From Stigmatella aurantiaca (GTDB lineage: Bacteria > Myxococcota > Myxococcia > Myxococcales > Myxococcaceae): DNA of 64,000 bases. Within the stretch, counting starts at the first letter, position 1, and the number at the start of each line of letters is the position of its first letter. The notes below the pieces were generated by a model. The model was not told the DNA's origin. It was given only the letters and a program-made list of their open reading frames with translations, and did not search any database. Shown here in pieces: positions 1 to 64,000 of this stretch. The DNA lies in the NCBI RefSeq assembly GCF_900109545.1, contig NZ_FOAP01000020.1, positions 62,001-126,000 on the forward strand. The letters are read 5' to 3'. Position numbers and translations under genes: made by a program.

Positions 1-563
1 CCCAGGGGCTGCGCAACACCATCGGCTTCGGCTGGCAGCCGCAGACGGGCGAGTTCTGGGGCTTCGACCATGGCAGTGACCACCGGGGCGACGACATTCC
101 CCCCGAGGAGCTCAACCGGCTGCTGCCGGGCAAGGACTACGGCTGGCCCTACGCGTACGGGAAGCGGAACGAGGACCCGGTCATCGACAAGCCCAAGAAC
201 ATGACCAAGCAGGAGTACGCCCAGCGCTCCGAGCCCTCGGTGCTGGAGTACCAGGCGCACAGCGCCCCCATCGGCATGGTGTTCTACACGGGCACCCAGT
301 TCCCCCCTGAGTTCCAGGGGGATGCCTTCGTCGCCATGCGCGGCTCCTGGAACCGCAAGCCCGCCACGGGCTACAAGCTGGTACGCGTCCACTTCGAGAG
401 CGGGCAGCCCACGGGCTTCAGCGACGTCGTCTCGGGCTTCCTGCTCGAGGGCGGACGCGCCCACTTCGCCCGGTTGGCTGGGGTGGCGCAGGCAAAGGAC
501 GGCTCGGTGCTCCTGGGGGATGACACCGGCGGCGTCATCTACCGGGTGTCCTACCGGCCGTAG
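1..563 (+). CDS. PQQ-dependent sugar (glucose/sorbosone) dehydrogenase, C-terminal part
   Basis: The reading frame is open from the window edge, so the start lies upstream and only about 187 residues are visible. The fragment contains GLRNTIGFGW, FDHGSDHRGDD and DYGWPYAYG, which resemble the metal- and PQQ-binding loops of soluble glucose/sorbosone dehydrogenase beta-propellers. Proteins of this family oxidise sugars in the periplasm, but the substrate cannot be told here. A Met at 201 is internal, not the start. A C-rich/G-rich inverted repeat follows the stop. Confidence 0.75.
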   Translation, partial: QGLRNTIGFGWQPQTGEFWGFDHGSDHRGDDIPPEELNRLLPGKDYGWPYAYGKRNEDPVIDKPKNMTKQEYAQRSEPSVLEYQAHSAPIGMVFYTGTQFPPEFQGDAFVAMRGSWNRKPATGYKLVRVHFESGQPTGFSDVVSGFLLEGGRAHFARLAGVAQAKDGSVLLGDDTGGVIYRVSYRP

Positions 564-580
564 CCCCCCTGCCCCGGGGG
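564..580 (+). terminator. possible stem-loop after the dehydrogenase gene
   Basis: A C-run (564-569) and a G-run (576-580) directly after the stop can form a short GC stem. No T-tract follows, so this is a weak terminator candidate. Confidence 0.3.
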
Positions 581-672
581 ATTGGACCCAGAAGCGATTG
601 TCTGCTGGCGGAAAAGTCGTGTTAGGGAGAAACAGAGGGCCTGGACCACACTGTTAGCGTCCAGGGCCCGCC

Positions 673-3270
673 ATGAAAGCCACCGAACCGCGCCTGCCAG
701 AGATGGACATTTCCACTCCCCTCCCCGGGGAGCTGATGGGTGAGGGCGCCGCGAGCGAGACGTTCCGGCTGCTGGCCGAGACCATTCCCCAGATGGTGTG
801 GACCACCCGGCCGGACGGGTACTTCGACTTCTACAACCAGCGCTGGTACGGCTACACCGGCCTGACGCCCGGCGAGTCCCACGGTGAGGGCTGGCAAGGG
901 CCCTTCCATCCGGACGACTTGCCGGAGGCGCTCCGGCGCTGGCAGCACTCGCTGCGCACCGGCGAGACGTACGAGGCGGAGTACCGGTGCCGCCGCCGCG
1001 ATGGCGTCTACCGCTGGTTCCTGGGCCGGGCCTCCCCGGTGCGGGATGGCACCGGGCGCATCCTCCGGTGGTTCGGCACCTGCACGGACATCGACGACCA
1101 GAAGCGCGCCACGGAGTCGATGCGCTTCCTGGCCGAGGCCAGCTCGCTGCTCTCCTCCGCGCTGGACCCCGAGGTGACGCTGGAGGCGCTGGCCCAGCTC
1201 GTGGTGCCGCGCCTGGCGGACTGGTGCTCCATCGAGCTGTCCCAGCCCGATGGCACCCTGCGCCAGGTCAGCGTCGCCCACGTGGACCCCGCCAAGGTGC
1301 GCCTCGCCCAGGAGATGCGGCGGCGCTATCCCAGCTCGCCGCAGGACACCCAGGGCGCCATCCACGTGGCCCGCACGGGCATCCCGGAGTTCGCCCCGGA
1401 GGTCACCGACGAGATGCTGGTGGCGGGCGCCCGCGACGCCGAGCACCTGCGCCTGCTCCGGGAGCTGGGCCTGCGCTCGGCCATGTCGGTGCCGCTCACC
1501 GCCCGGGGCCGCACGCTGGGGGCCATGGTGCTCGTCAACGCCGAGTCCCACCGCCTCTTCACCTTCGAGGACCTGGCCCTGGCCGGCCAGCTCGCCGCCC
1601 GCGCCGCCCTGGCGGTGGACAACGCCCAGTTCTACGAGGAGGCGCTCCTCGCCGAGCAGCGCTTCCGCTCGCTCATCGCCGCCACCGCCCAGGCGGTGTG
1701 GGTGACGGCCCCGGATGGCACCGTGATGGAGGACTCCGTCTCCTGGCGCGCCCTCACGGGACAGACGTACGAGGAGTGGCGGGGCAGCGGCTGGCTGGAT
1801 GCGGTGCATCCGGATGACCGCGAGCGCATCGGCGTGGTCTGGCGCGAGTGCATGACGCAGCGGCGCATCTATGAGGTGGAGTACCTCATCCGCAGGCCGG
1901 ATGGGCGCTACACCCCGACGCTCGCGCGCGCGGTGCCCGTGCTCAGACCGGATGGGACCATCCGCGAGTGGATCGGCACCCACACGGACCTGGAGGCCCA
2001 GCGCGAGGCCGAGGCCGCCGCCCGGCGCCACGAGGCCGAGGCCGCCGCCCGGCGCCACGAGGCCCTGCGCGCCGATATCAGCGCGGCGCTCGCGCAGCCC
2101 GGCTCCTCGCTGCAGGTGCTCCAGGGCGCCTGTGAGGCGCTGGTGCGGCACCTGGGGGTGGCCCGGGCCCGGGTCTGGCTGCAGGACCGGGAGGATGCGC
2201 TGCTCCACCCGCGGGTCAGCGCGGGGCAGGGGGCCGTCCAGGAGGAGCCCGCGCCGCTGGCGCTGGGGCACACGCCCATCGGGCGCATCGCCCAGTCGCG
2301 CAAGCCCTGGGTGGTGCACGATGTGCGGCACGCCTCCAGCCTGGAGCTCGCCGGGCTGAGCCTGCCCCAGGAGAAGGTGTCCTTCGCCGGCTATCCGCTG
2401 GTGCTGGGCGAGCAGCTCATCGGCGTGCTGGCCCTGTCCAGCACCCAGCCGCTCAGCCGGGACATCGTGGATGTGCTCGCCGCGGTGGCGGAGATCATCA
2501 CCCAGGGCGTGGAGCGCCGCCGCGCGGAGGAGGCGCTGCGGCTGCACGCCCAGGAGCTGGCGCGCTCCAACGAGGAGCTGCAGCAGTTCGCCTACGTGGC
2601 CTCGCATGACCTGCAGGAGCCCCTGCGCATGGTGGCCAGCTACACCCAGCTGATCGGCCGGCGCTACCGGGGCAAGCTGGACGCGGACGCGGACGAGTTC
2701 ATCCGCTACGCGGTGGACGGGGTGAACCGCATGCAGCGGCTCATCCAGGACCTGCTGGCGTACTCGCGCGTGGGCACCCGGGGCCGGGAGTTCAAGCCGT
2801 GCGAGATGCTCCAGCCGCTGGAGCGCGCCCAGGAGAACCTCCGGGCCATGCTCCAGGAGACGGGCGGCGCGGTGGAGGTGGAGGGCCGCCTGCCCACGGT
2901 GCTCGCGGACGAGTCCCAGCTCGTGCAGCTCTTCCAGAACCTGGTGGGCAACGCGCTGAAGTTCCACGGCCCCACCCCGCCCCGGGTGGTGGTGCGCGCC
3001 GAGCCGCAGGGCGCCGAGGGCTGGCGCTTCACGGTGAAGGACAACGGGCTGGGCATCGATGCGCAGTACTTCGAGCGCATCTTCATCATCTTCCAGCGCC
3101 TGCATGGCCGCGAGGAGTACCCGGGCACCGGCATCGGGCTGGCCATCTGCAAGAAGATCGTCGAACGTCACGGAGGACGCATCGGCGTGGAGTCGCGGCC
3201 CGGCGAGGGCTCCACGTTCTGGTTTACCCTGCCGGCAGCGCCCCCCTCTTCCCAGGGTTCCCCGTCATGA
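673..3270 (+). CDS. PAS/GAF multidomain sensor histidine kinase
   Basis: The 865-residue kinase has no membrane segment, so it is probably cytoplasmic. Order: PAS (about 28-150), GAF (about 150-320), PAS (about 330-450), a charged linker, GAF (about 465-620), HisKA with SHDLQEPL (phospho-acceptor His645), and HATPase_c with the N-box near 752 and DNGLGID and [12 protein letters not shown]-boxes. The domain pattern resembles phytochrome-like and bacteriophytochrome-associated kinases, but neither GAF shows an obvious chromophore Cys. The stop overlaps the start of a receiver gene by four bases, so that receiver is the likely partner. The start has no strong Shine-Dalgarno. The input signal is unknown. 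Confidence 0.9.
2009..2062 (+). repeat. 27-bp in-frame tandem duplication inside the kinase linker
   Basis: The bases coding AEAAARRHE-type residues occur twice in immediate succession in the linker between the second PAS and second GAF domains. The duplication is in frame and adds nine residues to a helical signalling linker. Confidence 0.7.
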
Positions 3271-3716
3271 CGAGCGAAGACACCGGCAGGCCCATCGAGA
3301 TTCTCCTGGTGGAGGACAACCCCGGAGACGTGCGGCTGACCATCGAGGCCCTCAAGGAGGGCAAGGTGCGCAACAACCTCTCCGTGGCGCGCGATGGGGT
3401 GGAGGCGCTCGCGTTCCTGCGGCGCGAGGGGCCTCACGCGAAGGCCTCGCGTCCGGACCTCATCCTCCTGGACCTGAACCTGCCCAAGAAGGACGGGCGC
3501 GAGGTGCTGGAGGAAATCAAGAAGGACGCGGTGCTGCGGCGCATCCCCGTGGTGGTGCTCACCACCTCCAAGGCGGAGGAGGACATCCTGCGCACCTACG
3601 ACTTGCACGCCAACTGCTACATCAACAAGCCGGTGGACCTGGAGCAGTTCATCTCCGTCGTCCGGTCCATCGATGATTTCTGGCTGTCGGTGGTGCGGCT
3701 GCCCTCGAAGGTCTGA
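3267..3716 (+). CDS. single-domain response regulator (Rcp1-like receiver)
   Basis: The protein is 149 residues and is a receiver domain only. The acidic pair is E16/D17, the phospho-acceptor is Asp69 in LILLDLNLP, and the conserved Lys is in INKPVD. The pattern [10 protein letters not shown] is typical of Rcp1-type receivers that pair with PAS/GAF or phytochrome kinases. The ATG overlaps the kinase stop (ATGA), and its TGA shares one base with the next ATG, so all three genes are probably translationally coupled. With no output domain it likely passes phosphate on, perhaps to the hybrid protein downstream. Confidence 0.92.
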
Positions 3717-4843
3717 TGGCGATGAGCGGCGAGGAACGTCCGATGCGTCTGTTGCTGGTGGAGGACAACGCCGGCGATGCGCGCCTCATTCAGGAAGAGC
3801 TCAAGGATGTAGAAGCCGCGCGCTTCAACGTGCTGCACGTGGAACGGATGGTCCAGGCCGAGAAGGCCCTCATGGAGCAGTTGGCGGACGTGGTGCTGCT
3901 GGACTTGTCCCTGCCGGACGGGCACGGGCTGGGGAACATCTCGCGCCTGCTCCAGGCGGGGCCCACGGTGCCGCTGGTGGTGCTCACCGGCACGGACGAC
4001 GAGCGGCTGGCGGTGCAGGCCGTCCACCAGGGCGCCCAGGACTACCTGGTGAAGGGCCAGGTGACGGGGCCGCTCCTGGTGCGCGCGCTGCGCTATGCCA
4101 TCGAGCGCAAGCGCGTGGAGGAGGGGCTCAAGCGCGAGGAGGCCCAGCGCCAGACGGCGCTCTTCCGCGAGCAGTTCCTGGCCATCCTCGGCCACGACCT
4201 GCGCAACCCCCTGCAGGCCATCTCCGGCAACGCGGACCTGCTCCTGCGCTACGGGGGGCTCGCCGAGCCGCAGCGCAAGGCCGTCAACCGCATCTCCATC
4301 TCCGCCGAGCGCATGGCGCGGATGATCAACGACGTGCTGGACTTCACCCGGGCGCGGCTGGGCGGGGGCTACCCGGTGACGCGCGCGCGGGTGAATCTGC
4401 ACGATGTGCTGCGGCAGGTGGTGGAGGAGCTGGAGGTGGCGCACGCGCAGCGGAACTTCGAGCTGAGCCTGTCGGGCAACGGCTGGGGCGAGTGGGACGC
4501 GGACAGCATCGCCCAGGCGGCCTCCAACCTGGTGGGCAACGCGGTGCAGTACTCCCCGGAGAACACCCCGGTGTCGGTGGCCGTGCGGGACGAGGGGGAG
4601 GGCATCCGGGTGGAGGTCCACAACGAGGGTGCGCCCATCCCGGAGGAGCGGCTGCCGTACGTGTTTGATCCGTTCGTCCGCGGCACCGAAGGGGCGAGCA
4701 AGGCGCGCACGGGGCTGGGGCTGGGGCTCTACATCACCCACGAAATCGTCCGGGCCCACGCGGGCACCCTGCGCGTGACGTCCACCGCCGCCGAGGGCAC
4801 CCGCTTCTCGATGTCCCTGCCCCGGGCGGCCCCGTCCGCCTGA
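3716..4843 (+). CDS. hybrid receiver - histidine kinase
   Basis: The 375-residue protein has an N-terminal receiver (about 10-125, LLLVEDNAGD, acceptor Asp63 in VVLLDLSLP, Lys in YLVKGQ) followed by a coiled helix, HisKA (LGHDLRNPL, His160) and HATPase_c (about 255-370 with GLGLGLYITHE). A receiver in front of a kinase suggests phosphorylation-controlled kinase activity. It is the third gene of the overlapping set. Together they supply two kinase His residues and two receiver Asp residues, but no DNA-binding output, so the final target lies elsewhere. Confidence 0.9.
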   Translation: MAMSGEERPMRLLLVEDNAGDARLIQEELKDVEAARFNVLHVERMVQAEKALMEQLADVVLLDLSLPDGHGLGNISRLLQAGPTVPLVVLTGTDDERLAVQAVHQGAQDYLVKGQVTGPLLVRALRYAIERKRVEEGLKREEAQRQTALFREQFLAILGHDLRNPLQAISGNADLLLRYGGLAEPQRKAVNRISISAERMARMINDVLDFTRARLGGGYPVTRARVNLHDVLRQVVEELEVAHAQRNFELSLSGNGWGEWDADSIAQAASNLVGNAVQYSPENTPVSVAVRDEGEGIRVEVHNEGAPIPEERLPYVFDPFVRGTEGASKARTGLGLGLYITHEIVRAHAGTLRVTSTAAEGTRFSMSLPRAAPSA

Positions 4844-4973
4844 GCGCGGCGAGCGCCCGGCCGGGGGGCAGGCAGGGGAGCATCCAGAGGGCAGGCGCCG
4901 TCCGGCCCGGGGATGACCATGTTGGGGACAACGGGGATCACGGAGATCCTCCTCTCTTGAACGGGGTCACGGC

Positions 4974-5171
4974 ATGATCATCATGGGTCTGGTGGTCTTC
5001 AGCTTCCTCCTCCTCATGGCCGTTCTGCTGGTCACCATCCTCTTTGGTGCCGCGGCGCGGGAGTCGGAGAAGGACATGCAGCTGCGCACCGAGCTGGCAC
5101 GCCTGGATGCGCAGAAGTCCAACGTCAGCCTCACGGACGAGCCGTACCGGGACCCCACCGTCCCGGTGTAA
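4974..5171 (+). CDS. small single-pass membrane protein
   Basis: The 65-residue ORF has one hydrophobic segment at residues 1-28 followed by a charged helix (about 29-48) and a short tail. No family is recognised. A second ATG at 4983 could be the start. It lies 130 bp after the kinase operon and converges on the FRG gene, with a bidirectional hairpin between. Confidence 0.6.
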   Translation: MIIMGLVVFSFLLLMAVLLVTILFGAAARESEKDMQLRTELARLDAQKSNVSLTDEPYRDPTVPV

Positions 5172-5180
5172 GGCCCCGGG

Positions 5181-5214
5181 GGCGCCTCTCCGGGAGCACG
5201 TCCCGGGGAGCGCC
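5181..5214. terminator. bidirectional stem-loop between convergent genes
   Basis: Arms at 5181-5195 and 5201-5214 are near-perfect inverted repeats around a five-base loop, in the 48-bp gap between convergent stops. There is no T-tract, as is common in very GC-rich genomes. Confidence 0.55.
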
Positions 5215-5219
5215 GCCGC

Positions 5220-6011
5220 CTAGCGGGGCCGGGGGCTGTAGTAGCGCCGCAGCCAGCGGCACAGCCCATCCAGGCCCGGCATGAGCACGCGCTCGGTGAC
5301 GTTGATCTGATCCAGCTTGTCCCGCACTTCCCACTTGAGGGCGGCGGGGATGATGAGCCGGCGCACGCCGCGCTCCTGCTTCTCCAGGAACGTGTCCAGC
5401 CGGAGCTGGGGGCCGTTCATCACCGAGAAGAGCGCGAACTGGTTCACGATGCGCTCATCCAGCGAGGGCGGCTCGAGGAAGAGCACGAAGGGGTGCTGCG
5501 CCAGCCGGTCGAAGGAGGCCAGGTCCCCCGCGCCTTCCGCGAGCATGTCGGCGGTGAAGACGTCCGCGCCCTCGGTGCGAAGCTGCGCCTGGAGCGGCTC
5601 GGGCAGCAGCCGGTTCGTCTCGTGGTAGTCCACGCACCACATGGCCCCATCCACCTTGTGGAAGTCAGGGTTCTCCGTGATGAAGTGGAGCGCGACGTAG
5701 GGGCTGAACGTCCAGTCCAGCAGCCGGGTCGGCAGCCCGTGGTGCTGGGCCAGGGCCAGCCAGTCCCAGACGCTCTCACACGCCGGGGCGAAGTGGCCGC
5801 GCGCATACTTGCGGAAGGCGCGCAGCAGGCCCCGCTCGTGGTCCGCGAAGGAGCCCTGGTCCCGGTTGAGCGAGGTGGACAGGTCGTGGTTCTCGTCCGG
5901 CACGCCCCGGAAGGCGAAGCGGGACCGGAAGCGCCCGATGGACTCGTTCCACGACTCGGCGAACAGGGCCTCTTGCAGTTCCGTCCAGTTCTTGACCCGG
6001 TGCTCTTTCAT
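5220..6011 (-). CDS. FRG domain protein
   Basis: The 263-residue protein shows the FRG signature: an N-terminal helix, then F-RG (RFAFRGVPD), a helical region with HHGLPTRLLDWT, and a later segment with FLEPP and QFALFSVMNGP. The FRG domain is named after that F-R-G motif and its biochemical role is not established. The frame is open to 6215, but the Met at 6011 overlaps the stop of the upstream HD-like gene (ATGA), so it is chosen. The two genes are surely co-translated. No signal peptide or membrane segment is seen. Confidence 0.8.
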   Translation of the reverse strand: MKEHRVKNWTELQEALFAESWNESIGRFRSRFAFRGVPDENHDLSTSLNRDQGSFADHERGLLRAFRKYARGHFAPACESVWDWLALAQHHGLPTRLLDWTFSPYVALHFITENPDFHKVDGAMWCVDYHETNRLLPEPLQAQLRTEGADVFTADMLAEGAGDLASFDRLAQHPFVLFLEPPSLDERIVNQFALFSVMNGPQLRLDTFLEKQERGVRRLIIPAALKWEVRDKLDQINVTERVLMPGLDGLCRWLRRYYSPRPR

Positions 6012-6784
6012 GACGCGAACGGCAGCAGGGGCCGGGTGCCGGGAAGCCACTTCGGCGCTCCCCGCCAGCACCGGTGCGCGGGGCCGAAGTGCTGCCGGAA
6101 CCCCTCGGTGCTGAGCGAGAGGAACGACAGGCCATCGGCCTCTTCGAGCAACGCCTGCCGCCGGCCGCGCGGGGAGGACTCCGGGGCGCGCAGCAGCTCC
6201 CGGACGGCCTCGCACGTGGCCGCGTCCAACCCGGCCTCTGTCAGCAGCGCGTGCGTCTGCTCCCCGGCGCCCGGCTCCGGCACGTCGAGGTCATGAAAGA
6301 GGGCCGCCAACTGGGTGGCCAGGTCCGCCTGGGGCTCCAGCCACAGCACCCACTGCCAGGTGTCCAGCGCGTGCTGGTAGCGGGCACACGCCTGCGGCTG
6401 GTCCAGCGCGTACTGGGCGCGGTGCCGCTCCAGCAGGTGGTCGAACAGCGAGCCGGCGGAGTCCGCGTTGCGCTGGCCGACGAGCCCCTGGTAGCGGGTG
6501 AGGATCTCCAGCGCGCTCCGCGCGAGCCCCGCCTCCTCCGTGCCCACCAGGTGCAGGGCCAGCCGCTCCATGCCCGCGGCGGTGAAGACCCGCGGATCCC
6601 ACGTGAAGGGATCAAACCCCGGGGCCCGCCACTCCTCCACCTCCAGGCGCAGCACCTGGGCGCCTTCGCCCGAGGCCAGCGCCTGGACGGCGACGGCCGG
6701 AAACCGGGCGGCCAGCTCGGCCCAGCCCCGCTCGGCCTTCAGTGCTTCCACATCGAGTTCGGACAGCAGCAATTGGCGCAGCAT
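6008..6784 (-). CDS. HD-domain-like protein of unknown function
   Basis: The 258-residue protein has a possible metal-dependent HD arrangement: His in YQHALDTW, HD in ALFHDLDVPE, a His in THALLTEAG and an Asp in EEADGLSFLS. Spacing fits an HD phosphohydrolase, but the match is by eye and the substrate unknown. A strong GGAGG-type ribosome site precedes the ATG. It overlaps the downstream FRG gene by four bases, so the two products probably act together. Confidence 0.6.
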   Translation of the reverse strand: MLRQLLLSELDVEALKAERGWAELAARFPAVAVQALASGEGAQVLRLEVEEWRAPGFDPFTWDPRVFTAAGMERLALHLVGTEEAGLARSALEILTRYQGLVGQRNADSAGSLFDHLLERHRAQYALDQPQACARYQHALDTWQWVLWLEPQADLATQLAALFHDLDVPEPGAGEQTHALLTEAGLDAATCEAVRELLRAPESSPRGRRQALLEEADGLSFLSLSTEGFRQHFGPAHRCWRGAPKWLPGTRPLLPFAS

Positions 6785-6957
6785 CCCGCCTCCCTCCAGG
6801 CCCCCCCGATGGGCCCCTCTTGCTCATACTGGGCGTGCCTACTTGTGACTACAACGGACCCTGCTCCGGAGAACGGGGCGAACGTAATGCAGCACACAGG
6901 CAACGCCCGGAACATTGTCCTCCAGGGAGGGGTGGGCGCGGCGGTCCGCCGGTGGGC

Positions 6958-7188
6958 TCAGGGCCGTCCAGTATCCGACGGTTGGTTGAAGGCGTAGGCA
7001 TCCGCGCCGGGGGCCTTGTCGGCCTGCATGAGCGGGCAGCGGGTGCAGGTGAAGCTCTCCCAGTCCTTGCGCACGGCCACGTCCACACAGCCGCTGTAAT
7101 GGCGGCAGTAGACGTTGCGGTGCTCCTCGATTCGATCCGAATGGAGGGACTGGTGAAAAGCGGTGGGCCGCGGTTGAGCGCAGGGCAT
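6958..7188 (-). CDS. small Cys-rich (zinc-binding?) protein
   Basis: The 76-residue protein has a compact block NVYCRHYSGC followed by FTCTRCPLM, so Cys pairs could hold a metal. The pattern looks like conserved myxobacterial miniproteins, whose function I do not know. Its flanks (6785-6957 and 7189-7338) hold no other gene that I can support. Confidence 0.6.
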   Translation of the reverse strand: MPCAQPRPTAFHQSLHSDRIEEHRNVYCRHYSGCVDVAVRKDWESFTCTRCPLMQADKAPGADAYAFNQPSDTGRP

Positions 7189-7338
7189 GTGGCGTCAATC
7201 CAGGAGGTAAGGGGTCGCCCCGTTGAGTACCGACTACAGGCTGTGGGGGAACCTCATTCCCAGGCAGGAAGCCCTGCCGGCCGAGGCCACCGCGCAGCCT
7301 GCATCATGTAATGACGGTGGGGCGGTCCTGCCGCTGGC

Positions 7339-7950
7339 TCACACCCGGGGCGTCGCGCCTGCTCGCAGGACGGCCGCGGCCAGCACCTCGTACGGCTGGC
7401 AGCCCACCACCCGGGCTTCCCCGATGAAGAAGGTGGGGATGCTCTTCACGCCCGTGGCGGCGGCCTCCGCGCGCACGGCATCCACGCGGGCCAGGAAGGC
7501 CGGCGAATCCATCACCGCGCGGGACTCGTCGGGCGGCAGGCCCGCCTGGGCGGCCAGCTGGGCCACGGACTCCGGATCCTCCAGGTCCGCGTTGCGCCGC
7601 CAGTAGGCCTCGGTGGCCACCTGGTGAAAGGGCTCCAGGAGGCCCCGGTCGCGCGCCCACTCGGTCACGGCGAGCACCCGGCGCGTGTTGTTGACCCGCT
7701 CGGGCACCTGCATGTTCTTGAGGCCGAAGCCCTCGGCGAAGCCCTCCACCTGGGCGCGCATGGCGCGGGAGCGGCCCGGGAACAGCCGCTCCATCGTCGT
7801 GCCGCCGGGGGGCGTCTCCGGGTGCAGCTCGAAGCCCCGCCATTCGACTTCCACCGCGTACTCCCGGCGCAGCCGCAAGAGGGTGCTCTGCTCGGCGATG
7901 AAGCAGAACGGGCAAATGATGTCCGAGTACATGCGGATGCGCAGGGTCAT
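7339..7950 (-). CDS. DsbA/FrnE-family thioredoxin-fold oxidoreductase
   Basis: The 203-residue protein begins with a thioredoxin-fold strand and the motif SDIICPFCFI, a CPFC active site, and ends with the cis-Pro region GVKSIPTFFIG, as in FrnE-type DsbA proteins and 2-hydroxychromene-2-carboxylate isomerase relatives. Proteins of this group catalyse thiol-disulfide exchange in the cytoplasm. No signal peptide is present. GGAGAA lies before the ATG at 7950. The frame stays open far upstream on this strand, but that is a high-GC artefact opposite other genes. Confidence 0.85.
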   Translation of the reverse strand: MTLRIRMYSDIICPFCFIAEQSTLLRLRREYAVEVEWRGFELHPETPPGGTTMERLFPGRSRAMRAQVEGFAEGFGLKNMQVPERVNNTRRVLAVTEWARDRGLLEPFHQVATEAYWRRNADLEDPESVAQLAAQAGLPPDESRAVMDSPAFLARVDAVRAEAAATGVKSIPTFFIGEARVVGCQPYEVLAAAVLRAGATPRV

Positions 7951-8178
7951 GCGGTTCTCCGATGGATGAGAGCGCAAGGTGAGGGGGACGGCATCGCGCT
8001 CCGGCCGGCGCTCCAGGCAGGGGCCGCCCTGTGGGGACAGGGACGGGTTGCCTCTGGGGCGCCGAACCTCCAGGGGAGGATTCTTCGCACTGCCAGGCAG
8101 CCGCTGTCTATGCCTACCTGCTGGGACCTGCCGCCGCGGCGCGGACAATTCTTCACCCGGGAGGCACTTTCCCAGAAG

Positions 8179-9999
8179 ATGCGGCCCGTGTCCGCGCCCG
8201 CTCGACTCCGCCCGATGGTTCCTGCTCCGCCCCGCGCTCTTGCCGCCCTGGCCCTGTGTGCCCTGCTCTTCGTGAGCGGCTGCACCGCCTACAGCCGCGC
8301 CGTGAGGGAGGGCGACGAGAAGACCTCCCAGCGCAAGTGGACGGAGGCCGAGGCGGCCTACCAGCGCGCGCTCGCGGCGGACCCGGGCTCCTCCGAGGTG
8401 ACGGTGAAGCTGCGCGCCATGCGCAAGGGCTGGAGCCAGGAGGTGTTCGAGGAAGCGGAGCGGGCGCACGCCAGCGGCAACCTGCCCCTGGCCCAGTCCC
8501 ACCTGGTGCGCGCGCTGGAGCTGGATCCGGAGAACGAGCCGGCCCGGAAGCTGCTCACCCAGACGCTGGAGGCGCGCGTGGCGGTGGCGCAGAAGGCGCT
8601 CCAGGAGGACCGGCTGCAGGAGGCCCGCGCCGAGTTCGACGCGGTGCTCGCCGTGTCGCCGGAGCACCCCGTGGCGCGCAAGGGCGTGGACGCGGTGCAG
8701 GTGGCGTGGGCCAAGCGCTGGTTCAAGACGGCGCAGCAACTGGAGGAGGACGGCAAGCTGGGCAACGCGCTCTTGGCGTACCTGCGCGCGGACCAGGAGC
8801 GGGTGGGGGCCACGGCGGCCCGGGAGCGCGCGGAAGGCGTGCGCCAACGGCTGCGCGACGAGGTGGCCTACCTGGTGGTGACGCCCCAGGTGGTGGACAA
8901 GGCGGAGTCGCCGGACGTGGCGCAGCGCCTGGCCGGCGGGCGCCTGGCGGCGATGCTGCCCAAGCAGGTGCCCATCCGCGTGGTGACGGAGGTGCCCGAG
9001 TCCCGGGTGGGCGTGAAGCTGGACGTGGTGCTGGAGCGCGTGCTGCCGCTCAAGGCGGTGGAGCAGTCCCAGCGCAGCCACCGGTACCTGGCCGGCAACC
9101 GCTCCGTGCCCAATCCGCGCCGCAAGCAGTTCGAGGAGAAGCTGCTGCAGACGGAGCGGACGCTGGAGGAAATCGAGCGCAAGCAGACCGGGGTGCTGCG
9201 CGAGTACCTGCGCCACCAGGCGGAGCTGTCCACCCTGCGCCAGGCCACCGAGCGCTGCCGCGACCGCGAGCGCCAGGTGTGCCTGGAGGTCATCCGCGAG
9301 TGTGGCAAGGCGGCCAGCGAGCTGGACAAGCCGGGCCAGGTGCCCGACGAGTGCAACCCGGCGGAGTGCGCGCGCGGCGGGTGCCGGCAGGAGGAGTCGC
9401 TGCTCACGCAGAGCGCCACCGCGGTGAAGGCGCTGGAGGTGGGGCTGCAGGTGGCGCTGGAGAAGTCGGAGTCCCAGCGGCGCGAGGTGCAGCGCGGCCG
9501 GGACACCGTCTTCCGCGAGCCCATCACCGTGGAGGAGCCGATGTACTCGGACTTCGTCTTCGACGTGGAGCTGCACCGGCTCACGGTGAAGGCCACCGTC
9601 ACCTCGGTGCTGAGAGACTTGACGGCGCCCCAGGCGGTGCAGGCCCCCGTGACGCAGGACTACGACGTGGTGCACGAGGACCTGGCCCACAAGGGCTATG
9701 ACCGCTACGGCGTGCTGGCGGACCCCGTGCAGCTGCGCGACGAGCTGGAGCTGCGCGTGGAGGTGGGGGACAAGGCCATGGAGGACCTGTCCAAACGGGT
9801 GCGTGAGCGCTTCGATGTCTACCGGCAGAAGCGGGTGGAGGATGCGCGGCGCGGCATGGTGCGCCCCGGTGCGGAGGATGTGGTGGAGACCGCGGTGCGC
9901 GTGCTCCTGCTCACCGCGGACGCCCCTCCGGCGGACATCCTCCAGCCCATGGCCCAGGCGCGCGGCCTGAAGCAGCCCGAGGCCCTCTTCGGCAAGTAG
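8179..9999 (+). CDS. TPR-containing outer-membrane-type lipoprotein
   Basis: The product is about 606 residues from the ATG at 8179, or 594 from the ATG at 8215. A signal sequence ends in the lipobox FVSGC, so it is probably lipid-anchored. Tetratricopeptide-like helices follow (about 45-200, including WTEAEAAYQRALAADPGS and HLVRALELDPEN), then a long charged helical part with several Cys (about 340-430) and a C-terminal region without a recognised fold. A GGGAGG lies before 8179 at a rather long spacing and none before 8215. The role is unknown; scaffolding is possible. Confidence 0.7.
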   Translation: MRPVSAPARLRPMVPAPPRALAALALCALLFVSGCTAYSRAVREGDEKTSQRKWTEAEAAYQRALAADPGSSEVTVKLRAMRKGWSQEVFEEAERAHASGNLPLAQSHLVRALELDPENEPARKLLTQTLEARVAVAQKALQEDRLQEARAEFDAVLAVSPEHPVARKGVDAVQVAWAKRWFKTAQQLEEDGKLGNALLAYLRADQERVGATAARERAEGVRQRLRDEVAYLVVTPQVVDKAESPDVAQRLAGGRLAAMLPKQVPIRVVTEVPESRVGVKLDVVLERVLPLKAVEQSQRSHRYLAGNRSVPNPRRKQFEEKLLQTERTLEEIERKQTGVLREYLRHQAELSTLRQATERCRDRERQVCLEVIRECGKAASELDKPGQVPDECNPAECARGGCRQEESLLTQSATAVKALEVGLQVALEKSESQRREVQRGRDTVFREPITVEEPMYSDFVFDVELHRLTVKATVTSVLRDLTAPQAVQAPVTQDYDVVHEDLAHKGYDRYGVLADPVQLRDELELRVEVGDKAMEDLSKRVRERFDVYRQKRVEDARRGMVRPGAEDVVETAVRVLLLTADAPPADILQPMAQARGLKQPEALFGK

Positions 10000-10089
10000 G
10001 CCCCTTCCCCCGCGGCCGGCCCGCCGGGCGGGTGGAATCTTCTCACGCCCGGGCATCCAACGCGTTAAGTAGGGTGGCAGAGGCCCTAC

Positions 10090-11004
10090 GTGACACGACC
10101 GATTCCGCCGCCCGGCCCGCGGGATGAACCGCTGGACGACACCACCATGTTCGAACGCTTCGTCCTCTTCGAGGAGGAGGTGCTGAACATCGGCCGGCGC
10201 TACTTCCAGGCCCTGGGCGTGGCCCAGGGCGTGAGCGCCCTGGTGGAGGACCTGAGCGAGGGGCGCCTGCCCTGGGAGAAGGGCCGGCGGGTGCTGAGCC
10301 ACGTGCCCTACCTGCTCATCGAGTCCATCGTCCAGCGCACCGGCTTCACGCGCTTCGGCGCCCTCACCGCGGATCCGGCGTTCGTCGCCCTGCGTGGCCA
10401 GAGCCTTGCCCACGTCCTCCACCGGCGGGGGACCTTCCCCCCGGCGCTGTACCTGAAGGCGCTGGATGCGTTCACCTGGAATGCCCTGCGCCACTGGCAG
10501 CTCGTGGCCCATGACCTGGGCGGGCGCCACGCCTACCAGGTGACGCCGTCGCTCGCCGCGCTCATGCGCCAGCCCGAGCTCCTGTCCCGGCCCTGGCGGA
10601 CGCCCCGCCTGCCGGTGCCCGCCCTGCTGCTGGTGGTGCCCCCCGAGGCCGGGCTCCTGCTGACCCAGCGGGGATTCCGGCCGCACGCCGTCACCGAGCT
10701 GTACGTCATCGAGTCCCCTCCGCCGGAGCACCGCTGGTCCGTGTGGATCCACGCCCCCATCGACGCGAACTTCGCCGAGTCCCTGTATCTCGAACTGCCG
10801 CTGCCGCCCGGCGGCTCGCTCGAGGCGGGAATCGCGCACGCGAAGGATCTCTTTCTGGACCGTCCCCCCCGGGCGCTGGGCTGGCAGGAGTGCGTGCGGT
10901 GGCTGGCGGCCACGCTGCGCACGCTCGCCGAAGGCGGGGCGCGGCTCCAGCCGGGCGCCTCTCCCCGCAGGGGCCTGCTGAGCGCGGTGAAAGGGCTGCA
11001 CTGA
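10090..11004 (+). CDS. hypothetical protein
   Basis: The 304-residue protein starts at GTG 10090, with AGAGG just upstream; ATG 10147 is the alternative. It is soluble, with an amphipathic N-terminal half and a beta-rich C-terminal half (VPALLLVVPP, TELYVIESPP, SVWIHAPI). No family is recognised. It shares no overlap with its neighbours. The codon pattern is typical of the surrounding genes. Confidence 0.6.
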   Translation: MTRPIPPPGPRDEPLDDTTMFERFVLFEEEVLNIGRRYFQALGVAQGVSALVEDLSEGRLPWEKGRRVLSHVPYLLIESIVQRTGFTRFGALTADPAFVALRGQSLAHVLHRRGTFPPALYLKALDAFTWNALRHWQLVAHDLGGRHAYQVTPSLAALMRQPELLSRPWRTPRLPVPALLLVVPPEAGLLLTQRGFRPHAVTELYVIESPPPEHRWSVWIHAPIDANFAESLYLELPLPPGGSLEAGIAHAKDLFLDRPPRALGWQECVRWLAATLRTLAEGGARLQPGASPRRGLLSAVKGLH

Positions 11005-11069
11005 CGGGCCCAGGCAATCGTTTGAGGCGGACGCCGTAGACCTGGGTGAATGCTTTGAAAGAGGGCGTC

Positions 11070-11177
11070 ATGAACTTCAGCTACCTGGAACACGACATCG
11101 ACCCTAACTACATCGCGATGTTCTTCGTCATCGCCGCGTATCTGTCTCTCCTGACGGTGTTTGTCGTTCCTTTCTGA
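11070..11177 (+). CDS. 35-residue single-pass membrane miniprotein
   Basis: This short ORF starts at ATG 11070, with GAAAGAGGG immediately upstream. It encodes a polar head (MNFSYLEHDIDP) and a strongly hydrophobic tail of about 20 residues ending in VVPF. The low-GC, tyrosine- and phenylalanine-rich composition differs from shadow frames in this DNA. Its TGA abuts the reverse stop of the MFS gene, the two forming TGATCA. No homologue is recalled. Confidence 0.45.
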   Translation: MNFSYLEHDIDPNYIAMFFVIAAYLSLLTVFVVPF

Positions 11178-12461
11178 TCAATCCTCGTGGGCGCTCACGC
11201 CCTCGAACCTCAACCGCAGGGCTTCCAGGTGGCGGCGCCGGTCCTGGGCCACGGCCAGGTGCCATCCCGCCACAATCAGGCCCAACACCAGACAGCCGCC
11301 CCAGAGGGCGTTGCGCCCCAGGTGGTCCAGCACCCAGCCGCCCACCGCGGGGGCCGCGCAACCGGCCAGTCCCCACAGCATGTAATAGGCGCCCTGGTAG
11401 CTGCCCCGCTGCTCGGGCGGCGCCAGGTCCGCCACCACCGAGAGGGACACCGCGCCGTGGAGAATCTCGCCCAGGGTCCACACCACCACGGCGAGCGCGG
11501 CCAGGGTCAGGTTGACCGACAGGGCGTGCAGCCCGAAGCCCACGCCGGTGAGCAGCCCCGAGGCGGCCAGCACCGCCGAGCGGCGCCACCGGGTCACCCA
11601 TGTGCTCACGAAGGGCTGGAGCAGCACGATGAGCGTGCCGTTGACCGACATCACCAGGCCGAACTCGGCGGTGGTGAACCCCCGGTCCTTCAGGTCCAGC
11701 GAGAGCGACACCATGCACTGGAAGAAGATGAAGGCGCCCAGGAAGGTGGGGATGCCGAAGCCCCGGAAAACCTTGTCCTTCAAGGGCGCCAGCATGGGGC
11801 GCAGCGAGGGCAGGAACGCGCGGGCGGACGTGCCGCGCGGGGCACCGCTCTCGGGCACCCGCCACCAGACGAGGCAGCCGTACACGAAGGTGGTGGCCGC
11901 ATCCGCGATGAACAGCAGGCGGAAGCCGGCCTGGGAGGCCCACCCCGCCAGCGGCAGGGCGATGGCGAACCCGATGTTCACCACCCAGAAGAGCAGGCCA
12001 TAGGCCCGCACGCGGTCCTCCGGGCGCACCACGTCCGCGATGGTGGTGGAGACCACGGGCCGGTACATCTCGCCCAGGACGCCCAGCGTGAAGGCGGCGA
12101 GGTGGATCCACAGGAACGTCTCCGAGAAGCCCAGGAACAGCATGCCGGCGCTGCCCAGCCACAGGCTCAGCACCAACGCGGCCCTTCGCCCGAGCCGGTC
12201 GGCGATGGCCCCGCCCAGGGGCCCGGACAGCACCGCGCCGGCGCCTTGCAGCGAGGCGACGAGGCCCGCCTGCTCCGCGGAGAAGCCGCGCTCGCGCGTC
12301 AGGTAGATGGCCAGCAGGGGCGTCACGAAGCTGCCCAGGCGGTTCACCAGCGTCCCCGTCCACAGGAACCAGAACGTCGCGGGGAGGCCTCCCGCGGCGG
12401 CACGTACCTGGGCGGTGACGCGGGCGGCAAGGGTGGGGGAGGCCATGGTGGCGCGCAGCAT
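11178..12461 (-). CDS. major facilitator superfamily transporter
   Basis: The 427-residue membrane protein has about 12 hydrophobic helices and an MFS loop 2-3 motif (GGAIADRLGRRAALV). It is likely a proton-coupled exporter of a small molecule. A GGGAGG ribosome site precedes the start; the Met at 12446 is an alternative. It is divergent from the AEC transporter gene with a 172-bp gap holding both promoters. Confidence 0.88.
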   Translation of the reverse strand: MLRATMASPTLAARVTAQVRAAAGGLPATFWFLWTGTLVNRLGSFVTPLLAIYLTRERGFSAEQAGLVASLQGAGAVLSGPLGGAIADRLGRRAALVLSLWLGSAGMLFLGFSETFLWIHLAAFTLGVLGEMYRPVVSTTIADVVRPEDRVRAYGLLFWVVNIGFAIALPLAGWASQAGFRLLFIADAATTFVYGCLVWWRVPESGAPRGTSARAFLPSLRPMLAPLKDKVFRGFGIPTFLGAFIFFQCMVSLSLDLKDRGFTTAEFGLVMSVNGTLIVLLQPFVSTWVTRWRRSAVLAASGLLTGVGFGLHALSVNLTLAALAVVVWTLGEILHGAVSLSVVADLAPPEQRGSYQGAYYMLWGLAGCAAPAVGGWVLDHLGRNALWGGCLVLGLIVAGWHLAVAQDRRRHLEALRLRFEGVSAHED

Positions 12462-12633
12462 GGTCCGCCGCCTCCCGGACCTTCAAGCCTCACGCACGGG
12501 CAGGGCGTTGCTGTCCGGAAGGGCGGCCGGGTGACATCGCACTGGATGTTCCGGGCCAGATGCAGCACAACGCGCCCGTGCTCCCCCGGTCCGGACTCCA
12601 TCCCCTGACGCCCGGGCGCCCGGAGGCCGCGCC

Positions 12634-13542
12634 ATGGTGACCGTTCTCTCCCTGCTGGGCGTGTGCCTGGTGCTCGGCGCGCTCGCCCGCCGCAGTGGCC
12701 GCTTTCCCCAGCAGACGGCCGCGGTGCTCAACGCCTTCGTGCTCTTCATCAGCCTGCCCGCGCTGGTGCTGGGCGCGGTGCACCGGCTGGAGTTCCAGCC
12801 CTCGCTGCTGGTGGCCGCCGCCACCCCGTGGCTCCTCTTCCTGGGCGCGTGGGGGCTCTGCCATGCGGTGGGGCCGCGCCTGGGGCTGGGGCGGACCTCC
12901 ATCGCCTCGCTGGTGCTCACCGCGGGCCTGGGCAACACCGCCTTCGTGGGGCTGCCCATGGCCGAAGCGCTGCTGGGCCGGGAGGGGCTCTCCGTGGCCG
13001 TGGTGGTGGATCAGCTGGGCTCGTTTCTCGTGCTCGCCACGCTGGCCACCTTCGTCGCCGCCCGCGCCGCCGCGGGCGAGACGCCGCCGGACCTCACCAC
13101 GCTCCTGCGCAAGGTGGTGGTCTTCCCGCCCTTCGTGGCGCTCGTGCTCGCGCTGGTGCTGCGCCCCTGGGCGTTTCCCGACTGGCTCGAGACGCTGCTG
13201 GGGCGGCTCAGCGCCCCGCTCACCCCGCTGACGCTCTTCTCGGTGGGCTTCCAGCTTCAGCTCCGGGGCCTCCGCTCCCGCCTGGGCGCCCTGGGGCTGG
13301 GGCTGGGCTACAAGCTGGCGCTGGCGCCCGCCCTGGTGATGCTGGGGATGTGGTGGGTGCCGGGCATGGCGCCCGTGGTGCGCGAGGCCACGCTGCTTCA
13401 GAGCGCCATGGCGCCCATGGTCAGCGGCGCCATCCTCGCCTCCGAGCACGACCTGGATGTGGAGATCGCCGTGCTCATGGTGGGGCTGGGCATTCCCTTG
13501 AGCTTCGCCACCGCGCCGCTCTGGCTCTGGCTGGCGCGGTGA
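12634..13542 (+). CDS. AEC-family (auxin efflux carrier-like) transporter
   Basis: The 302-residue membrane protein has about ten helices and the AEC features: N-terminal PxxxxxxLNxFVLFISLPALVL, a central GLGNTAFVGLPM with a conserved Asn-Thr, and a C-terminal half repeating the fold (SAMAPMVSGAIL). Family members export carboxylates or similar anions. A GGAGG sits eight bases before the ATG. It converges with the zinc-ribbon gene after a 16-bp gap. Confidence 0.88.
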   Translation: MVTVLSLLGVCLVLGALARRSGRFPQQTAAVLNAFVLFISLPALVLGAVHRLEFQPSLLVAAATPWLLFLGAWGLCHAVGPRLGLGRTSIASLVLTAGLGNTAFVGLPMAEALLGREGLSVAVVVDQLGSFLVLATLATFVAARAAAGETPPDLTTLLRKVVVFPPFVALVLALVLRPWAFPDWLETLLGRLSAPLTPLTLFSVGFQLQLRGLRSRLGALGLGLGYKLALAPALVMLGMWWVPGMAPVVREATLLQSAMAPMVSGAILASEHDLDVEIAVLMVGLGIPLSFATAPLWLWLAR

Positions 13543-13545
13543 GAG

Positions 13546-13557
13546 GCCCCAAGGGGC
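13546..13557. terminator. short GCCCC/GGGGC hairpin between convergent genes
   Basis: GCCCC and GGGGC flank AA in the 16-bp gap. The loop is only two bases, so the real fold would open an extra pair. It is a weak candidate. Confidence 0.3.
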
Positions 13558-13558
13558 A

Positions 13559-13771
13559 CTACGCGTTGGCCACGGCGGAGTAGGACAGCTCGAGCCCCTC
13601 GCCGCGCACCTTCATGCGCGGCCGGGACAGCCAGTGGCACGTGGGGCAGTAGCTGTGCGCGCCCGAGGGGGTGGCCCGGATGCTCACCTCACCACCACAC
13701 AGCAGGCAACCTTCGGACAGGGTGAACTCCGCGAAGCGCCCTTCGCCGATGAGATCTGGGATTGAAGTCAT
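13559..13771 (-). CDS. small zinc-ribbon protein
   Basis: The 70-residue protein has two CxxC knuckles, CLLCGG and YCPTCH, separated by about 18 residues, as in a zinc ribbon. An upstream Met at 13798 would add nine residues, but the Met at 13771 begins a more typical N-terminus. No function is known. Similar miniproteins are common in myxobacteria, which is recollection rather than a search result. Confidence 0.65.
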   Translation of the reverse strand: MTSIPDLIGEGRFAEFTLSEGCLLCGGEVSIRATPSGAHSYCPTCHWLSRPRMKVRGEGLELSYSAVANA

Positions 13772-13982
13772 GCCCTTGACGTAACGCAGGATTCGCACTT
13801 CACAAGCTGAACAATGTTCCCTCCCCGTGGGCCGGGGGCAGGCGGCCAGGCGAGCGCATCGGCAATTCTTACGTCCTGGGAACCGCAGTGCTCACCGGCG
13901 CACACCCCAAGCCCCTGGAAGCCCGTGCGCGGCTTGGCACGCCTCTTCCATGGAGGAGCCCTCCAAGGAGGGGATGGTGCGA

Positions 13983-14216
13983 ATGGTCGACATCGAGCGG
14001 GTGGCGCTCCTCCATGACGGGGATGGGTGGGCGGTGGACGTGGTGCTCAAGGGCGGAGGGGAGCGGCGCTACCGCTACGGCAGCGAGGCCCAGGCACGCT
14101 ACTTCGCGGCCGTGTTCTCCATGGGGCCAGGCGTGCTGCCCCCTGCCTCGCACCATGTCTTCCGGCGGCGGCCCAAGTCCCGGCGGAGGGCGCTCCCGGC
14201 GCGGGTCGCCGGGTAG
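13983..14216 (+). CDS. small hypothetical protein
   Basis: The product is 77 residues from ATG 13983. ATGs at 13974 and 13950 are in frame, and the AAGGAGGGG at 13965-13973 is too close to 13974 and better placed for 13983. The N-terminal half is a beta-hairpin-like DGDGWAVDVVLKGGGERRYRYG, and the C-terminus is Arg-rich (RRRPKSRRR), so nucleic-acid or membrane contact is possible. No family is recognised. Confidence 0.5.
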   Translation: MVDIERVALLHDGDGWAVDVVLKGGGERRYRYGSEAQARYFAAVFSMGPGVLPPASHHVFRRRPKSRRRALPARVAG

Positions 14217-14280
14217 TTTCCGCTACCCAGGCGCGGGGGATTTAGAGAGGCTGGAGATCCGTTCGCAGGGAGAGAAGCCC

Positions 14281-14568
14281 ATGAGCAATCAACCCAAGCC
14301 TTTCGTCATCCCCAGCCGGCAGCCGGTCACCAAGGAGCCGGATCCGGGGGGCCGCTGGTCGCCGCAGTTTCCGGACATGATGGGCTACAAGAGCCAGGGC
14401 GGCGGCAAGGTCCCCGACGACTACCAGTGGAACACCAACCCGAAGCAGTGGCAGGAAGAGCTGACGGTGGAGTCGCTGGCCCGGCGCTACGACGCGCTGC
14501 GCGTGCTGCCCCCGAAGCCCGCGGCCCCCGCGCTGCCCGAAGGCACCAAGCCCGAGGGCTCCAAGTAG
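14281..14568 (+). CDS. small hypothetical protein
   Basis: The 95-residue soluble protein is rich in Pro, Gln and Trp (GGRWSPQFPDMMGY, DDYQWNTNPKQWQEEL), with a Pro-rich disordered C-terminus. GGGAGAG precedes the ATG. Its stop is one base from the stop of the convergent 393-residue gene. No known function. Confidence 0.65.
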   Translation: MSNQPKPFVIPSRQPVTKEPDPGGRWSPQFPDMMGYKSQGGGKVPDDYQWNTNPKQWQEELTVESLARRYDALRVLPPKPAAPALPEGTKPEGSK

Positions 14569-14569
14569 T

Positions 14570-15751
14570 TCAGTGAAAGGGCAGTGCGGCGAGGCGCTCG
14601 CGGAACAGCTCCAGCGTCTCGCGCAGCGCCGCGTCCTCCAGGCCATCGCCGGAGGCCCGGCGGTGCTTGCGCAGGAACGCATCGAAGGTGGCCGAGCGTC
14701 CGGAGAGCGCCCCGGCCCGGTCCAGCGCCTCCAGGAGCACGCGCTCGGCGCCCGGTGAGCCCAGGGCCAGGTGCATGGAGACCTGCTCCAGGCGCGCCCC
14801 ACAGGCGGCCCAGACGCCCCGGTCATGCGCGGTGAGCAGCTGGGTGGTGAGCGTCTCGGCCACCTGCTCCAGCATCTCCAGCAGGGGGTGAATCCACCCG
14901 GACAGGGCGCCGTCCTCCAGGCGGGGCTGGCCCCCGGCCTCGCGGAGCTGGGCGCGCAGCTCCACCACGCGCTGCTTGTCCCGGGTGCGCAGGGTGAGCG
15001 AGGCGGGCATGGCCGAGAACGCCCCCAGGCTGTCCTCCAGCTGGCGCGCGAGGGCGGGCAGCCCCTCCGGGGGCGTCTTCGCCGCGCGCTCGAGCCGGCC
15101 CTGCAGCGAGCGGCGCAGATCCATGGTGGCCCCGCGCAGCGCCACCGCCGCGTTCACCTGGTGTGTATGGCCGGGCACCACCTCTTCCCGGCGCACGTCC
15201 TCGAAGGCCGCCGCCGTCAGGTAGACGAGGTCTCCGATGCGCGAGCGGAAGTCCAGGCGGAAGGTCTGCAACTCCGTCATCAGCCCCCACCGGTTGCTCA
15301 CCACCTCCGGCAGGCGGACGCGCTCGCCGAGATCCGCCACCCGGCGCGCCAGCCGCGCGGCGCTCGCCTGGAGCAGGGCTTCGACTTCCTGGGTGAGCCG
15401 CTCGTCGGCGCTGGCGGGCGGGGGCCTCCAGCCCTGGCCGGTGCCCGCCGCGCGCGCCTCCCCGGGGAACTGCTCGCGGATGACGGCGATGAGGTGGTTG
15501 ACGCCCAGGAGCGTCTCGCCGATGGCGGGCGCCATCGTCTCCCAGAGCGAGAGGTCCGCGCCGTCCGGCTCCACGTTGGTGGGCTCGTACTTGACGATGT
15601 TGAGGTGGCCCAGCCGGTCGATGGCCCGCGCCGCCGCCCGGTAGACGCGCTCCAGCCGGTCCGCCAAGTGGCGGTCCGTCAGGGCATCGAGCAGGGTCTC
15701 CAGGCGGGCGGGAAGCGGCTCCAGGGGAGGCGGGGTCCGGGCCGCGGGCAT
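14570..15751 (-). CDS. hypothetical helical protein, last gene of the DUF4175 operon
   Basis: The 393-residue protein is almost all alpha-helical by composition, with no signal peptide or membrane segment. The frame is open further upstream, but the Met at 15751 follows the previous stop by one base (TGAGATG), a reinitiation arrangement. The residues NIVKYEPTNVEPDG look structured. No family is recognised. Its position suggests work with the peptidase and DUF4175 proteins. Confidence 0.6.
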   Translation of the reverse strand: MPAARTPPPLEPLPARLETLLDALTDRHLADRLERVYRAAARAIDRLGHLNIVKYEPTNVEPDGADLSLWETMAPAIGETLLGVNHLIAVIREQFPGEARAAGTGQGWRPPPASADERLTQEVEALLQASAARLARRVADLGERVRLPEVVSNRWGLMTELQTFRLDFRSRIGDLVYLTAAAFEDVRREEVVPGHTHQVNAAVALRGATMDLRRSLQGRLERAAKTPPEGLPALARQLEDSLGAFSAMPASLTLRTRDKQRVVELRAQLREAGGQPRLEDGALSGWIHPLLEMLEQVAETLTTQLLTAHDRGVWAACGARLEQVSMHLALGSPGAERVLLEALDRAGALSGRSATFDAFLRKHRRASGDGLEDAALRETLELFRERLAALPFH

Positions 15752-15752
15752 C

Positions 15753-17537
15753 TCAAGGACCGCCGTCGGTGGCGGGCGTGGGGGCCGGGGCCTCCGCGGG
15801 CTCGCCCGAGACGTCCATCTCGGACAGCTGGCCGTGCTCGCGCAGGAAGGCCTGGACGAGGCTGTCCACCTGGTCGGGCTCCTTGTTGAGCAGCAGCGCG
15901 CTCGCCGCGCGCGTGCGGGCCTCCAGCGCCGTCTCGCCCAGGGCCTGGTGGATGCGGGTGAGCGCCACGTGGACCTCGGGATCAAACGGGTTGGTGGACA
16001 GCGCCTCCTGGTAGGCCGCCTTCGCCTTCGGGTAGTCCTTGCGGAACAGCAGGATGCGGCCCAGGTGCACGTTCGTCTGGGGCGAGCCGGGGTGGACCCG
16101 CAGCGAGCCGCGCAGCACCTGCTCGGCCTCCTCCAGCCGCTTGAGGTGCAGCAGCGCCAGCGCGTACTTGTTGGACACCGACTCGTACTTGTCCCCGACG
16201 ATGGCGTGCGCCTTGGCGTACTCCTCGGAGGCGGCCAGCATCCGGTTGCGCTCGCGCAGCAGCTCGCCCAGGTGCGCGAACTTGCGCGCCGGCACCTCCG
16301 TCACCTCGACGAAGTCGCCGAAGGAGATCTCCTTGCCCTTCTTGGGGTCCTCCTTGTCCTTGCCCTTGTCGTGCTCCTTGAGCACCACTTCGTCGCGCGG
16401 CAGCAGCTCCTTGGGGAAGGGCTGCTTCTTGATGTGCGCCAGCCAGGACTTCTCGAACAGGGCAAAGGGCACCCCCATGGCGGCCTCCACCGCCTTGCGG
16501 TCCTGTTGCCCCTTGCGCAGCTCCTGGATGATGGTGCGCAGCCCCGCGGTGCCCTTCGTCTGGTGCACGTAGTCGATGGCGTAATAGACCTCGGCGAACG
16601 CCGTGGCCGCGTCCTCCGCCGTGGGCAGCATGGCGATGGACGGGTGCATCTTCTCGAAGGGGATGAGCGTGTCGGCCTTCACGCGCCGGCCCAGCAGCGC
16701 CAGCGTGGAGGGCGTCATCGCCATGCCGGCCTTGCCGCGCCAGCGCGACTCCATGAACTTGGCCAGCCCCTCGTGCAGCCAGATGGGCACCGTGTTGTGG
16801 CTCATCTGGCTGACCACCAGGTGGATGTACTCGTGCGCCAGCGTGTCCTGCCAGTCGTAGCCGCGCGCCACGGCCTTGGGGCTCGTGAGCATCAGCTTGC
16901 TGAACTTGCAGATGGCGATGGTACCCGTCGTCTGAATCTGCTCGTAGGTGAGGGTGCTGACCTTGGACAGCTCGCGGGCGTTGTTCACCAGCTCCACGCG
17001 CACCTTGCCGGGCGGCGTCCACCCCAGGTCCTCCACCATGGCCCGGTAGGTGGCCTCCAGCGTCTCCAGCGCGTAGGGCACGAGGATCTCCTCCTTGCCC
17101 TTCGGGTAGAAGAGGATGAAGTGGTCGCTCTCGGTGCGCTGGTGGTTCTTGAAGATGCGCTGCGTGTCCTTGGCCAGCCGCAGGTAGCTGCCGGGCTTGT
17201 CCTCCACCCGCGCGGCCTGGAGCAGCTCCACCGCCTCGGTGTACTGCCCCTCCTCGAAGGCGATGCGCCCCTGGAAGTACTTCAGCGGCTCGATGTCCGC
17301 GGGGACCAGCTCCTCCAGCTGCGTCAGCTCGCGGCGTGCGCCCACCACGTCCCAGCCGTCCAGCGACTCCTCGATGCGCGTCAGGCGCGCTTTGACCTCG
17401 CTCTTGAGGTCCTCGTCCGCGTGGGCCGGAGGCGTGGCCAGGAGCAAGGCCAGCAGGGCCAGGGTGGCCCCCAGCCCATGTCCCCGCCCGCCGCGGTGGC
17501 GCGCCTCGCGCGCGGAAGCATCCCGGTTCCGGCTCAC
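15753..17537 (-). CDS. secreted HExxH (peptidase MA-like) metallopeptidase with TPRs
   Basis: The 594-residue protein has a signal peptide (about 1-41, TPPAHA-DE), short TPR-like helices, then a gluzincin core: LAHEYIHLVV (HExxH zinc site) and HEGLAKFME about 17 residues later, supplying the third-ligand Glu region. C-terminal TPRs (about 430-560) follow. The GTG start overlaps the DUF4175 stop (GTGA). Activity is probably periplasmic, but substrates are unknown. Confidence 0.75.
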   Translation of the reverse strand: MSRNRDASAREARHRGGRGHGLGATLALLALLLATPPAHADEDLKSEVKARLTRIEESLDGWDVVGARRELTQLEELVPADIEPLKYFQGRIAFEEGQYTEAVELLQAARVEDKPGSYLRLAKDTQRIFKNHQRTESDHFILFYPKGKEEILVPYALETLEATYRAMVEDLGWTPPGKVRVELVNNARELSKVSTLTYEQIQTTGTIAICKFSKLMLTSPKAVARGYDWQDTLAHEYIHLVVSQMSHNTVPIWLHEGLAKFMESRWRGKAGMAMTPSTLALLGRRVKADTLIPFEKMHPSIAMLPTAEDAATAFAEVYYAIDYVHQTKGTAGLRTIIQELRKGQQDRKAVEAAMGVPFALFEKSWLAHIKKQPFPKELLPRDEVVLKEHDKGKDKEDPKKGKEISFGDFVEVTEVPARKFAHLGELLRERNRMLAASEEYAKAHAIVGDKYESVSNKYALALLHLKRLEEAEQVLRGSLRVHPGSPQTNVHLGRILLFRKDYPKAKAAYQEALSTNPFDPEVHVALTRIHQALGETALEARTRAASALLLNKEPDQVDSLVQAFLREHGQLSEMDVSGEPAEAPAPTPATDGGP

Positions 17538-20500
17538 TTCACCAGCTCCTCGTAGTAGCGCTTCACCTGCTCCCGGTACCGCTCGGGGGCCCCTTGCTTC
17601 ATCGCGTCCAGCAGGTCCTTGCGGAACTCCTTGGGGGCCTGGAAGGCGTCCTCGTCGGGCAGCTCCACCTTGTCGCGCGGATCATTGCCGTTGCCCTCCC
17701 GGCCCCGGCCGCCGGCGCCCATGGGCAGGGGCAGCCCGCCCTTGCCGCCGCCCTGCTGGCTCTCGCGCATCTGCTTCTGGAAGCGCCGCAGCCCATCGAG
17801 CGCCGCCTGCTGCTCGCCGTAGCCCCGGCCCGGGTCCTGCCCCTGCATCCGCTGGGCGGCCTCGCCCATGCGCTGGCCAATGCCCTCCATCTGCTCGCCG
17901 GCCTCCTTGCCGAACAGGGGCGCCGTCTGCTCCATCTCCTCCATCTGCTGGCGCAGCCCCTGGGCGCGCTGCTCCAGGGACTGCTGCTGCTGGCCGAGCT
18001 GCTGGAGCTGCTGCCGGTCCTGGGCGCTCATCTGCGAGCCCGGCTGGGGGAAGAGCGACTGGAGCTGCTGGTTCACGTCCTGCACGCGGTTCGCGTCGCG
18101 CTGGAGCCGCTGCGCCATCTGGGCGGACTGCTCGCGCGCGTCGGGCGGGTTGCCGAACATCTCGTCGAGCTGGCGCTGGCGCTCGCCCAGGGCGGCGAGC
18201 TGCTGGGCCATCTCCTCGGCGCGCTGGGCGGCCTCCGAGGCCAGGTCGAAGTCGTCCTGCTTCAGCGCGTTCTTCAGGTTCTCCAGCTGGGACTGGGCCT
18301 CGGCCATGGGGGCCGCGGAGCGGCTGTCGAGCCGCTCCGAGCCCAGCTCCGAGTAGCTCTTCTGCACCTGCTCCACCTGGCGCATCAGGTCGTCCTTCAT
18401 CGCCTTGCCGCGCTCGGAGATGCGCTCGCGGTTCTGCTGGCGGGCCTTGTCGCGCAGGGCCTTGGTGGCCTCGGAGACCTGCTGCTGCTCCTGCACCGTC
18501 TGCTGCAGGTCCTCCATGAACTTGCCGAACTTCTCCGTCAGCTCCGGGTACTGCTCGCCGCCGAACTCCTGCTGCGCCTCGTTGAGCGACTCCATCATCT
18601 GGTCCATCTGCATGGAGAGCTCCTGGAGCTTGGCCATGGCCTCGTCCACCTTGCCCTCGCGCATGAGCCGCTCCACGTCGTCCAGCGCGCTGGAGACGTC
18701 CTGGTCCTTCATCATCTCCTCGAGCGCCTCGGCGTTGAGGTGCTCGTCGCGGATGCTCTTGCGCAGCTCGGCCATGCGCCGCACCAGCTCCTGGATGCGC
18801 TCGCGCATCTGCTGGATCTGCTGCATCACCTGCTGCCGGGCCTCGTCGCTGGGGCTCTTCTTGTACTCCTCCAGGAGCTGCGTCAAATCCCGCCGCTGGG
18901 CGTTGAGCTCCTCGGCCAGCTCGCGCAGCGCCTCCAGCTTCTGCCGGTCGAGCAGCGACTCCAGATAGAGGATGTTCTTCTCCGTCTCGGTGATTTCCTC
19001 GTTCACCGCCCCGGTCAGCCGCGCCCCCGTGCCCCAGTCCTCGCCGCGCATCTTCTGGGTGCGCAGGTAGATGCGGCGCAGGTCCTGCGTGGTGGTGAGC
19101 CTGCGGACCATGCCATCCGAGACGTTGTTCAGCGCCGAGACGAGCTCCACCGGGACGTCGCGCTCGCGCGACAGCTCCTGGGCCAGAGCGCGCATGTCCG
19201 AGACGAGCTGCTGGCCGCTGGCGTCCACCGCCTGGCCCGCGGCGATGCGCTCCAACTGCTTCTCCTTCGCCCGGTCCGGGCTCTCCAGCCGCTCGGCGAG
19301 GTGGTCCACCAGCCGGCCCCACATCGCTTCGATCTTCTCCAGGGCGGCGCGGCGGTGCTCGGCGGCGCTGTAGATGCGCAGCGCCAGCGTGCGGCTGACC
19401 CCGCGCTTGGGGCCCTCCACTGCATCGTTGTCCTTCGCCTCGATGTAATAGGTGATGCGGTCGCCGGGCTTCGCGTTGAGCGTATGGACCTTCCACGCAT
19501 GGAGCCCCTGGGTGCGGCGGCCATCCTCGCGCTTGAGCGGAATGCGCTGCTCCTGCGCCGAGCCGGGCATGCGGTAGACGAGCGCCAGCTCTCCCAGCCC
19601 GTAGTCATCCGAGGCGGTGTACTTGAGGGAGACTTCCTGGTCCGGGTCCACCTCCAGCTCCGTGGCCGGGGTGAGCAGCGCGACTTGAGGGGCCGCGTCC
19701 GCCTCGACGGTGAGGGCGATGCCGGGCCCGACGGCCAGGGGCTTGGTGCGCGAGCCGTAGAAAATGAAGTGGTAGGTGCCGGTCTTCTTCGCCACGAAGG
19801 AGCCCGTCAGCTCCCGGTTGCCCGTGACGGTGAGCGGCAGGGTCTCCCCGTTGATGCTCAGCTCCGCGCGCTCCACCTCCCGGTCCGAGCGCGTCTTGAG
19901 CAGCACCTCGGTGCCGGACGGGGCGCTCACCTCGCCGTTGGTCCCGGCCACGGTGCGCGGCGCCAGCCCCGTGTAGGCCGGGTAGCGGTACGTCAGCTCG
20001 ATGTCGCCGGTGATGGGCTCCAGCTGGGCGGAGGCCTCGACGTCCCGGCCCGCCTCCCACGCCTTCACCGCGCCCGCGCGCCAGCGGCCTCCCGCGAGCG
20101 CCAGCACCACGCCCACCACCAGCACCAGGGCGCCCAGCCCCTGGCCGGCACGCTTCACCCGGGCTCCGTCCACGACGCTGGCGGGGCTGACCCGGCGCGT
20201 CCGGACATCCATCTGCGAGAGGAACGCGTCCGCCAGCTCCGCGGAGTGGTGCTGCGCGCCTTCCCCCCGGCGCAGCTCCACGGCGGCGAGCACGTCCAGG
20301 GACAGCTCCGGCCGCCGCTGCCCCACCAGCCGGGCGGTCCGGACATCGTCGCCCACCATCTTCCGGGCGAACCCAAGGCTCCAGGCGCACGCCGCCGCCA
20401 CGGCCGCGGGCAGGGTCAGCAGCAGCACCCACCGGCCGAGCAGCGGCCACACGAGCGCGAGGAAGCCGCCCGCGAGGGCCAGCACCAGCAGGGTGCCCGT

Positions 20501-20677
20501 TCCCAGCACGGCCCCTTCGAGCCAGAGCTGGCGGCGCTGGTGGGCACGGACCCCGGCCAGCAGGGCCTCCACGTCACGTCCGCGCCGGCTCCTGACGGCA
20601 GGGGCGGGTGGCGGCGGCGGGAAGGGGGGCGAAGGGGGAAGGTCCGGGCCTGGGCTCTGCGGGGTTTCCAGGTTCAA
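17534..20677 (-). CDS. DUF4175-like membrane protein with long Gln-rich coiled coils
   Basis: The 1047-residue protein has a Pro-rich N-terminus, two hydrophobic segments (about 55-100), a third near 170-200, beta-rich Ig-like material (about 230-400) and a very long Gln/Glu/Arg coiled coil (about 480-990). The layout matches DUF4175 proteins, whose function is not established. The start is TTG. It leads an operon with the metallopeptidase and the 393-residue protein, all coupled by overlaps or a one-base gap, suggesting an envelope-associated complex. Confidence 0.75.
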   Translation of the reverse strand: MNLETPQSPGPDLPPSPPFPPPPPAPAVRSRRGRDVEALLAGVRAHQRRQLWLEGAVLGTGTLLVLALAGGFLALVWPLLGRWVLLLTLPAAVAAACAWSLGFARKMVGDDVRTARLVGQRRPELSLDVLAAVELRRGEGAQHHSAELADAFLSQMDVRTRRVSPASVVDGARVKRAGQGLGALVLVVGVVLALAGGRWRAGAVKAWEAGRDVEASAQLEPITGDIELTYRYPAYTGLAPRTVAGTNGEVSAPSGTEVLLKTRSDREVERAELSINGETLPLTVTGNRELTGSFVAKKTGTYHFIFYGSRTKPLAVGPGIALTVEADAAPQVALLTPATELEVDPDQEVSLKYTASDDYGLGELALVYRMPGSAQEQRIPLKREDGRRTQGLHAWKVHTLNAKPGDRITYYIEAKDNDAVEGPKRGVSRTLALRIYSAAEHRRAALEKIEAMWGRLVDHLAERLESPDRAKEKQLERIAAGQAVDASGQQLVSDMRALAQELSRERDVPVELVSALNNVSDGMVRRLTTTQDLRRIYLRTQKMRGEDWGTGARLTGAVNEEITETEKNILYLESLLDRQKLEALRELAEELNAQRRDLTQLLEEYKKSPSDEARQQVMQQIQQMRERIQELVRRMAELRKSIRDEHLNAEALEEMMKDQDVSSALDDVERLMREGKVDEAMAKLQELSMQMDQMMESLNEAQQEFGGEQYPELTEKFGKFMEDLQQTVQEQQQVSEATKALRDKARQQNRERISERGKAMKDDLMRQVEQVQKSYSELGSERLDSRSAAPMAEAQSQLENLKNALKQDDFDLASEAAQRAEEMAQQLAALGERQRQLDEMFGNPPDAREQSAQMAQRLQRDANRVQDVNQQLQSLFPQPGSQMSAQDRQQLQQLGQQQQSLEQRAQGLRQQMEEMEQTAPLFGKEAGEQMEGIGQRMGEAAQRMQGQDPGRGYGEQQAALDGLRRFQKQMRESQQGGGKGGLPLPMGAGGRGREGNGNDPRDKVELPDEDAFQAPKEFRKDLLDAMKQGAPERYREQVKRYYEELVK

Positions 20678-20833
20678 TGTCTCGTCCGCTCAGTGGCGAG
20701 GCAACCCGTGGGGAGGGCGCCTATTTCCCAAATCTCTATCAACGTTCCCCGGCGCGGGCCGCTCCCCGCGAGGCGGTGGACCGCCTGGCACCCCTCCCGG
20801 TGTCCAGCACGGACAGTGCGGCGGGCGGGGTGT

Positions 20834-21427
20834 TCAGCCGGCGTCCGTGTCCGTCTGCGTGGCCGGCTCCGAGGACATGGCGCCGGTGGAGATGCCGCCC
20901 AGCTCCGTGGCGAGCGCGGTCAGCATGTCCTGGGTGTGGAGGATGTGCGGCCGCGACATGCGCGACAGCACGCGCTGCACGGCCGACTCCACCGTGCCCG
21001 TGGCGGGCACATCCAGCGTGCGGCCCGCCTCGGTGAGGGCGAAGAGCGCCTTGCGCCCATCGAGCGGATCCGACTTGCGCTCCAGCAGGCCCCGCTTCTC
21101 CAGCCGCTTGAGCACGCCCGTGAGGGTGCTGGGGTGCACGTGGAGAATCTGCGCCAGCGCGCCGGCGGTGATGCCCGGGAAGCGGCCCACCAACCGCAGC
21201 ACCAACCGCTGCGGGCCAGTGACGCCCAGGTTCGATTCCATCCGCTTGGAAGTCGATTGCAGGCCGTGATCCACCGCCCACAACAGGCGCATGAACTCGA
21301 GCACCTCTCCCAACGGAGGCCCCTGGGTCTTGGCCCGTGTCTCCGCTTCCGTCCCGCCGCTCTCGTCCAGCTCCTTCATGCCCTCAGTTTCCTTCAACTC
21401 CGCCTCCATGTCGCCCGTTGCAGACAT
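20834..21427 (-). CDS. MarR-family transcriptional regulator
   Basis: The 197-residue protein has a winged helix-turn-helix: GVTGPQRLVLRLVGRFPG, TAGALAQILHVHPSTLTGVLKRLEKRGLLERK and DPLDGRKALFALT form helices 2-4 and the wing. The acidic N-terminal 50 residues are extra. Met 21427 is chosen; 21409 is possible. A TGAC-N7-GTCA site lies about 115 bp upstream. It sits upstream of and co-directional with the DUF4175 operon, so it may control it. Confidence 0.88.
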   Translation of the reverse strand: MSATGDMEAELKETEGMKELDESGGTEAETRAKTQGPPLGEVLEFMRLLWAVDHGLQSTSKRMESNLGVTGPQRLVLRLVGRFPGITAGALAQILHVHPSTLTGVLKRLEKRGLLERKSDPLDGRKALFALTEAGRTLDVPATGTVESAVQRVLSRMSRPHILHTQDMLTALATELGGISTGAMSSEPATQTDTDAG

Positions 21428-21542
21428 GTAGCTCAGGCGCCCTGCATCGGTTCGAAGATTCACGACCTGCCGGGCCGGTACAAGCCTGGCCGCTTGTCGT
21501 CCGATGGGCCCGGAACACATCCAACGGCCAGGATCATCATCT

Positions 21543-21557
21543 TGACTCAATGCGTCA
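21543..21557. promoter_or_regulatory. TGAC-N7-GTCA inverted repeat upstream of the MarR gene
   Basis: The palindrome-like site lies in the 183-bp gap before the MarR gene and may be its autoregulatory operator. It is short and could be chance. Confidence 0.3.
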
Positions 21558-21563
21558 GAAGCA

Positions 21564-21601
21564 AGAGGGCTGCCAGGCGACGGCATTCCGGGCAGCCCTC
21601 T
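21564..21601 (-). terminator. strong stem-loop after the ComEA-like gene
   Basis: Perfect 11-bp arms (21564-21574 and 21591-21601) flank a 16-base loop, ten bases after the ComEA-like stop. On the minus strand TTGCTTCT-like sequence follows. This is the clearest intrinsic terminator in the window. Confidence 0.7.
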
Positions 21602-21610
21602 GGCGCCCTC

Positions 21611-21970
21611 TTACCCCTTCGGCTTCGGGGGCGGGGGCTCGGCGCTGGCCTTCTGTTGGGTGAGCGTCGAGGGGCCCGTCACCGTCAGGTACGGCTTGAG
21701 CTTCTGGAACTTCTTCTTGCCGAAGCCCTTCACCTTCACCAGCTCCTCGGGCCGCTGGAAGCGGCGCTTGGCCCGCTGCGCGAGGATGCGCTGCACGGCC
21801 TTCATCCCCACGCCGGGCAGCCGGTCCAGCTCCGCCTCCGTGGCCTCGTTGAGGTTCACCACGCCCGTGTACTGGGTGCGCGCCTTGCCGCGCGCCTCCG
21901 CCACGCTGGAGCCGAGCAGTCCCAGCCCCAGCACCACCCCCCACGCCATCCGCCGCACGGGCCCCCTCAC
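21611..21970 (-). CDS. ComEA-like secreted helix-hairpin-helix protein
   Basis: The 119-residue protein has an N-terminal signal (MRGPVRRMAWGVVLGLGLL, cut near AEA-RG) and a ComEA-type HhH pair: VVNLNEATEAELDRLPGVG followed by FQRPEELVKVKGFG. HhH domains bind DNA backbones; in ComEA this is uptake of DNA. The GTG start overlaps the upstream stop (GTGA), coupling it to the 83-residue protein. A transformation role is inference. Confidence 0.7.
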   Translation of the reverse strand: MRGPVRRMAWGVVLGLGLLGSSVAEARGKARTQYTGVVNLNEATEAELDRLPGVGMKAVQRILAQRAKRRFQRPEELVKVKGFGKKKFQKLKPYLTVTGPSTLTQQKASAEPPPPKPKG

Positions 21971-22218
21971 GGGTGGCCTCCCATGAGCTCTGGCTCGAGC
22001 CCCGGGCCGGGGGCGTACCGGCCCCCCGGCGTCTGCGCCCCGTCCCGCCGCTCCGCCGCCTCGCGCACGTGCAGCTTCCCATCCAGCGGCAGCACATCCA
22101 GCAGCACGTTCAGCGAGCCGTCCTTGTTCACGAAGGCGCTGCCCGCGCGCACCCAGATGCTCCCGCCCTTGCCCTCCCGGATGGAGAACACCGCCAATCG
22201 CTTCCCTGCCGTCAGCAT
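21967..22218 (-). CDS. small hypothetical protein coupled to the ComEA-like gene
   Basis: The 83-residue protein has a well-structured first half (REGKGGSIWVRAGSAFVNKDGSLNVLLDVLPLDGKLHVRE), suggestive of a beta-barrel, and a disordered Pro/Gly-rich end. Similar short segments occur in myxobacterial proteins, but I know no function. Its stop overlaps the next gene's GTG. Confidence 0.6.
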   Translation of the reverse strand: MLTAGKRLAVFSIREGKGGSIWVRAGSAFVNKDGSLNVLLDVLPLDGKLHVREAAERRDGAQTPGGRYAPGPGLEPELMGGHP

Positions 22219-22530
22219 CGTCCGCCCACTCCTTCACGCCCGCCGGGCCACCCATGGCCCGGCCGCCTCACCGGCTCTGGCCGCCTGAGGCCACCGGCGC
22301 CTGGAGCACCCTTCGTGCCAGGCCGTGCTCCCTCGGGGCAGGGCGGAAGGACCGTCCCGCGCGTGGCCCCTGCGTCCACGAAACGGGATGCGAGGTCTGG
22401 ACGGGGCGCACCTTGCCGCACCTTTGTCCTCTTCCAGGAAGCGCCATCACCCTTTTGGACGAGGGCAGGGCTGGACGCTCCCGGGGGGCATGCACAGCTT
22501 CCGGCCTCCGCTTCGACCGAAGGGTGTGCC
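22219..22530. other. 312-bp divergent intergenic region
   Basis: This lies between the 83-residue gene (minus) and the FHA gene (plus) and must hold both promoters. An open frame on the minus strand (22268-22495) has no supported product. No clear -35/-10 or repeat stands out. Confidence 0.4.
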
Positions 22531-23055
22531 TTGGCGCTCAAGTTCTCCATCTTGGCCTCGCAACTGCTCGCCGATCGGCAAACGGTGCTGCGCTCCGTCT
22601 CCTGGCCCGTGCTGGTGTGGGAGTCGCCCGTGCAGCGGTGGGATTTCCAGGCCAACGCGTGCCCCGTCACGCCGGCGCGGGCCCGCGGGCCGCAGGGGGC
22701 GCTCGAACTGCACGTGCTGGAGCTGCGCGAGCGCTTCCCGGCGCGCAACGAGCTGAAGCTCGGCCGCAGCCTGGACAATGACGCGGTGCTCGAGGACCTC
22801 ACCGTCTCGCGCACCCACGCCTTCTTCCGCAAGGAGCCGCACACGGGCGTGTGGCATGTGGTGGATGCCGGCAGCCACAACGGCACCTTCGTGGGCGGCG
22901 TGCTCATCGTCCCGGGCCGGCCCACGCCCCTGTTCGACCGCTCCGCGCTGCGCTTCGGGCGCGTGGAGGTGAGCTTCCTCCAGGCCGCCGCCTTCGAGCA
23001 GTACGTCCACGCGCGCCTGACGCCGCCGGCGGCGCGCTTGACGCACGTGGGGTGA
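22531..23055 (+). CDS. FHA domain protein
   Basis: The 174-residue protein has one forkhead-associated domain (about 70-155) with the conserved GRS, SRTHA and NGTFV motifs (LKLGRSLDNDAV, TVSRTHAFF, GSHNGTFVGG). FHA domains bind phosphothreonine on partners, often Ser/Thr kinase targets. The frame has no ATG or GTG at the right place; TTG 22531, preceded by GAAGGG, is the best start. It sits just before the cobalamin riboswitch but is not obviously linked to B12 uptake. Confidence 0.8.
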   Translation: MALKFSILASQLLADRQTVLRSVSWPVLVWESPVQRWDFQANACPVTPARARGPQGALELHVLELRERFPARNELKLGRSLDNDAVLEDLTVSRTHAFFRKEPHTGVWHVVDAGSHNGTFVGGVLIVPGRPTPLFDRSALRFGRVEVSFLQAAAFEQYVHARLTPPAARLTHVG

Positions 23056-23074
23056 GCCCCTACAAGGGGCACGC

Positions 23075-23195
23075 CCTTGGGTGCCCACGCCGGGCACGCA
23101 AGAGGGAAGCCGGTGGAAGGCCGGCGCGGTCCCGCCACTGTGAGTGGGCAGCCGAGCCCATGAGCCAGGAGACCTGCCCAGGGGTCCGGGCGCCC
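23075..23195 (+). ncRNA. cobalamin (B12) riboswitch aptamer
   Basis: The leader carries the conserved core GGGAA...GGTG...CCGG then GCGGTCCCGCCACTGTGA, and the B12-box-like GCCAGGAGACCTGCC at 23164-23178. These are the hallmarks of AdoCbl/cobalamin aptamers. It lies directly upstream of a BtuB-like receptor gene, the classical arrangement in which ligand binding shuts off uptake genes. Confidence 0.9.
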
Positions 23196-23213
23196 CGGTG
23201 AGGGCTCCGGTTG

Positions 23214-23245
23214 GCCTTCTCTCTTCGAGAGAGAGAGTGGAAGGC
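23214..23245 (+). promoter_or_regulatory. riboswitch expression platform: hairpin that can hide the ribosome site
   Basis: GCCTTC (23214-23219) pairs with GAAGGC (23240-23245), with further TCTCT/AGAGA pairs inside. GGAAGG at 23239-23244, six bases before the ATG, lies in the 3' arm, so folding would block translation of the receptor gene. No T-tract is present, so translational control is likelier than termination. Confidence 0.6.
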
Positions 23246-23250
23246 GGAGC

Positions 23251-25224
23251 ATGGCGTGGCCCGCGCGCGCTGGGCTGGCAGTGTGCCTGGCGCTCAGCAT
23301 GAGCAGTTCCGTGAAGGCCCAGGAGACCGCCGCCCCGGCCGGTCCCGAGGTGCCCGTCTTCTCCGTGCCCGCCGTGGAGGTCCACGCGGCCCCCGTGTCC
23401 GAGCCTCCCGAGTCGGCGGCCCAGCGGGACCCCAGCGGCGCGCTCACCGTCATTGAGACGGCGGACTTTGGCGGGGCGGCCCGCGACGCCGCCGAGGTGC
23501 TCGCCACGGCCCCGGGCGTGGCGGTGCAGGACAACGGCGGCTACGGCCAGAGCAAGAGCCTGGTGGTGCGCGGTGCCGCGGCCAACGGGACGCTCGTGCT
23601 GCTGGATGGCATTCCCCTGAACGGCGCGGGCGGCATCGCGGACCTGTCGCGCGTGCCGCTGGCGCTGGTGGAGCGCTTCGAGGTGCTGCGCGGGGGCGCG
23701 GGCGCCCGCTACGGCTCGGGCGGACTCGGGGGCGTGGTGAACGTCGTCACGCGGCGGCCTGGCCACGAAGTGCAGGTGGCGGGGGAGGCCAGCTATGGAA
23801 GCTGGGACACCGTGCGCGGGTGGGGGATGGTCTCGGGGCCGGTGGGGGAGGGCGAGGCGTTGCTGCTGCTCCATGGGGGACGCTCCACGGGGAACTTCCG
23901 CTTCCTCTTCGATGCGAGCCCCGCGCTGCCGGGAGATCCGCTCGTCGAGCGGCGCCGCGCGAACAACGACGCGCGGGGGGCCGGCGGGCTGCTCCGGCTG
24001 AGGCACGGGCTGGGCGAGACGCTGGAGCTGGATGCGCTGCTGGAGCTGTCCACCGATGACCGGGGGCTGGCGGGCACCGCGCAGAACCCATTGCCGGACG
24101 CGAGGCAGGAGGCCGGGCGGGTGGCGGCCAGCGTGCGGCTGTCGGGCGAGTCCAGCGGAGTGCAGGGCTCGGCGCGGGCGTGGTTCCGAGGGGACCGCAT
24201 CGGGCTGTCCAGCGGACCCCTGGTCACGCAGGGCCACCAGGTGCAGCGCGTGGGCGGCGTGGAGGCGGAGGCGCGCACGCAGCTGGGTGAGCGGCACGGC
24301 GTCTCGGCGGTGGTGACGGTGTCCACCGAGGACGTCACCGGAGCGGAAGGCGCCCCCGGAGAGGATTCCCGGCCGGGCTGGTGGCGGGCCAGCGCCATGC
24401 TGATGGACGAGGTGAGCCTGGCAGGAGAGCTCCTGCGCCTCATTCCCTCGGTGCGGGTGGAGCGCGCGGGGCCGTATACGCTGCTGTCTCCGAAGGTGGG
24501 CGCCACGGTGAAGCTGCCGGAGGGCTTCGCGCTGCGGGCCAACGTGGGGCAGGCCCACCGCGCGCCCTCCTTCCAGGAGCTCTACGTGCGCCAGGGGTTG
24601 CTGTTGCCCAATCCCTCGCTGAAGCCCGAGCGGGTGCTCTACACGGACGCGGCGGTGGTGCACCGCACGGAGCATTCGCTGGCCTCGGTGGGCGGCTTCT
24701 ACAGCCTCTACGAGAACCTCATCGCCTACGAGCTCTATCCCCCCTTCGCCGCCAAGCCGTACAACTTCGCCTCGGCGCGCGCGGTGGGCCTGGAGGCCGA
24801 GGGGGAGTGGCGCCCCTTCCCCTGGCTGGCCGGGGCGTTCAGCTACACCCTGCTCGTGTCGCGCAACCTCCGGGATGATCCGCGGTACTACCTCAAGGAA
24901 CTGCCCTACCGGCCCCGCCACAAGCTGAGCGCCCGCGCCTCGGGCGGCCCCCGCTGGCTCACCGGCCGCGTGGAGGTGGCCACGCAGGCCGCGCAGTTCG
25001 TCAACCGCACGGAGGAAGCGGTGCTGCCCGGACGGACCTTCCTCCACGCGGGCCTCTCCAGCACCTTTGGCCGGACGCCCGAGCTGACCGTGTCGCTGGA
25101 ACTCAAGAACCTCCTCGACGCCCAGGCCGAGGATCTCGACGGTTACCCCCTGCCCGGAAGGGCCGCCTACGTGACGGTGGCGGCCTCGTTCGGCGGCTCC
25201 TCGAAAAGGACCCAGACCCCATGA
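23251..25224 (+). CDS. btuB: TonB-dependent vitamin B12 receptor, BtuB-like
   Basis: The 657-residue outer-membrane protein has a signal peptide (about 1-23), a TonB-box-like segment (about 40-50), a plug (about 70-170 with APGVAVQDNGGYGQSKSLVVRG and VEVLRGGAGARYGSGGLGGVVNVVT) and a beta-barrel, with the NVGQAHRAPSFQELY box of the BtuB/FepA group. The leader carries a cobalamin riboswitch, strongly supporting B12 as substrate. The last strand is followed by a short hydrophilic tail, GGSSKRTQTP, instead of ending in Phe, and the stop overlaps the next gene by four bases. Confidence 0.88.
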   Translation: MAWPARAGLAVCLALSMSSSVKAQETAAPAGPEVPVFSVPAVEVHAAPVSEPPESAAQRDPSGALTVIETADFGGAARDAAEVLATAPGVAVQDNGGYGQSKSLVVRGAAANGTLVLLDGIPLNGAGGIADLSRVPLALVERFEVLRGGAGARYGSGGLGGVVNVVTRRPGHEVQVAGEASYGSWDTVRGWGMVSGPVGEGEALLLLHGGRSTGNFRFLFDASPALPGDPLVERRRANNDARGAGGLLRLRHGLGETLELDALLELSTDDRGLAGTAQNPLPDARQEAGRVAASVRLSGESSGVQGSARAWFRGDRIGLSSGPLVTQGHQVQRVGGVEAEARTQLGERHGVSAVVTVSTEDVTGAEGAPGEDSRPGWWRASAMLMDEVSLAGELLRLIPSVRVERAGPYTLLSPKVGATVKLPEGFALRANVGQAHRAPSFQELYVRQGLLLPNPSLKPERVLYTDAAVVHRTEHSLASVGGFYSLYENLIAYELYPPFAAKPYNFASARAVGLEAEGEWRPFPWLAGAFSYTLLVSRNLRDDPRYYLKELPYRPRHKLSARASGGPRWLTGRVEVATQAAQFVNRTEEAVLPGRTFLHAGLSSTFGRTPELTVSLELKNLLDAQAEDLDGYPLPGRAAYVTVAASFGGSSKRTQTP

Positions 25225-26816
25225 ATGGCCACGAAGCGATGGAGCGGAGGCAGCCCCGGCCGTGGGCCTTGGTTGCGGTGCTGGCGGGGGTGCTGGCGGG
25301 CTGCCCGGACCAGGGGGCGGAGTGCGGCGAGGGCCTCTCGCTGTGTGGCTCGGAGTGCGTGGACCTCACCAGCGAGCCCAACCACTGCGGCGCCTGTGGC
25401 GTCACGTGTGGCCGGGCGGGCGTGTGCGCGGCATCGGCCTGCGAGTGCGGACCCGGGGCCACGCGGTGCGGCGGGCAGTGCGTCCTCACCGCTTCGGATG
25501 TGGCCCACTGTGGCGGCTGCGGGGGGGCCTGTGCCCCGGGCCAGGTCTGTGAAGCGGGCCAGTGCCAGGCGGCCTGCACCGGCGCCTCCACCACGCGCTG
25601 CGGGGATGGGTGCGTGGACCTCCAGGCGGATCCTTATTACTGCGGCACCTGTGACACCTCCTGTGGGGGCGTGAAGAGCTGCCGCACGGGCGTGTGTACC
25701 TATGACGTCGTCGCCGCCTGCTTCAACACGGGGCAGGTGGTGGGCCTCCAGGCGGGAACGGACCTGAAGGGGCCCAACGTGGCGGTGGGAGAGCGGCCTC
25801 AGAGCGTGACGCGGATGCAGGACGTGCTGCTGGTACTCGACGCGGCGAAGCGGCTGCGCGAGGCCCGGCTGTCGGACTACGGCCCCCTGGCCGAGGCCCC
25901 CGAGACGGGCAATGCCCCCAACCAGGTGCTCGTGGACGAGCCCTTCGTCTACGTCATCAACTCCACGAGCAACACGCTGCTGGTGCTGCGGCGCCGGGCC
26001 GAACCCCTGGCCCAGCCCGAGGGCGGAACGCGCTTCCCCAACGGCCTGGGGCTGGCGCCGGTGGCCAGCGTGGACTTCGGGGCCAACACGAACCCCTATG
26101 CGATGGCGAAGCTCGGCACGGACCTCTGGGTGACGCTGTACGGCAACCTGGGCGGGGATGTCTCAGCGGGGGGGCGGCTGGCGCGGGTGAACGTGGAGAA
26201 TCCGCTGGCCCCCGTGCTGGAGCCCAACCCCCTCGTGCTTCCCGCCGAAGCCTTCCCCGGCGGCTCCGCCGAGTCCACGCCCACGGGCATCGCCGTCCAC
26301 CAGGGCAGCCTCTACATCGCCCTCAACAACCTGGATCCGGCGACGTACCGCCCCGGAGGGCCCGGCAGTCTGGCGAAGGTGAACCCCCGGACGCGCCAGG
26401 TGTCCCCGGTGCCGCTGGGGGACGGGTGCCTGAACGCGGGATGGGTGGCCTCCCTGGGCGATCGGCTGCTGGTGAGCTGTGGAGGCCATGCCGTCTACGA
26501 CAACGACTTCACCCTCACGGCGGTGGAGAAGACGGGGCTGGTGCTGCTCGATGCCCAGGACGCGGTGGTGTCAACGTACACGCTCGCGTGCCCGCCGGGC
26601 GCCACGGACTGCCCGCTGTCCTCCGCGGGGCGCTTCGCCGTGGTGGGCTCCCGCGCCTACGTGGGGGACAACAACGCGGGCCGCGTCTTCGTCATCGAGG
26701 CCGTGGGCCACCAGCTCATCGAGCGGCGGGGCCCCGGTCCCGGCGCCCAACCCCCCATTCTGGCCTGTCCGAGCAATGGCTTCTCCCTGGTAGGAGATGT
26801 CGTCGCCCTGCCGTAG
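25221..26816 (+). CDS. Cys-rich beta-propeller lipoprotein coupled to btuB
   Basis: The 531-residue protein has a lipobox (LAGVLAGC), three Cys-rich repeats of about 38 residues (about 35-160, each with C-G-x-x-C and a closing V-C), and then a propeller-like region (about 170-530) with blade strands such as FVYVINSTSNTLLVLRR and RAYVGDNNAGRVFVIE. Bacteroides BtuG is a surface propeller lipoprotein that caps BtuB and grips B12; here a propeller lipoprotein is translationally coupled to btuB (ATGA overlap) under the same riboswitch. A BtuG-like role is therefore proposed. The Cys repeats are not part of BtuG. Confidence 0.7.
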   Translation: MNGHEAMERRQPRPWALVAVLAGVLAGCPDQGAECGEGLSLCGSECVDLTSEPNHCGACGVTCGRAGVCAASACECGPGATRCGGQCVLTASDVAHCGGCGGACAPGQVCEAGQCQAACTGASTTRCGDGCVDLQADPYYCGTCDTSCGGVKSCRTGVCTYDVVAACFNTGQVVGLQAGTDLKGPNVAVGERPQSVTRMQDVLLVLDAAKRLREARLSDYGPLAEAPETGNAPNQVLVDEPFVYVINSTSNTLLVLRRRAEPLAQPEGGTRFPNGLGLAPVASVDFGANTNPYAMAKLGTDLWVTLYGNLGGDVSAGGRLARVNVENPLAPVLEPNPLVLPAEAFPGGSAESTPTGIAVHQGSLYIALNNLDPATYRPGGPGSLAKVNPRTRQVSPVPLGDGCLNAGWVASLGDRLLVSCGGHAVYDNDFTLTAVEKTGLVLLDAQDAVVSTYTLACPPGATDCPLSSAGRFAVVGSRAYVGDNNAGRVFVIEAVGHQLIERRGPGPGAQPPILACPSNGFSLVGDVVALP

Positions 26817-26826
26817 GAGCTTCTCC

Positions 26827-27690
26827 ATGAGGACACCCTTCATCTCGCTGTGGTTGCTCGCCGTGCTGAGCCTCTCCGGGCCGGTGGAGGCCGCCGCGCC
26901 GGCCCCGGCGCCCCGCTTCCTGGGCCCGAAGCGCGAGGGCAAGGCGCGGCGCGTGGTGACGCTCGCCCCCTCGCTGACGGAGATGGTGCTGGCCATGGGG
27001 GCGGGAAGCACGCTCGTGGGCGTCTCCCGCTTCGACGAGGACAAGGCCGTGGCGGCGCTGCCCCGCGTGGGGGGCTTCGTGGATCCGTCCGTGGAGGCCG
27101 TCGTGGCGCTCAAGCCGGACCTCATCCTGGTGCAGCCCGGGCCGGGCAACCAGCGGCCCGTGGAGCGCATGGCGGAGCTGGGCGTGCCCGTGCTCCTCTT
27201 GCCCCTGCACTCCGTGGGGGACACGCTCGCCGCGTTGCGCGCGGTGGGCCAGGCGCTGGGCCAGACGAAGGAGGCCGAGGCGCTCATCGCCCGCTTCGAG
27301 GCCACGCGGGCCCGCATCCGCGAGGCGGCGAAGGCGCTGCCCCCGCGCCGGGTGCTGCTCGTCTATGGCTTCGAGCCGCTCGTCGTCGCGGGCCCCGGCT
27401 CCTTCGCGCACGAGTTGCTGGGGGATGTGGGAGCCGTCAACGTCGCGGCGGACGCGGGCTCCGCCTACCCGGTGTACTCCATGGAGCGCGTGGTGCGGGC
27501 CCGGCCCGAGGTGGTGGTGGACGCGGCCCACGTGGACGTGGGCAAGGACAAGCTCCAGGCGCTGCCGGGGCTGGCCTCGGCGCGCTGGGTGGAGATGCCT
27601 TCGTTGGCGCTCCTACAACCGGGGCCCTCGCTGGGCAAAGGGTTGGAGGAGCTGTTCGGTCTGGTGCATCCCGGGGCTGCCGCACGCTGA
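26827..27690 (+). CDS. btuF: periplasmic B12-binding protein BtuF
   Basis: The 287-residue protein has a signal peptide (about 1-22) and a BtuF/cluster A-III fold: RRVVTLAPSLTEMVLAMGAG, VGVSRFDEDKAVAALPRVGGFVDPSVEAVVALKPDLI, and a C-terminal lobe (LPPRRVLLVYGF...PGSFAHELLGDVGAVNV). These proteins deliver cobalamin, or related chelates, to a BtuC-type permease. ATG 26827 has TAGGAG before it. It follows the lipoprotein gene by ten bases. Confidence 0.85.
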   Translation: MRTPFISLWLLAVLSLSGPVEAAAPAPAPRFLGPKREGKARRVVTLAPSLTEMVLAMGAGSTLVGVSRFDEDKAVAALPRVGGFVDPSVEAVVALKPDLILVQPGPGNQRPVERMAELGVPVLLLPLHSVGDTLAALRAVGQALGQTKEAEALIARFEATRARIREAAKALPPRRVLLVYGFEPLVVAGPGSFAHELLGDVGAVNVAADAGSAYPVYSMERVVRARPEVVVDAAHVDVGKDKLQALPGLASARWVEMPSLALLQPGPSLGKGLEELFGLVHPGAAAR

Positions 27691-27758
27691 GCCGCTTCCG
27701 GCACTGAAAAACAGGGATTAGATGCTAGGCCGAGCGTTCTCCTCACCGGAGTGCATCC

Positions 27759-28016
27759 ATGGACCGTCGTTCCGCGTCGCTCCTTCTCCTGGCGGGTCTC
27801 GCCGCCGGGGCCCTGTCGGCCTTCCTGTTGCCCCAGGCCGCCCAGGCGCAGGCGCCGTTCCTCGAAGCGGTGGAGTACGAGTCCCTCAAGCGCGAGGGAC
27901 CCGAGGAGGATCTCGCCCAGCTGCGCAGGCTGGGGGCCGAGGGGTGGAAGGTGGCGGCCACCGTGGAGGTGGACGGCACCACCAAGCGCTACGTGCTGAT
28001 GCGCACGCGGAGGTGA
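27759..28016 (+). CDS. small exported protein, DUF4177-like
   Basis: The 85-residue protein has an N-terminal signal (about 1-30, AQAQA) and a domain with YESL...LRRLGAEGWKVAATV...KRYVLMR, resembling DUF4177 proteins (gly-Trp-Lys/Glu and a closing beta-strand). Function unknown. It lies between btuF and btuC, one base ahead of btuC, so it is in the B12 operon. Confidence 0.6.
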   Translation: MDRRSASLLLLAGLAAGALSAFLLPQAAQAQAPFLEAVEYESLKREGPEEDLAQLRRLGAEGWKVAATVEVDGTTKRYVLMRTRR

Positions 28017-28017
28017 T

Positions 28018-29076
28018 GTGAGCGCCGGGGCCCCAAGGCTGCGGGCCTCCCGCGTGCTGGGGCTGTGCGCCGCGTTCCTGGGGCTGACGCTGGCCGCGTT
28101 CGCCCTGGCCGTGCGCTTTGGCGAGCAGCCCATCTCCCTGGCCGCGGCCCTCGGGGACGCGGAGTCCTCGGACGCGGTCATCTTCTGGTCGCTGCGCCTG
28201 CCCCGGGCGCTGCTGGGCGTCATCGTGGGGGCGGGACTCGCCGCATCCGGGGCCACGCTCCAGGGGCTGTTGCGCAACCCGCTCGCGGATCCGTTCGTGC
28301 TCGGCGTGTCAGGTGGGGCGGCCCTGGGGGCGACGCTGGCGCTCGCGCTGGGCCTGGCCACGGTGGGGCAGGTGGCGCCGGGCCTGGCCGGAGGGCTGGA
28401 GCGGCTCTCCGGGCCCGCGCTGCTCGCCTTCCTTGGGGCCGGGGGCTCGGTCCTCTTCGTGCTCGCCGCCAGCCGGGGCCACGCCGCGCGGGCGCCCTAC
28501 GCGGCCCTGCTCACGGGGGTGGTCTTCAACGCGTTCGCCTCCGCCGCCATCACGCTCGTCAAGACGCTGTCGGCGCCGGACCGGCTGGGGGAAATCCTCT
28601 ACTGGCTCGCCGGGGCTCTGGGCTACGAGCGGGGGGCCACGCTCGGGCTCGCCGCGCTGCTGCAAGGGGGCGCCCTCGCGGTGATGCTGGCGCTCTCGGG
28701 GCAGCTCAACCTGATGACGCTGGGGGACGAGGACGCCCAGACGCTCGGGGTGCCTGTGGTGCGCACGCGCCGGCTGCTCCTGCTGGCCACGAGCGCCAGC
28801 GTGGCGGGGGCGGTGGCCCTGACGGGGCTCATCGGCTTCGTGGGGCTCATCGTCCCGCACCTGCTGCGGCTGGCCTTCGGACCGGACCAGCGCCTGCTGA
28901 TTCCCCTGTCGGCCCTGGGCGGGGCGGCGTTCCTGGTGCTGGCGGACCTGCTGGCGCGGCTCTCCTTCGCCCTCTTCGGGGCCGAGCCGCCCGTGGGCGT
29001 CATCACCGCGCTGCTCGGGGGCCCGCTCTTCATCGCCCTGCTGTCCCGGCGCGGGAGGGGCGGCGCTCCCGTCTAA
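28018..29076 (+). CDS. btuC: B12 ABC transporter permease BtuC
   Basis: The 352-residue protein is a FecCD/BtuC permease with about ten helices and the motifs LRLPRALLGVIVGAGLAASGATLQGLLRNPLADPFVLGVSGGA and GFVGLIVPHLLR. It starts at GTG one base after the preceding stop. The ATPase (BtuD) and other B12 genes are not downstream; the next gene is a VIT/vWA protein, so an unlinked or shared ATPase must serve it. Confidence 0.9.
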   Translation: MSAGAPRLRASRVLGLCAAFLGLTLAAFALAVRFGEQPISLAAALGDAESSDAVIFWSLRLPRALLGVIVGAGLAASGATLQGLLRNPLADPFVLGVSGGAALGATLALALGLATVGQVAPGLAGGLERLSGPALLAFLGAGGSVLFVLAASRGHAARAPYAALLTGVVFNAFASAAITLVKTLSAPDRLGEILYWLAGALGYERGATLGLAALLQGGALAVMLALSGQLNLMTLGDEDAQTLGVPVVRTRRLLLLATSASVAGAVALTGLIGFVGLIVPHLLRLAFGPDQRLLIPLSALGGAAFLVLADLLARLSFALFGAEPPVGVITALLGGPLFIALLSRRGRGGAPV

Positions 29077-29143
29077 GGCGCTAAGGTGCGTAGACCGCGC
29101 CGGAATTTCGTGCGTTGAAGCAGTCTAGAGGAGACGAAACGCC

Positions 29144-31393
29144 GTGTACGCCCCCCTCCGAATGCTGCTGCTGAGCACCCTGCTGATGCCGGTCCTGGCC
29201 TCGGCGCAGGGCATGTTGCTGCCCACCACGCCAAGTGCCCGGCCCCTGGCCATCAAGAGCCAGCGGGTGACGGTGGCCATCCAGGACGGCACGGCCGTCA
29301 CCCGGGTGGAGCAGACGTTCCAGAACGACGGCCCCTCGCAGCTCGAGGCCCACTACATCTTCCCGCTGCCCCGGGGCGCCGCGCTCTCGGAGTTCTACCT
29401 GTGGGTCAACGGGAAGAAGACGAAGGGCGAGCTGCTCGAACGGGACAAGGCCACGAACATCTACGAGGGCATCGTCCGGCGCCTGGCGGACCCCGGGCTG
29501 CTGGAGTACGTGGACTCGGATGTGTTCCGGGTCCGGGTCTTCCCGGTCCCCGCGCGGGGCGAGCAGAAGGTGGAGCTGGCCTTCAGCCAGGTGCTGAACT
29601 TCTCCGCGGGCCTGTACCACTACCACTACCCGCTCGGGGCAACGGCCCAGCAGGGGCAGCCCGCAGACTGGCGGCAGGTGGGGGGCACGGCGAAGAACGA
29701 CTTCACCTTCAGCGCGAAGGTGTCCTCGAAGGTGCCGCTCAAGAGCATCTACTCCCCCACGCACCCGATGGACGTGTCCCGCCGTGGCGAGACGGAGGCG
29801 GTGGTGGGGCTGGAGCAGGTGAACGGCGCGGACCTCTCCAAGGACGTGGACCTCTACTTCTCGGTCTCGGACAAGGCGGTGGGGCTGTCGCTGCTCACCT
29901 ATAAGGAGGCGGCCGAGCCCGGCTACTTCGTCGCGCTCATCGCCCCGAAGACGGAGGTGAGCCCCAGCGAGGTGGCCGCCAAGCGCGTCACCTTCGTCAT
30001 CGACACCTCGGGCTCGATGCAGGGCAGCCGGATGCAAATTGCCAAGGACGCCCTGAAGTATTGCGTCACCCGCCTCAACCCGAAGGACACCTTCAACGTG
30101 GTGCGGTTCTCCACGGACGTGGAGGCGCTCTTCCCCGCGCTGAAGGCCGCGAACCCCGAGAACGTCCAGAAGGCGGTCTCCTTCGTGGAGGGGCTGGAGG
30201 CCATGGGGGGCACGGCCATCGACGAGGCCCTGGTGCGAGGCCTCCAGGACAATGACGGCACGTCTCCCTCGCCCCACCTGCTCCTGTTCATCACGGATGG
30301 CCAGCCCACCATCGGCGAGACGGACGAGGGCGCCATCGCCCAGCACGCCAAGGCAGGGCGCAAGGCGAAGACGCGCCTGTTCACCTTCGGCGTGGGGGAA
30401 GACCTCAACGCGCGCTTGCTGGACCGGCTCGCCGATGATGGCGCGGGGAGCTCGGACTTCGTCCGGGACGGCAAGGAGTTCGAGACGAAGATCTCCAGCT
30501 TCTACGACAAGGTGAGCCACCCGGTGCTGTCGGACCTGGCGCTGGACCTGTCCTCCATCGACGCGTACGACCTCTACCCCCGCAAGCTGCCGGACCTCTT
30601 CAAGGGAACGCAGCTCGTGGTGATGGGCCGCTACCGGAAGTCCGGAGACGCGAAGGCGGTGCTCACGGGCTACGTGAACGGCGAGAAGCGGACCTTCGAG
30701 TACGGCACCACCGCGCCCAAGGAGGCCACGCGGGACGGCTTCATTCCCCGGCTGTGGGCCATCCGCAAGGTGGGCTTCCTGCTGGAAGAGATTCGCCTGC
30801 GCGGCGAGCGCCCCGAGCTGCGCGACGAGGTGATTGCGCTCGCCAAGAAGTTCGGAATCGTCACGCCTTACACCAGCTACCTGGTGGTGGAGGACACGCC
30901 GCTGGTGGCCACGCCGTCACCCGTCATGCGCCCCGAGCCCATGAGCGAGGAATCCGCCTCCGGCGCTGACTTCGCGCCGCCGCCGCCCAGGGGAGGACGC
31001 GGGGCCCCGGCGCCCGCGCTCGCCGCGCCCGCCGAATCGCTCGCGAGGGCGGACGGAACGGGCAGTGTGGCCGTCTCCCGCGAGATGAAGAAGATGAAGG
31101 AGGAGGAGCGAGGCCCCTCGGCGAGCGAGCCGGTGCGGGTGGCCGCGGGCAAAACCTTCCTCTACCGGGACGGAAGCTGGATCGACTCCGAGGCGCTCGC
31201 CAATCCAGGCAAGCAGCTCCAGGTCAAATTCCTCTCGAAGGGCTACTTCGCGTTGCTCCAGGCCCGTCCTGACCTGAAGGCCGCGTTCGCCCTGGGAGAC
31301 CGGGTGGTGGTGGGGGTTGCGCCGGGCAAGAGCCTGCGCGTGGGACCGGAGGGAGAAGAAGACGAGGGCAAGGTCCGCGCCTTCCTCAAGTAG
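29144..31393 (+). CDS. VIT/vWA domain protein, secreted
   Basis: The 749-residue protein has a signal peptide (about 1-24), a VIT domain (about 30-160, VEQTFQNDGPSQLEAHYIFPLPRGAALSEFYL) and a vWA domain (about 275-460) with the MIDAS DTSGSMQ (Asp287) and Thr/Asp residues later. The last part is Pro/Ala-rich and then beta-rich. Such inter-alpha-trypsin-inhibitor-like proteins bind metal-dependent ligands. The GTG at 29144 has AGAGGAGA nine bases upstream and is preferred to ATG 29162. Confidence 0.85.
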   Translation: MYAPLRMLLLSTLLMPVLASAQGMLLPTTPSARPLAIKSQRVTVAIQDGTAVTRVEQTFQNDGPSQLEAHYIFPLPRGAALSEFYLWVNGKKTKGELLERDKATNIYEGIVRRLADPGLLEYVDSDVFRVRVFPVPARGEQKVELAFSQVLNFSAGLYHYHYPLGATAQQGQPADWRQVGGTAKNDFTFSAKVSSKVPLKSIYSPTHPMDVSRRGETEAVVGLEQVNGADLSKDVDLYFSVSDKAVGLSLLTYKEAAEPGYFVALIAPKTEVSPSEVAAKRVTFVIDTSGSMQGSRMQIAKDALKYCVTRLNPKDTFNVVRFSTDVEALFPALKAANPENVQKAVSFVEGLEAMGGTAIDEALVRGLQDNDGTSPSPHLLLFITDGQPTIGETDEGAIAQHAKAGRKAKTRLFTFGVGEDLNARLLDRLADDGAGSSDFVRDGKEFETKISSFYDKVSHPVLSDLALDLSSIDAYDLYPRKLPDLFKGTQLVVMGRYRKSGDAKAVLTGYVNGEKRTFEYGTTAPKEATRDGFIPRLWAIRKVGFLLEEIRLRGERPELRDEVIALAKKFGIVTPYTSYLVVEDTPLVATPSPVMRPEPMSEESASGADFAPPPPRGGRGAPAPALAAPAESLARADGTGSVAVSREMKKMKEEERGPSASEPVRVAAGKTFLYRDGSWIDSEALANPGKQLQVKFLSKGYFALLQARPDLKAAFALGDRVVVGVAPGKSLRVGPEGEEDEGKVRAFLK

Positions 31394-31404
31394 CGTCAGG
31401 GCGG

Positions 31405-32226
31405 TCAGCGCGCCGGGTCAGTCAGCGCGCTTGTCCACTCTGGGGACCACCGGAAGGTCAGCTCCGCGGACGCGGGCCGGCGGCTGCCGGACACAGGCGC
31501 AACCTGGAAGCTCCAGCGGCTGATGCCTTCTCCAACCCCCAGGTGCTGGCCGGAGATGAGCACCTCTTGCCCCAGCGAGATGGGCGAGCCGAACTTCAGG
31601 TGAACGGACAGAAGGCGCGCCTCCTCCGCCTTGGCGCCCAGCGCGGGCTGCAGGAAGGAGGACAGGGCATCCGTCATCCAGCGCAGGTAGAAGCCATTGT
31701 TGACGTGCCGGGCCATGTCGATGTCATCCGGCTGCACGGGCCGCTTCACCTGAAAGGAAAGGGGCTCCGCGGCAGGGGTGACGGCCACGGGCTGGTGGTG
31801 CGTGTAGAAGGATTCCCCGTTGGGCTTGAACCGCTCGGCCAGCTCCCCCCAGGGCGTGGGAGACCGGGTGCCCATGTCCACCAGGATGATGTCGGTGCGG
31901 CCCCGGAGCACCGGCTTGCCGTCCTTGGCCCTGCGCAGCTCGAATTCCCGGTGGGCCAGGGAGCCCTCCATCGACGAGAACCACGTGCGGGCGATGATGC
32001 GGTCCCCATAGCGGATGGGGTGCTCTTTCTCGAAGCGGGAGACGCTGAAAACAGGCGCGACGTTGCGGGCCAGAAACCACTGGGGCGGTACGCCGCCGGC
32101 GGCGGCCGCTTCCCAGGCAATCTCCTGAAGCCAGTTCATGTACGTGAGAGGCTTCAGTTCCAGGGACGCATCCACCTCGTAGCTGCGGACGGTGAGCTCC
32201 AGCTCCGTGATCAAAGTCTCTGGCAT
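31405..32226 (-). CDS. acyl-ACP thioesterase (double hotdog)
   Basis: The 273-residue protein has two hotdog units. The first has TYMNWLQEIAWEAAAAGG, the second DIDMARHVNNGFYLRWMTDAL, the FatA/FatB-like and bacterial acyl-ACP thioesterase motif with conserved His and Asn. It should free fatty acids from an acyl carrier protein. It is the last gene of the acyl-modification cluster. A short GCGCGC palindrome overlaps its stop. Confidence 0.85.
   Translation of the reverse strand: MPETLITELELTVRSYEVDASLELKPLTYMNWLQEIAWEAAAAGGVPPQWFLARNVAPVFSVSRFEKEHPIRYGDRIIARTWFSSMEGSLAHREFELRRAKDGKPVLRGRTDIILVDMGTRSPTPWGELAERFKPNGESFYTHHQPVAVTPAAEPLSFQVKRPVQPDDIDMARHVNNGFYLRWMTDALSSFLQPALGAKAEEARLLSVHLKFGSPISLGQEVLISGQHLGVGEGISRWSFQVAPVSGSRRPASAELTFRWSPEWTSALTDPAR
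31408..31430. terminator. GCGCGC stem-loop at the convergent ends
   Basis: GCGCGC at 31408-31413 and 31425-31430 can pair around an 11-base loop, at the convergent stops of the vWA and thioesterase genes. It is partly coding. Confidence 0.3.
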
Positions 32227-32284
32227 AAGGCCTCAAGCTACCGTTGGGGTCTGGCGGGTGCAACACGCGCTGCCGAGGGGAACC

Positions 32285-33190
32285 TCAGGCTTCCTGGAGG
32301 AAGCCGCGGAGGAGCTCGCAGTACTCCTGGGGCGCCTCCAGCTCGGGAGAGTGCCCCGCGTGCTGAAAACGATGCCACTGGGCCTGGGAGAGCTGGCTGC
32401 CGATGGATTCCTTGTCGCTGCGCGCGTGCGTCCGGTCCGCCATGCCCCAGCTCACCAGGGTGGGCTGCTCCACCCGGACCGCTGGGGGCGTGTACCCGTA
32501 AAACCATTGCTGCCACAGCGAGCCCAGACAGCAGAACGCCCCCTGCGTGAGCGCCTGGTTCAGCGTGGGCACGAAGTCGGAATAGCGGTTCTTGGCCAGC
32601 GAGGCCCTGTACCAGCCGAGCCCGATCTGGTCGGGCTTCAAGGCCGTGGAGAGCTGGCCGAGCACGGGGCGCGACAGGACCTTCTTCTTGTCCACCTCCC
32701 GGGCCCACGTGACTTGCTGCTCCCAGGAGGGCGATTGCCAGAGCATCAGCCGGGTCACCAGCTGTGGGTCCTTCGCGGCGATCTGGAGCGCGATATGGGC
32801 CCAGACACACGTGAAGGCCAGCACATAGGGCCCTTCGTCCAGCTGCCGCAGCAAAGCCTCGATACAGGCCCGGTACTCCTCGAAGGTGAAGCGGAAGGAG
32901 GCCCGGGGGCTCGAGAAGCCAAAGCCCGGCGGCTCGAAGAGAACCAGCCGGTGATGCGGCGAGAGCATCTCGAACACCGCATCGAAGTGCTCGATGACAT
33001 TGGGCGGATCGCACACCATCACCACCGTGGGCTCGCCCGCCTTGCGTGTTCCGCCCGTCCTCACCCGCAGCGTGGCTTGCGGCAGCTCGTGAAAGGTGAC
33101 CGCCGGACGCGTCCGCGCGGCCCAACCCCCCTGGATGCTGTTCGCGCGGGCCCGGAGCCGGAAGCTGTCGAGCCAGGTGACGTTGATCAT
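32285..33190 (-). CDS. alpha/beta-hydrolase fold protein
   Basis: The 301-residue protein has the strand-turn start PTVVMVCDPPNVIEHFDAVFEML and FEPPGFGFSSP. The nucleophile elbow is irregular (AFTCVWAHIAL, with Cys or no Ser in the usual G-x-S-x-G position), while a late Asp and a late His (HAGHSPELEAP) remain. It may be a Cys-type or non-hydrolytic member. ATG 33190 has GGAGAAAGC before it. A role in the lipid pathway is inferred from context. Confidence 0.7.
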   Translation of the reverse strand: MINVTWLDSFRLRARANSIQGGWAARTRPAVTFHELPQATLRVRTGGTRKAGEPTVVMVCDPPNVIEHFDAVFEMLSPHHRLVLFEPPGFGFSSPRASFRFTFEEYRACIEALLRQLDEGPYVLAFTCVWAHIALQIAAKDPQLVTRLMLWQSPSWEQQVTWAREVDKKKVLSRPVLGQLSTALKPDQIGLGWYRASLAKNRYSDFVPTLNQALTQGAFCCLGSLWQQWFYGYTPPAVRVEQPTLVSWGMADRTHARSDKESIGSQLSQAQWHRFQHAGHSPELEAPQEYCELLRGFLQEA

Positions 33191-33212
33191 GCTTTCTCCA
33201 GAGCCAGGCGGC

Positions 33213-33716
33213 TCAGCGGGCCGAGTCGAGCACCATGCAGGTGGCGCGGCCCGAGGCGACCGGCTCGCCATCCGGGGCCAGAATGGTGGCATCGGTGACG
33301 ACAATCTTGCGCCCGTGATGGACGGCCACGCCCTCGCACCGCAGGAGCCCCGTGGCCTCCGTCACCATCTTCACGAAGGAGACGTTCAGGTTGACCGTGG
33401 TCCACCGCGTGCCATATGGCAGCAAGGACATGCAGGCGATGCCGCAGGCGCTGTCGATGAGCGTGGACAGCATCCCGCCATGAACCGTGCCCATGGGGTT
33501 GTAGTGGTACTCGGCCGGGGTGCCCGTGAACACCGCGCGTCCCTTGCCCACCTCGATCAAGCGAATCCCCATGGAGTCGCAGATGGGAGGAGCCGGGTAG
33601 CGGCCCTCGGCCCAGCCTTTGAGGTAATCCTCCTTGGTGGCATGCGCCCCAATCTCCCGGATGTCCGCCCAAGAGACCGTGCGGCTCTTGCTTCCAGGCT
33701 TCGTGTCTTCTGGCAT
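33213..33716 (-). CDS. PaaI-type hotdog thioesterase
   Basis: The 167-residue protein has the PaaI/YigI motif GTVHGGMLSTLIDSACGIA and a strand TTVNLNVSFVKMVTEATGLLRC. It is likely an acyl-CoA or acyl-ACP thioesterase. GAGGAAC precedes ATG 33716. Its acyl substrate is not known, and it gives the cluster a second thioesterase. Confidence 0.8.
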   Translation of the reverse strand: MPEDTKPGSKSRTVSWADIREIGAHATKEDYLKGWAEGRYPAPPICDSMGIRLIEVGKGRAVFTGTPAEYHYNPMGTVHGGMLSTLIDSACGIACMSLLPYGTRWTTVNLNVSFVKMVTEATGLLRCEGVAVHHGRKIVVTDATILAPDGEPVASGRATCMVLDSAR

Positions 33717-33760
33717 GGTTCCTCGCGAAGGTGAGCGTCTGAAATTGCGTGCGCCTGCTG

Positions 33761-35488
33761 TCAACCGCGTCGCCGCCATGCACCGAGCATGGGCAGCTCA
33801 CCGGCAAGGTACTGGTCCTTGCAAACCACCCGGCGGACCTTGCCACTGGAGGTCTTCGGCACGGTTCCAGGTGGGACCAGCACGACCCCCGCCGCGGAGA
33901 GGCCATGCTTCGCCGTGATGGCGGCGCGCACGGTCTCGCAGAGCGCCGCGATGCGCGCCTCGGACAGGGCTTCCTCTGCGCCGTCTGGCTTTCGCACCTC
34001 GATGACCACGATGAGATCGGCGTCATCGTTCGTGACGAATGCTGCGGAGCAGCCCCGGCGGATCATCTGGGGCTCGCTGTCCTCGGCCGTCACCTCGATG
34101 TCGCGGGGGAAGTGGTTCTTGCCGCGGATCTTCAGGACTTCCTTGATGCGCCCGGTGATGAAGAGCTCTCCGTCCTGGATGAGCCCCAGATCGCCGGTCC
34201 GCAGGTAGCGCCGGGAGTCCTCTCCCGCGAGCTGGGCGCCAAAGCTCTCCTGGGTCTGTTCGGGATTCTCCCAGTAGCCTCGCGCGACGCTCGGCCCGCG
34301 CGCCCAGATCTCACCCACCTGGCCGTCTTCCAGGGGGGTGCGTGTCTGGGCATCCACGATGAGGATCTCGCTGTCCGCGCCTGCCCGGCCGCAGCCGACC
34401 AGGACATGGGGCTCGCCGCCGCTGCTGGCAGGCGCAGGCCGGACCACGGGGGCCGCGGCCTTGTCTCCCCCGGAGACGAACAGGGTGGACTCCGCCAGGC
34501 CGTAGCACGGGTAGAAGGCCTCCATGCGGAAGCCGCAGCGGGCGAACTTCTTCGCGAAGGCGTTCAGCCCCTCCCAGCGGACCACGTCGGAGCCGACGAA
34601 CGCGACGCTCCAGGAGGAGAGATCCAACGTGTCGAGCGCGCTGTCCGGCACGCTGCGGGTGCACAGGTCGAATGAGAACGCGGGCCCGCCGCTCGTGGTG
34701 GCCTGGAACCGGGTGATGGCCCGCAGCCAGTGGAGGGGCTTCTTCAGGAAATCGAAGGGCGACATGAGCACCACGGGAAAGCCCGCGTACAGCGGCTGCA
34801 GGATGCCGCCGATGAGGCCCATGTCGTGGTACGAGGGCAGCCAGATCACCCCCTGGCTCTGACGGGTGTGCTCGAACCGCTCCTGGATGACGGCCAGGTT
34901 GTGGAGCAGGTTTCCATGGCTCAACGCCACGCCCTTGGGCGCGCCCGTGGACCCCGAGGTGTACTGGAGGAAGGCGAGGGTCTCCTCCGTGGGAGGCCGC
35001 GGGCGCCGGGCCTCCGCCGCCCCGGCCACCGTGTCCGTCGCGAGCCAGACCTTCTCGTCCGCGCCCTCGATGTCGCCCGTCAGCATGCGCGCCAGCTCCA
35101 GCGTCATGGAGTCGCCGAGGATGGCGCGCGGGTTGGCGTTGCGGATGATCCCCATCAGCAGCGGCAGCGCCTTCTCCAGCCGCCCGGGCTCCGGCGGATA
35201 CACGGGCACCGCCACCACCCCCGCGTAGACGCACGCGGCGAACCCGACGAGGAACTCGAGCCCGGGCGGATAGAGCAGCAGCGCCCGCTCACCCACGAGC
35301 TGCGCCTCCACGAGCTGCTGGGCAATGCCCCGCACCCGGCTCAGCAACTGCCCGCTGGTGAGGCTGGCGACGACGCGGTCCCCGTCCTCCACGAAGCGGT
35401 AGAGCTCCAGGTCTGGCTGCTCCCGGCCGCAATGCTCGATGACCTCAGCCAGGGACCTGAACCGCGACAGGTGGCTGTCCGTCTTCAT
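33761..35488 (-). CDS. fatty acyl-AMP ligase (FAAL)
   Basis: The 575-residue adenylation enzyme has the P-loop YTSGSTGAPKG, the FAAL/FadD32-like PSYHDMGLIGG, YLRTGDLG and, near the end, the RGKNHFPRDIE segment with conserved TSSGKVRR Lys. These point to FAAL, which forms acyl-AMP and passes the acyl group to an ACP, not to CoA. The ATG overlaps the stop of the amidohydrolase gene (ATGA). The ACP of this cluster is the likely partner. Confidence 0.9.
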   Translation of the reverse strand: MKTDSHLSRFRSLAEVIEHCGREQPDLELYRFVEDGDRVVASLTSGQLLSRVRGIAQQLVEAQLVGERALLLYPPGLEFLVGFAACVYAGVVAVPVYPPEPGRLEKALPLLMGIIRNANPRAILGDSMTLELARMLTGDIEGADEKVWLATDTVAGAAEARRPRPPTEETLAFLQYTSGSTGAPKGVALSHGNLLHNLAVIQERFEHTRQSQGVIWLPSYHDMGLIGGILQPLYAGFPVVLMSPFDFLKKPLHWLRAITRFQATTSGGPAFSFDLCTRSVPDSALDTLDLSSWSVAFVGSDVVRWEGLNAFAKKFARCGFRMEAFYPCYGLAESTLFVSGGDKAAAPVVRPAPASSGGEPHVLVGCGRAGADSEILIVDAQTRTPLEDGQVGEIWARGPSVARGYWENPEQTQESFGAQLAGEDSRRYLRTGDLGLIQDGELFITGRIKEVLKIRGKNHFPRDIEVTAEDSEPQMIRRGCSAAFVTNDDADLIVVIEVRKPDGAEEALSEARIAALCETVRAAITAKHGLSAAGVVLVPPGTVPKTSSGKVRRVVCKDQYLAGELPMLGAWRRRG

Positions 35489-36459
35489 GTGGGGCGCTCC
35501 GTTTTCGCGGGTCCGAAGAGCTGGGTGGCGTTGTCCCAGAGCACCTTGCGCAGCACATCCTCCGGCAGGTAGCGCTCCAGCTCGCGCATCTCCAGGTCAG
35601 GGTCATACGGCAGGTTGGGGAAGTCGGTGCCGAACAGGAACCGGTCCGGCCGTTCGATCATCTGCGGGACAAGCTGCTCGAGCGCGGGCTTCCAGGGCTC
35701 GGGCAGGCGGGGCTTCCGGCCCTTCTCGTAGCGCGTCATCGAGAGCGGCCGGACGTCCGGCAGCGCCTCTCCGCGCGCCACGCGGTACCCGCCAAACGCC
35801 ATGGCGGTGTCCAGGTAGAGGTTCGGGAACTCGTCGAGCATGTCCAGGTAGAGCTGGACCTCGTCGTACCCGATGTGCGGCACGATGACCTTGAGGTTGG
35901 GCGTGCGCCGCATGGCGCGCAGGAAGCGGGGGACGGCGCACAGCTCGTCGATCTCGCTCTTGTGCGCCTTGCTCTGCGAGACAGGGCCGCAGTGGATCTG
36001 CAGGATCTTTCCCGTCTCCGCGAGTGTGTCGAACACCGGCAGCATGCGGTCATCGTCCGGGGCGATCTTCTGCACGTGGCAGTGAATCTTGATGCCCGAG
36101 AGCTGGAGCTCCCCGAGCGCCCGGCGAAGCTCGGCCTCGAAGCCCTCTTCACCGGGCAGGACGGTGCCGAAGCCGACGAGCCGCCCGGGGTGGGCGGCCA
36201 CCAGCTCCGCCATGAACTCGTTGAGCATGCCCGCCACGCCGGGCTGGTGCGTGTAGCAGAGCCCGACCATGCGCTCGATGCCGTAGCGCTCCAGCAGGCC
36301 GAACGTCTCCTCGGGCGAGGGCTTGTGCCGGATCGGCCAGGAGTTCTCCTCGAACCACTTCCAGATGAAGCGCGCCAGCATGCCGGGAAACAGGTGCACG
36401 TGCACATCGAAGGCGCGCAGGGGGCGGGGAGCTGCGGCGGAGGGGTCTTGCGTGGCCAT
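35485..36459 (-). CDS. amidohydrolase-family metal-dependent hydrolase
   Basis: The 324-residue protein shows FDVHVHLFPG (HxH metal site), IHCHVQ, LQIHCGP, VIVPHIGYDE and FLFGTDFPN (late Asp), the amidohydrolase_2 order (as in aminocarboxymuconate-semialdehyde decarboxylase-type enzymes). Its substrate is unknown. ATG 36459 lies five bases after the desaturase stop. The presence of this enzyme within a lipid cluster is unusual. Confidence 0.8.
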   Translation of the reverse strand: MATQDPSAAAPRPLRAFDVHVHLFPGMLARFIWKWFEENSWPIRHKPSPEETFGLLERYGIERMVGLCYTHQPGVAGMLNEFMAELVAAHPGRLVGFGTVLPGEEGFEAELRRALGELQLSGIKIHCHVQKIAPDDDRMLPVFDTLAETGKILQIHCGPVSQSKAHKSEIDELCAVPRFLRAMRRTPNLKVIVPHIGYDEVQLYLDMLDEFPNLYLDTAMAFGGYRVARGEALPDVRPLSMTRYEKGRKPRLPEPWKPALEQLVPQMIERPDRFLFGTDFPNLPYDPDLEMRELERYLPEDVLRKVLWDNATQLFGPAKTERPT

Positions 36460-36464
36460 GAAGC

Positions 36465-37424
36465 TCAGGTCGTCGCCAGGGGTTTTTTCTTCTTGGCCTC
36501 CACGGAGGCCGTGTTGGGCATGTGCACGTCGCGCGTGAGCCGGAAGAACGCCAGGGCCCGGATGAGCAGGCCCGTCAGGTCCACCTGCCACCAGCGAAGG
36601 GACGTGACGGCGTAGGAGGGGAAGGTGTGGTGGTTGTTGTGCCAGCCGGCGCCGAGCGTGACGATGGCCTGCCAGAACGAGTTGCGGCTGTGGTCCCGGG
36701 TCTCCAGCGGGCTGCGCCCTCCGAGCGCATGGCCCACGGAGTTGACGCTCCAGATGGCGTTGGTGGCCAGGAAGACGCGCACCGTGCCGCCCCAGAGGAA
36801 GCCCAGCAGCACGCCCTGGAGCGAGCCATGGAGGAGGCCGCCGATGGCCGCCGGAATCGCCAGGCCGAGCACCAGCCAGTAGTCGTACATCATGTGGAAC
36901 TTGAAGAGCACCGGGTCCTTGTACAGGTCCATCGCGTACCGGCCCCACTGCTCCGGCCGTGCGCACCGGGCATCCAGGAGCCACCCCACGTGGGCGTGGT
37001 ACAGCCGCCGGAGGCGGCCCGGGTGCTGCGGCCACCAGGGCGAGTGCGGATCGCCCTGCTGGTCCGTGTTCTTGTGGTGGATGCGGTGGATGGCCACCCA
37101 CCAGATGATGGGGCCCACGTACGAGAGGGAGCCGAGCACCGCCAGGGCCAGCTCCACCGCCCGGGGCGCCCGGAAGGACCGGTGCGTGAAGTAGCGGTGG
37201 TACGCCAGCTCCATCCCCAGGATGTTCAGGACGTAGAACACCCCGAGCAGCAGGAAGTCCACCGCCGTGGGCACCGCCAGCCCGCTCCACCACAGGCCGA
37301 GCGCCACCAGCGTCCCCACGACGGGGAAGAGGATGACGAGGCTGTGGCGCAGCAAGGACGACTTGGAAAGCCGCTCATGCCCCCCTGAGCCAGAAAGGGC
37401 CGCGGCCTGAAGGTTCTCGCTCAT
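36465..37424 (-). CDS. membrane fatty acyl desaturase 2
   Basis: The 319-residue integral membrane protein has the three His boxes: HRYFTH, HRIHH and HNNHH. The family uses a di-iron site and oxygen to place double bonds in acyl chains (delta-9 type). About four membrane spans are seen. It resembles the cluster's first desaturase in its boxes and length, consistent with a duplication followed by divergence. In some clusters such enzymes act on acyl-ACP and some are acetylenases. Confidence 0.9.
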   Translation of the reverse strand: MSENLQAAALSGSGGHERLSKSSLLRHSLVILFPVVGTLVALGLWWSGLAVPTAVDFLLLGVFYVLNILGMELAYHRYFTHRSFRAPRAVELALAVLGSLSYVGPIIWWVAIHRIHHKNTDQQGDPHSPWWPQHPGRLRRLYHAHVGWLLDARCARPEQWGRYAMDLYKDPVLFKFHMMYDYWLVLGLAIPAAIGGLLHGSLQGVLLGFLWGGTVRVFLATNAIWSVNSVGHALGGRSPLETRDHSRNSFWQAIVTLGAGWHNNHHTFPSYAVTSLRWWQVDLTGLLIRALAFFRLTRDVHMPNTASVEAKKKKPLATT

Positions 37425-37436
37425 GGGGCACGGGGG

Positions 37437-38321
37437 TCAGTCTTTGCCGAAGCGGTTGGGTTCGATGCGCCGGAAGGTGATGCGGTAGAGGTGGAAGGCG
37501 CCCAGGTCGAACGAGTAGCTCATCGTCCGGTACATCCGCTCGTAGCGCTCGATCACCTCGAGCGGTACCAGCTTCAGCGCCTTCTCGCGGTTGCTGCGCA
37601 GGTTCTCGAACCAGGCCCGCATCGTCTTGACGTAGTCGTGCCGGTCATTGCGCAGGAACTCGACCTCGAAGAGCATCTCGCTGGAGCGGACGATGTCGGC
37701 CAGGTACGGCAGGTCCGACTCGGGGAACACCTCGCGGGCGATGAACAGGTCCTTGTGCTTGCGGTCGCGGGGCACGTCGCCGTAGGCCATGGTCTGCAAG
37801 GACATGCGGCCGCCCGGCTTGAGCAGCTCGTAGCAGCGCTGGAAGTAGCGCCGGTACGCCTCGATCTTGTCCTCGTTGATCTTGGCGAAGTGCTCGAAGG
37901 CGCCCAGCGAGATGATGCCGTCGAACGGCTCGTCCGGCCGGTAGTCCTGCCAGTTCTCCAGCCGCACCTCGATCTGCGGCAGGTTGATGGCCTGGTGGAT
38001 GTACCGCTTCTGCTCTTGGCTGAGCGTGAGGCCCACGACGTTCTGGACGCCGTGGTTCACCACCAGCCGCTTCACCAGCGAGCCCCAGCCGCAGCCGATG
38101 TCCAGCACGCGCTGGGCGCCCTTCGCGCGGATCTGCCCGATGTGGTAGTCCAGCTTGCGGATCTGGGCCTGCTCGTGGGTGTCGCCCTCCTCCCACATCG
38201 CGGACGAGTACGTGCGGGTCTCTTCCTGCGCGAGCGCTAGGAAGTCATTCCCGATGTCGTAGTGGTACTGGATGGATTCTTTCGAGGCGCCCACCTGCGC
38301 CTGTGCACCGCTGGTTGACAT
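37437..38321 (-). CDS. CFA-synthase-type SAM methyltransferase
   Basis: The 294-residue protein shows YHYDIGNDF, RVLDIGCGWGSL (SAM site) and FDGIISLGAFEHF, as in cyclopropane-fatty-acid synthases and mycolic-acid methyltransferases. It would add a methylene (cyclopropane) or methyl group to an unsaturated acyl chain. It lacks the N-terminal domain of E. coli Cfa. An AGGAA site precedes the ATG. It follows the ACP gene by 39 bases. Confidence 0.88.
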   Translation of the reverse strand: MSTSGAQAQVGASKESIQYHYDIGNDFLALAQEETRTYSSAMWEEGDTHEQAQIRKLDYHIGQIRAKGAQRVLDIGCGWGSLVKRLVVNHGVQNVVGLTLSQEQKRYIHQAINLPQIEVRLENWQDYRPDEPFDGIISLGAFEHFAKINEDKIEAYRRYFQRCYELLKPGGRMSLQTMAYGDVPRDRKHKDLFIAREVFPESDLPYLADIVRSSEMLFEVEFLRNDRHDYVKTMRAWFENLRSNREKALKLVPLEVIERYERMYRTMSYSFDLGAFHLYRITFRRIEPNRFGKD

Positions 38322-38360
38322 GGCTCGGTTCCTGTCCCGGTAAGCGAAAGGGAAATGCGC

Positions 38361-38630
38361 TCAGCTCTTGCCCGCATCCAGGTGCTGGGAGAGCGCCTCG
38401 ATGGTGGGGTACTTGTAGGGGAGGCTGGGGGACAGCCGGCGGCCCACGAAGTCCTCCAGGTCGCCGACCATGCGCACGGCCTCCGCGGAATCGAGTCCGA
38501 AGCTGTCGAACGTCTTCTTCGTGTCCACCTCGCCGGGCGAGACGCCCAGCTTCTTGGACAGGTAGAGGCACATCCAGTCACGGCTGCTCGTGGACGGCTG
38601 CTGCTGCTTCGCGGTCGCGGGATTGCTCAA
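38361..38630 (-). CDS. acyl carrier protein
   Basis: The 89-residue protein has the phosphopantetheine site FGLDSAEAVRM, Ser in DSA. A start is not obvious as ATG; TTG 38630 overlaps the desaturase stop (TTGA) and has GGGAGAAACACC upstream, so it is chosen. It is the carrier on which the FAAL would load an acyl chain for desaturation and methylation. Confidence 0.85.
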   Translation of the reverse strand: MSNPATAKQQQPSTSSRDWMCLYLSKKLGVSPGEVDTKKTFDSFGLDSAEAVRMVGDLEDFVGRRLSPSLPYKYPTIEALSQHLDAGKS

Positions 38631-39568
38631 GGTGTTTCTCCCTGGGTCGTCGTCGGTTGGGTGTAGAGTTCTTTGAGGGCAATCATCTCGGGGGTGGGTT
38701 TGCGCACGTCCCAGACCAGCCTGGCCGATTTCAGTCCCCAGACGACCCACCCCCCGAAGTCGATCTGCCACCACTTGAGCCCGGTGTACGCGGAGCTCGG
38801 AAAGGCATGGTGGTTGTTGTGCCAGCCCTGGCCAAAGGTGAACAGCGCCAGCGTGAAGCTGTTCTTGCTGAAGTCCCGGGTCCGGAAATAGGGCTTCCCA
38901 ATCAGGTGGCACAGGGAGTTCAACGACCAGATGCACTGATTGACGAGGAAGATCCGGACCATTCCGCCCCAGAGGAAACCCATCAGGGCGCCGAACAGGC
39001 TGCCGTGCGCGATGCCGCTCACCACGGTGGGAATGAGCAGGCCCAGGAACAGCCATACATAATATTGCAGGTGCATCCGAAGGATCAGGTCATCTTCGTA
39101 GAGATCCCGGACGCGGTCGCGCCAGTTCTCGGGCCGGGTCGAGCCCGCCGTGAAGAGCCAGCCCATGTGGCTGTGGTAGAAGCCCTTCAGGGTGCCCCAG
39201 GCCCCGCCGCCCGACAGCCGGGGCGAGTGGGGATCTCCCTCCAGGTCGCTCAGCGTGTGGTGGCGGCGGTGGATGGCACACCACCAGATCGCCGGGCCAT
39301 GAAAGGCCATGGAGCCCGCCGCGAGCAGGGCCGCGCGCAAGCCCTCATGCGCCTTGAAGGAGCGGTGGGCCAGATGCCGGTGGAATCCTACCTCCAGTCC
39401 AATGACTGTGATGATGTACAGGATTGCCGCCGTGACAAGCTCGGGGGCCGCCGGCGCATGGCCGGACCACCATAAAATTCCTGCCGCAAGGGTTCCCAGG
39501 GTTGGAACGACCGTTACAATGACAGCCAAAATCTGATCGAGTCGAGCGTGCTCGGGGAGGTTCGCCAC
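38627..39568 (-). CDS. membrane fatty acyl desaturase 1
   Basis: The 313-residue protein has the His boxes HRHLAH, HRRHH and HNNHH and about four hydrophobic segments. It begins with GTG, with AAGAGGA six bases upstream, and is the first gene of the cluster, near a strong promoter. It overlaps the ACP start. The substrate is probably acyl-ACP, from the overlap and the ligase downstream. Confidence 0.9.
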   Translation of the reverse strand: MANLPEHARLDQILAVIVTVVPTLGTLAAGILWWSGHAPAAPELVTAAILYIITVIGLEVGFHRHLAHRSFKAHEGLRAALLAAGSMAFHGPAIWWCAIHRRHHTLSDLEGDPHSPRLSGGGAWGTLKGFYHSHMGWLFTAGSTRPENWRDRVRDLYEDDLILRMHLQYYVWLFLGLLIPTVVSGIAHGSLFGALMGFLWGGMVRIFLVNQCIWSLNSLCHLIGKPYFRTRDFSKNSFTLALFTFGQGWHNNHHAFPSSAYTGLKWWQIDFGGWVVWGLKSARLVWDVRKPTPEMIALKELYTQPTTTQGETP

Positions 39569-39588
39569 GGCATTCCTCTTTCAATCGT

Positions 39589-39618
39589 CATATAGGCGAC
39601 GGCTGATTTGGGCGTCAA
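39589..39618 (-). promoter_or_regulatory. sigma70-like promoter for the acyl cluster
   Basis: On the minus strand TTGACG (39618-39613), an 18-base spacer and TATATG (39594-39589) lie about 20 bp before the GTG. The -35 matches consensus at five of six positions, the -10 at four. The leader would be very short. Confidence 0.55.
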
Positions 39619-39851
39619 GCAACGATTCTCGGATGAGCAGCGGTTGCCATTGATGAAATGTGTGGCGTGGCTGGAATCTGAGTGAGGGCACGGTCCACGC
39701 GGCGCACTTGCGGAAACCCTTGCTTCCTGGGCCTTGATTCCAACAGGAATGGGTGGATCTTCCTGCGCGTGCATGCTGGGCAAGCGGGCTGCGCTCCAGG
39801 AAGGCCGCGCGCGGCCCATCTGGTCTGCCTGAGCTTGGTTACAATGTTTGT

Positions 39852-39901
39852 TTGATACACATTGCGCCGTTGATACTTCTTGTTCACGGCACGGCTGATA
39901 C
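39852..39901. repeat. three GATAC direct repeats in a low-GC stretch
   Basis: TTGATAC occurs at 39852-39858 and 39870-39876, and CTGATAC at 39895-39901. These could be sites for a regulator, but no protein is known. Confidence 0.35.
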
Positions 39902-39950
39902 AGGTGTCTTCACATCCGTGATGTCAGGATAACACCCTGAGCGTGTCTGC

Positions 39951-41225
39951 CTAGGCGCCGGAGAAGCGCTCTTCCACGACGAACGGCTCGCAAGGGCGGC
40001 CGTCGAGGTCACGGAAGGCGACATGGCGTTGGATCGCCTTGCGCTGATCGCCGTCCTTGCCGTAGTCGCTGCCGTTGCGCCACACGTGCAGGTACATCGC
40101 ATAGAGGCCGTTGCCCTGGCTCACGAACGCAGGGTGGCCCGGGCCATTCCACTGCCCTCCAAGCGCCGGGCTCTGGCTGTCGATCAAGAGCCGCTCGTCC
40201 CCCACGCTTCCCGCGAGCAGGTCGAGCTTGGCGATGTACGTGCGGTACTCGGAGTTCCCGAAGAAGCCCGCGCTGTAGATGAGGTACGACTGGCCGTTCT
40301 CGGTCACCACGAACTGGCCTTCGATCAGGCCATCATGGTGCGGCCCATTGCTGAGCAGGACCTTCGGCGCGCCCAGCAGCTCGATGCGTCCGTCCGCGTC
40401 CTGCCTGAATTCGTGCGCGAGGATGGGCGTGGGCGCCTTGTGCGTCTGCTGGGTCACCGGGTCCTTCCACTGCAACCCGTTGCCATCCACCTTGGTGAGC
40501 AGGAACGTCCGCTCGCGGCCATCCGGGCCCAGGGCCGCGGCGACGTGGCCGTCGATCATGCCGACAAGAGGGTTCTCGCCCGCGGGGCCCCCGGGATAGC
40601 CGGGCGCCACGTCCTTCACCCGGACGTTGATGTCGAGGAAGCCATGGTCCTTCCACTCGCCATCGATGGCCGAGGCGGTGGCATAGGCGGAGCGCAGGAT
40701 GCCGGCGCGATCCCGGGCGGTGTAGTGCAGCGTGAGCAGCCCGTTGCGCTCGTCAATCTCGGGAGCCCACCGGGCCAGGACGAGATCCCTGGGAAGATCG
40801 GGCGCCAGCGGATCGAGCTCGCCCCCATTCCACCACGCGGGGAGCTTGCCCTCGGGGAAGATGGCGCGGTGCTGGCCGTCCACCGTGTGCGGCACCCAGG
40901 TGCCATTCACGAGGCGGTACAGCCGGAAGGCGAAGGGCTGATCGTTGGTGGTTGCAATCAGCCAGAGGCCCGCGGTGCGCGCGCCACCCGGGCTCTTCGC
41001 CGTCAGCCGCAGCACGAACGGATCGGGCATGGGCTCGTGCAGGAGCGGCTCGGGAACGCGCTGCAGGTTCGCGACGATGTCTTGGAGCGTGCGCGATTCC
41101 CCGGGCGGAACCTCAAAGAGGCTCGCCGGGTCCTGCACGGTGTTGCCACGGAGGCGGTTGGGCTCGAGCCGCTGGACACCCGGGGTGGCGGCAGGGGAGG
41201 ACTGGGAGTCGGAGGGAGAGCTCAT
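39951..41225 (-). CDS. GH43-like glycosidase, probably cytoplasmic
   Basis: The 424-residue protein has the five-blade propeller markers: DPFVLRL (base Asp), ARWAPEIDE, GMIDGHVAAALG and EGQFVV with YLIYSAGFFGNSEYRTYIAKL (general acid Glu region), fitting GH43/GH62-like enzymes. No signal peptide is seen, so it should act in the cytoplasm, cutting sugar that the upstream ABC importer brings in. It is the last gene of that operon, after two hairpins. Confidence 0.75.
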   Translation of the reverse strand: MSSPSDSQSSPAATPGVQRLEPNRLRGNTVQDPASLFEVPPGESRTLQDIVANLQRVPEPLLHEPMPDPFVLRLTAKSPGGARTAGLWLIATTNDQPFAFRLYRLVNGTWVPHTVDGQHRAIFPEGKLPAWWNGGELDPLAPDLPRDLVLARWAPEIDERNGLLTLHYTARDRAGILRSAYATASAIDGEWKDHGFLDINVRVKDVAPGYPGGPAGENPLVGMIDGHVAAALGPDGRERTFLLTKVDGNGLQWKDPVTQQTHKAPTPILAHEFRQDADGRIELLGAPKVLLSNGPHHDGLIEGQFVVTENGQSYLIYSAGFFGNSEYRTYIAKLDLLAGSVGDERLLIDSQSPALGGQWNGPGHPAFVSQGNGLYAMYLHVWRNGSDYGKDGDQRKAIQRHVAFRDLDGRPCEPFVVEERFSGA

Positions 41226-41275
41226 TCGAGCGCGCAACGCTACAGGACGCTCGCTCCGGGGTTCCAGCCTGGAAA

Positions 41276-41322
41276 CCAGGAGGCCCTGCCTCCTGGCTCC
41301 CAGGGCATCCGGGCAAGCCCGG
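41276..41322 (-). terminator. two hairpins between the binding-protein and GH43 genes
   Basis: CCAGGAGG/CCTCCTGG (41276-41283, 41289-41296) and CCGGGC/GCCCGG (41309-41314, 41317-41322) are perfect inverted repeats in the 104-bp gap. They may attenuate or protect the mRNA 3' of the binding-protein gene, as is common in ABC operons. Confidence 0.55.
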
Positions 41323-41329
41323 GGCTGGG

Positions 41330-42646
41330 TTACTTGCGGGCGCGGCGCAGGATTTGCGTCGCCCGGCGCTGAGCGTCGGACAGGGCCTGATCCGGCTTCT
41401 TGTTGACCAGCCAGGTCGAGTTCACCTCGTTCACCAGCAGGTCCAGGATGGCGCGCTGGTTCTCGATGGCTGGCACCGCCTTGGCGATGGTGGCCGTGCG
41501 GGTGTACTCCGACCGGTGCGGCAGCGCCTGCATCTCGGCGCTCTTGAGCACCGAGGTGCGCACCGGCAGGTGCCCGGTGCGGGCCCACTGGAAGTTGTTG
41601 TCATTCAGGAACTTGAGGAAGGCCAGGGCCGCCTTCTGCTTCGCCGGATCCGGCTTCGGCTGCTTCGGTAGGACCCACAGGTGGCTGTCGGACCAGACGG
41701 CTTCCTGGCCGTAGAGGGCCGGAATGTCGCGCACGGCGTACTTCTTGAGGGCGGTCTTCGGATCCTTGGACTGCGCCTCGTAGGTGTCCACGCCCCAGGT
41801 GCCGTTGATGAGCACCGCCGCCTCGCCGCCGATGAAGGCCTGCTGCGCGCTGGCATAGTCGTGCTTGCTGCTGGCATGGCCTGCGGCGTAGAGCGAGTGG
41901 AGCAGGCGCAAGGCCTCCTTGCTCTCCTTCGACTCCAGCTGGGCCTTCTTCTCGGCGTCGATGATGTTGCCGCCCTGCTGCCACACCCAGGTCAGGTATT
42001 GCCAGGACGGCATCGGGTCGGCCGAGGAGGGGATGGCGAAGTACATCTTGCCGGTCTTGGCCTTCATCGTCTGGGCGTGTTGCATCAGCTCGGCGGGGCT
42101 GGTGGGCATCTTCGGCTGGCCCTTGGCATCGACGAGCCCCGCCTTGACGAACAGGTCCACGTTGACGTGCCACACGAGCGCGTGCAGGTCGAACGGCAAG
42201 GCCCACATCTCGCCATTGGCGGTGACCGCGTCGCGCGCCACCGGCAGGAAGTCGGCGGCGTCGATGCCGGCCGTGGTGAAGCTCTTGCCGAGCGGCTGGA
42301 CGAGCCCGCGCGTCAGGTAGTTCGGCAGGACGCTGCGGTGCATGACGGCGATGTCGGGCGGGGTGCCGCCAGCGATGGTGGAGCTCAGGCGGTCGTAATA
42401 GACGCCCCACTCGATCGACTGGGTCTTGACGGTGATGCCCTCCTTGTTCTCCGCGTTGAACTTGTTGGTCAGCACCTGGATGATTCCGCACTCGCCGACC
42501 GCCTTCGACAGATCGGTGACGTTGCCGTACTCATCGCTGCAGCCGCCGAAGAAGCGGAACAGCGTGATCTCCGTGGCGGATGCCGGGGTGGCGCCCAGGG
42601 TCACGGCCAGCAGCATCGCGGCCGGGAGCAGTGCCTTCATCTTCAT
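41330..42646 (-). CDS. carbohydrate ABC transporter substrate-binding protein
   Basis: The 438-residue protein has a signal peptide (cut near ASA-TE) and the group-1 binding-protein pattern: VLTNKFNAENKEGITVK, GGTPPDIAVMHR and DFLPVARDAVTANGEMWALPF, with LINGTWGVDTY. It is similar to multiple-sugar or oligosaccharide binders. The specific sugar is not deducible. Gene order (ATPase, two permeases, binder) is read from the minus strand. Confidence 0.88.
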   Translation of the reverse strand: MKMKALLPAAMLLAVTLGATPASATEITLFRFFGGCSDEYGNVTDLSKAVGECGIIQVLTNKFNAENKEGITVKTQSIEWGVYYDRLSSTIAGGTPPDIAVMHRSVLPNYLTRGLVQPLGKSFTTAGIDAADFLPVARDAVTANGEMWALPFDLHALVWHVNVDLFVKAGLVDAKGQPKMPTSPAELMQHAQTMKAKTGKMYFAIPSSADPMPSWQYLTWVWQQGGNIIDAEKKAQLESKESKEALRLLHSLYAAGHASSKHDYASAQQAFIGGEAAVLINGTWGVDTYEAQSKDPKTALKKYAVRDIPALYGQEAVWSDSHLWVLPKQPKPDPAKQKAALAFLKFLNDNNFQWARTGHLPVRTSVLKSAEMQALPHRSEYTRTATIAKAVPAIENQRAILDLLVNEVNSTWLVNKKPDQALSDAQRRATQILRRARK

Positions 42647-42678
42647 GGATCTTCCCTCCTCTTGCGGGTGGTACGAGG

Positions 42679-43503
42679 CTACTTGCCACCGGTCATGGCG
42701 ATACCTTGCACGATGTACCGCTGGAACACGGCATAGATGATGAGCATCGGCGCACTGGCGAACACCGCCGAGGCCATCAGGAAGCCGAGCCCCTCCGACA
42801 TGGCGAAGTTACCCTGGAGCGAGCCGAGGCCGACGCTGAGCGTGTACATCTCCGGCTGGGCGGCCGTGACGACCGGCCAGAGAAAGTCGTTCCAGGCATA
42901 CAAGAAGGTGAAGATGCCGAGCGTCGTCAGGGCCGGGCGGGACAGCGGCAGCATCACCGACCAGAAGACCTTCAGCCGGCCCGCGTTGTCGAGCTCTGCC
43001 GCCTCCTCCAACTCGCGCGGCACCGCCTTGAAGAACTGGGTCATCAAGAACACGCCCATCGGCACGGCCAGACGGGGGGCAATCAGGGAGAAGTAGGTGC
43101 TGTGCAGGTTCCAACCGGCGAACATGGCGTGCAGCGGCACCAGGACGGCCTGCTCCGGAATCATCAGTCCGGCCATCACCAGCAGGAAGACGGCGCGGCG
43201 GCCGGGAAAGGCGATCCGGGCGAAGGCGTAGCCCGCGAGCGACGACAGCACCAGCGTCAGGGCCGTCATGCCCACGGCGACGAGCAGGCTGTTGAGCAGC
43301 CAGCGCGGCGTCAGCGACACCCGCATCAGGGCCGCGAAGTGCTCGAAGGTATGGGGCCACGGCAGGACACCGGAGGTGGACTGCACCAGCATGGCGTTGG
43401 GCTTGAGCGCCATGGCCAGCACCCACAGCATGGGCAGCATCCACACGCACGCGGCGGCGATCAGCAGGGCGAGGATGAGGTGGTCACCGAAGGTCCGCTT
43501 CAT
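42679..43503 (-). CDS. carbohydrate ABC permease, MalG type
   Basis: The 274-residue membrane protein has six helices and the EAA loop EEAAELDNAGRLKVFWSVMLPLSRPAL. It is the second permease of the importer and lies four bases after the first. Confidence 0.9.
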   Translation of the reverse strand: MKRTFGDHLILALLIAAACVWMLPMLWVLAMALKPNAMLVQSTSGVLPWPHTFEHFAALMRVSLTPRWLLNSLLVAVGMTALTLVLSSLAGYAFARIAFPGRRAVFLLVMAGLMIPEQAVLVPLHAMFAGWNLHSTYFSLIAPRLAVPMGVFLMTQFFKAVPRELEEAAELDNAGRLKVFWSVMLPLSRPALTTLGIFTFLYAWNDFLWPVVTAAQPEMYTLSVGLGSLQGNFAMSEGLGFLMASAVFASAPMLIIYAVFQRYIVQGIAMTGGK

Positions 43504-43507
43504 GGCC

Positions 43508-44419
43508 TCAGTTCTCCCGCCTGGACAGACGCAGCTGCAGCAGCGCCACGAAGAACATCAGGACGAACAGCACCAGTGACATGGAGGAGGCATAGCCCGA
43601 GCGCCAGTCGCGGAAGCCGGTCTCGTAGATGAGCTGCACCAGCGGCCGGGTGGAGTTGGACGGGCCGCCGCGCGTCATCAGCAGTGGCTGGCCGAACACC
43701 TGGAGGTGCATGACGGTCTCCAGCACCAGCACGAGCAGGATCGTGCGCTTCAGCGCGGGCAGGGTGATGCGCCACAGCACCGCCCAGCGCGAGGCATTGT
43801 CGAGCCTGGCGGCCTCGTAGACCTCGGGGGGAATCTGCTGCAGCCCGGCGAGAAACAGCGCCATCGGAAAGCCAGCGGTCCACCACAGGCTCGTCACCAC
43901 CAGCGCGGGCATGGCCCACTCCTGGTGGGTCAGGAAGGCAATCGGCTCCAGCCCCACGGCCCGCAGCCCGTTCGCCACCAGGCCCTGGTTGGGGTTGAGC
44001 ACCATCGTCCACACCAGCGTGACGACCGTGACCGAGAAGATGCTGGAGGCGAAGAAGATCGCTCGCAGCACGCCATGGATCCGCCCCGGCCGGTTGAGCG
44101 CCAGGGCCAGGACGAAGCCAAGCACCGTCGCCGCCGGGACCGTCATGGCGGCGAACTGCAGGGTGCGCTTCAGGGCCTCCCAGAAATAGGGATCATCCCA
44201 GAGCTCCTCGTAGTTCAGCCAGCCGATGTACTCCCGGTAGTCCCCGACGATCTCCCAGTCGTGAAGGCTCATCCACAGGCCGAGGCCAAAGGGATAGAGC
44301 AGGAAGAGGGCGTAGACGGCGAGGAACGGGGCCAGGAAGGCATAGCCCGCGAAGGCGTCGCGATAGCGCGTCCGCCAGCGGCGCGGGAGGGCAGGAGCGG
44401 GAGCACGGGTGCTGGCCAT
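43508..44419 (-). CDS. carbohydrate ABC permease, MalF type
   Basis: The 303-residue membrane protein has six helices and the EAA-loop EVYEAARLDNASRWAVLWRITLPALK. Met 44419 is chosen over the earlier 44473, which would overlap the ATPase gene. It pairs with the MalG-type permease. Confidence 0.9.
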   Translation of the reverse strand: MASTRAPAPALPRRWRTRYRDAFAGYAFLAPFLAVYALFLLYPFGLGLWMSLHDWEIVGDYREYIGWLNYEELWDDPYFWEALKRTLQFAAMTVPAATVLGFVLALALNRPGRIHGVLRAIFFASSIFSVTVVTLVWTMVLNPNQGLVANGLRAVGLEPIAFLTHQEWAMPALVVTSLWWTAGFPMALFLAGLQQIPPEVYEAARLDNASRWAVLWRITLPALKRTILLVLVLETVMHLQVFGQPLLMTRGGPSNSTRPLVQLIYETGFRDWRSGYASSMSLVLFVLMFFVALLQLRLSRREN

Positions 44420-44429
44420 GGTGTCCCCC

Positions 44430-45527
44430 TCAGGCGGCGGTGGCGGCGGATGGCGGCAAGGCCATTCCATCACCGCCGAACAGCCGGCCGCTGCCGGGCT
44501 CGATGGCCAAGGTCACGGTGTCGCCAATGCGGACCGCACTGTCCCCGGTGTCCGTGGCGATGAGCGTGGGGCCCTCCGCGCCGGCGACGTGCAGCAGCGT
44601 CTCGCGGCCCAGCCGCTCGATGGCCCTGACCTGGCCGCGCAGGATGCCCTCGCCCGTGGTCAACCGCAGGTGCTCGGGCCGGACGCCGAAGGTGACGGGG
44701 GCGCCTGGGGCCATCCCGGTGCCATTCGCAGCGGCCTCGGCGCGCCCGCCCGGCAGGGTGACCGCTACCTGGCCGGGGCTGACGGACATCACCTGGGCTT
44801 CGATCAGGTTCATCTTCGGGGTGCCCATGAACCCGGCGACGAAGGTGTTGGCGGGGTGCCGGTAGATCTCCATCGGCGTGCCGACCTGCTCGACTCGTCC
44901 GTCGCGAAGAACGACGATGCGGTCGGCCATGGTCATCGCCTCCACCTGGTCGTGGGTGACGTAGATCGAGGTGGCCTCGAGCCGCTGGTGGAGCTGCACC
45001 AGCTCAACGCGCATCTGCACCCGCAGCGCGGCATCCAGATTGGACAGTGGCTCGTCGAACAGAAAAACGTCCGGCCTGCGGACGATGGCGCGGCCAATGG
45101 CGACGCGCTGGCGCTGGCCACCGGACATGTCCGCGGGGCGGCGATGGAGCAGGTGCTCGATCTGCAGCGTCTTGGCGGCCGTGGCCACGCGGGCGGCGAT
45201 CTCGGCGCGGGGCGTGCCAATGTTGCGCAGGCCGAAGGCCATGTTCCCCGCGGCCGTCATGTGCGGGTAGAGGGCATAGTTCTGGAAGACCATGGCGACC
45301 CCTCGCTCGCCGGGCGGGGTTGCGTTGACCTGGCGCCCGCCGATGAAGAGCTCGCCGCCACTGATCTCCTCCAGCCCGGCAATCATGCGCAGGAGCGTGG
45401 ACTTGCCGCACCCCGAGGGGCCGACGAAGACGATGAATTCCCGGTGCTTCAGCTCGAGCGAGACGCCATGGACGACCTCTGACGAGCCGTAGCGCTTGCG
45501 CAAATCCCGGAGCAACACATCGGCCAT
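44430..45527 (-). CDS. sugar ABC importer ATPase (UgpC/MalK type)
   Basis: The 365-residue protein has Walker A GPSGCGKST, signature MSGGQRQRVA, Walker B FLFDEPLSNLD and the switch His in YVTHDQ, then the TOBE regulatory domain (about 250-360). It energises the two permeases. As first gene of the operon, it is preceded by a 289-bp region with two inverted repeats. Confidence 0.93.
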   Translation of the reverse strand: MADVLLRDLRKRYGSSEVVHGVSLELKHREFIVFVGPSGCGKSTLLRMIAGLEEISGGELFIGGRQVNATPPGERGVAMVFQNYALYPHMTAAGNMAFGLRNIGTPRAEIAARVATAAKTLQIEHLLHRRPADMSGGQRQRVAIGRAIVRRPDVFLFDEPLSNLDAALRVQMRVELVQLHQRLEATSIYVTHDQVEAMTMADRIVVLRDGRVEQVGTPMEIYRHPANTFVAGFMGTPKMNLIEAQVMSVSPGQVAVTLPGGRAEAAANGTGMAPGAPVTFGVRPEHLRLTTGEGILRGQVRAIERLGRETLLHVAGAEGPTLIATDTGDSAVRIGDTVTLAIEPGSGRLFGGDGMALPPSAATAA

Positions 45528-45610
45528 GGGTTACCCTCCAGCTCAGTCCGCGAAGGGCTGATAGACGCCAAGAGCGTGGAGCGCAAGGGTCTCGGGGAAT
45601 TCGTGGCCTG

Positions 45611-45630
45611 CGGGCCGCTGCGGCGGCCCG
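45611..45630. repeat. perfect 8-bp stem-loop ahead of the ABC operon
   Basis: CGGGCCGC and GCGGCCCG flank TGCG in the region before the ATPase gene. It could fold in the operon leader. Confidence 0.45.
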
Positions 45631-45679
45631 GCGTTGCCGCAGTACGTCATCAACGCGGGATATCGCTTCCGCGGAGAGG

Positions 45680-45708
45680 CCCAAGTCCCCAGATTCAGGC
45701 CACTTGGG
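45680..45708. promoter_or_regulatory. CCCAAGT-N15-ACTTGGG inverted repeat, possible operator
   Basis: Arms at 45680-45686 and 45702-45708 lie between the divergent ABC operon and DGPF gene. It may be a repressor site for either. No regulator gene lies next to it. Confidence 0.4.
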
Positions 45709-45734
45709 GAGGCCGGTAAAAAGAAAATAGGGCA

Positions 45735-45761
45735 TGTCGATCTCCCCCACCCTCGTTCGTC
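45735..45761 (+). promoter_or_regulatory. candidate ECF42-type promoter
   Basis: TGTCGA (45735-45740), a 17-base spacer and CGTC (45758-45761) match the reported ECF42 signature (TGTCGA at -35, CGA/TC at -10), about 55 bp before the YCII gene. It fits the sigma gene that follows. Confidence 0.6.
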
Positions 45762-45816
45762 GCGCCATGAGAGGCGAGGACGAGACCTCCGCCCCTCACA
45801 CGAAGGAGACACAACG

Positions 45817-46242
45817 ATGCGATTCATGATCCTGGTCAAGGCCGACAAGAACAGCGAGGCAGGCACGCTTCCGGACGAGAAGCTCATGACCGAGATGGGG
45901 AAGTACAACGAGGAGCTGATGAAGGCCGGCGTGCTGCTCGCGGGCGAGGGACTTCACCCGAGCTCCAAGGGCGCGCGCGTCAAGTTCTCGGGCACCCAGC
46001 GCACTGTGGTGGATGGACCCTTCGCCGAGACGAAGGAGCTGATTGCTGGCTTCTGGATCTTCCAGGTGAAGTCGAAGGAGGAGGCGATCGAGTGGGTCAA
46101 GCGCTGCCCCAACCCCATGCCGGGAGAGAGCGAGATCGAGATCCGTCAGATCTTCGAGGCGGAGGACTTTGGTCCCGAGTTCACGCCCGAGCTGCGGGAT
46201 GCGGAGGAGCGCCTGCGCGCGCAGCTGGAATCGAAGAAGTAG
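45817..46242 (+). CDS. YCII/DGPF-domain protein
   Basis: The 141-residue protein has VVDGPFAETKELIAGFWIFQV, the DGPF signature. DGPF genes are widely linked to ECF42 sigma factors, and one follows here. Their enzymology is not settled. AAGGAG is ideally placed before ATG 45817, and the sigma gene is 57 bases downstream. Confidence 0.9.
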   Translation: MRFMILVKADKNSEAGTLPDEKLMTEMGKYNEELMKAGVLLAGEGLHPSSKGARVKFSGTQRTVVDGPFAETKELIAGFWIFQVKSKEEAIEWVKRCPNPMPGESEIEIRQIFEAEDFGPEFTPELRDAEERLRAQLESKK

Positions 46243-46299
46243 CCGCGGCACGTCCCGGTCTTGCGCCGGAGGGGGGGAAGGTGGTTTTTACCGTCCTCT

Positions 46300-47577
46300 G
46301 TGACGGCCCCCCCGGTACATCGAGCGATCCAGGCGGTCTGGAGAATCGAGTCGGCCCGGTTGATCGCCGGTCTCGCGCGGCTCGTGCGCGATGTCGGCCT
46401 CGCCGAGGAGCTCGCGCAGGACGCGCTCGTCGCCGCGCTGGAGCGATGGCCCGGGTCGGGCATCCCGGAAAACCCGGGGGCCTGGCTCATGGCCACCGCC
46501 AAGCGCCGGGCCATCGATGAGCTGCGCCGGAACCAGCGGCTCGTGCGCAAGCACGAGGAGCTGGGTCACCAACTGGAGGCCCTGGCCCCGGGCACGCCGG
46601 ATCTCGACACCGCGCTCGACGATGAGGTCGGCGACGACCTGCTGCGCCTGATTCTCACGGCCTGTCATCCGGTCCTCTCGGCCGAGGCGCGCGTCGCGCT
46701 CACGCTCCGCCTGCTCGGGGGGTTGAGCACCGAGGAGATCGCTCGGGCGTTCCTCGTCCCGGAGCCGACGGTCGCTCAGCGCATCGTCCGGGCCAAGCGG
46801 ACCCTCGCCGAGGCGCACGTCCCCTTCGAGGTTCCCCGGGGAGCCGAGCTTGCCGAGCGGCTGTCGTCGGTGCTCCAGGTCATCTACCTCATCTTCAACG
46901 AAGGCTACTCGGCGGCCTCGGGGGATGACTGGATGCGGCCCGAGCTGTGTGAGGACGCTCTGCGTCTGGGCCGAATCCTGGCGGGACTCGTTCCGAGGGA
47001 GCCCGAGGTCCATGGTCTCGTCGCGCTCATGGAGCTTCAGGCCTCCCGCTCGCGAGCGAGGCTCGGTCCGTCCGGGGAGCCCATCCTGCTGCTCGAGCAG
47101 AACCGCGCGCGCTGGGATCGCCTCCTCATCCACCGGGGGTTCCGGGCACTCGAACAGGCCGAGGCTTTGGGTGGAGCGCGGGGACCGTACACGTTGCAGG
47201 CCGCGATCGCCGCTTGTCACGCCCGGGCGGTCACAGCGGCGGAGACGGACTGGGTCCGCATCGCGGCGCTCTACGCGGCGCTCGCCCAGGTAACGCCCTC
47301 TCCCATCGTGGAGCTGAACCGGGCGGTCGCGCTCTCGATGGCCTTCGGCCCCGCGGCAGGTCTGGAACTGGCCGACACGCTTCTCTCGGAGCCATCCCTC
47401 AAGGGGTATCACCTCTTGCCGAGCGTGCGAGGCGATCTGCTCGCGAAGCTCGGCCGCTTCGATGAGGCCCGTGCGCAGTTCGAGCATGCGGCGTCGCTCA
47501 CGCGGAATACCCGTGAGCGCGCGCTGCTCCTTGAGCGCGCTGCGGCGTGCGCGCGCGCATCGCCCTGGAATCGCTAG
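46300..47577 (+). CDS. ECF42-type sigma factor with C-terminal TPR-like extension
   Basis: The 425-residue protein has sigma2 (LVRDVGLAEELAQDALVAALERW, PGAWLMATAKRRAIDELRR), sigma4 (LTACHPVLSAEARVALTLRLLGGLSTEEIARAF), and a large C-terminal helical part (about 190-425) typical of the ECF42 group, which has such an extension in place of an anti-sigma factor. GTG 46300 is chosen; TTG 46261 is in frame. Its stop shares CTAG with the converging peroxidase gene. Confidence 0.85.
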   Translation: MTAPPVHRAIQAVWRIESARLIAGLARLVRDVGLAEELAQDALVAALERWPGSGIPENPGAWLMATAKRRAIDELRRNQRLVRKHEELGHQLEALAPGTPDLDTALDDEVGDDLLRLILTACHPVLSAEARVALTLRLLGGLSTEEIARAFLVPEPTVAQRIVRAKRTLAEAHVPFEVPRGAELAERLSSVLQVIYLIFNEGYSAASGDDWMRPELCEDALRLGRILAGLVPREPEVHGLVALMELQASRSRARLGPSGEPILLLEQNRARWDRLLIHRGFRALEQAEALGGARGPYTLQAAIAACHARAVTAAETDWVRIAALYAALAQVTPSPIVELNRAVALSMAFGPAAGLELADTLLSEPSLKGYHLLPSVRGDLLAKLGRFDEARAQFEHAASLTRNTRERALLLERAAACARASPWNR

Positions 47578-49088
47578 CTCTGTCGCGCCGCTGGCGGCGT
47601 CAGGTGCGCGAGGAACTCCAGGGCCTTGACCCCAGGCAGGAAGAAGTAGCCTCCACCCTTCATGGTGACGAAGCTCTGGAGGTTCATCACGCACCGCCGC
47701 AAGGGCTTGGCCGGAAGGGTCATCATGCCACGGGCGTGCCCTGATGCGACCGGATCCCGCTCGTTGTAAAGCCTGCCGGCCTTCTCATGGTTCATCCAGC
47801 TCTGCTGGATGAACTCGAACTGCCGGCCGATGTTGGCGTTGAGCGCCATGAAGATCAGCCCCCTCCCGGAAGGAGGCGCTCCACCCTCCTTGGGGGAGGG
47901 CCCATAGGCGATGCCCCGGCGGAGGATCCGGTGCCGGCGGCTCATCTTCAGGGAGAGGTCTGGGTTGGGCGCCAGGGCGTCACGGGGGTTGGTTCGCCGG
48001 ACGTGGGACGTCACCGGACATCCCAGCCCCCCTCCATCTTCCTGGGCATAGCGGAACGCGTTCGAGGGCGGGTTCGCCCCCAAATCGGGGGCTTCGTGCT
48101 GACCCGGCTTCAAAGGGGCTCCGTTGGGCCAGCGCCCCAGGAGCTTGGCCTTCAGCCACTCCTTCTTTTTCTCATCGTCCCTGCATCCGGTGGGGGCGAG
48201 CGCCTTGTTCTTCTCCAGGAAGGCCTGGAACCCTTCGACGTCCTGCTCGAGCTTGCGCAGCACGAGGTAGGTCCCGTTGAGCCCCAGATCCTTGCGGCCC
48301 GGGCTCTCCGCTGGCGTGAGCCGGGCCTGGGGATCCTGCGAGGCGGGGACGCTCGGGGAGAGGGGCTTCTCCTGGTATTCGTTCTCGTGGCCGAGGATGA
48401 ACTCACCCGCGGCGATGGGGCTGTCATAGTCGTCAGCGTCGCGGGGGGGCTTCATGGCGCCTCGAATCACGGGCTGCGAGAGCGAGTCCCGGAAGCCGAA
48501 GTGCTCCCGGAAGAAGATGTGTCCGTCCTTCTCTTCCCGGAGATGGGTGGCGTGCTGGGAGTAAAGCTCCCGGAATCCCTGGGCCGCCAGCCGTTGGCGC
48601 TGGCGTGACAGCACGGTCCGCAGAAGCTCCTCGCCGCGGGCATAGAGCAGCAGCAGCAGGTGGATGTCTTCCGGAGGCGGGCTGCCAGGCCGTTGGCCAC
48701 CGAAGTCCCAGTGCTCCGGAGCGTTCGGTCCTGTATCCCCGAGCACGTGCGCACGCCCGGCCATGCCTTGGCGGAACTCGTAGGGGAAGGTCTGCAGGGA
48801 TGGCTCGTCCAGCCCCAAGGCCTTCAGGCCATGCCAGGTGAAGGCGATGTTCAGGCATGCGTGCCGCCGCTCACGCTGCTCACGAGGGATCTCCTCCGCG
48901 GTCGTGAGCTCCCCTTTCAGGATCTCTTGAAGCCATGCCCGGGCTGGACCTGCTTGCTCGATTTTCAGCAGGAGAAAAGCGGCGTCCGTCATGTGCCGGT
49001 AGCCATGGACGAGAAGCCCCTGGACGTCGTCCAACCTCACTGGGGAGTGCGCTGGGGCGTGGGAGAGCCATCTTCCGGGGAATGACAT
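47574..49088 (-). CDS. Dyp-type heme peroxidase
   Basis: The 504-residue protein shows VRLDDVQGLLVHGY at the N-terminus, HFGFRDSLSQPVIRG (Asp201) and CPVTSHVRRTNPRD with proximal His362. These are marks of Dyp peroxidases. The canonical GxxDG is GFRDS here. No Tat signal is visible, so it should be cytoplasmic. Its start lies inside the preceding gene, which continues for 209 bp over it. Confidence 0.85.
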   Translation of the reverse strand: MSFPGRWLSHAPAHSPVRLDDVQGLLVHGYRHMTDAAFLLLKIEQAGPARAWLQEILKGELTTAEEIPREQRERRHACLNIAFTWHGLKALGLDEPSLQTFPYEFRQGMAGRAHVLGDTGPNAPEHWDFGGQRPGSPPPEDIHLLLLLYARGEELLRTVLSRQRQRLAAQGFRELYSQHATHLREEKDGHIFFREHFGFRDSLSQPVIRGAMKPPRDADDYDSPIAAGEFILGHENEYQEKPLSPSVPASQDPQARLTPAESPGRKDLGLNGTYLVLRKLEQDVEGFQAFLEKNKALAPTGCRDDEKKKEWLKAKLLGRWPNGAPLKPGQHEAPDLGANPPSNAFRYAQEDGGGLGCPVTSHVRRTNPRDALAPNPDLSLKMSRRHRILRRGIAYGPSPKEGGAPPSGRGLIFMALNANIGRQFEFIQQSWMNHEKAGRLYNERDPVASGHARGMMTLPAKPLRRCVMNLQSFVTMKGGGYFFLPGVKALEFLAHLTPPAARQS

Positions 49089-50544
49089 GGGCGGTGCTCC
49101 TGGAGAGGGTGGGCTTGAAGCGGAGGGGCGATAGGGCCTGGTTGAGGAGGAGAGAAGCGGCTTGCCTGGGGCTCAGGAACTTCTCCGGATACGGAAACCG
49201 GCCTTGCTCCAGGAACGTTTCCAGGGCCTGCCGCTCCGGGCCTGTCTCTGGAGACGCCAGGTTTTCCTGCGTGAGGGCCTGGCGCAGCGCGAGGAACTCG
49301 TGAAGATCCGTCAGCGCCAGTGGGGCCGGGGCTGCCTCTCCATGGAGGAAGGCGCTGTAGTGGGCCAGCGTGGGGCACTGCACGCTGCGGATCCACTCCT
49401 TGAAGGGTTCGACGAAGGGCAGGCCCGGGGGAAAGCCCGGCGAGCCGCCCCAGATGAGCTTCAGGAAGGCGCTCACATCCTCCTGATCGACGAATGAGTC
49501 GATGTACGCCTCCCAGCTCTCGTCATAGGTCACGACGAACAGCAGTTGCTGCTTCGTCCCGCGCCGGAAGTGGACCCACCGTGCGAAGTGAATGGCACGG
49601 ATGTCGTTTAATCCCACCAGGTTGCGCTTCAGCCGCCAGTTGACGAGCCTCATGATGAGCCGCTGCCGGAGCTTCCCCACGAGGTTAGGGGGGAGGTCCG
49701 TGACGAGGATCATCGAGTTCTGGATGGGCCCCTGCCGTGCCTCGCATGCCTCCCGCGAGGCATCCGGGGAGGTGACGGTGGCCACCGTCCTGGGGGGCTT
49801 CTGGAGCCAGTTCTTGAGCTGGATGAACAGGCGCAGGGGCGGGTCGATGAGAAGGAACGAGAGCGTCGCGAGGGCCGCCTCGAGGCGAGAGGACGTCAGG
49901 CTCTGCTCCCACCGAGGGGTGCTGACCGCCCGAAGGCCTGGGCTGAGGTGCTCCTTCAGCGCGTCATGCACCGAAGCCGCACCCATCCGCTCCAGGAAGG
50001 GGGCCCGGTGCCGGTCATTCAGGTAATGATCGGTCCGTGTCCGCACGTCCGCGAGCATCCGGATTCCGGGGACGGTGGCGGCGCGGTAGGCGAAGTCGAC
50101 ATGCCGCGTGTTGCAGGCCACCGCGTGGCGCTTCAAGTACGCTTGAACAGCTTCGGGCTCGTTCAGCCCACTCGCGGGATAACCCTCGCAATGCCCATAG
50201 AGGGCATCGAAGGTCTTGTCGCCCGTGCGCGCCGCATGGAGGCTGAGCCGGTCAACGAGCAGCGTGAGCGCGGCGCGCACCTGCTTCTGGCCGTGAAGCG
50301 TGTCTGGCAGACGGAGGTCCGCGGCGAAGATCAGGTAACAGTCATCCGGAGGAGCGGGCTGCTCACCGTCCCAGGGCAAGCCCGCGCTGATGCCCCAGTG
50401 CGCGAAGTAGAGCTCCTCAATGGCCTGAAAGGGATGAGGCTCGCGTGCCTGGAAGGTGCGGTCGAGCCTGCTCAGGAAGGCCGTCAGGCTCCCGATGGCC
50501 TCGGGATGGATCTTCGTGATGACGGTCAGTGTGCCGTGGCGCAT
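48880..50544 (-). CDS. unknown 554-residue protein paired with the peroxidase
   Basis: The protein has two similar soluble parts, with segments IHFARWVHF and LLFVVTYDESWEAYIDSFV, which look like ferredoxin-like repeats seen beside peroxidases. It is not a recognised family. Its last 70 residues overlap the peroxidase gene in another frame and are Arg/Pro/Ser-rich, unlike the rest; this tail may be non-essential. The start overlaps the response-regulator end by 19 bases. Confidence 0.7.
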   Translation of the reverse strand: MRHGTLTVITKIHPEAIGSLTAFLSRLDRTFQAREPHPFQAIEELYFAHWGISAGLPWDGEQPAPPDDCYLIFAADLRLPDTLHGQKQVRAALTLLVDRLSLHAARTGDKTFDALYGHCEGYPASGLNEPEAVQAYLKRHAVACNTRHVDFAYRAATVPGIRMLADVRTRTDHYLNDRHRAPFLERMGAASVHDALKEHLSPGLRAVSTPRWEQSLTSSRLEAALATLSFLLIDPPLRLFIQLKNWLQKPPRTVATVTSPDASREACEARQGPIQNSMILVTDLPPNLVGKLRQRLIMRLVNWRLKRNLVGLNDIRAIHFARWVHFRRGTKQQLLFVVTYDESWEAYIDSFVDQEDVSAFLKLIWGGSPGFPPGLPFVEPFKEWIRSVQCPTLAHYSAFLHGEAAPAPLALTDLHEFLALRQALTQENLASPETGPERQALETFLEQGRFPYPEKFLSPRQAASLLLNQALSPLRFKPTLSRSTAHVIPRKMALPRPSALPSEVGRRPGASRPWLPAHDGRRFSPAENRASRSSPGMASRDPERGAHDRGGDPS

Positions 50545-50978
50545 GCAGCTTCCCCCAGGCCGAAGAGCAATGTGGTGTGCGAGAGGCGCGAGGCCTGGCG
50601 GGACGCTTCCGGCGGCGCGGCCCGCTGCACGTGGGTGCTGGTGAGCACCCGGTTCACCAGGCTTCCGAACTCCTCCAGCGTGCAGCTCTTGGGGACGAAC
50701 TGGATGCCCGGCTCATGCGGGTTGCCCGAAGAGCTGTGGAGGATGATGGGGATGTCATGCAGGCGCGCATCCGCGTGGAGCTGGTGACACAGCTCCAGCC
50801 CGTCCATGCGCGGCATCATCCAGTCGGTGACCACCAGGTCGGGCGCCTTCTGCCGGGCGATGGACAGGGCCTCTTGTCCATCGTGAGCGGTGAGGACACG
50901 GTGGTTCATCTGCTCCAGCACCTCCATGAAGAGGTCGAGCAGATCTTGTTCGTCGTCTACGAGGAGAATCGTGCTCAT
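50526..50978 (-). CDS. CheY-like response regulator
   Basis: The 150-residue protein is one receiver domain, acidic pair D8/D9, acceptor Asp52 in LVVTDWMMP, Lys in FVPKS. The C-terminal 35 residues are a hydrophilic extension. No output domain is present. It is first in the operon with the unknown and peroxidase genes and is divergent from the Ser/Thr kinase gene, sharing a 234-bp promoter region. Confidence 0.9.
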   Translation of the reverse strand: MSTILLVDDEQDLLDLFMEVLEQMNHRVLTAHDGQEALSIARQKAPDLVVTDWMMPRMDGLELCHQLHADARLHDIPIILHSSSGNPHEPGIQFVPKSCTLEEFGSLVNRVLTSTHVQRAAPPEASRQASRLSHTTLLFGLGEAACATAH

Positions 50979-51212
50979 GGTGTCGCCCGTTTCCTTCTTA
51001 AGGTCTTTCCATACAGAAGGAGTGTGGTGTGCCCTGGTGTGATGTGTGCAGAGGCATGGGCCGGCGGGACGGCAAGCGCTTTCATCCGCCCGCCCAGGGC
51101 AAACCCACTCAGGGAGGGGTTGCTTGCCAGCTGTTGCGAGGGTGGACGGGCCTTAACCTTTCATCAGGCGCCACGCCGGATGGTCTGTCAGGACACGCCA
51201 GAGGGCGAAGTG

Positions 51213-54200
51213 ATGCGTCAAGACCGCATGGAATCCGATGAAGCAGGGGAGCTCGACGACGCCTTTCTGAGGCAGGTTGCCCACGTCTCTGTGCCCTTGC
51301 GAATGCCGGTTCGTGGAGAGTTCCTGGGTGGGCAGGATGGACGCCGGTTCGAGATTTTCGAGCAGCTAGGCGGGGGCTCGATGGGCGTGGTTTTCCGTGC
51401 CCGGGACCATGAGCTTCAGCGCGTGGTTGCCCTCAAGTTCTTGCATCCCCGGGAAGGAGTTCCCGAGGCGCCGATGAGTGCCCTGCTCCGGCAAGAGGCG
51501 AAGGCCATCGCGCAGCTCGACCACGAGAACATCGTCCGCATCTTCGATGTGTCCGAATGGACGGGAGAGTCCTGGGAGTCCAAGGTTCCCTTCCTGATCA
51601 TGGAGTGCTTGAGCGGCGAGCCTCTCTCCGCCCTCGTGTCGAGAGAGCCGCTCCCCTTGCGCCGCTGTATCGGCATCATGCGGGAGGTGGCCGCGGGCCT
51701 GGCCCATGCGCATGCGCACCACATCGTTCACCGGGACCTCAAGCCGGGCAACGTCTTCATCACCCGGACCGGGCAGGTGAAACTGCTCGACTTTGGGCTG
51801 GCGTACCTGACGGCAGCCGTCTTCCCGTCTGCCCCTCACCTGCCCGCCGCGGGGACCCCCGCGTACATGGCTCCAGAGCAGTGGCGGGGGCAGGAGCAGG
51901 ACGCACGGGCCGACATCTGGGCCGCGGGGATCATGCTGTTCGAGTTGCTCACGGGGGAGCTGCCGTGTCCGGAACAGAGCCTCGCGGGGCTGCGGGAGTG
52001 GGCCCTGTCAGAAGCGCCGGTGCCCTCGATTCGAGGGCGGCGTCCGGAGCTCCCCGAGGAGATGGATCACCTCCTGGCCGCCATGCTGGCCAAGTCTCCC
52101 CAGCAACGGCTTGCCAGCGCGGCCAAGCTCGAGGAGCGCTTGCTTCACATCGAGGCGGGGATGACGCCTTGGAGCGTCGAGCTGGCGAGCCTGGGACCGC
52201 AGCGCCGTCAGGTCACGCTGGTGGCGTGCTGGCTGGCGGACCTCTCGGGCCTCGCGGAGCACCTGGACGCCGAGGACTTCAGCGAGCTGGAGGGGGCCTT
52301 TCACCAGGCCAGTTCCGAAGTGTTCCTGCAGCACGGCGGCTCCATCACCACGTGCGTGGGAGACGAGGTGCTGGCCTGCTTTGGATATCCCCAGGCTCGG
52401 GAAGATGACTCGGAGAAGGCCGCCCGCGCGGGCCTTCACCTGGCCATGCACCTGGGGACCGCCATTCAGCAGAAGCTGCCGTACTTGCCTCGCCGGAAGC
52501 TGACCGTGAAGGTGGGGCTTCACACGGACACCGTGGTGTTGGACAACCTTCCGCCGGGGCCTCAGGGCCGGGCCGCCGCGCTCCAGGGCGAGGCGCCGAA
52601 GGTGGCCTTCTGGTTGGCCCGGCAGGCCGCCCCCGACACCGTGTGTCTCAGCCACACCGCCTGGCTCCTCGTGAGGGCCGCGTTCCGGACGGACGCGATG
52701 GGCGTCCGCTCCTTCCAGGGACTGTCCGGAGAGGTGAAGGGCGAGCTCTACCGTCTGGCCGAGGAAAAGCGCACCACGAGCCGCTTCGAGCGGGCCCACG
52801 AAGCAGGAGGGCTCACGTCCCTGGTGGGCCGGGAGGAGGAACTCCAGCGGCTGCTCGGGTATTGGGAGCGGGCCCGGGAAGGGGAGGGGGCCTTCGTTCT
52901 CGTGCAAGGGGAGGCGGGGATTGGCAAGTCGCGCCTCCTCCAGGAGCTGCGTGAGCGGATCCACCTGGAAGAGTGCAGCCATTTGCACGTGCAATGCTGG
53001 GCCCAGTTCAGCAACAGCGCCTTGCGTCCCATCATCGAGCTGCTGCAGACCATGCTGAAGCTTCAGCCCGAGGGCAATCCTCAGTCCAGCCTGCGCAAGC
53101 TGCGGGGGCGCATGGGCGCGGTGGGGCTCCCTGCCGAACATGTGCGGCTGTTGGCGGCCTTCCTCTCGCTGCCGGCCGACGAGCCGCCCCCCCACCTGCG
53201 CCTCACTCCCGAGCGGCAGAAGGAGAAGACCTTCGAGGCCTTGGTGACGTTGCTGTTGCGGATGGCCGAGGACCATCCCGTCGTCGCCGTCGTCGAGGAC
53301 CTTCACTGGGCGGATCCTTCGACCTTGGAGCTGCTTGGGGCCTTGCTGGACCATGTTGGGACGGCGCGGATCTGCGTCTTCTTGACCACGCGCCCGGACT
53401 TCAAGCCCCGGTGGGCTGCGAACTCCCGGGTCTATCCGGTGCTGCTGGAGCGGCTGACGCCCAAGCTGACCGCGGAGCTGATCCGTCAGTCCACCAGCGG
53501 GAAGCTGTTGCCAGAGGAGACGGTCGAGCAGCTCGTGGCGAAGACGGATGGGGTGCCCCTGTTCGCCGAGGAGATGACGCGCATGGTGGTGGAGCAGGTC
53601 CCTGCGGGAACCGCCCTCAGCCCTCCGTTCACCATCCCCGTGACCTTGAGCGGGCTGTTGCTGGCCCGCCTGGACCTGCTCCCCCGGCAGCAGAAGACGC
53701 TGGCCCAGCTCTGCGCCGTGGTGGGCCGTGGCTTCAGCCACGCGCTGCTGACCACGCTCTCCGGCCGGAGCCAGGACCACCTCCAACAGGATCTCACCGG
53801 CCTGCTCCAGGCGGGCCTGCTCCAGCAGGAGGAGGGAGCGAAAGAGCCCCGGTACCGCTTCCGCCATGCGCTCATCCATGATGCGGCCTACCAGTCCTTG
53901 CTGCGCCGCACGCGGCGGGAGTACCACCGGCGCATCGCGCAGACCCTGGCCCTGCAGGCGCCCGAGCTGGCCGAAACGCAGCCCGAGCTGCTCGCCCACC
54001 ACTACACGGAGGCCGGGGCGAATGAGTCCGCCATCCAGCTCTGGGCAAAGGCGGGAGAGCAGGCCAGCTTGCGCTCGGCCAATGTGGAGGCCATCCGCCA
54101 TCTGCGCCAGGCGCTCGAACTGCTGGGGACGCTGCCCGATACCCCCGCGCGCTCCGAGCAGGAATTGCAGCTGCGGGCGGCACTGGGCATGCCGTTGATG

Positions 54201-55238
54201 CAGCTGAACAGCCTCCGGTCCCGTGAGGTGGAGAAGACCTATTCCCGGGTGATGGAGTTGCTGCCCCTCGTGGAGGACTCCCTCTCCAGACTGCACGTCT
54301 CCACCTGGGGGGCTTACGCCTATACCTTCGCGCGGGCGAAGTTCCAGGCGGCCCAGGAGCTGGCGGAGCTGACCGTGAGGCAGGGAGAGCGTCAGCACAG
54401 CCGCGAGCTGCTCGCCTTGGGTCACCGGATGATCGCCACCAACCATTTTACCTGGGGCCACATGTCCACGGCCCTGGAGCACGTCGAGCACGCGCTGGAA
54501 TCCTCGAACTTCGATCTCTCGCAGCACCGGGCGCTCGCCGTGAAGGAATGGGTCAACCCGCGCGTGGCCGCGCTGGCCTATGGCTCCGTGGTCCTGTCTG
54601 CCGTCGGGCGGGATGCCCTGGCCCGCCGGTATGGCGAAGAGGCGGTGGTGTTGGCCGGGAAGATCGGCCACCCCCACACCCTGGCGTTCGGGCTGACCTA
54701 CGTGGCGCTGGGCTGTCAGCTCCGCCGGGAACCCGAGTGTGCCCGGCAGTGGGTGGAGCAGTGCATCGCAGTCTCGTCGGAACACCACTTCCGGCTGTGG
54801 CTGAGCTGGTCCGTGTTCATCAAGAGCTGGTTGCTGTCCGAGCAAGGCCGGGTCCAGGAGGGGCTCGCGCTCCTGCAGAACAACCTTGCCCAGTGGCGCC
54901 AGGCGGGCCTCCGGGCGGGCATGCCGTTGTTCCTGGGCATGTTGGCGGAGTTCCACCTGAAGCGGGGCCAGTTTCAGGAAGGCTTGACCGTGGTGGCCCA
55001 CGCCCTGGGTTGGGCCGAGACGCTCGGGGAGCGCTCGTATGAGGTGGAACTGTACCGCCTCGAAGGCGAGCTGCACCGGGCCCTGGGTCACGAAGCGCTG
55101 GCCACGGAATCCTTCTTGAAGGCCAGGAAGGTCGCCCAACGCCAAGGCTCCGCGGGCTTTGGCAGACGGGTGGAGGAGAGCTTGGCTCGCCAGCGCCAGG
55201 AGCAGGGGGGAGATCGGAGCAGCGCCAACCCGCGATGA
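51213..55238 (+). CDS. Ser/Thr kinase - cyclase-like - AAA ATPase - TPR protein
   Basis: The 1341-residue protein has a Hanks kinase (about 46-315: GGGSMG P-loop, Lys75, HRDLKPGN with Asp175, DFG Asp193), a class III cyclase-like domain (about 334-500, with both metal Asp positions, D343 and GDEVLACFG D384), a STAND-type ATPase (Walker A GEAGIGKS 566-573; VVAVVEDLHWADPS Walker B) and a long helical TPR-like C-terminus. It is a large signalling hub, probably active through kinase and ATPase. ATG 51213 is chosen with AGAGGGCGAAG before it. The ATG at 51180 is an alternative. Confidence 0.9.
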   Translation: MRQDRMESDEAGELDDAFLRQVAHVSVPLRMPVRGEFLGGQDGRRFEIFEQLGGGSMGVVFRARDHELQRVVALKFLHPREGVPEAPMSALLRQEAKAIAQLDHENIVRIFDVSEWTGESWESKVPFLIMECLSGEPLSALVSREPLPLRRCIGIMREVAAGLAHAHAHHIVHRDLKPGNVFITRTGQVKLLDFGLAYLTAAVFPSAPHLPAAGTPAYMAPEQWRGQEQDARADIWAAGIMLFELLTGELPCPEQSLAGLREWALSEAPVPSIRGRRPELPEEMDHLLAAMLAKSPQQRLASAAKLEERLLHIEAGMTPWSVELASLGPQRRQVTLVACWLADLSGLAEHLDAEDFSELEGAFHQASSEVFLQHGGSITTCVGDEVLACFGYPQAREDDSEKAARAGLHLAMHLGTAIQQKLPYLPRRKLTVKVGLHTDTVVLDNLPPGPQGRAAALQGEAPKVAFWLARQAAPDTVCLSHTAWLLVRAAFRTDAMGVRSFQGLSGEVKGELYRLAEEKRTTSRFERAHEAGGLTSLVGREEELQRLLGYWERAREGEGAFVLVQGEAGIGKSRLLQELRERIHLEECSHLHVQCWAQFSNSALRPIIELLQTMLKLQPEGNPQSSLRKLRGRMGAVGLPAEHVRLLAAFLSLPADEPPPHLRLTPERQKEKTFEALVTLLLRMAEDHPVVAVVEDLHWADPSTLELLGALLDHVGTARICVFLTTRPDFKPRWAANSRVYPVLLERLTPKLTAELIRQSTSGKLLPEETVEQLVAKTDGVPLFAEEMTRMVVEQVPAGTALSPPFTIPVTLSGLLLARLDLLPRQQKTLAQLCAVVGRGFSHALLTTLSGRSQDHLQQDLTGLLQAGLLQQEEGAKEPRYRFRHALIHDAAYQSLLRRTRREYHRRIAQTLALQAPELAETQPELLAHHYTEAGANESAIQLWAKAGEQASLRSANVEAIRHLRQALELLGTLPDTPARSEQELQLRAALGMPLMQLNSLRSREVEKTYSRVMELLPLVEDSLSRLHVSTWGAYAYTFARAKFQAAQELAELTVRQGERQHSRELLALGHRMIATNHFTWGHMSTALEHVEHALESSNFDLSQHRALAVKEWVNPRVAALAYGSVVLSAVGRDALARRYGEEAVVLAGKIGHPHTLAFGLTYVALGCQLRREPECARQWVEQCIAVSSEHHFRLWLSWSVFIKSWLLSEQGRVQEGLALLQNNLAQWRQAGLRAGMPLFLGMLAEFHLKRGQFQEGLTVVAHALGWAETLGERSYEVELYRLEGELHRALGHEALATESFLKARKVAQRQGSAGFGRRVEESLARQRQEQGGDRSSANPR

Positions 55239-55308
55239 ATCCTGCGTCACAAAAGCGGGCCGGACACTCCATGAAGAAGGACAGGCCTGTGGACGGGTGG
55301 GAGCAACA

Positions 55309-55974
55309 ATGGCGATCGATCGCGAAAAGCTGGAGCGGGAGATTCGAGTGCTGTGCGAGCGCAAGGACACGGGCAGGGCCGTGGAGCGGGCGCTGCAGGG
55401 CTATGGAATGGAGATCATGCGGTTGATGGCCTCCTTGCTGCGCAATCCGGAGCAGGCCAAGGATGCGTTCAGCCTCTTCTGCGAGATGCTCCTCAAGGGC
55501 CTGCCGGGATTCCGGTGGGAGAGTTCCTTCCGGACGTGGGCCTACCGCCTGGCACGCAATTCCTGCTACCAGCTCACCCACACCTCCGCCGAGCGCGAGA
55601 CGCCTGTCACGTCCTCCGCGTTCCCGGATCAGGCGCAGGGGCACCGCTCCGACACGCTCCCCTGGCAGAGGACCTCGGTGAAGGAGCGCTTCCGGGCCCT
55701 GCGCGACAGCCTGGAGCCCGAGGAGCGGATGCTGCTGATGCTCCGGGTCGACCAGCGGCTGCCGTGGACCGAGGTGGCTCACGTCATGTGGGATCTGGAT
55801 GCGCCTCCCACGGATGCGGACCTGGCGCGCAAGGCCACGGCCTTGCGGCAGCACTTCCAGCGCGTCAAGACCCACTTGCGCACCCTGGCCATCGAGCAGG
55901 GCCTCATCGAGCAGGACGAGGCCCCCCACGCGAAGACGCCCTCGCAGGAGCCGGGGGCGGAGCGCGAGCCCTAG
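55309..55974 (+). CDS. ECF-like sigma factor
   Basis: The 221-residue protein has a sigma2-like region (ALQGYGMEIMRLMASLLRNPEQAKDAFSLFCEML, SFRTWAYRLARNSCYQL) and a sigma4-like region (LEPEERMLLMLRVDQRLPWTEVAHVMW). No anti-sigma gene is next to it. It follows the kinase gene by 70 bp on the same strand, so the kinase may control it. ATG 55309 has GGGAG upstream. Confidence 0.75.
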   Translation: MAIDREKLEREIRVLCERKDTGRAVERALQGYGMEIMRLMASLLRNPEQAKDAFSLFCEMLLKGLPGFRWESSFRTWAYRLARNSCYQLTHTSAERETPVTSSAFPDQAQGHRSDTLPWQRTSVKERFRALRDSLEPEERMLLMLRVDQRLPWTEVAHVMWDLDAPPTDADLARKATALRQHFQRVKTHLRTLAIEQGLIEQDEAPHAKTPSQEPGAEREP

Positions 55975-55976
55975 GC

Positions 55977-57077
55977 CTACCCGGCCAGCAGTGCCAGGGG
56001 AAGCACCGTGATCCGCGAGGCCTCCACCCACGGGGCCCATCGGCGGCCCTCCAGCACACCCCCGAGGCCTCCCAGCGAGGCAAGAAACCAGGCCGCGAAC
56101 GCGAGCTTGACCGGCCAGGCCAGTGAGGCCCCTCGGAAGAGGAAGAGGACGGTCACCAGCAGCGTCAACACGCCCACCCCCGACAGGTAGAGCACCCTCC
56201 GGTGCGAGGGCCGCACCTCGAAGCGGGGACGGCTGGACACCTCGTCCATGGGCGGGGCTTCCACGCCGGGCGGATGCCACCCCGGGGGCATGAACCAGAA
56301 GCGCAGCTTGTCCCGGAGCCGTGGCGTCTGGCGCACGAGGCTCAAGGCGGTCTGGAAGGGCATCCAGGCGGCCCGCAGTGGGTTGAAGGTGTTCGCCGGT
56401 TTGACGGTGCCGTAGACGACGGGCTCGCGCTCGGACTCGAAGGTGCCGAACAGCCGGTCCCAGACAATCAGCATGGCGCCGTGGTTCTTGTCCAGGTAAC
56501 GGCCGTTGCAGGCATGGTGCACGCGGTGGTGGGAGGGCGTGACGAACACCCACTCGAGCGGCCCGAGCCGGTCAATCAGCTCGGTATGCACCCAGAACTG
56601 ATAGAGCGTGTTGAGTGCCACGGCCGTGGCGAACATGGCGGGGGGAAAGCCCAGCAACGCCAAGGGCAGGTAGAAGGCCCGCGAGAAGAAGGGCTGGACG
56701 GGGCCCTGCCGCAGGGCCACGGACAGGTTGAAGTCCTCGCTCTGGTGGTGGGGGGCATGCGCGGCCCAGCCCAGGTGCGTGCGGTGCGAGACGCGGTGGA
56801 ACCAGTAGTAACAGAAGTCCGTACCGAGCAGCAGCAGGGCCCACGCCCAGGCCGAGGAAGTGGGGATGTCGAAGAGGCGGACCGAGTAGAGCAGCACATA
56901 GGCCCCCGCCAGCAGCCCCCCGGCCACGGTGGTGAAGACCGTCTGGGCCGCGCCCAGGGAGAGGTTCGCGAAGACGTCCGGCCCCCGAAAGACACGGCGG
57001 CCCCTCAGACGCCCCGCCAACCATTCGAGGCCCATCAGGACGAAGAACAGGGGAATGGAGAGGACGATAAGGCTCAT
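55977..57077 (-). CDS. sterol desaturase/fatty acid hydroxylase-family membrane enzyme
   Basis: The 366-residue protein has the His clusters of the family: YYWFHRVSHR, AHAPHHQSED, and SHHRVHHACN. It has about five hydrophobic segments. These di-iron enzymes hydroxylate or desaturate lipids. Met 57077 is chosen over 57110. It converges with the sigma gene after two bases and diverges from the decarboxylase gene. Confidence 0.85.
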   Translation of the reverse strand: MSLIVLSIPLFFVLMGLEWLAGRLRGRRVFRGPDVFANLSLGAAQTVFTTVAGGLLAGAYVLLYSVRLFDIPTSSAWAWALLLLGTDFCYYWFHRVSHRTHLGWAAHAPHHQSEDFNLSVALRQGPVQPFFSRAFYLPLALLGFPPAMFATAVALNTLYQFWVHTELIDRLGPLEWVFVTPSHHRVHHACNGRYLDKNHGAMLIVWDRLFGTFESEREPVVYGTVKPANTFNPLRAAWMPFQTALSLVRQTPRLRDKLRFWFMPPGWHPPGVEAPPMDEVSSRPRFEVRPSHRRVLYLSGVGVLTLLVTVLFLFRGASLAWPVKLAFAAWFLASLGGLGGVLEGRRWAPWVEASRITVLPLALLAG

Positions 57078-57145
57078 GGGTGAACTTTCGTTTCTGGAAG
57101 CCTCCCGCACTCTAATCTTCCCCAGGTTCTCGAAGGAGTCATGGC

Positions 57146-58654
57146 ATGAGCGGGAAGCGGGAAGGGGCGGCGCCCCACATGAGCGCGGAGGAGTTCCGGC
57201 GGCTGGGGCACCGGGTGGTGGACTGGGTGGCGGATTACTGGGCCCGCCTGGAGTCCTTCCCGGTGCGCGCGGCGGTGGCCCCAGGGGAGGTGCTGTCGAA
57301 GTTGCCTGCTCACCCTCCTGAGGAGGGGCTGGATGGGGAAGCGGGCTGGGAGGCCGTCTTCCGCGACCTGGAAGACGTGGTGCTGCCGGGCATCACCCAC
57401 TGGCAGTCGCCTTCCTTCTTCGCCTACTTCCCCTCCAATGCCACCGGCCCCTCGGTGCTCGGCGAGCTGCTGTCGGCGGGCCTGGGCGTCCAGGGCATGC
57501 TCTGGTCCACGAGCCCCGCCGCCACCGAGATGGAATCGCGCGTGCTCGACTGGCTGGCCGAGCTGATGGGGTTGCCGGCCTCCTTCCGGATGGCGTCGGA
57601 CACGGGCGGTGGCGTCATCCAGGGCACCGCCAGCGAGGCCGCGCTGGTGGCCATGGTGGCCGCGCGCAACCGGGTCCGGCGGACGCTCGGCCGGGAGGCG
57701 GAGTGGGTGGCCTATACCTCCACCCAGACGCACTCCTCGGTGCTCAAGGCGGCCCTCATCTGTGGTGTGGCGAGGGAGGTGGCCGACAGCGTGCACCTGC
57801 GGCAGATCGACACCGACGCGGGCTACGCGCTGCGTCCGGACGCGCTGGAGCGCGCCGTGCGCGAGGATCTGGCCGCGGGCCGCCAGCCCTTCTTCGTGTG
57901 CGCCTCGCTGGGCACCACCTCCTCGGGGGCCATGGATCCGGTGCCCGCGGTGGTGGAGGCGCTCGGCCGCACGGGCTTCACCGCCGCCGGCGGGTGGGTT
58001 CATGTGGACGCGGCCTGGGCGGGCTCCGCGCTCGTGTGTCCCGAGTTCCGCGCCCTGGGCGCGGGGCTGGAGGGGGTGGACTCCTTCGCCTTCAACCCAC
58101 ACAAGTGGCTGCTCACCCACTTCGACTGCAACGCCTTCTACACGCGCGACCGCCGGGCGCTGCTCGATGCGCTGAGCGTGATGCCCGAGTACCTGCGCAA
58201 CGCCGCGAGCGCGAGCGGCCAGGTGGTGGACTACCGCGACTGGCAGGTGCCGCTGGGCCGCCGCTTCCGGGCGCTGAAGCTGTGGCTGGTGCTGCGCCAC
58301 TACGGCGCCCAGGGCCTGCGCGCCTACCTGCGCGAGCACGTGCGGCAGGCGGAGCTGTTCGCAGGCTGGGTGGAGGCCGACGCGCGCTTCGAGCTGGCCG
58401 TGCCGCGCTCGCTGGCGCTGGTGTGCTTCCGGCTCAAGCCCCTGCCCGGCGAGGCACCCGAGGCCACGGATGCGCGCAACCGCGGCTTGCTGGACCGGCT
58501 CAACGCGAGCGGGAAGGCCTTCCTCACCCACACGGTGCTGCCCGGGGTGGACGGCGCGCCCGCACGTTTCGTGCTGCGGTTGGCCATCGGTTCCGTCCGC
58601 ACCGAGGAGCGGCACGTGCGCGCCGTCTGGGAGCAGCTGGGTGCCCTCGCCTGA
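57146..58654 (+). CDS. PLP-dependent aromatic/amino-acid decarboxylase (group II)
   Basis: The 502-residue protein matches aromatic-L-amino-acid decarboxylases: HWQSPSFFAYFPSNAT, GGVIQGTASEA, and FNPHKWLLTHFDC with the PLP Lys320, plus HVDAAWAGSA. It decarboxylates an aromatic amino acid such as tyrosine, tryptophan or phenylalanine; the actual substrate is not deducible. GAAGGAG precedes ATG 57146; the ATG at 57141 terminates at once. Confidence 0.9.
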   Translation: MSGKREGAAPHMSAEEFRRLGHRVVDWVADYWARLESFPVRAAVAPGEVLSKLPAHPPEEGLDGEAGWEAVFRDLEDVVLPGITHWQSPSFFAYFPSNATGPSVLGELLSAGLGVQGMLWSTSPAATEMESRVLDWLAELMGLPASFRMASDTGGGVIQGTASEAALVAMVAARNRVRRTLGREAEWVAYTSTQTHSSVLKAALICGVAREVADSVHLRQIDTDAGYALRPDALERAVREDLAAGRQPFFVCASLGTTSSGAMDPVPAVVEALGRTGFTAAGGWVHVDAAWAGSALVCPEFRALGAGLEGVDSFAFNPHKWLLTHFDCNAFYTRDRRALLDALSVMPEYLRNAASASGQVVDYRDWQVPLGRRFRALKLWLVLRHYGAQGLRAYLREHVRQAELFAGWVEADARFELAVPRSLALVCFRLKPLPGEAPEATDARNRGLLDRLNASGKAFLTHTVLPGVDGAPARFVLRLAIGSVRTEERHVRAVWEQLGALA

Positions 58655-58657
58655 AGG

Positions 58658-59317
58658 TCAGGCCGGCTCGAACCGGCTGATCTCCAGGCCACTGCCCACC
58701 GGGAGCAGGACGCTGGTCATTCCGGGCTTCGCACGCACGGCCCGGCCATAGCGCTTCACCCCTTCTCCGCCGGGGTAGATCATGTTGTCGGCGACGATGA
58801 TCGCGCCCGGATTGAGCTTGGGATAGAAAGCGTCCAGGCACGGCTCGTAGAGGTCTTTCCAGAGATCGACGAGGACGAAGTCGAGCCCGGACGGCAGGGC
58901 TGCGATCAGCTGAAGCGCATCGCCCACCTGGAAGTCGATGCTGCCGGCCAGCCCCGCCTTCGCCGCCATGTCGCGCGCGTAGGCCGCTTTGTAATCCTGC
59001 AGCTCCAGGGTGGTCACCCGGCCACCGGTCGCCTGTGCGGCTTCCGCCAGCCAGATCCCGGAGTAGCCGTAGGAAGTGCCAATCTCCAGGATGTTGGGCG
59101 CTTTCAAGCTGCGCACGAGGATGTTGAGCAGCTTGCCTGTGTCCGGTCCCACGGAGAGCAGAACCTGATCACGCCAATTCTCGTGGCCTCCTGTGGGCGG
59201 TGCTTCCCGCAAGCGCCGGTCCTCTTCGCGCATGCGCTCGTGATAGGCGTCGAGCACCGCCATGACCTTCTCATCCATGGGTGGATCCTGGGTTGGAGGG
59301 GGAAACATCGCTGTCAT
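58658..59317 (-). CDS. class I SAM-dependent O-methyltransferase
   Basis: The product is about 219 residues with NILEIGTSYGYSGIWLAEA (SAM motif I), LDFVLVDLWKD and GAIIVADNM, as in catechol/caffeoyl-CoA O-methyltransferases. Possible starts are GTG 59326, ATG 59317, 59308 and 59278 (AGGAT before the last), so the N-terminus is uncertain. It converges with the decarboxylase gene after three bases. Its methyl acceptor is unknown. Confidence 0.8.
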   Translation of the reverse strand: MTAMFPPPTQDPPMDEKVMAVLDAYHERMREEDRRLREAPPTGGHENWRDQVLLSVGPDTGKLLNILVRSLKAPNILEIGTSYGYSGIWLAEAAQATGGRVTTLELQDYKAAYARDMAAKAGLAGSIDFQVGDALQLIAALPSGLDFVLVDLWKDLYEPCLDAFYPKLNPGAIIVADNMIYPGGEGVKRYGRAVRAKPGMTSVLLPVGSGLEISRFEPA

Positions 59318-59470
59318 TCTCGCCACGGTGCCAGTAGGCCGCTGCCTTGGACGGCTCCGCGCCAGCAGGTTGCGATGGAGGATAGATGCATCGGCGTCAA
59401 GGCAACCTCGGGAGGGCGGTGGGGTGGGAGGAGGGCGTGAGTCCAGCGCCTAGGACGGCCGCCTGCTGCC

Positions 59471-60163
59471 TCAGCGCTTCAGCTTGTAGCGCAGCCAGAG
59501 CAGGTCGCCCTTGCGCTTCTCGAAGGAGACCAGCTTCAGGTGGCGAGCGGGCCCTTTTCCCTCTTTCGCGTCGAAGAGCGACGGGGTGCCGATGGCACCG
59601 TCCGCAATGGGGGCCACCAGCACGCTCAACTCGTCAATGAGGTCCGCCGCCAGGAAGGAGCCGTTGATCTTTCCTCCGCCCTCCAGGAGCAGCTTCCGGA
59701 TGCCGAACTCCTTCCTGAGCTTCTCGAGCACCCTCTTCAGGTTCAATTCCGTCTTGCCGCCAAACACGTAGGAGACGCCCTTGGATTGAAGGAAGGCCAG
59801 GTAGTCGTCCGGGACTTGCTCGGTGAGGACCGTAATCACGTGCTCCTCATCGATGGCGCCCGACTTCCAGGTGAGCTTGCCGGAGGGGTCCAGGGCGATG
59901 GCGTAGGACTCCGCATCGCGCCTGGCGATGAAGTCCGTCCTCGGAATCGGGTGCGGCACCTGGCGTGAGGGAACCCGTGCCTTCCCGGCGTAGGGTTCCA
60001 TCGAGATCCGGCCGATCATCCACGCATCGGCGTTGAAGGTCTGGGCCGTCCGCTCGTACTCGCCCAGAACGCTGGGTGGGAGCTTCCAGCCCGTGGTGAC
60101 GATTCTCCCATCGAGGGAGGGGACCATGTGGCACACCACGTACGGCCGCTTCGCTCCATTCAT
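59471..60163 (-). CDS. RibD C-terminal-domain reductase (dihydrofolate reductase-like)
   Basis: The 230-residue protein has CHMVPSLDGRI, DAWMIGRISME and IRKLLLEGGGKINGSFLAADLIDELSVLVAP, typical of RibD_C / DHFR-fold reductases that use NADPH. No deaminase domain is present, so it is not full RibD. ATG 60163 has AGGAG upstream; 60178 would overlap that site. It is divergent from the next methyltransferase. Confidence 0.85.
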   Translation of the reverse strand: MNGAKRPYVVCHMVPSLDGRIVTTGWKLPPSVLGEYERTAQTFNADAWMIGRISMEPYAGKARVPSRQVPHPIPRTDFIARRDAESYAIALDPSGKLTWKSGAIDEEHVITVLTEQVPDDYLAFLQSKGVSYVFGGKTELNLKRVLEKLRKEFGIRKLLLEGGGKINGSFLAADLIDELSVLVAPIADGAIGTPSLFDAKEGKGPARHLKLVSFEKRKGDLLWLRYKLKR

Positions 60164-60257
60164 CTGCCAGCTCCTCATGCGTGTGGATTGACCGGGATTA
60201 TCCGGGAACGCTGCGGTTCATGCATCCGTCTGCGAGAAGCATGCGAGAGTGCTTCCC

Positions 60258-61016
60258 ATGGATCCTATCAAGCCCAATATCAGCCGGATCTACGACTATG
60301 TCCTCGGCGGCCAGCACAACCTGGAGGTCGACCGGAGCGCTGCCCAGCACATCCTGAAGGTGTTCCCCGCCTACCCGCTATGGGCGCGCCTGAACCGGGA
60401 GTTTCTTCAAGTCATGGCCAGGCAGTGGGCCGCGGAAGGGCAGACCCATGTCCTCGATCTCGGCTCGGGGATGCCGACCCAGGGCCACTTCCATTCGGTC
60501 ATGCCCAACGCGCGGATCCTCTACAGCGACAATGATCCGGTCACGGTCGAGTATGCCCGGACCCTCATCGGGGACAATCCGGCCGTCGCCTATCTTGAGG
60601 CGGATGTGCGCCAGCCCGAAGCGCTCCTGCGCGCCGCCGAGCAGCATTTCCACGGAGCGCGCAAAGTGGCCATTGGCTTCATCGGAGTGGCCTATTTCGT
60701 CGATGACGCGAGCCTGGCGCGCGTGATGAGGACCCTCCATGACTGGGCCGCGCCCGGCAGCGTCATGGCGCTCTCTCAGACCGTCAGCGGTGAGATGACG
60801 GAGACGGGCCGCCAGCAAATGGAGTCCTTCAAGCGCGGGGGCGTCGAGCTCCTGCCGCGCAGCGAGGCCGCGCTCCGCCGCCTCGTCGAGCCTTGGGAGA
60901 TCCGCGAGTTCGCCCCACTGGAGCGCTGGCCCGGTATCGAGACCCGGGTCCAGGCGTCCGACCGCGGGGATGCCAAGGCGGGGATGCTCGGAGTCCGCCT
61001 CGTGCGTCCGGGCTGA
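60258..61016 (+). CDS. S-adenosyl methyltransferase (Methyltransf_19/DUF574-like)
   Basis: The 252-residue protein begins NISRIYDYVLGGQHNLEVDRSAAQ, the pattern of the actinobacterial-type methyltransferase family, followed by HVLDLGSGMPTQGHFHSV (SAM site) and RILYSDNDPVTVEYAR. Family members are poorly understood. ATG 60258 is chosen over GTG 60249. It converges with the 131-residue gene. Confidence 0.8.
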   Translation: MDPIKPNISRIYDYVLGGQHNLEVDRSAAQHILKVFPAYPLWARLNREFLQVMARQWAAEGQTHVLDLGSGMPTQGHFHSVMPNARILYSDNDPVTVEYARTLIGDNPAVAYLEADVRQPEALLRAAEQHFHGARKVAIGFIGVAYFVDDASLARVMRTLHDWAAPGSVMALSQTVSGEMTETGRQQMESFKRGGVELLPRSEAALRRLVEPWEIREFAPLERWPGIETRVQASDRGDAKAGMLGVRLVRPG

Positions 61017-61022
61017 CGCGGG

Positions 61023-61418
61023 TCAAGGCCGTGAGGGCCAGGGTTCCTCCGCCATCTTCGGGCGCCGCTCCGGGGTGGGGGCGCATCCGCCCAGCCACTC
61101 CCAGGCCGCTCCCTTCCAGAGCTGCTCGCGCCAGTTCAGGCGTGCCGCGGCTTCACGCGCCTTGGCTTCGTGAGCGAGCAGCGCCCAGCCCACCCGGGAC
61201 TGCTTGCTGTCCCCGCTCTTGAACTTCAGCAGCCGACGCTGGCCGCGGGCCTCCTCGAGGTCCGCGGCCCAGAGGGCCTGATGCCGGGCTCCTTCTCCCT
61301 GGCAGTCCACCTGATGCCGGTCACACCAGGCGAAGACCTCTCTCGCCCGGACCAGCTTGGTGCCCTTGGACAGCTCCGTGACCGCGGCCACGAGGAGGTC
61401 GGCGGTGATGACACGCAT
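61023..61418 (-). CDS. hypothetical protein
   Basis: The 131-residue soluble protein starts at Met 61418. It contains ADLLVAAVTELSKGTKLVRAREVFAWCDRHQVDC and a basic C-terminal half. No family is recognised. A Met at 61481 would extend it, but the extension is Thr/Arg-rich without structure. Confidence 0.5.
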   Translation of the reverse strand: MRVITADLLVAAVTELSKGTKLVRAREVFAWCDRHQVDCQGEGARHQALWAADLEEARGQRRLLKFKSGDSKQSRVGWALLAHEAKAREAAARLNWREQLWKGAAWEWLGGCAPTPERRPKMAEEPWPSRP

Positions 61419-61524
61419 GGGAAGACCACCGGATGAAGTGATGGTGGTCAACCTAATGCGTGTCACCAGGCGAAGGGTCATGAGCCCTTCATGGCTCTGT
61501 CATGGTTTCGTCATGGCCGCCGGC

Positions 61525-63486
61525 TTAGGCCTTCTCCGCGTACTCCTGGCAGCAGCAGAACTCGGTCGTGGTGGTCGTGCTCGACTTGCTGCCGCAGATC
61601 ACCTTCTCCAGGAGCTCCTGGAAGCCGTTCAGCGCGTCCTTGGAGGTGAACGCCTTGCCGCCGGTCTCGGACGCGGCGCGCGCGAACTCATTCTCCAGCG
61701 CCTTTCGCTGCTTCTCCTTCGCGCCGCTCGTGCCGAGGTACGTGTGGATCCGGACATCGCTCTTCTTGGCGGCGTCGATGGCGCGGTTGGCGGCGTCGAT
61801 ATCCTCTTGATTCACGTCGCTGCCGCCGCCCTCGAACGCCTCGTCGCCGAGGAAGAAGACCGCGCGCTTGGCGGAGGGCCGCCAGTCATAGTGCGCGATG
61901 ACGTCCTCGATGGCGCGCGCCCCGTCCTCCTGCGCGCCGCCGCCCGCCACCGTGCCCTTCTTGCGCCCCCGGAGCGCGGACTCGTCCGCCTTGGCGGTAC
62001 CGGTCAGGTAGTTCTTGACCGTGGTGTCGAAGCGCGTGTTCTTGAACGTTCCTTCGATGCCCAGGTACGTGACGCGCAGGTCCGAGGGGCACTTGGTCTT
62101 GGCCGTCTCGATGGCCGCGCCGACCGCCTTGTTCAGCGCGTCGGCCTCGTCCTTCATCGAGACGCTGGAGTCGATGACCACGACGAGATCGACCGCGGGC
62201 GTGGAGGTGCTCTCTTCGGTGACCGTGGTCCCCGTGGCCAGCTTGGGGAAGTCCAGCGTCTTGCCGAGATAGCTCTGCGGGCCTTCGCCGCCGATTCCGG
62301 TGAGCTGCGCCGGCAGGGTGGTGTCCGCGGTCAGGCTGCAGACGCCCTTCGCCGGGGTGCCGGTCACGAACGTGAAGCGCGGATCGTCACCGTCCTGCTT
62401 GAAGTAGAACGTCTGGACGTTGGCCTGGTTGAGCGTGCCGACGGTCTTGTCGTGGTAGTAGAACGCGGTCAGCTTGGGCTCCCCGCCACCGGCCGGGGTC
62501 TCATAGGTAAAGCAGCCCTTGCCCGCGATCGAGCCGTCCGGGTTCTTCACGGCGAAGGTGTAGCTGGTGGTGCTCCCAGACTGCTTGCCAGGTTTGTCCT
62601 TGATGACAATGGTGGGCTTGGCTGGCGTCGCGGGCTTGGAAGGCTGATCGGCCTTGGACGGCGTGGAAGGCTGATCGGACTTGCGAAGGAAGGCGGTGGC
62701 GACGTACAGCCCCGAGTTGTCGATGCGCGGCGCCCGGTTGTTGCCCACGGGGAAGATGTCGTAACGCAAGTGCAGCGTCTTGCAGCCAGCCGCATCGAGC
62801 CGCACCAGGCCCATCACCGTATCGATCGAGTTGGCCATGCCGCCGGGAGCCGGCTTCGAGGTGCCTTGCAGCACGCCGTTCGTGAGGCTCAACTGCGCGC
62901 TCGGCTGATTCCCCCCGGAGGTGGGAGGTGCCGCGCCGCCGTTGAGCAGCTTCCAGCCCGCGGGACTGGCGGCGCTGCCGTCGGCGAGCGTGCCGGTCAT
63001 GGTGACCGTCGTCCTGGCGTAGGTCAGGCCGGCGTAGATATCGCTCAAGCCGATGAGCGTATGGGCTCCCGCGACGCCGTCCTTGCCCCCGGCCTTCGAG
63101 CCCTTGTACCGGGAGAAGTCGAGCTCGACCGTGAAGTTGTTCTGGGCGCTGGTGAACTGCCTGTTGGCCTGCATGCGGATCGCGTTGACGCTGGTGGACG
63201 TCAAGCCCGCCTGCTCATTCTTGCCGAACGAGCTGGCGCCGGTGCCATCATTGATCGAGCCGTGCGGGGCCACGCCCCCGTTGTTCCAGTCAAAGGTGCC
63301 GAAGCCAGAGCTGACGCCGAACCGGATGCCGATCTCCCCGCCCAACCCGTCGGGGATATAGCGCCACTGGTTCCAGTCGCCGGAGCCATTCCACTTGTAC
63401 CCAGAGGGGTCCCAGAACACGAGGTCGAGCGTTTCGGTGGAGGGAGGCGGGAGATGGGGCGTTTGTGAAACATTGGGCTGTAACAT
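61525..63486 (-). CDS. vWA-domain protein with a Cys-rich end
   Basis: The 653-residue protein has an N-terminal beta-rich region (about 20-260), a Pro/Ser/Lys linker (about 270-300), a second beta region (about 305-415) and a vWA domain (about 432-630) with MIDAS DSSVSMK (Asp439, Ser441, Ser443). It ends in TTTTTEFCCCQEYAEKA with three adjacent Cys. No signal peptide is seen. GAAAGGA lies before the start. The function is unknown; metal-dependent ligand binding is suggested. Confidence 0.75.
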   Translation of the reverse strand: MLQPNVSQTPHLPPPSTETLDLVFWDPSGYKWNGSGDWNQWRYIPDGLGGEIGIRFGVSSGFGTFDWNNGGVAPHGSINDGTGASSFGKNEQAGLTSTSVNAIRMQANRQFTSAQNNFTVELDFSRYKGSKAGGKDGVAGAHTLIGLSDIYAGLTYARTTVTMTGTLADGSAASPAGWKLLNGGAAPPTSGGNQPSAQLSLTNGVLQGTSKPAPGGMANSIDTVMGLVRLDAAGCKTLHLRYDIFPVGNNRAPRIDNSGLYVATAFLRKSDQPSTPSKADQPSKPATPAKPTIVIKDKPGKQSGSTTSYTFAVKNPDGSIAGKGCFTYETPAGGGEPKLTAFYYHDKTVGTLNQANVQTFYFKQDGDDPRFTFVTGTPAKGVCSLTADTTLPAQLTGIGGEGPQSYLGKTLDFPKLATGTTVTEESTSTPAVDLVVVIDSSVSMKDEADALNKAVGAAIETAKTKCPSDLRVTYLGIEGTFKNTRFDTTVKNYLTGTAKADESALRGRKKGTVAGGGAQEDGARAIEDVIAHYDWRPSAKRAVFFLGDEAFEGGGSDVNQEDIDAANRAIDAAKKSDVRIHTYLGTSGAKEKQRKALENEFARAASETGGKAFTSKDALNGFQELLEKVICGSKSSTTTTTEFCCCQEYAEKA

Positions 63487-63537
63487 GAGTCAGGGGTCCT
63501 TTCACGAAAGTACGGTGCACAGCGGAGAGGGAAAGCT

Positions 63538-64000
63538 TCAGGTCCAGATGACGCCGGTCTTCAGCCCCACGAGATTGCCGGCGGAGTCGGTGCCCACGAT
63601 GTAGAGCGGGTGCTCCGCGCCCAGTTCCGGATTGTCGCGGCCGAGGATCGCCGCATGGAGCTCGCGGAGGTGGGCCTTCATGAACCGGACGAGCTCCTCG
63701 GCCTGCTCATGTTCGGGCATGTCGTAATGGGCGTTGATGAGTGCCTGGAGGCACGGATCCGCGGACTCGAACCTCGCGACCTCGTGTTCCGGCCGGTTCG
63801 TGAGCTTGAGCGTGGAGCGGAGGACGTCCGGGGTGAGCTGGGAGAGCTTTGCCGCGGCGTGGAAGGGCTGGATGGGCACCCCGCCCTCCGAGCCGTAGTA
63901 GCCGTCGAAGAAGAGCCCTTTCGAGAGCTCGCCAAGCTTTTTCGCGAGCGCCTCGCCCGTGGGCGCGGTCGCCGCTTTGAGCGAGCGCGCGAGGGTGACG
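63538..64000 (-). CDS. nuclease A inhibitor (NuiA)-like protein, 3' part
   Basis: The frame is open through the window edge, so the start is outside. About 153 residues are visible, with GLFFDGYYGSEGG and a C-terminal LYIVGTDSAGNLVGLKTGVIWT. The end resembles NuiA-like inhibitors of sugar-nonspecific nucleases. A GTG at 63879 is not the true start. The identification is by short motifs only. Confidence 0.5.
   Translation of the reverse strand, partial: VTLARSLKAATAPTGEALAKKLGELSKGLFFDGYYGSEGGVPIQPFHAAAKLSQLTPDVLRSTLKLTNRPEHEVARFESADPCLQALINAHYDMPEHEQAEELVRFMKAHLRELHAAILGRDNPELGAEHPLYIVGTDSAGNLVGLKTGVIWT

Follow-up and report, generated by a model that had tools for sequence, protein, structure and literature searches.

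A β-propeller lipoprotein is encoded together with the receptor gene btuB throughout Myxococcota, and this coupling is phylum-wide and near-obligate. We consider it likely that the lipoprotein, although from outside Bacteroidota, is a partner of BtuB that captures B12 as BtuG does, acting as a lid or as a handover protein; it probably sits on BtuB and hands it B12. Our analysis started from a 64-kb stretch of DNA (the window), whose host genome is 9.37 Mb in size and has Hyalangium and Archangium as the nearest named relatives found. The locus in the window comprises:

23062-23195, + strand: cobalamin riboswitch (RF00174; 64 bits against a gathering threshold of 31.5, E 1.7e-13), 55 nt 5′ of the btuB start codon
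23251-25224, + strand: btuB-like gene for a TonB-dependent receptor of 657 aa (Plug and TonB_dep_Rec domains; best NCBIfam model TIGR01779; best PDB match E. coli BtuB)
25221-26816, + strand: gene for the propeller lipoprotein of 531 aa, the putative BtuB partner (from its signal, Pfam and NCBIfam matches, AlphaFold2 model, neighbourhood and co-divergence)
25221-25304, + strand: signal peptide and lipobox, with Cys28 predicted to be lipidated (read from the sequence; relatives have the same layout)
25305-25700, + strand: three Stig1-type Cys repeats, a possible stalk (Pfam and NCBIfam; folded confidently in the AlphaFold2 model)
25701-26813, + strand: predicted seven-bladed β-propeller (DSSP of the model, blade assignment and fold matches), with blade 1 completed by the final strand (residues 524-529)
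26827-27690, + strand: btuF-like gene for a periplasmic B12-binding protein (Peripla_BP_2, E 1.3e-30; best NCBIfam model NF002894, BtuF)
27759-28016, + strand: small ORF of 85 aa with a signal-like N-terminus in the btuF/btuC gap (from the ORF list), with no Pfam match at E 1 and no NCBIfam match at E 0.01
28018-29076, + strand: btuC-like permease gene (FecCD, E 1.2e-76; best NCBIfam matches are BtuC models)

The riboswitch is the sole Rfam match within the window. The btuB-like and lipoprotein ORFs share four bases (ATGA), so that the arrangement described in the original prediction, a propeller lipoprotein overlapping btuB by four bases with a cobalamin riboswitch ahead, is seen in the DNA. 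The lipoprotein could also start at the in-frame ATG at 25239, which is where the alignments of the close relatives L036 and L037 begin. Therefore, the overlap hinges on the choice of start, but the adjacency does not. Against TIGR01779 the receptor scores 134 bits (E 4.7e-39), far below the cut-off of 599.7 bits, and ‘BtuB’ is thus a best-match name backed by the riboswitch and the btuF and btuC neighbours. E. coli BtuB entries take all the top places in its PDB search (E 3.3e-28 to 6.7e-28), and the next receptor is PirA (2.2e-15). Directly 3′ of btuC there is no btuD; the next gene on the + strand (29144-31393) resembles a VIT/VWA-domain protein by eye.

The lipobox of the window protein reads L-A-G-C28. 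A simple rule detected a lipoprotein signal in 117 of 133 relatives; of the other 16, most have one that is recognisable by eye or had their start misplaced by the script. Stig1 (PF04885) matches the lipoprotein in three stretches (E 1.1e-11), and NF041328 (‘MXAN_6577-like cysteine-rich protein’) matches residues 17-160 with 147.6 bits against a cut-off of 100, which bears out the three N-terminal Cys-rich repeats that had been predicted. The NF041328 model covers the Cys repeats only and leaves the propeller outside it; over residues of about 161-531, no Pfam or NCBIfam family exceeds its cut-off. DUF4465, found in B12-binding lipoproteins of the BtuJ type, was rejected as the B12 binder: PF14717 is not among the Pfam matches of the window protein and was found in none of 39 relatives’ genomes.

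The AlphaFold2 model of the window protein (65 sequences) has a pLDDT of 93.1 and a pTM of 0.90 and contains seven blades, and its best matches among solved structures are propellers, in agreement with the fold originally predicted. The assignment of seven four-stranded blades is our own, from DSSP, and for blades 2 and 4 we positioned the D strands manually. The top PDB match of the model in Foldseek is BtuG2 with cyanocobalamin (8ptf, E 6.9e-11). Several more BtuG entries are among the first 50 matches, and the E-values of BtuG, AztD and BamB lie within about one order of magnitude. In VIA-align, the best match is 1L0Q (Z 34.9, rmsd 1.8, 280 residues aligned); 1L0Q and 6-phosphogluconolactonases rank above BtuG2 (8bai; Z 29.9, rmsd 2.6, 291 residues aligned), and 3DSM and other BtuG chains match across the whole propeller. 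A single-sequence phmmer search of the PDB with the window protein gave no match, and propellers were reached by profiles only. The profile A4, built from 51 propellers, matches 1L0Q at E 5.3e-10 and BtuG chains at E 2.6e-5 and 1.9e-4. The BtuG chains occupy ranks 6, 7 and 10 of 21 in this search, with 1L0Q and NHL proteins scoring higher, and just 2 of the 51 members touch PF16819 (DUF5074; best E 0.013); specific homology to BtuG is thus not established. The fold is common to BtuG, yet not to BtuG alone, because AztD, BamB and 1L0Q match comparably or better. Taken from the profiles and the predicted model, these comparisons place the protein among YVTN/YncE/lactonase-type propellers, with BtuG apparently close but not closest.

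In the predicted model, the conserved loop residues are located on one propeller face only. The 56 most conserved positions (top 15%) include 21 loop residues, every one of which belongs to a B-C or D-A loop and none to an A-B or C-D loop, and the mean conservation of the B-C/D-A loops is 0.44 versus 0.366 (permutation p 0.002), with the counts resting on hand-set blade limits. In BtuG2, the corrinoid is located in the central cavity facing BtuB (PMC10404256).

Single-sequence searches recovered the lipoprotein from 94 of the 96 family genomes and from 108 of the 145 order genomes, and a profile search (E 1e-6; including some weaker matches taken at score alone) found the propeller in 157 of 195 genomes of the phylum. 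Plasmid records gave no match to the lipoprotein. A subset of the order-level matches was fetched as 96 loci, and 95 of these have a BtuB match upstream on the same strand, the exception being L104. The further 20 loci from the phylum profile all have a BtuB match, which in L137 is just a fragment at the contig start. Searches from the BtuB side gave at least 150 matches (E up to 1e-45) across the 195 Myxococcota genomes, with a match in 147 genomes. Among the 150 BtuB matches listed, the propeller gene follows in 148 (135 with a propeller match in place by coordinates, 10 in fetched DNA and 3 divergent), and the other two end at the contig edge (L165 and L168). The divergent propellers L154, L155 and L158 were matched with filters off (E 3.4e-16, 1.3e-24 and 4.9e-28). 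On the propeller side, 146 entries remain after dropping four second-fragment entries: 135 with a listed BtuB, eight with a BtuB match in the locus (G047, G115, G132, G146, G147, G152, G153 and the partial G164), two at contig ends and one without BtuB. This last one (L104:5077-6822) is a second propeller copy in G043, directly 5′ of btuC and with no BtuB within about 5 kb; second copies also occur paired with BtuB.

The original interpretation is upheld in part, namely in the propeller fold, the lipoprotein signal, this strict pairing with BtuB, the cobalamin control and the co-divergence of the two proteins. The pairing had been regarded as a myxobacterial trait. The trait is present there but is wider, extending through the searched Myxococcota genomes with a BtuB match, and the Cys repeats are not general, being absent in circularly permuted forms. 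We ran cmscan for RF00174 on 63 of the 116 flanked loci (L036-L151), 62 of them with BtuB. The riboswitch is upstream of btuB on the same strand in 49 of these 62; six have less than 450 nt of contig upstream, and in seven (L044, L050, L056, L059, L066, L110 and L143) RF00174 was not found. These seven operons, together with the propeller in L104 that lacks a BtuB, weaken the case for a BtuG-like partner.

Of the 96 loci, 33 have the propeller, BtuB, BtuF and BtuC genes all intact, and the co-divergence was analysed in these. With BtuF and BtuC regressed out, propeller and BtuB distances have a partial correlation of 0.854 (Mantel-type p 0.0005), which is 0.848 with cubic terms and 0.946 in the 28 loci of the family. 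The partial correlations over the 33 loci are 0.15 for propeller and BtuF, -0.18 for propeller and BtuC, and 0.68 for BtuF and BtuC. This split distinguishes an outer module (BtuB and the propeller) from an inner one (BtuF and BtuC). The co-divergence of the propeller and BtuB can partly reflect the adjacency of the two genes and the faster evolution of both.

These values bear on the main alternative, in which the propeller lipoprotein faces the periplasm and either takes B12 from the inside of BtuB to BtuF or helps to fold or stabilise BtuB. The lipoprotein gene is located between btuB and btuF, and two of the close structural matches, BamB and YncE, work in the periplasm. In E. coli, the gene of the periplasmic YncE adjoins the TonB-dependent receptor gene yncD/pqqU. 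However, the divergence of the propeller tracks BtuB and not BtuF, for which the partial correlation within the family is -0.22, a pattern not expected of a shuttle from BtuB to BtuF. The disulphide-rich repeats and the BtuG precedent weakly favour the outer face. On balance, we regard a periplasmic role as unlikely. The protein could also be a lactonase- or gluconolactonase-type propeller enzyme that modifies cobamides or their carrier at the cell surface, as 6-phosphogluconolactonases and a lactonizing enzyme account for several of the best VIA-align matches. This is very improbable: the window protein has no match above cut-off to a curated enzyme family, A4 has only six invariant columns (four Cys, one Pro and one Gly), and so close an association with a transporter fits binding better. 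An operon passenger that merely accompanies btuB and does something unrelated at the surface would fit the Stig1/NF041328 repeats, which need not concern B12 because they are a domain with its own family, but the pairing in 148 of the 150 matches listed, the co-divergence and the BtuB-paired second copies make it hardly credible.

The propeller is circularly permuted in 22 loci, in three ways according to the order of the profile coordinates. In type 1 (16 loci), profile positions 165-174 to 334-367 are followed by 2-3 to 128-162; in type 2 (five loci, L132-L136), about 42-65 to 366 are followed by 2-5 to 39; and in type 3 (L137), 230-362 are followed by 4-228. When each of the 15 type-1 proteins of A5 was doubled, one collinear match crossed the junction and beat either half in all 15. 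Direct reading of L124 indicates that the C-terminal strand which closes the standard form continues there directly into the N-terminal strand of that form. Where aligned, the four invariant Cys are kept, and C105, C124, C211 and C237 of L124 are equivalent to C403, C420, C516 and C167 of the standard form. The predicted model of L124 (pLDDT 82.3, pTM 0.86) is, by our own blade reading, a seven-bladed ring closed by the N-terminal outer strand. YncE leads its structural matches (VIA-align Z 34.8), and BtuG is not among the first 50. No Cys repeat was counted in any permuted form listed; the repeats therefore seem to have been added to the propeller core and, judging from the sequences, are dispensable. 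The permutants may provide a rare natural test of the hinge of a TonB-receptor lid, in which the tether shifts while the ring and the partner stay.

The likeness of the Myxococcota protein to BtuG (BtuG1-3 of Bacteroides thetaiotaomicron) is that of a seven-bladed propeller lipoprotein beside btuB in a cobalamin-riboswitch locus (PMC6143338, PMC10404256). BtuG2 and BtuB2 of B. thetaiotaomicron form a lid-type complex (PMC10404256). In contrast to BtuG, the myxococcotal protein is known here from its sequence and predicted fold, is about 8-13% identical to BtuG in alignments, and adds the N-terminal Stig1-type Cys repeats and the circularly permuted members. XusB on XusA in Bacteroides is also a seven-bladed propeller lipoprotein that serves as the lid of a TonB-dependent receptor, but it differs in having a ferric siderophore as its ligand and in belonging to the DUF4374 family and to Bacteroidota (PMC13142918). 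Its entry 9hqe is among the first 50 Foldseek matches of the window model. The YncE/YVTN surface-layer propellers (1L0Q, 3VGZ) are the best profile and VIA-align matches; they are, however, not lipoproteins tied to BtuB. The original study, which used BlastP, reported BtuG from Bacteroidetes exclusively, and the authors asked why only Bacteroidetes had added such a component (PMC6143338). We found no description of a Myxococcota BtuB-propeller pair in the open-access literature searched, and the available part of a further report does not place BtuG in Myxococcota (PMC13398666). If the lipoprotein is indeed a BtuG-like partner, lid-assisted B12 uptake is not solely a gut adaptation and has a near-obligate counterpart throughout Myxococcota. 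We tentatively suggest, as a possibility somewhat short of even, that the Myxococcota B12 lid evolved in parallel to BtuG from the YVTN/YncE pool, as a closed ring whose ends and tether were moved at least three times by permutation while the BtuB partnership was kept.

In the proposed partnership with BtuB at the cell surface, low cobalamin would switch on btuB and the lipoprotein gene together via the riboswitch. The N-terminal lipid would anchor the lipoprotein in the outer membrane, the Cys repeats may form a stiff stalk, and the conserved face of the propeller would bind the corrinoid and dock on BtuB. BtuB would import the ligand, and BtuF and BtuC would then carry B12 on. The surface location, the binding of B12, the physical complex with BtuB, the lid motion and the role of the stalk are all features that we infer.

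Some loci have additional features. In L104:5077-6822 and L107:6048-7853, an Asp/Ala/Gly-rich low-complexity insert is present inside a propeller blade. The btuB-propeller pairs of L044, L056 and L143, in which no riboswitch was detected, are in genomes with another such pair. An additional cobalamin riboswitch is located 3′ of the propeller gene, ahead of another unit, in L047, L059, L070, L076, L083 and L087, and L087 contains three cobalamin riboswitches in 13 kb. In L043, L047 and L058, the locus is followed downstream by clusters of tRNA genes that share the strand of the operon.

Follow-up and report, generated by a model that had tools for sequence, protein, structure and literature searches.

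Clusters of the JamABC and polyyne type (caryoynencin, cepacin, collimonin, and protegencin) use a fatty acyl-AMP ligase (FAAL) to load a fatty acid onto a dedicated acyl carrier protein (ACP), after which membrane desaturases act, and a hydrolase or thioesterase is encoded in the cluster; genomes are mined for alkyne biosynthesis by looking for the combination of FAAL, ACP, and desaturase. In mycolic-acid modification, a FAAL (FadD32), a carrier protein (the ACP of Pks13), desaturation (DesA), and CMAS-type methylation (CmaA/MmaA) act on a long acyl chain. The furan fatty acid pathway of Rhodobacter operates on phospholipids, where UfaM converts cis-vaccenate to an 11-methyl trans-unsaturated chain that is then desaturated by UfaD (PMC7380195). 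Among myxobacteria, the imidacins of Stigmatella are free carboxylic acids with a SAM-derived cyclopropane (PMC11301661).

The window analyzed here, a 64,000-nucleotide stretch of the Stigmatella aurantiaca genome, contains a minus-strand operon of nine ORFs arranged head to tail from 39,568 to 31,405 in the order Des1-ACP-MT-Des2-AmdH-FAAL-TE1-ABH-TE2 (Table 1). The ORFs and their Pfam matches bore out a sequence-only reading of this DNA, which had listed nine genes of these families lying head to tail; by sequence, each enzyme individually belongs to a known family. Four-base overlaps, which that reading had placed between the genes, occur at two of the eight junctions (TTGA at Des1/ACP and ATGA at AmdH/FAAL), whereas the other six are gaps of 5 to 58 nt, when TE1 is taken to begin at the start that L015, a second copy of the operon, also has. 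The proposed promoter corresponds to a promoter-like sequence that is likewise conserved in L015, but a consensus promoter scan does not list TTGACG-18-TATATG at 39618-39589, so we regard it as suggestive only. As had been noted, neither a PKS nor an NRPS adjoins the operon; the same holds for acyltransferases, and a profile scan found no ketosynthase within or beside it.

Table 1. Features of the nine-gene operon, in window coordinates
Feature	Description	Position	Strand	Basis
Promoter-like sequence	TTGACG-18-TATATG, 5' of Des1	39589..39618	-	sequence reading; conserved in L015
Des1	membrane fatty acyl desaturase, 313 aa	38627..39568	-	PF00487 (FA_desaturase); histidine boxes; tree; dN/dS 0.09-0.11
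ACP	dedicated acyl carrier protein, 89 aa	38361..38630	-	PF00550 (PP-binding); alignment
MT	CMAS-type SAM methyltransferase, 294 aa	37437..38321	-	PF02353 (CMAS), E 1e-62; closest solved structure MmaA4; active-site residues
Des2	second membrane desaturase, 319 aa	36465..37424	-	PF00487 (FA_desaturase); histidine boxes; tree
AmdH	amidohydrolase-2 (ACMSD-like) metal enzyme, 324 aa	35485..36459	-	PF04909 (Amidohydro_2); predicted model; alignment
FAAL	fatty acyl-AMP ligase, 575 aa	33761..35488	-	AMP-binding; best curated and PDB matches are FAALs
TE1	PaaI-type hotdog thioesterase, 167 aa	33213..33716	-	PF03061 (4HBT), TIGR00369; start conserved in L015 and L016
ABH	alpha/beta-hydrolase, 301 aa, Cys128/Asp252/His280	32285..33190	-	PF00561 (Abhydrolase); invariant residues; alignment to solved hydrolases
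TE2	acyl-ACP-thioesterase-like double-hotdog protein, 273 aa	31405..32226	-	PF01643, PF20791, PF13279 (Acyl-ACP_TE/4HBT_2)

The complete nine-gene set was found, in the same order, in two further genomes, L015 (same genus) and L016 (same family), with protein identities of 86 to 96% and 80 to 92%, respectively, bringing its distribution to 3 of the 195 Myxococcota genomes searched. The DNA match to L015 covers 31422-39683 and that to L016 covers 31418-39578, and both then end. In the closest relative searched, G079, whose DNA to the left of the operon is ∼95% identical, collinearity with the window breaks off at 31401 and resumes at 45675, with other genes between, and in G077 the window's left-flank gene is situated ∼3 Mb from the nine-gene cluster on the same contig. 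Because DNA identity stops almost exactly at its edges, the operon is a single unit and moves as a block. The dN/dS values of 0.08 to 0.24 across all nine genes indicate purifying selection, so each gene appears to be kept functional. The order kept in two other genomes, the identity ending at the edges, and the dN/dS values show that the arrangement is more than chance.

We propose, with a probability of roughly 60%, that the operon encodes a self-contained acyl-ACP modification pathway extending from FAAL loading to thioesterase release of a methylated or cyclopropanated unsaturated free fatty acid. FAAL would adenylate a free fatty acid and load it onto the dedicated ACP, Des1 would introduce a double bond into the ACP-bound chain, and MT would add a SAM-derived one-carbon unit at that bond, giving either a cyclopropane or a methyl branch accompanied by a double-bond shift. 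The modified chain would then be desaturated again by Des2, and a thioesterase, most likely TE2, would free the product, with AmdH, ABH, and TE1 acting in product finishing or proof-reading. The gene content, the catalytic residues kept, conservation of the block, and purifying selection are observed, and from them we infer the substrate, the order of steps, the one-carbon outcome, and release as a free acid, as well as what AmdH, ABH, and TE1 do. The scheme is suggested by the families of the nine proteins, their order in L015 and L016, the intact histidine boxes, and two conserved MT residues (below), and the desaturate-methylate-desaturate order would have a parallel in the proven UfaM/UfaD chemistry. 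The match of TE2 to acyl-ACP thioesterase models, together with the lack of an adjoining PKS, NRPS, or acyltransferase, is consistent with free-acid release; of the free or amide-linked fatty acid proposed previously, the thioesterase-released free acid is the probable product, whereas an amide link is not supported, as the operon encodes no amide-forming enzyme. Against so simple a scheme, AmdH, ABH, and two predicted thioesterases exceed its needs.

MT has no counterpart of the N-terminal domain found in CFA synthases, and among solved structures its closest match is MmaA4. The bicarbonate site of CmaA1 (Cys35, Glu140, His167, and Tyr232) is retained in part: MT keeps the catalytic Glu140 and Tyr232, which together with its PF02353 match place it in the CMAS/CFA family, and has Ser at the position of Cys35 and Gln at that of His167. 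Because of these two replacements the full CmaA1 site is not present and the one-carbon outcome is uncertain; an incomplete site of this type is compatible with cyclopropanation. The Gln is common to all 16 MTs examined and to MmaA4, but we rejected it as diagnostic of the outcome since a CFA-type paralogue in the source genome carries Gln as well, and for that reason it only hints at a non-cyclopropane product.

A search with MT that covered Myxococcota, 399 genomes from the order of a Burkholderiales MAG, and plasmids recovered relatives at ∼42 to 76% identity beyond the two near copies. Sixteen MT-bearing loci, from Actinomycetota, Alpha- and Betaproteobacteria as well as Myxococcota, were examined, the window included, and at 13 of them (the window, L015, L016, L017, L018, L019, L020, L026, L027, L029, L043, L045, and L046) desaturase, ACP, and MT genes are adjacent in that order. 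FAAL is encoded within the stretch read at 12 of these triad loci; the exception, L019, is a further point against the proposed scheme. Since the triad is adjacent at 13 of 16 loci from several phyla, 12 of them with FAAL, the three proteins appear to work on one carrier, in agreement with the earlier assignment of the FAAL-ACP-desaturase-MT set to a carrier-bound acyl chain. At two Sphingobium plasmids an autoinducer synthase gene (assigned by PF00765 in L028) is followed by ACP, MT, and FAAL with no desaturase, and L047 is a lone MT match. The locus closest to the window, L020 from the Burkholderiales MAG, retains the window's order of Des1, ACP, MT, Des2, AmdH, and FAAL, with an ABH orthologue (59%) near the core, which is adjoined by an AMP-ligase/ACP/class I-II aminotransferase-fold fusion that we read as alpha-oxoamine-synthase-like; homologues of TE1 and TE2 were not detected there. 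Elsewhere the core lies beside PKS genes (L017, L019, L026, L045, and L046), a P450 and an alpha/beta-hydrolase (L027 and L043), or, by reading, a thioesterase-like hydrolase and an alcohol-dehydrogenase-like protein (L018) or acyl-CoA-dehydrogenase-like genes (L029). The set thus does not stand alone, because its core of desaturase, ACP, CMAS-type MT, and FAAL recurs in several phyla.

These neighborhoods raise the possibility that the acyl unit is made for an unlinked acceptor whose gene lies elsewhere, whether a PKS, an NRPS, or a lipid headgroup enzyme, with the thioesterases as proof-readers. Related cassettes do feed PKS modules or, at L020, the alpha-oxoamine-synthase-like fusion, and the source genome has many ACP-bearing megasynthase frames, which, like all its other ACP-like matches, are on other contigs. 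We consider this explanation unlikely, as the block occupies differing sites in its three carrier genomes with no acceptor gene traveling along and the operon has its own acyl-ACP-thioesterase-like protein. Against the proposed release step, a free acid is not the rule for the family, because L020 pairs the lack of TE1 and TE2 homologues with the fusion beside its core. Tentatively, and at somewhat less than even odds, the desaturase-ACP-MT core with FAAL may be a cassette for acyl modification that has spread horizontally and has not been described. Its methylated or cyclopropanated chains would pass to finishing enzymes that can be exchanged: thioesterases in this operon, and elsewhere a PKS, the alpha-oxoamine-synthase-like fusion, a P450 with a hydrolase, or perhaps a LuxI-type autoinducer synthase. 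If so, this would point to a hidden class of lipids, possibly including acyl-homoserine lactones, with SAM-modified chains.

The loading and desaturation proteins bear on another alternative, an alkyne- or polyyne-type pathway in which the desaturases are acetylenases acting on an ACP-bound chain and MT only decorates the product. By its NCBIfam and PDB matches the ligase resembles FAALs more than acyl-CoA ligases, and it is encoded together with desaturase and ACP as in the JamABC-type cassette, a combination that a polyyne survey uses to mine genomes for alkyne potential (PMC8406139). The ACP has a TTG start and Ser48 in a GLDS motif, and its best NCBIfam match is the Pks13 model, at a score far below that model's cut-off. 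Des1 (GTG start; ATG in L016) and Des2 are ∼46% identical, and the histidine boxes of both are intact, although such boxes are not diagnostic of acetylenase activity. In a small desaturase tree, for which, as for the box comparison, the second desaturase of L046 was not used, Des1 and Des2 formed sister groups, each of which includes its L020 counterpart, so the duplication predates the window-L020 split; their next neighbors are desaturases of an S. goshikiensis cluster that has a polyyne gene set. On the other hand, the same survey describes polyyne clusters as sharing three desaturases, a thioesterase, and rubredoxin (PMC8406139), whereas the operon encodes two desaturases, its gaps of at most 58 nt leave no room for a rubredoxin gene, and MT is positioned directly behind the ACP at 13 of 13 triad loci. 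We therefore rejected membership in the polyyne clusters, and an alkyne product seems quite unlikely.

The predicted AmdH model (pLDDT 80) is an ACMSD-like barrel with fold matches of Z 20 to 26 that are general to the superfamily and choose neither a decarboxylase nor a hydrolase. By alignment the expected metal ligands are present, with one His replaced by Arg in L020; a paralogue at ∼40% identity is widespread in myxobacteria (matches in 78 of 195 genomes). ABH has Cys128 rather than Ser at the nucleophile position, along with Asp252 and His280, and these residues are invariant in four orthologues; the structure model was poor (pLDDT 42). We rejected the notion of a nucleophile-less pseudo-enzyme because a profile alignment places this Cys, which is also kept in distant relatives, at the catalytic Ser of solved hydrolases. 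The plasmids searched gave no match to ABH, and relatives at ∼36% identity were located in three myxobacterial genomes (L065-L067), where they adjoin a full-length CFA-type MT, a different desaturase, more alpha/beta-hydrolases, and an amidohydrolase-2 protein (domains scanned for L066); no FAAL or ACP match was found at L065 or L066. In these clusters MT, desaturase, Cys-hydrolase, and amidohydrolase again occur together and presumably act on ester-bound lipids, a recurrence suggesting that the last two enzymes are tied to the chemistry and not to the carrier. Such clusters (L065 and L066), and the presence of a CMAS-type enzyme with desaturases, might be taken to mean that the modified fatty acids return to phospholipids as a membrane adaptation, comparable to CFA synthase or furan fatty acid genes, but the dedicated FAAL and ACP, the sporadic distribution and movement as a block, and the full CFA-type match that the source genome has separately on contig C1 make this very unlikely.

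The sequence-only reading had not recognized the set as a described pathway, and we found none in the open literature: term searches of a FAAL review (PMC11837247) and the polyyne survey (PMC8406139) showed no such set with a methyltransferase, and no description turned up among open-access reports linking a FAAL to cyclopropanes, a desaturase, or an AHL synthase, an absence that is no proof. If the MT-containing branch makes methylated or cyclopropanated chains instead of alkynes, some of the alkyne predictions would be wrong, and a distinct class of acyl products would await discovery; the nine-gene operon, free of PKS and NRPS, offers a simple form for expression and testing.

The parallel drawn previously with JamABC, and that with the polyyne clusters, is sound as regards loading of the carrier and the family of the desaturases; the operon departs from it in having two desaturases rather than three and no rubredoxin, and in adding a CMAS methyltransferase, an amidohydrolase, and two hotdog thioesterases. 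The likeness to mycolic-acid modification extends to MmaA4, the closest PDB match of MT, but the operon has a small free ACP and different desaturases, and it lacks both the condensation and elongation by Pks13 and genes for trehalose or mycolyl transfer. The imidacin pathway was rejected as a match, as it relies on a urocanate starter and a type I PKS with no FAAL-desaturase operon (PMC11301661). The furan fatty acid pathway UfaM-UfaD-UfaO, compared by logic only, likewise couples SAM methylation of an unsaturated chain to a second desaturation (PMC7380195), but it acts on phospholipid acyl chains without FAAL or ACP, and no UfaO-like step was identified in the operon, which would thus be a carrier-bound counterpart of phospholipid-bound CFA and furan fatty acid chemistry.

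The GH43-like and ABC transporter genes and the nine-gene operon together occupy window positions 31402-45674, where the closest relative carries other genes. No match to the solute-binding protein of this sugar-type transporter was found in any genus-mate. Elsewhere in the window, a cobalamin riboswitch precedes genes among which are those for a FecCD-type permease and a periplasmic-binding protein, and a 653-aa protein had no Pfam match at the cut-off used.

Features of the window and of the compared loci (L)
Feature	Position	Location
GH43-like protein and sugar-type ABC transporter	window 39951-45527	directly upstream of operon
Cobalamin riboswitch RF00174	window 23062-23195	
653-aa protein	window 61525-63486	
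Second myxobacterial cluster	L066:2065-8690; L065:7609-14227; L067:1874-8357	
AMP-binding/PP-binding/class I-II aminotransferase-fold fusion, 1098 aa	L020:3264-6560	Burkholderiales MAG
Autoinducer synthase-ACP-methyltransferase-FAAL set	L028:4896-8776; L044:4890-8651	Sphingobium plasmids pSRL2, pTomMM15a

The second myxobacterial cluster (L065-L067) comprises a CFA-type methyltransferase, a desaturase, an amidohydrolase-2 protein, and several alpha/beta-hydrolases, among them a relative of the operon's alpha/beta-hydrolase; no FAAL or ACP match was found in L065 and L066. In L020, the fusion protein adjoins the core cassette of desaturase, ACP, and CMAS-type methyltransferase. On both Sphingobium plasmids, a LuxI-type autoinducer synthase (in L028 with a match to PF00765) has its own ACP, CMAS-type methyltransferase, and FAAL encoded behind it; the set could produce an acyl-homoserine lactone whose chain is SAM-modified.
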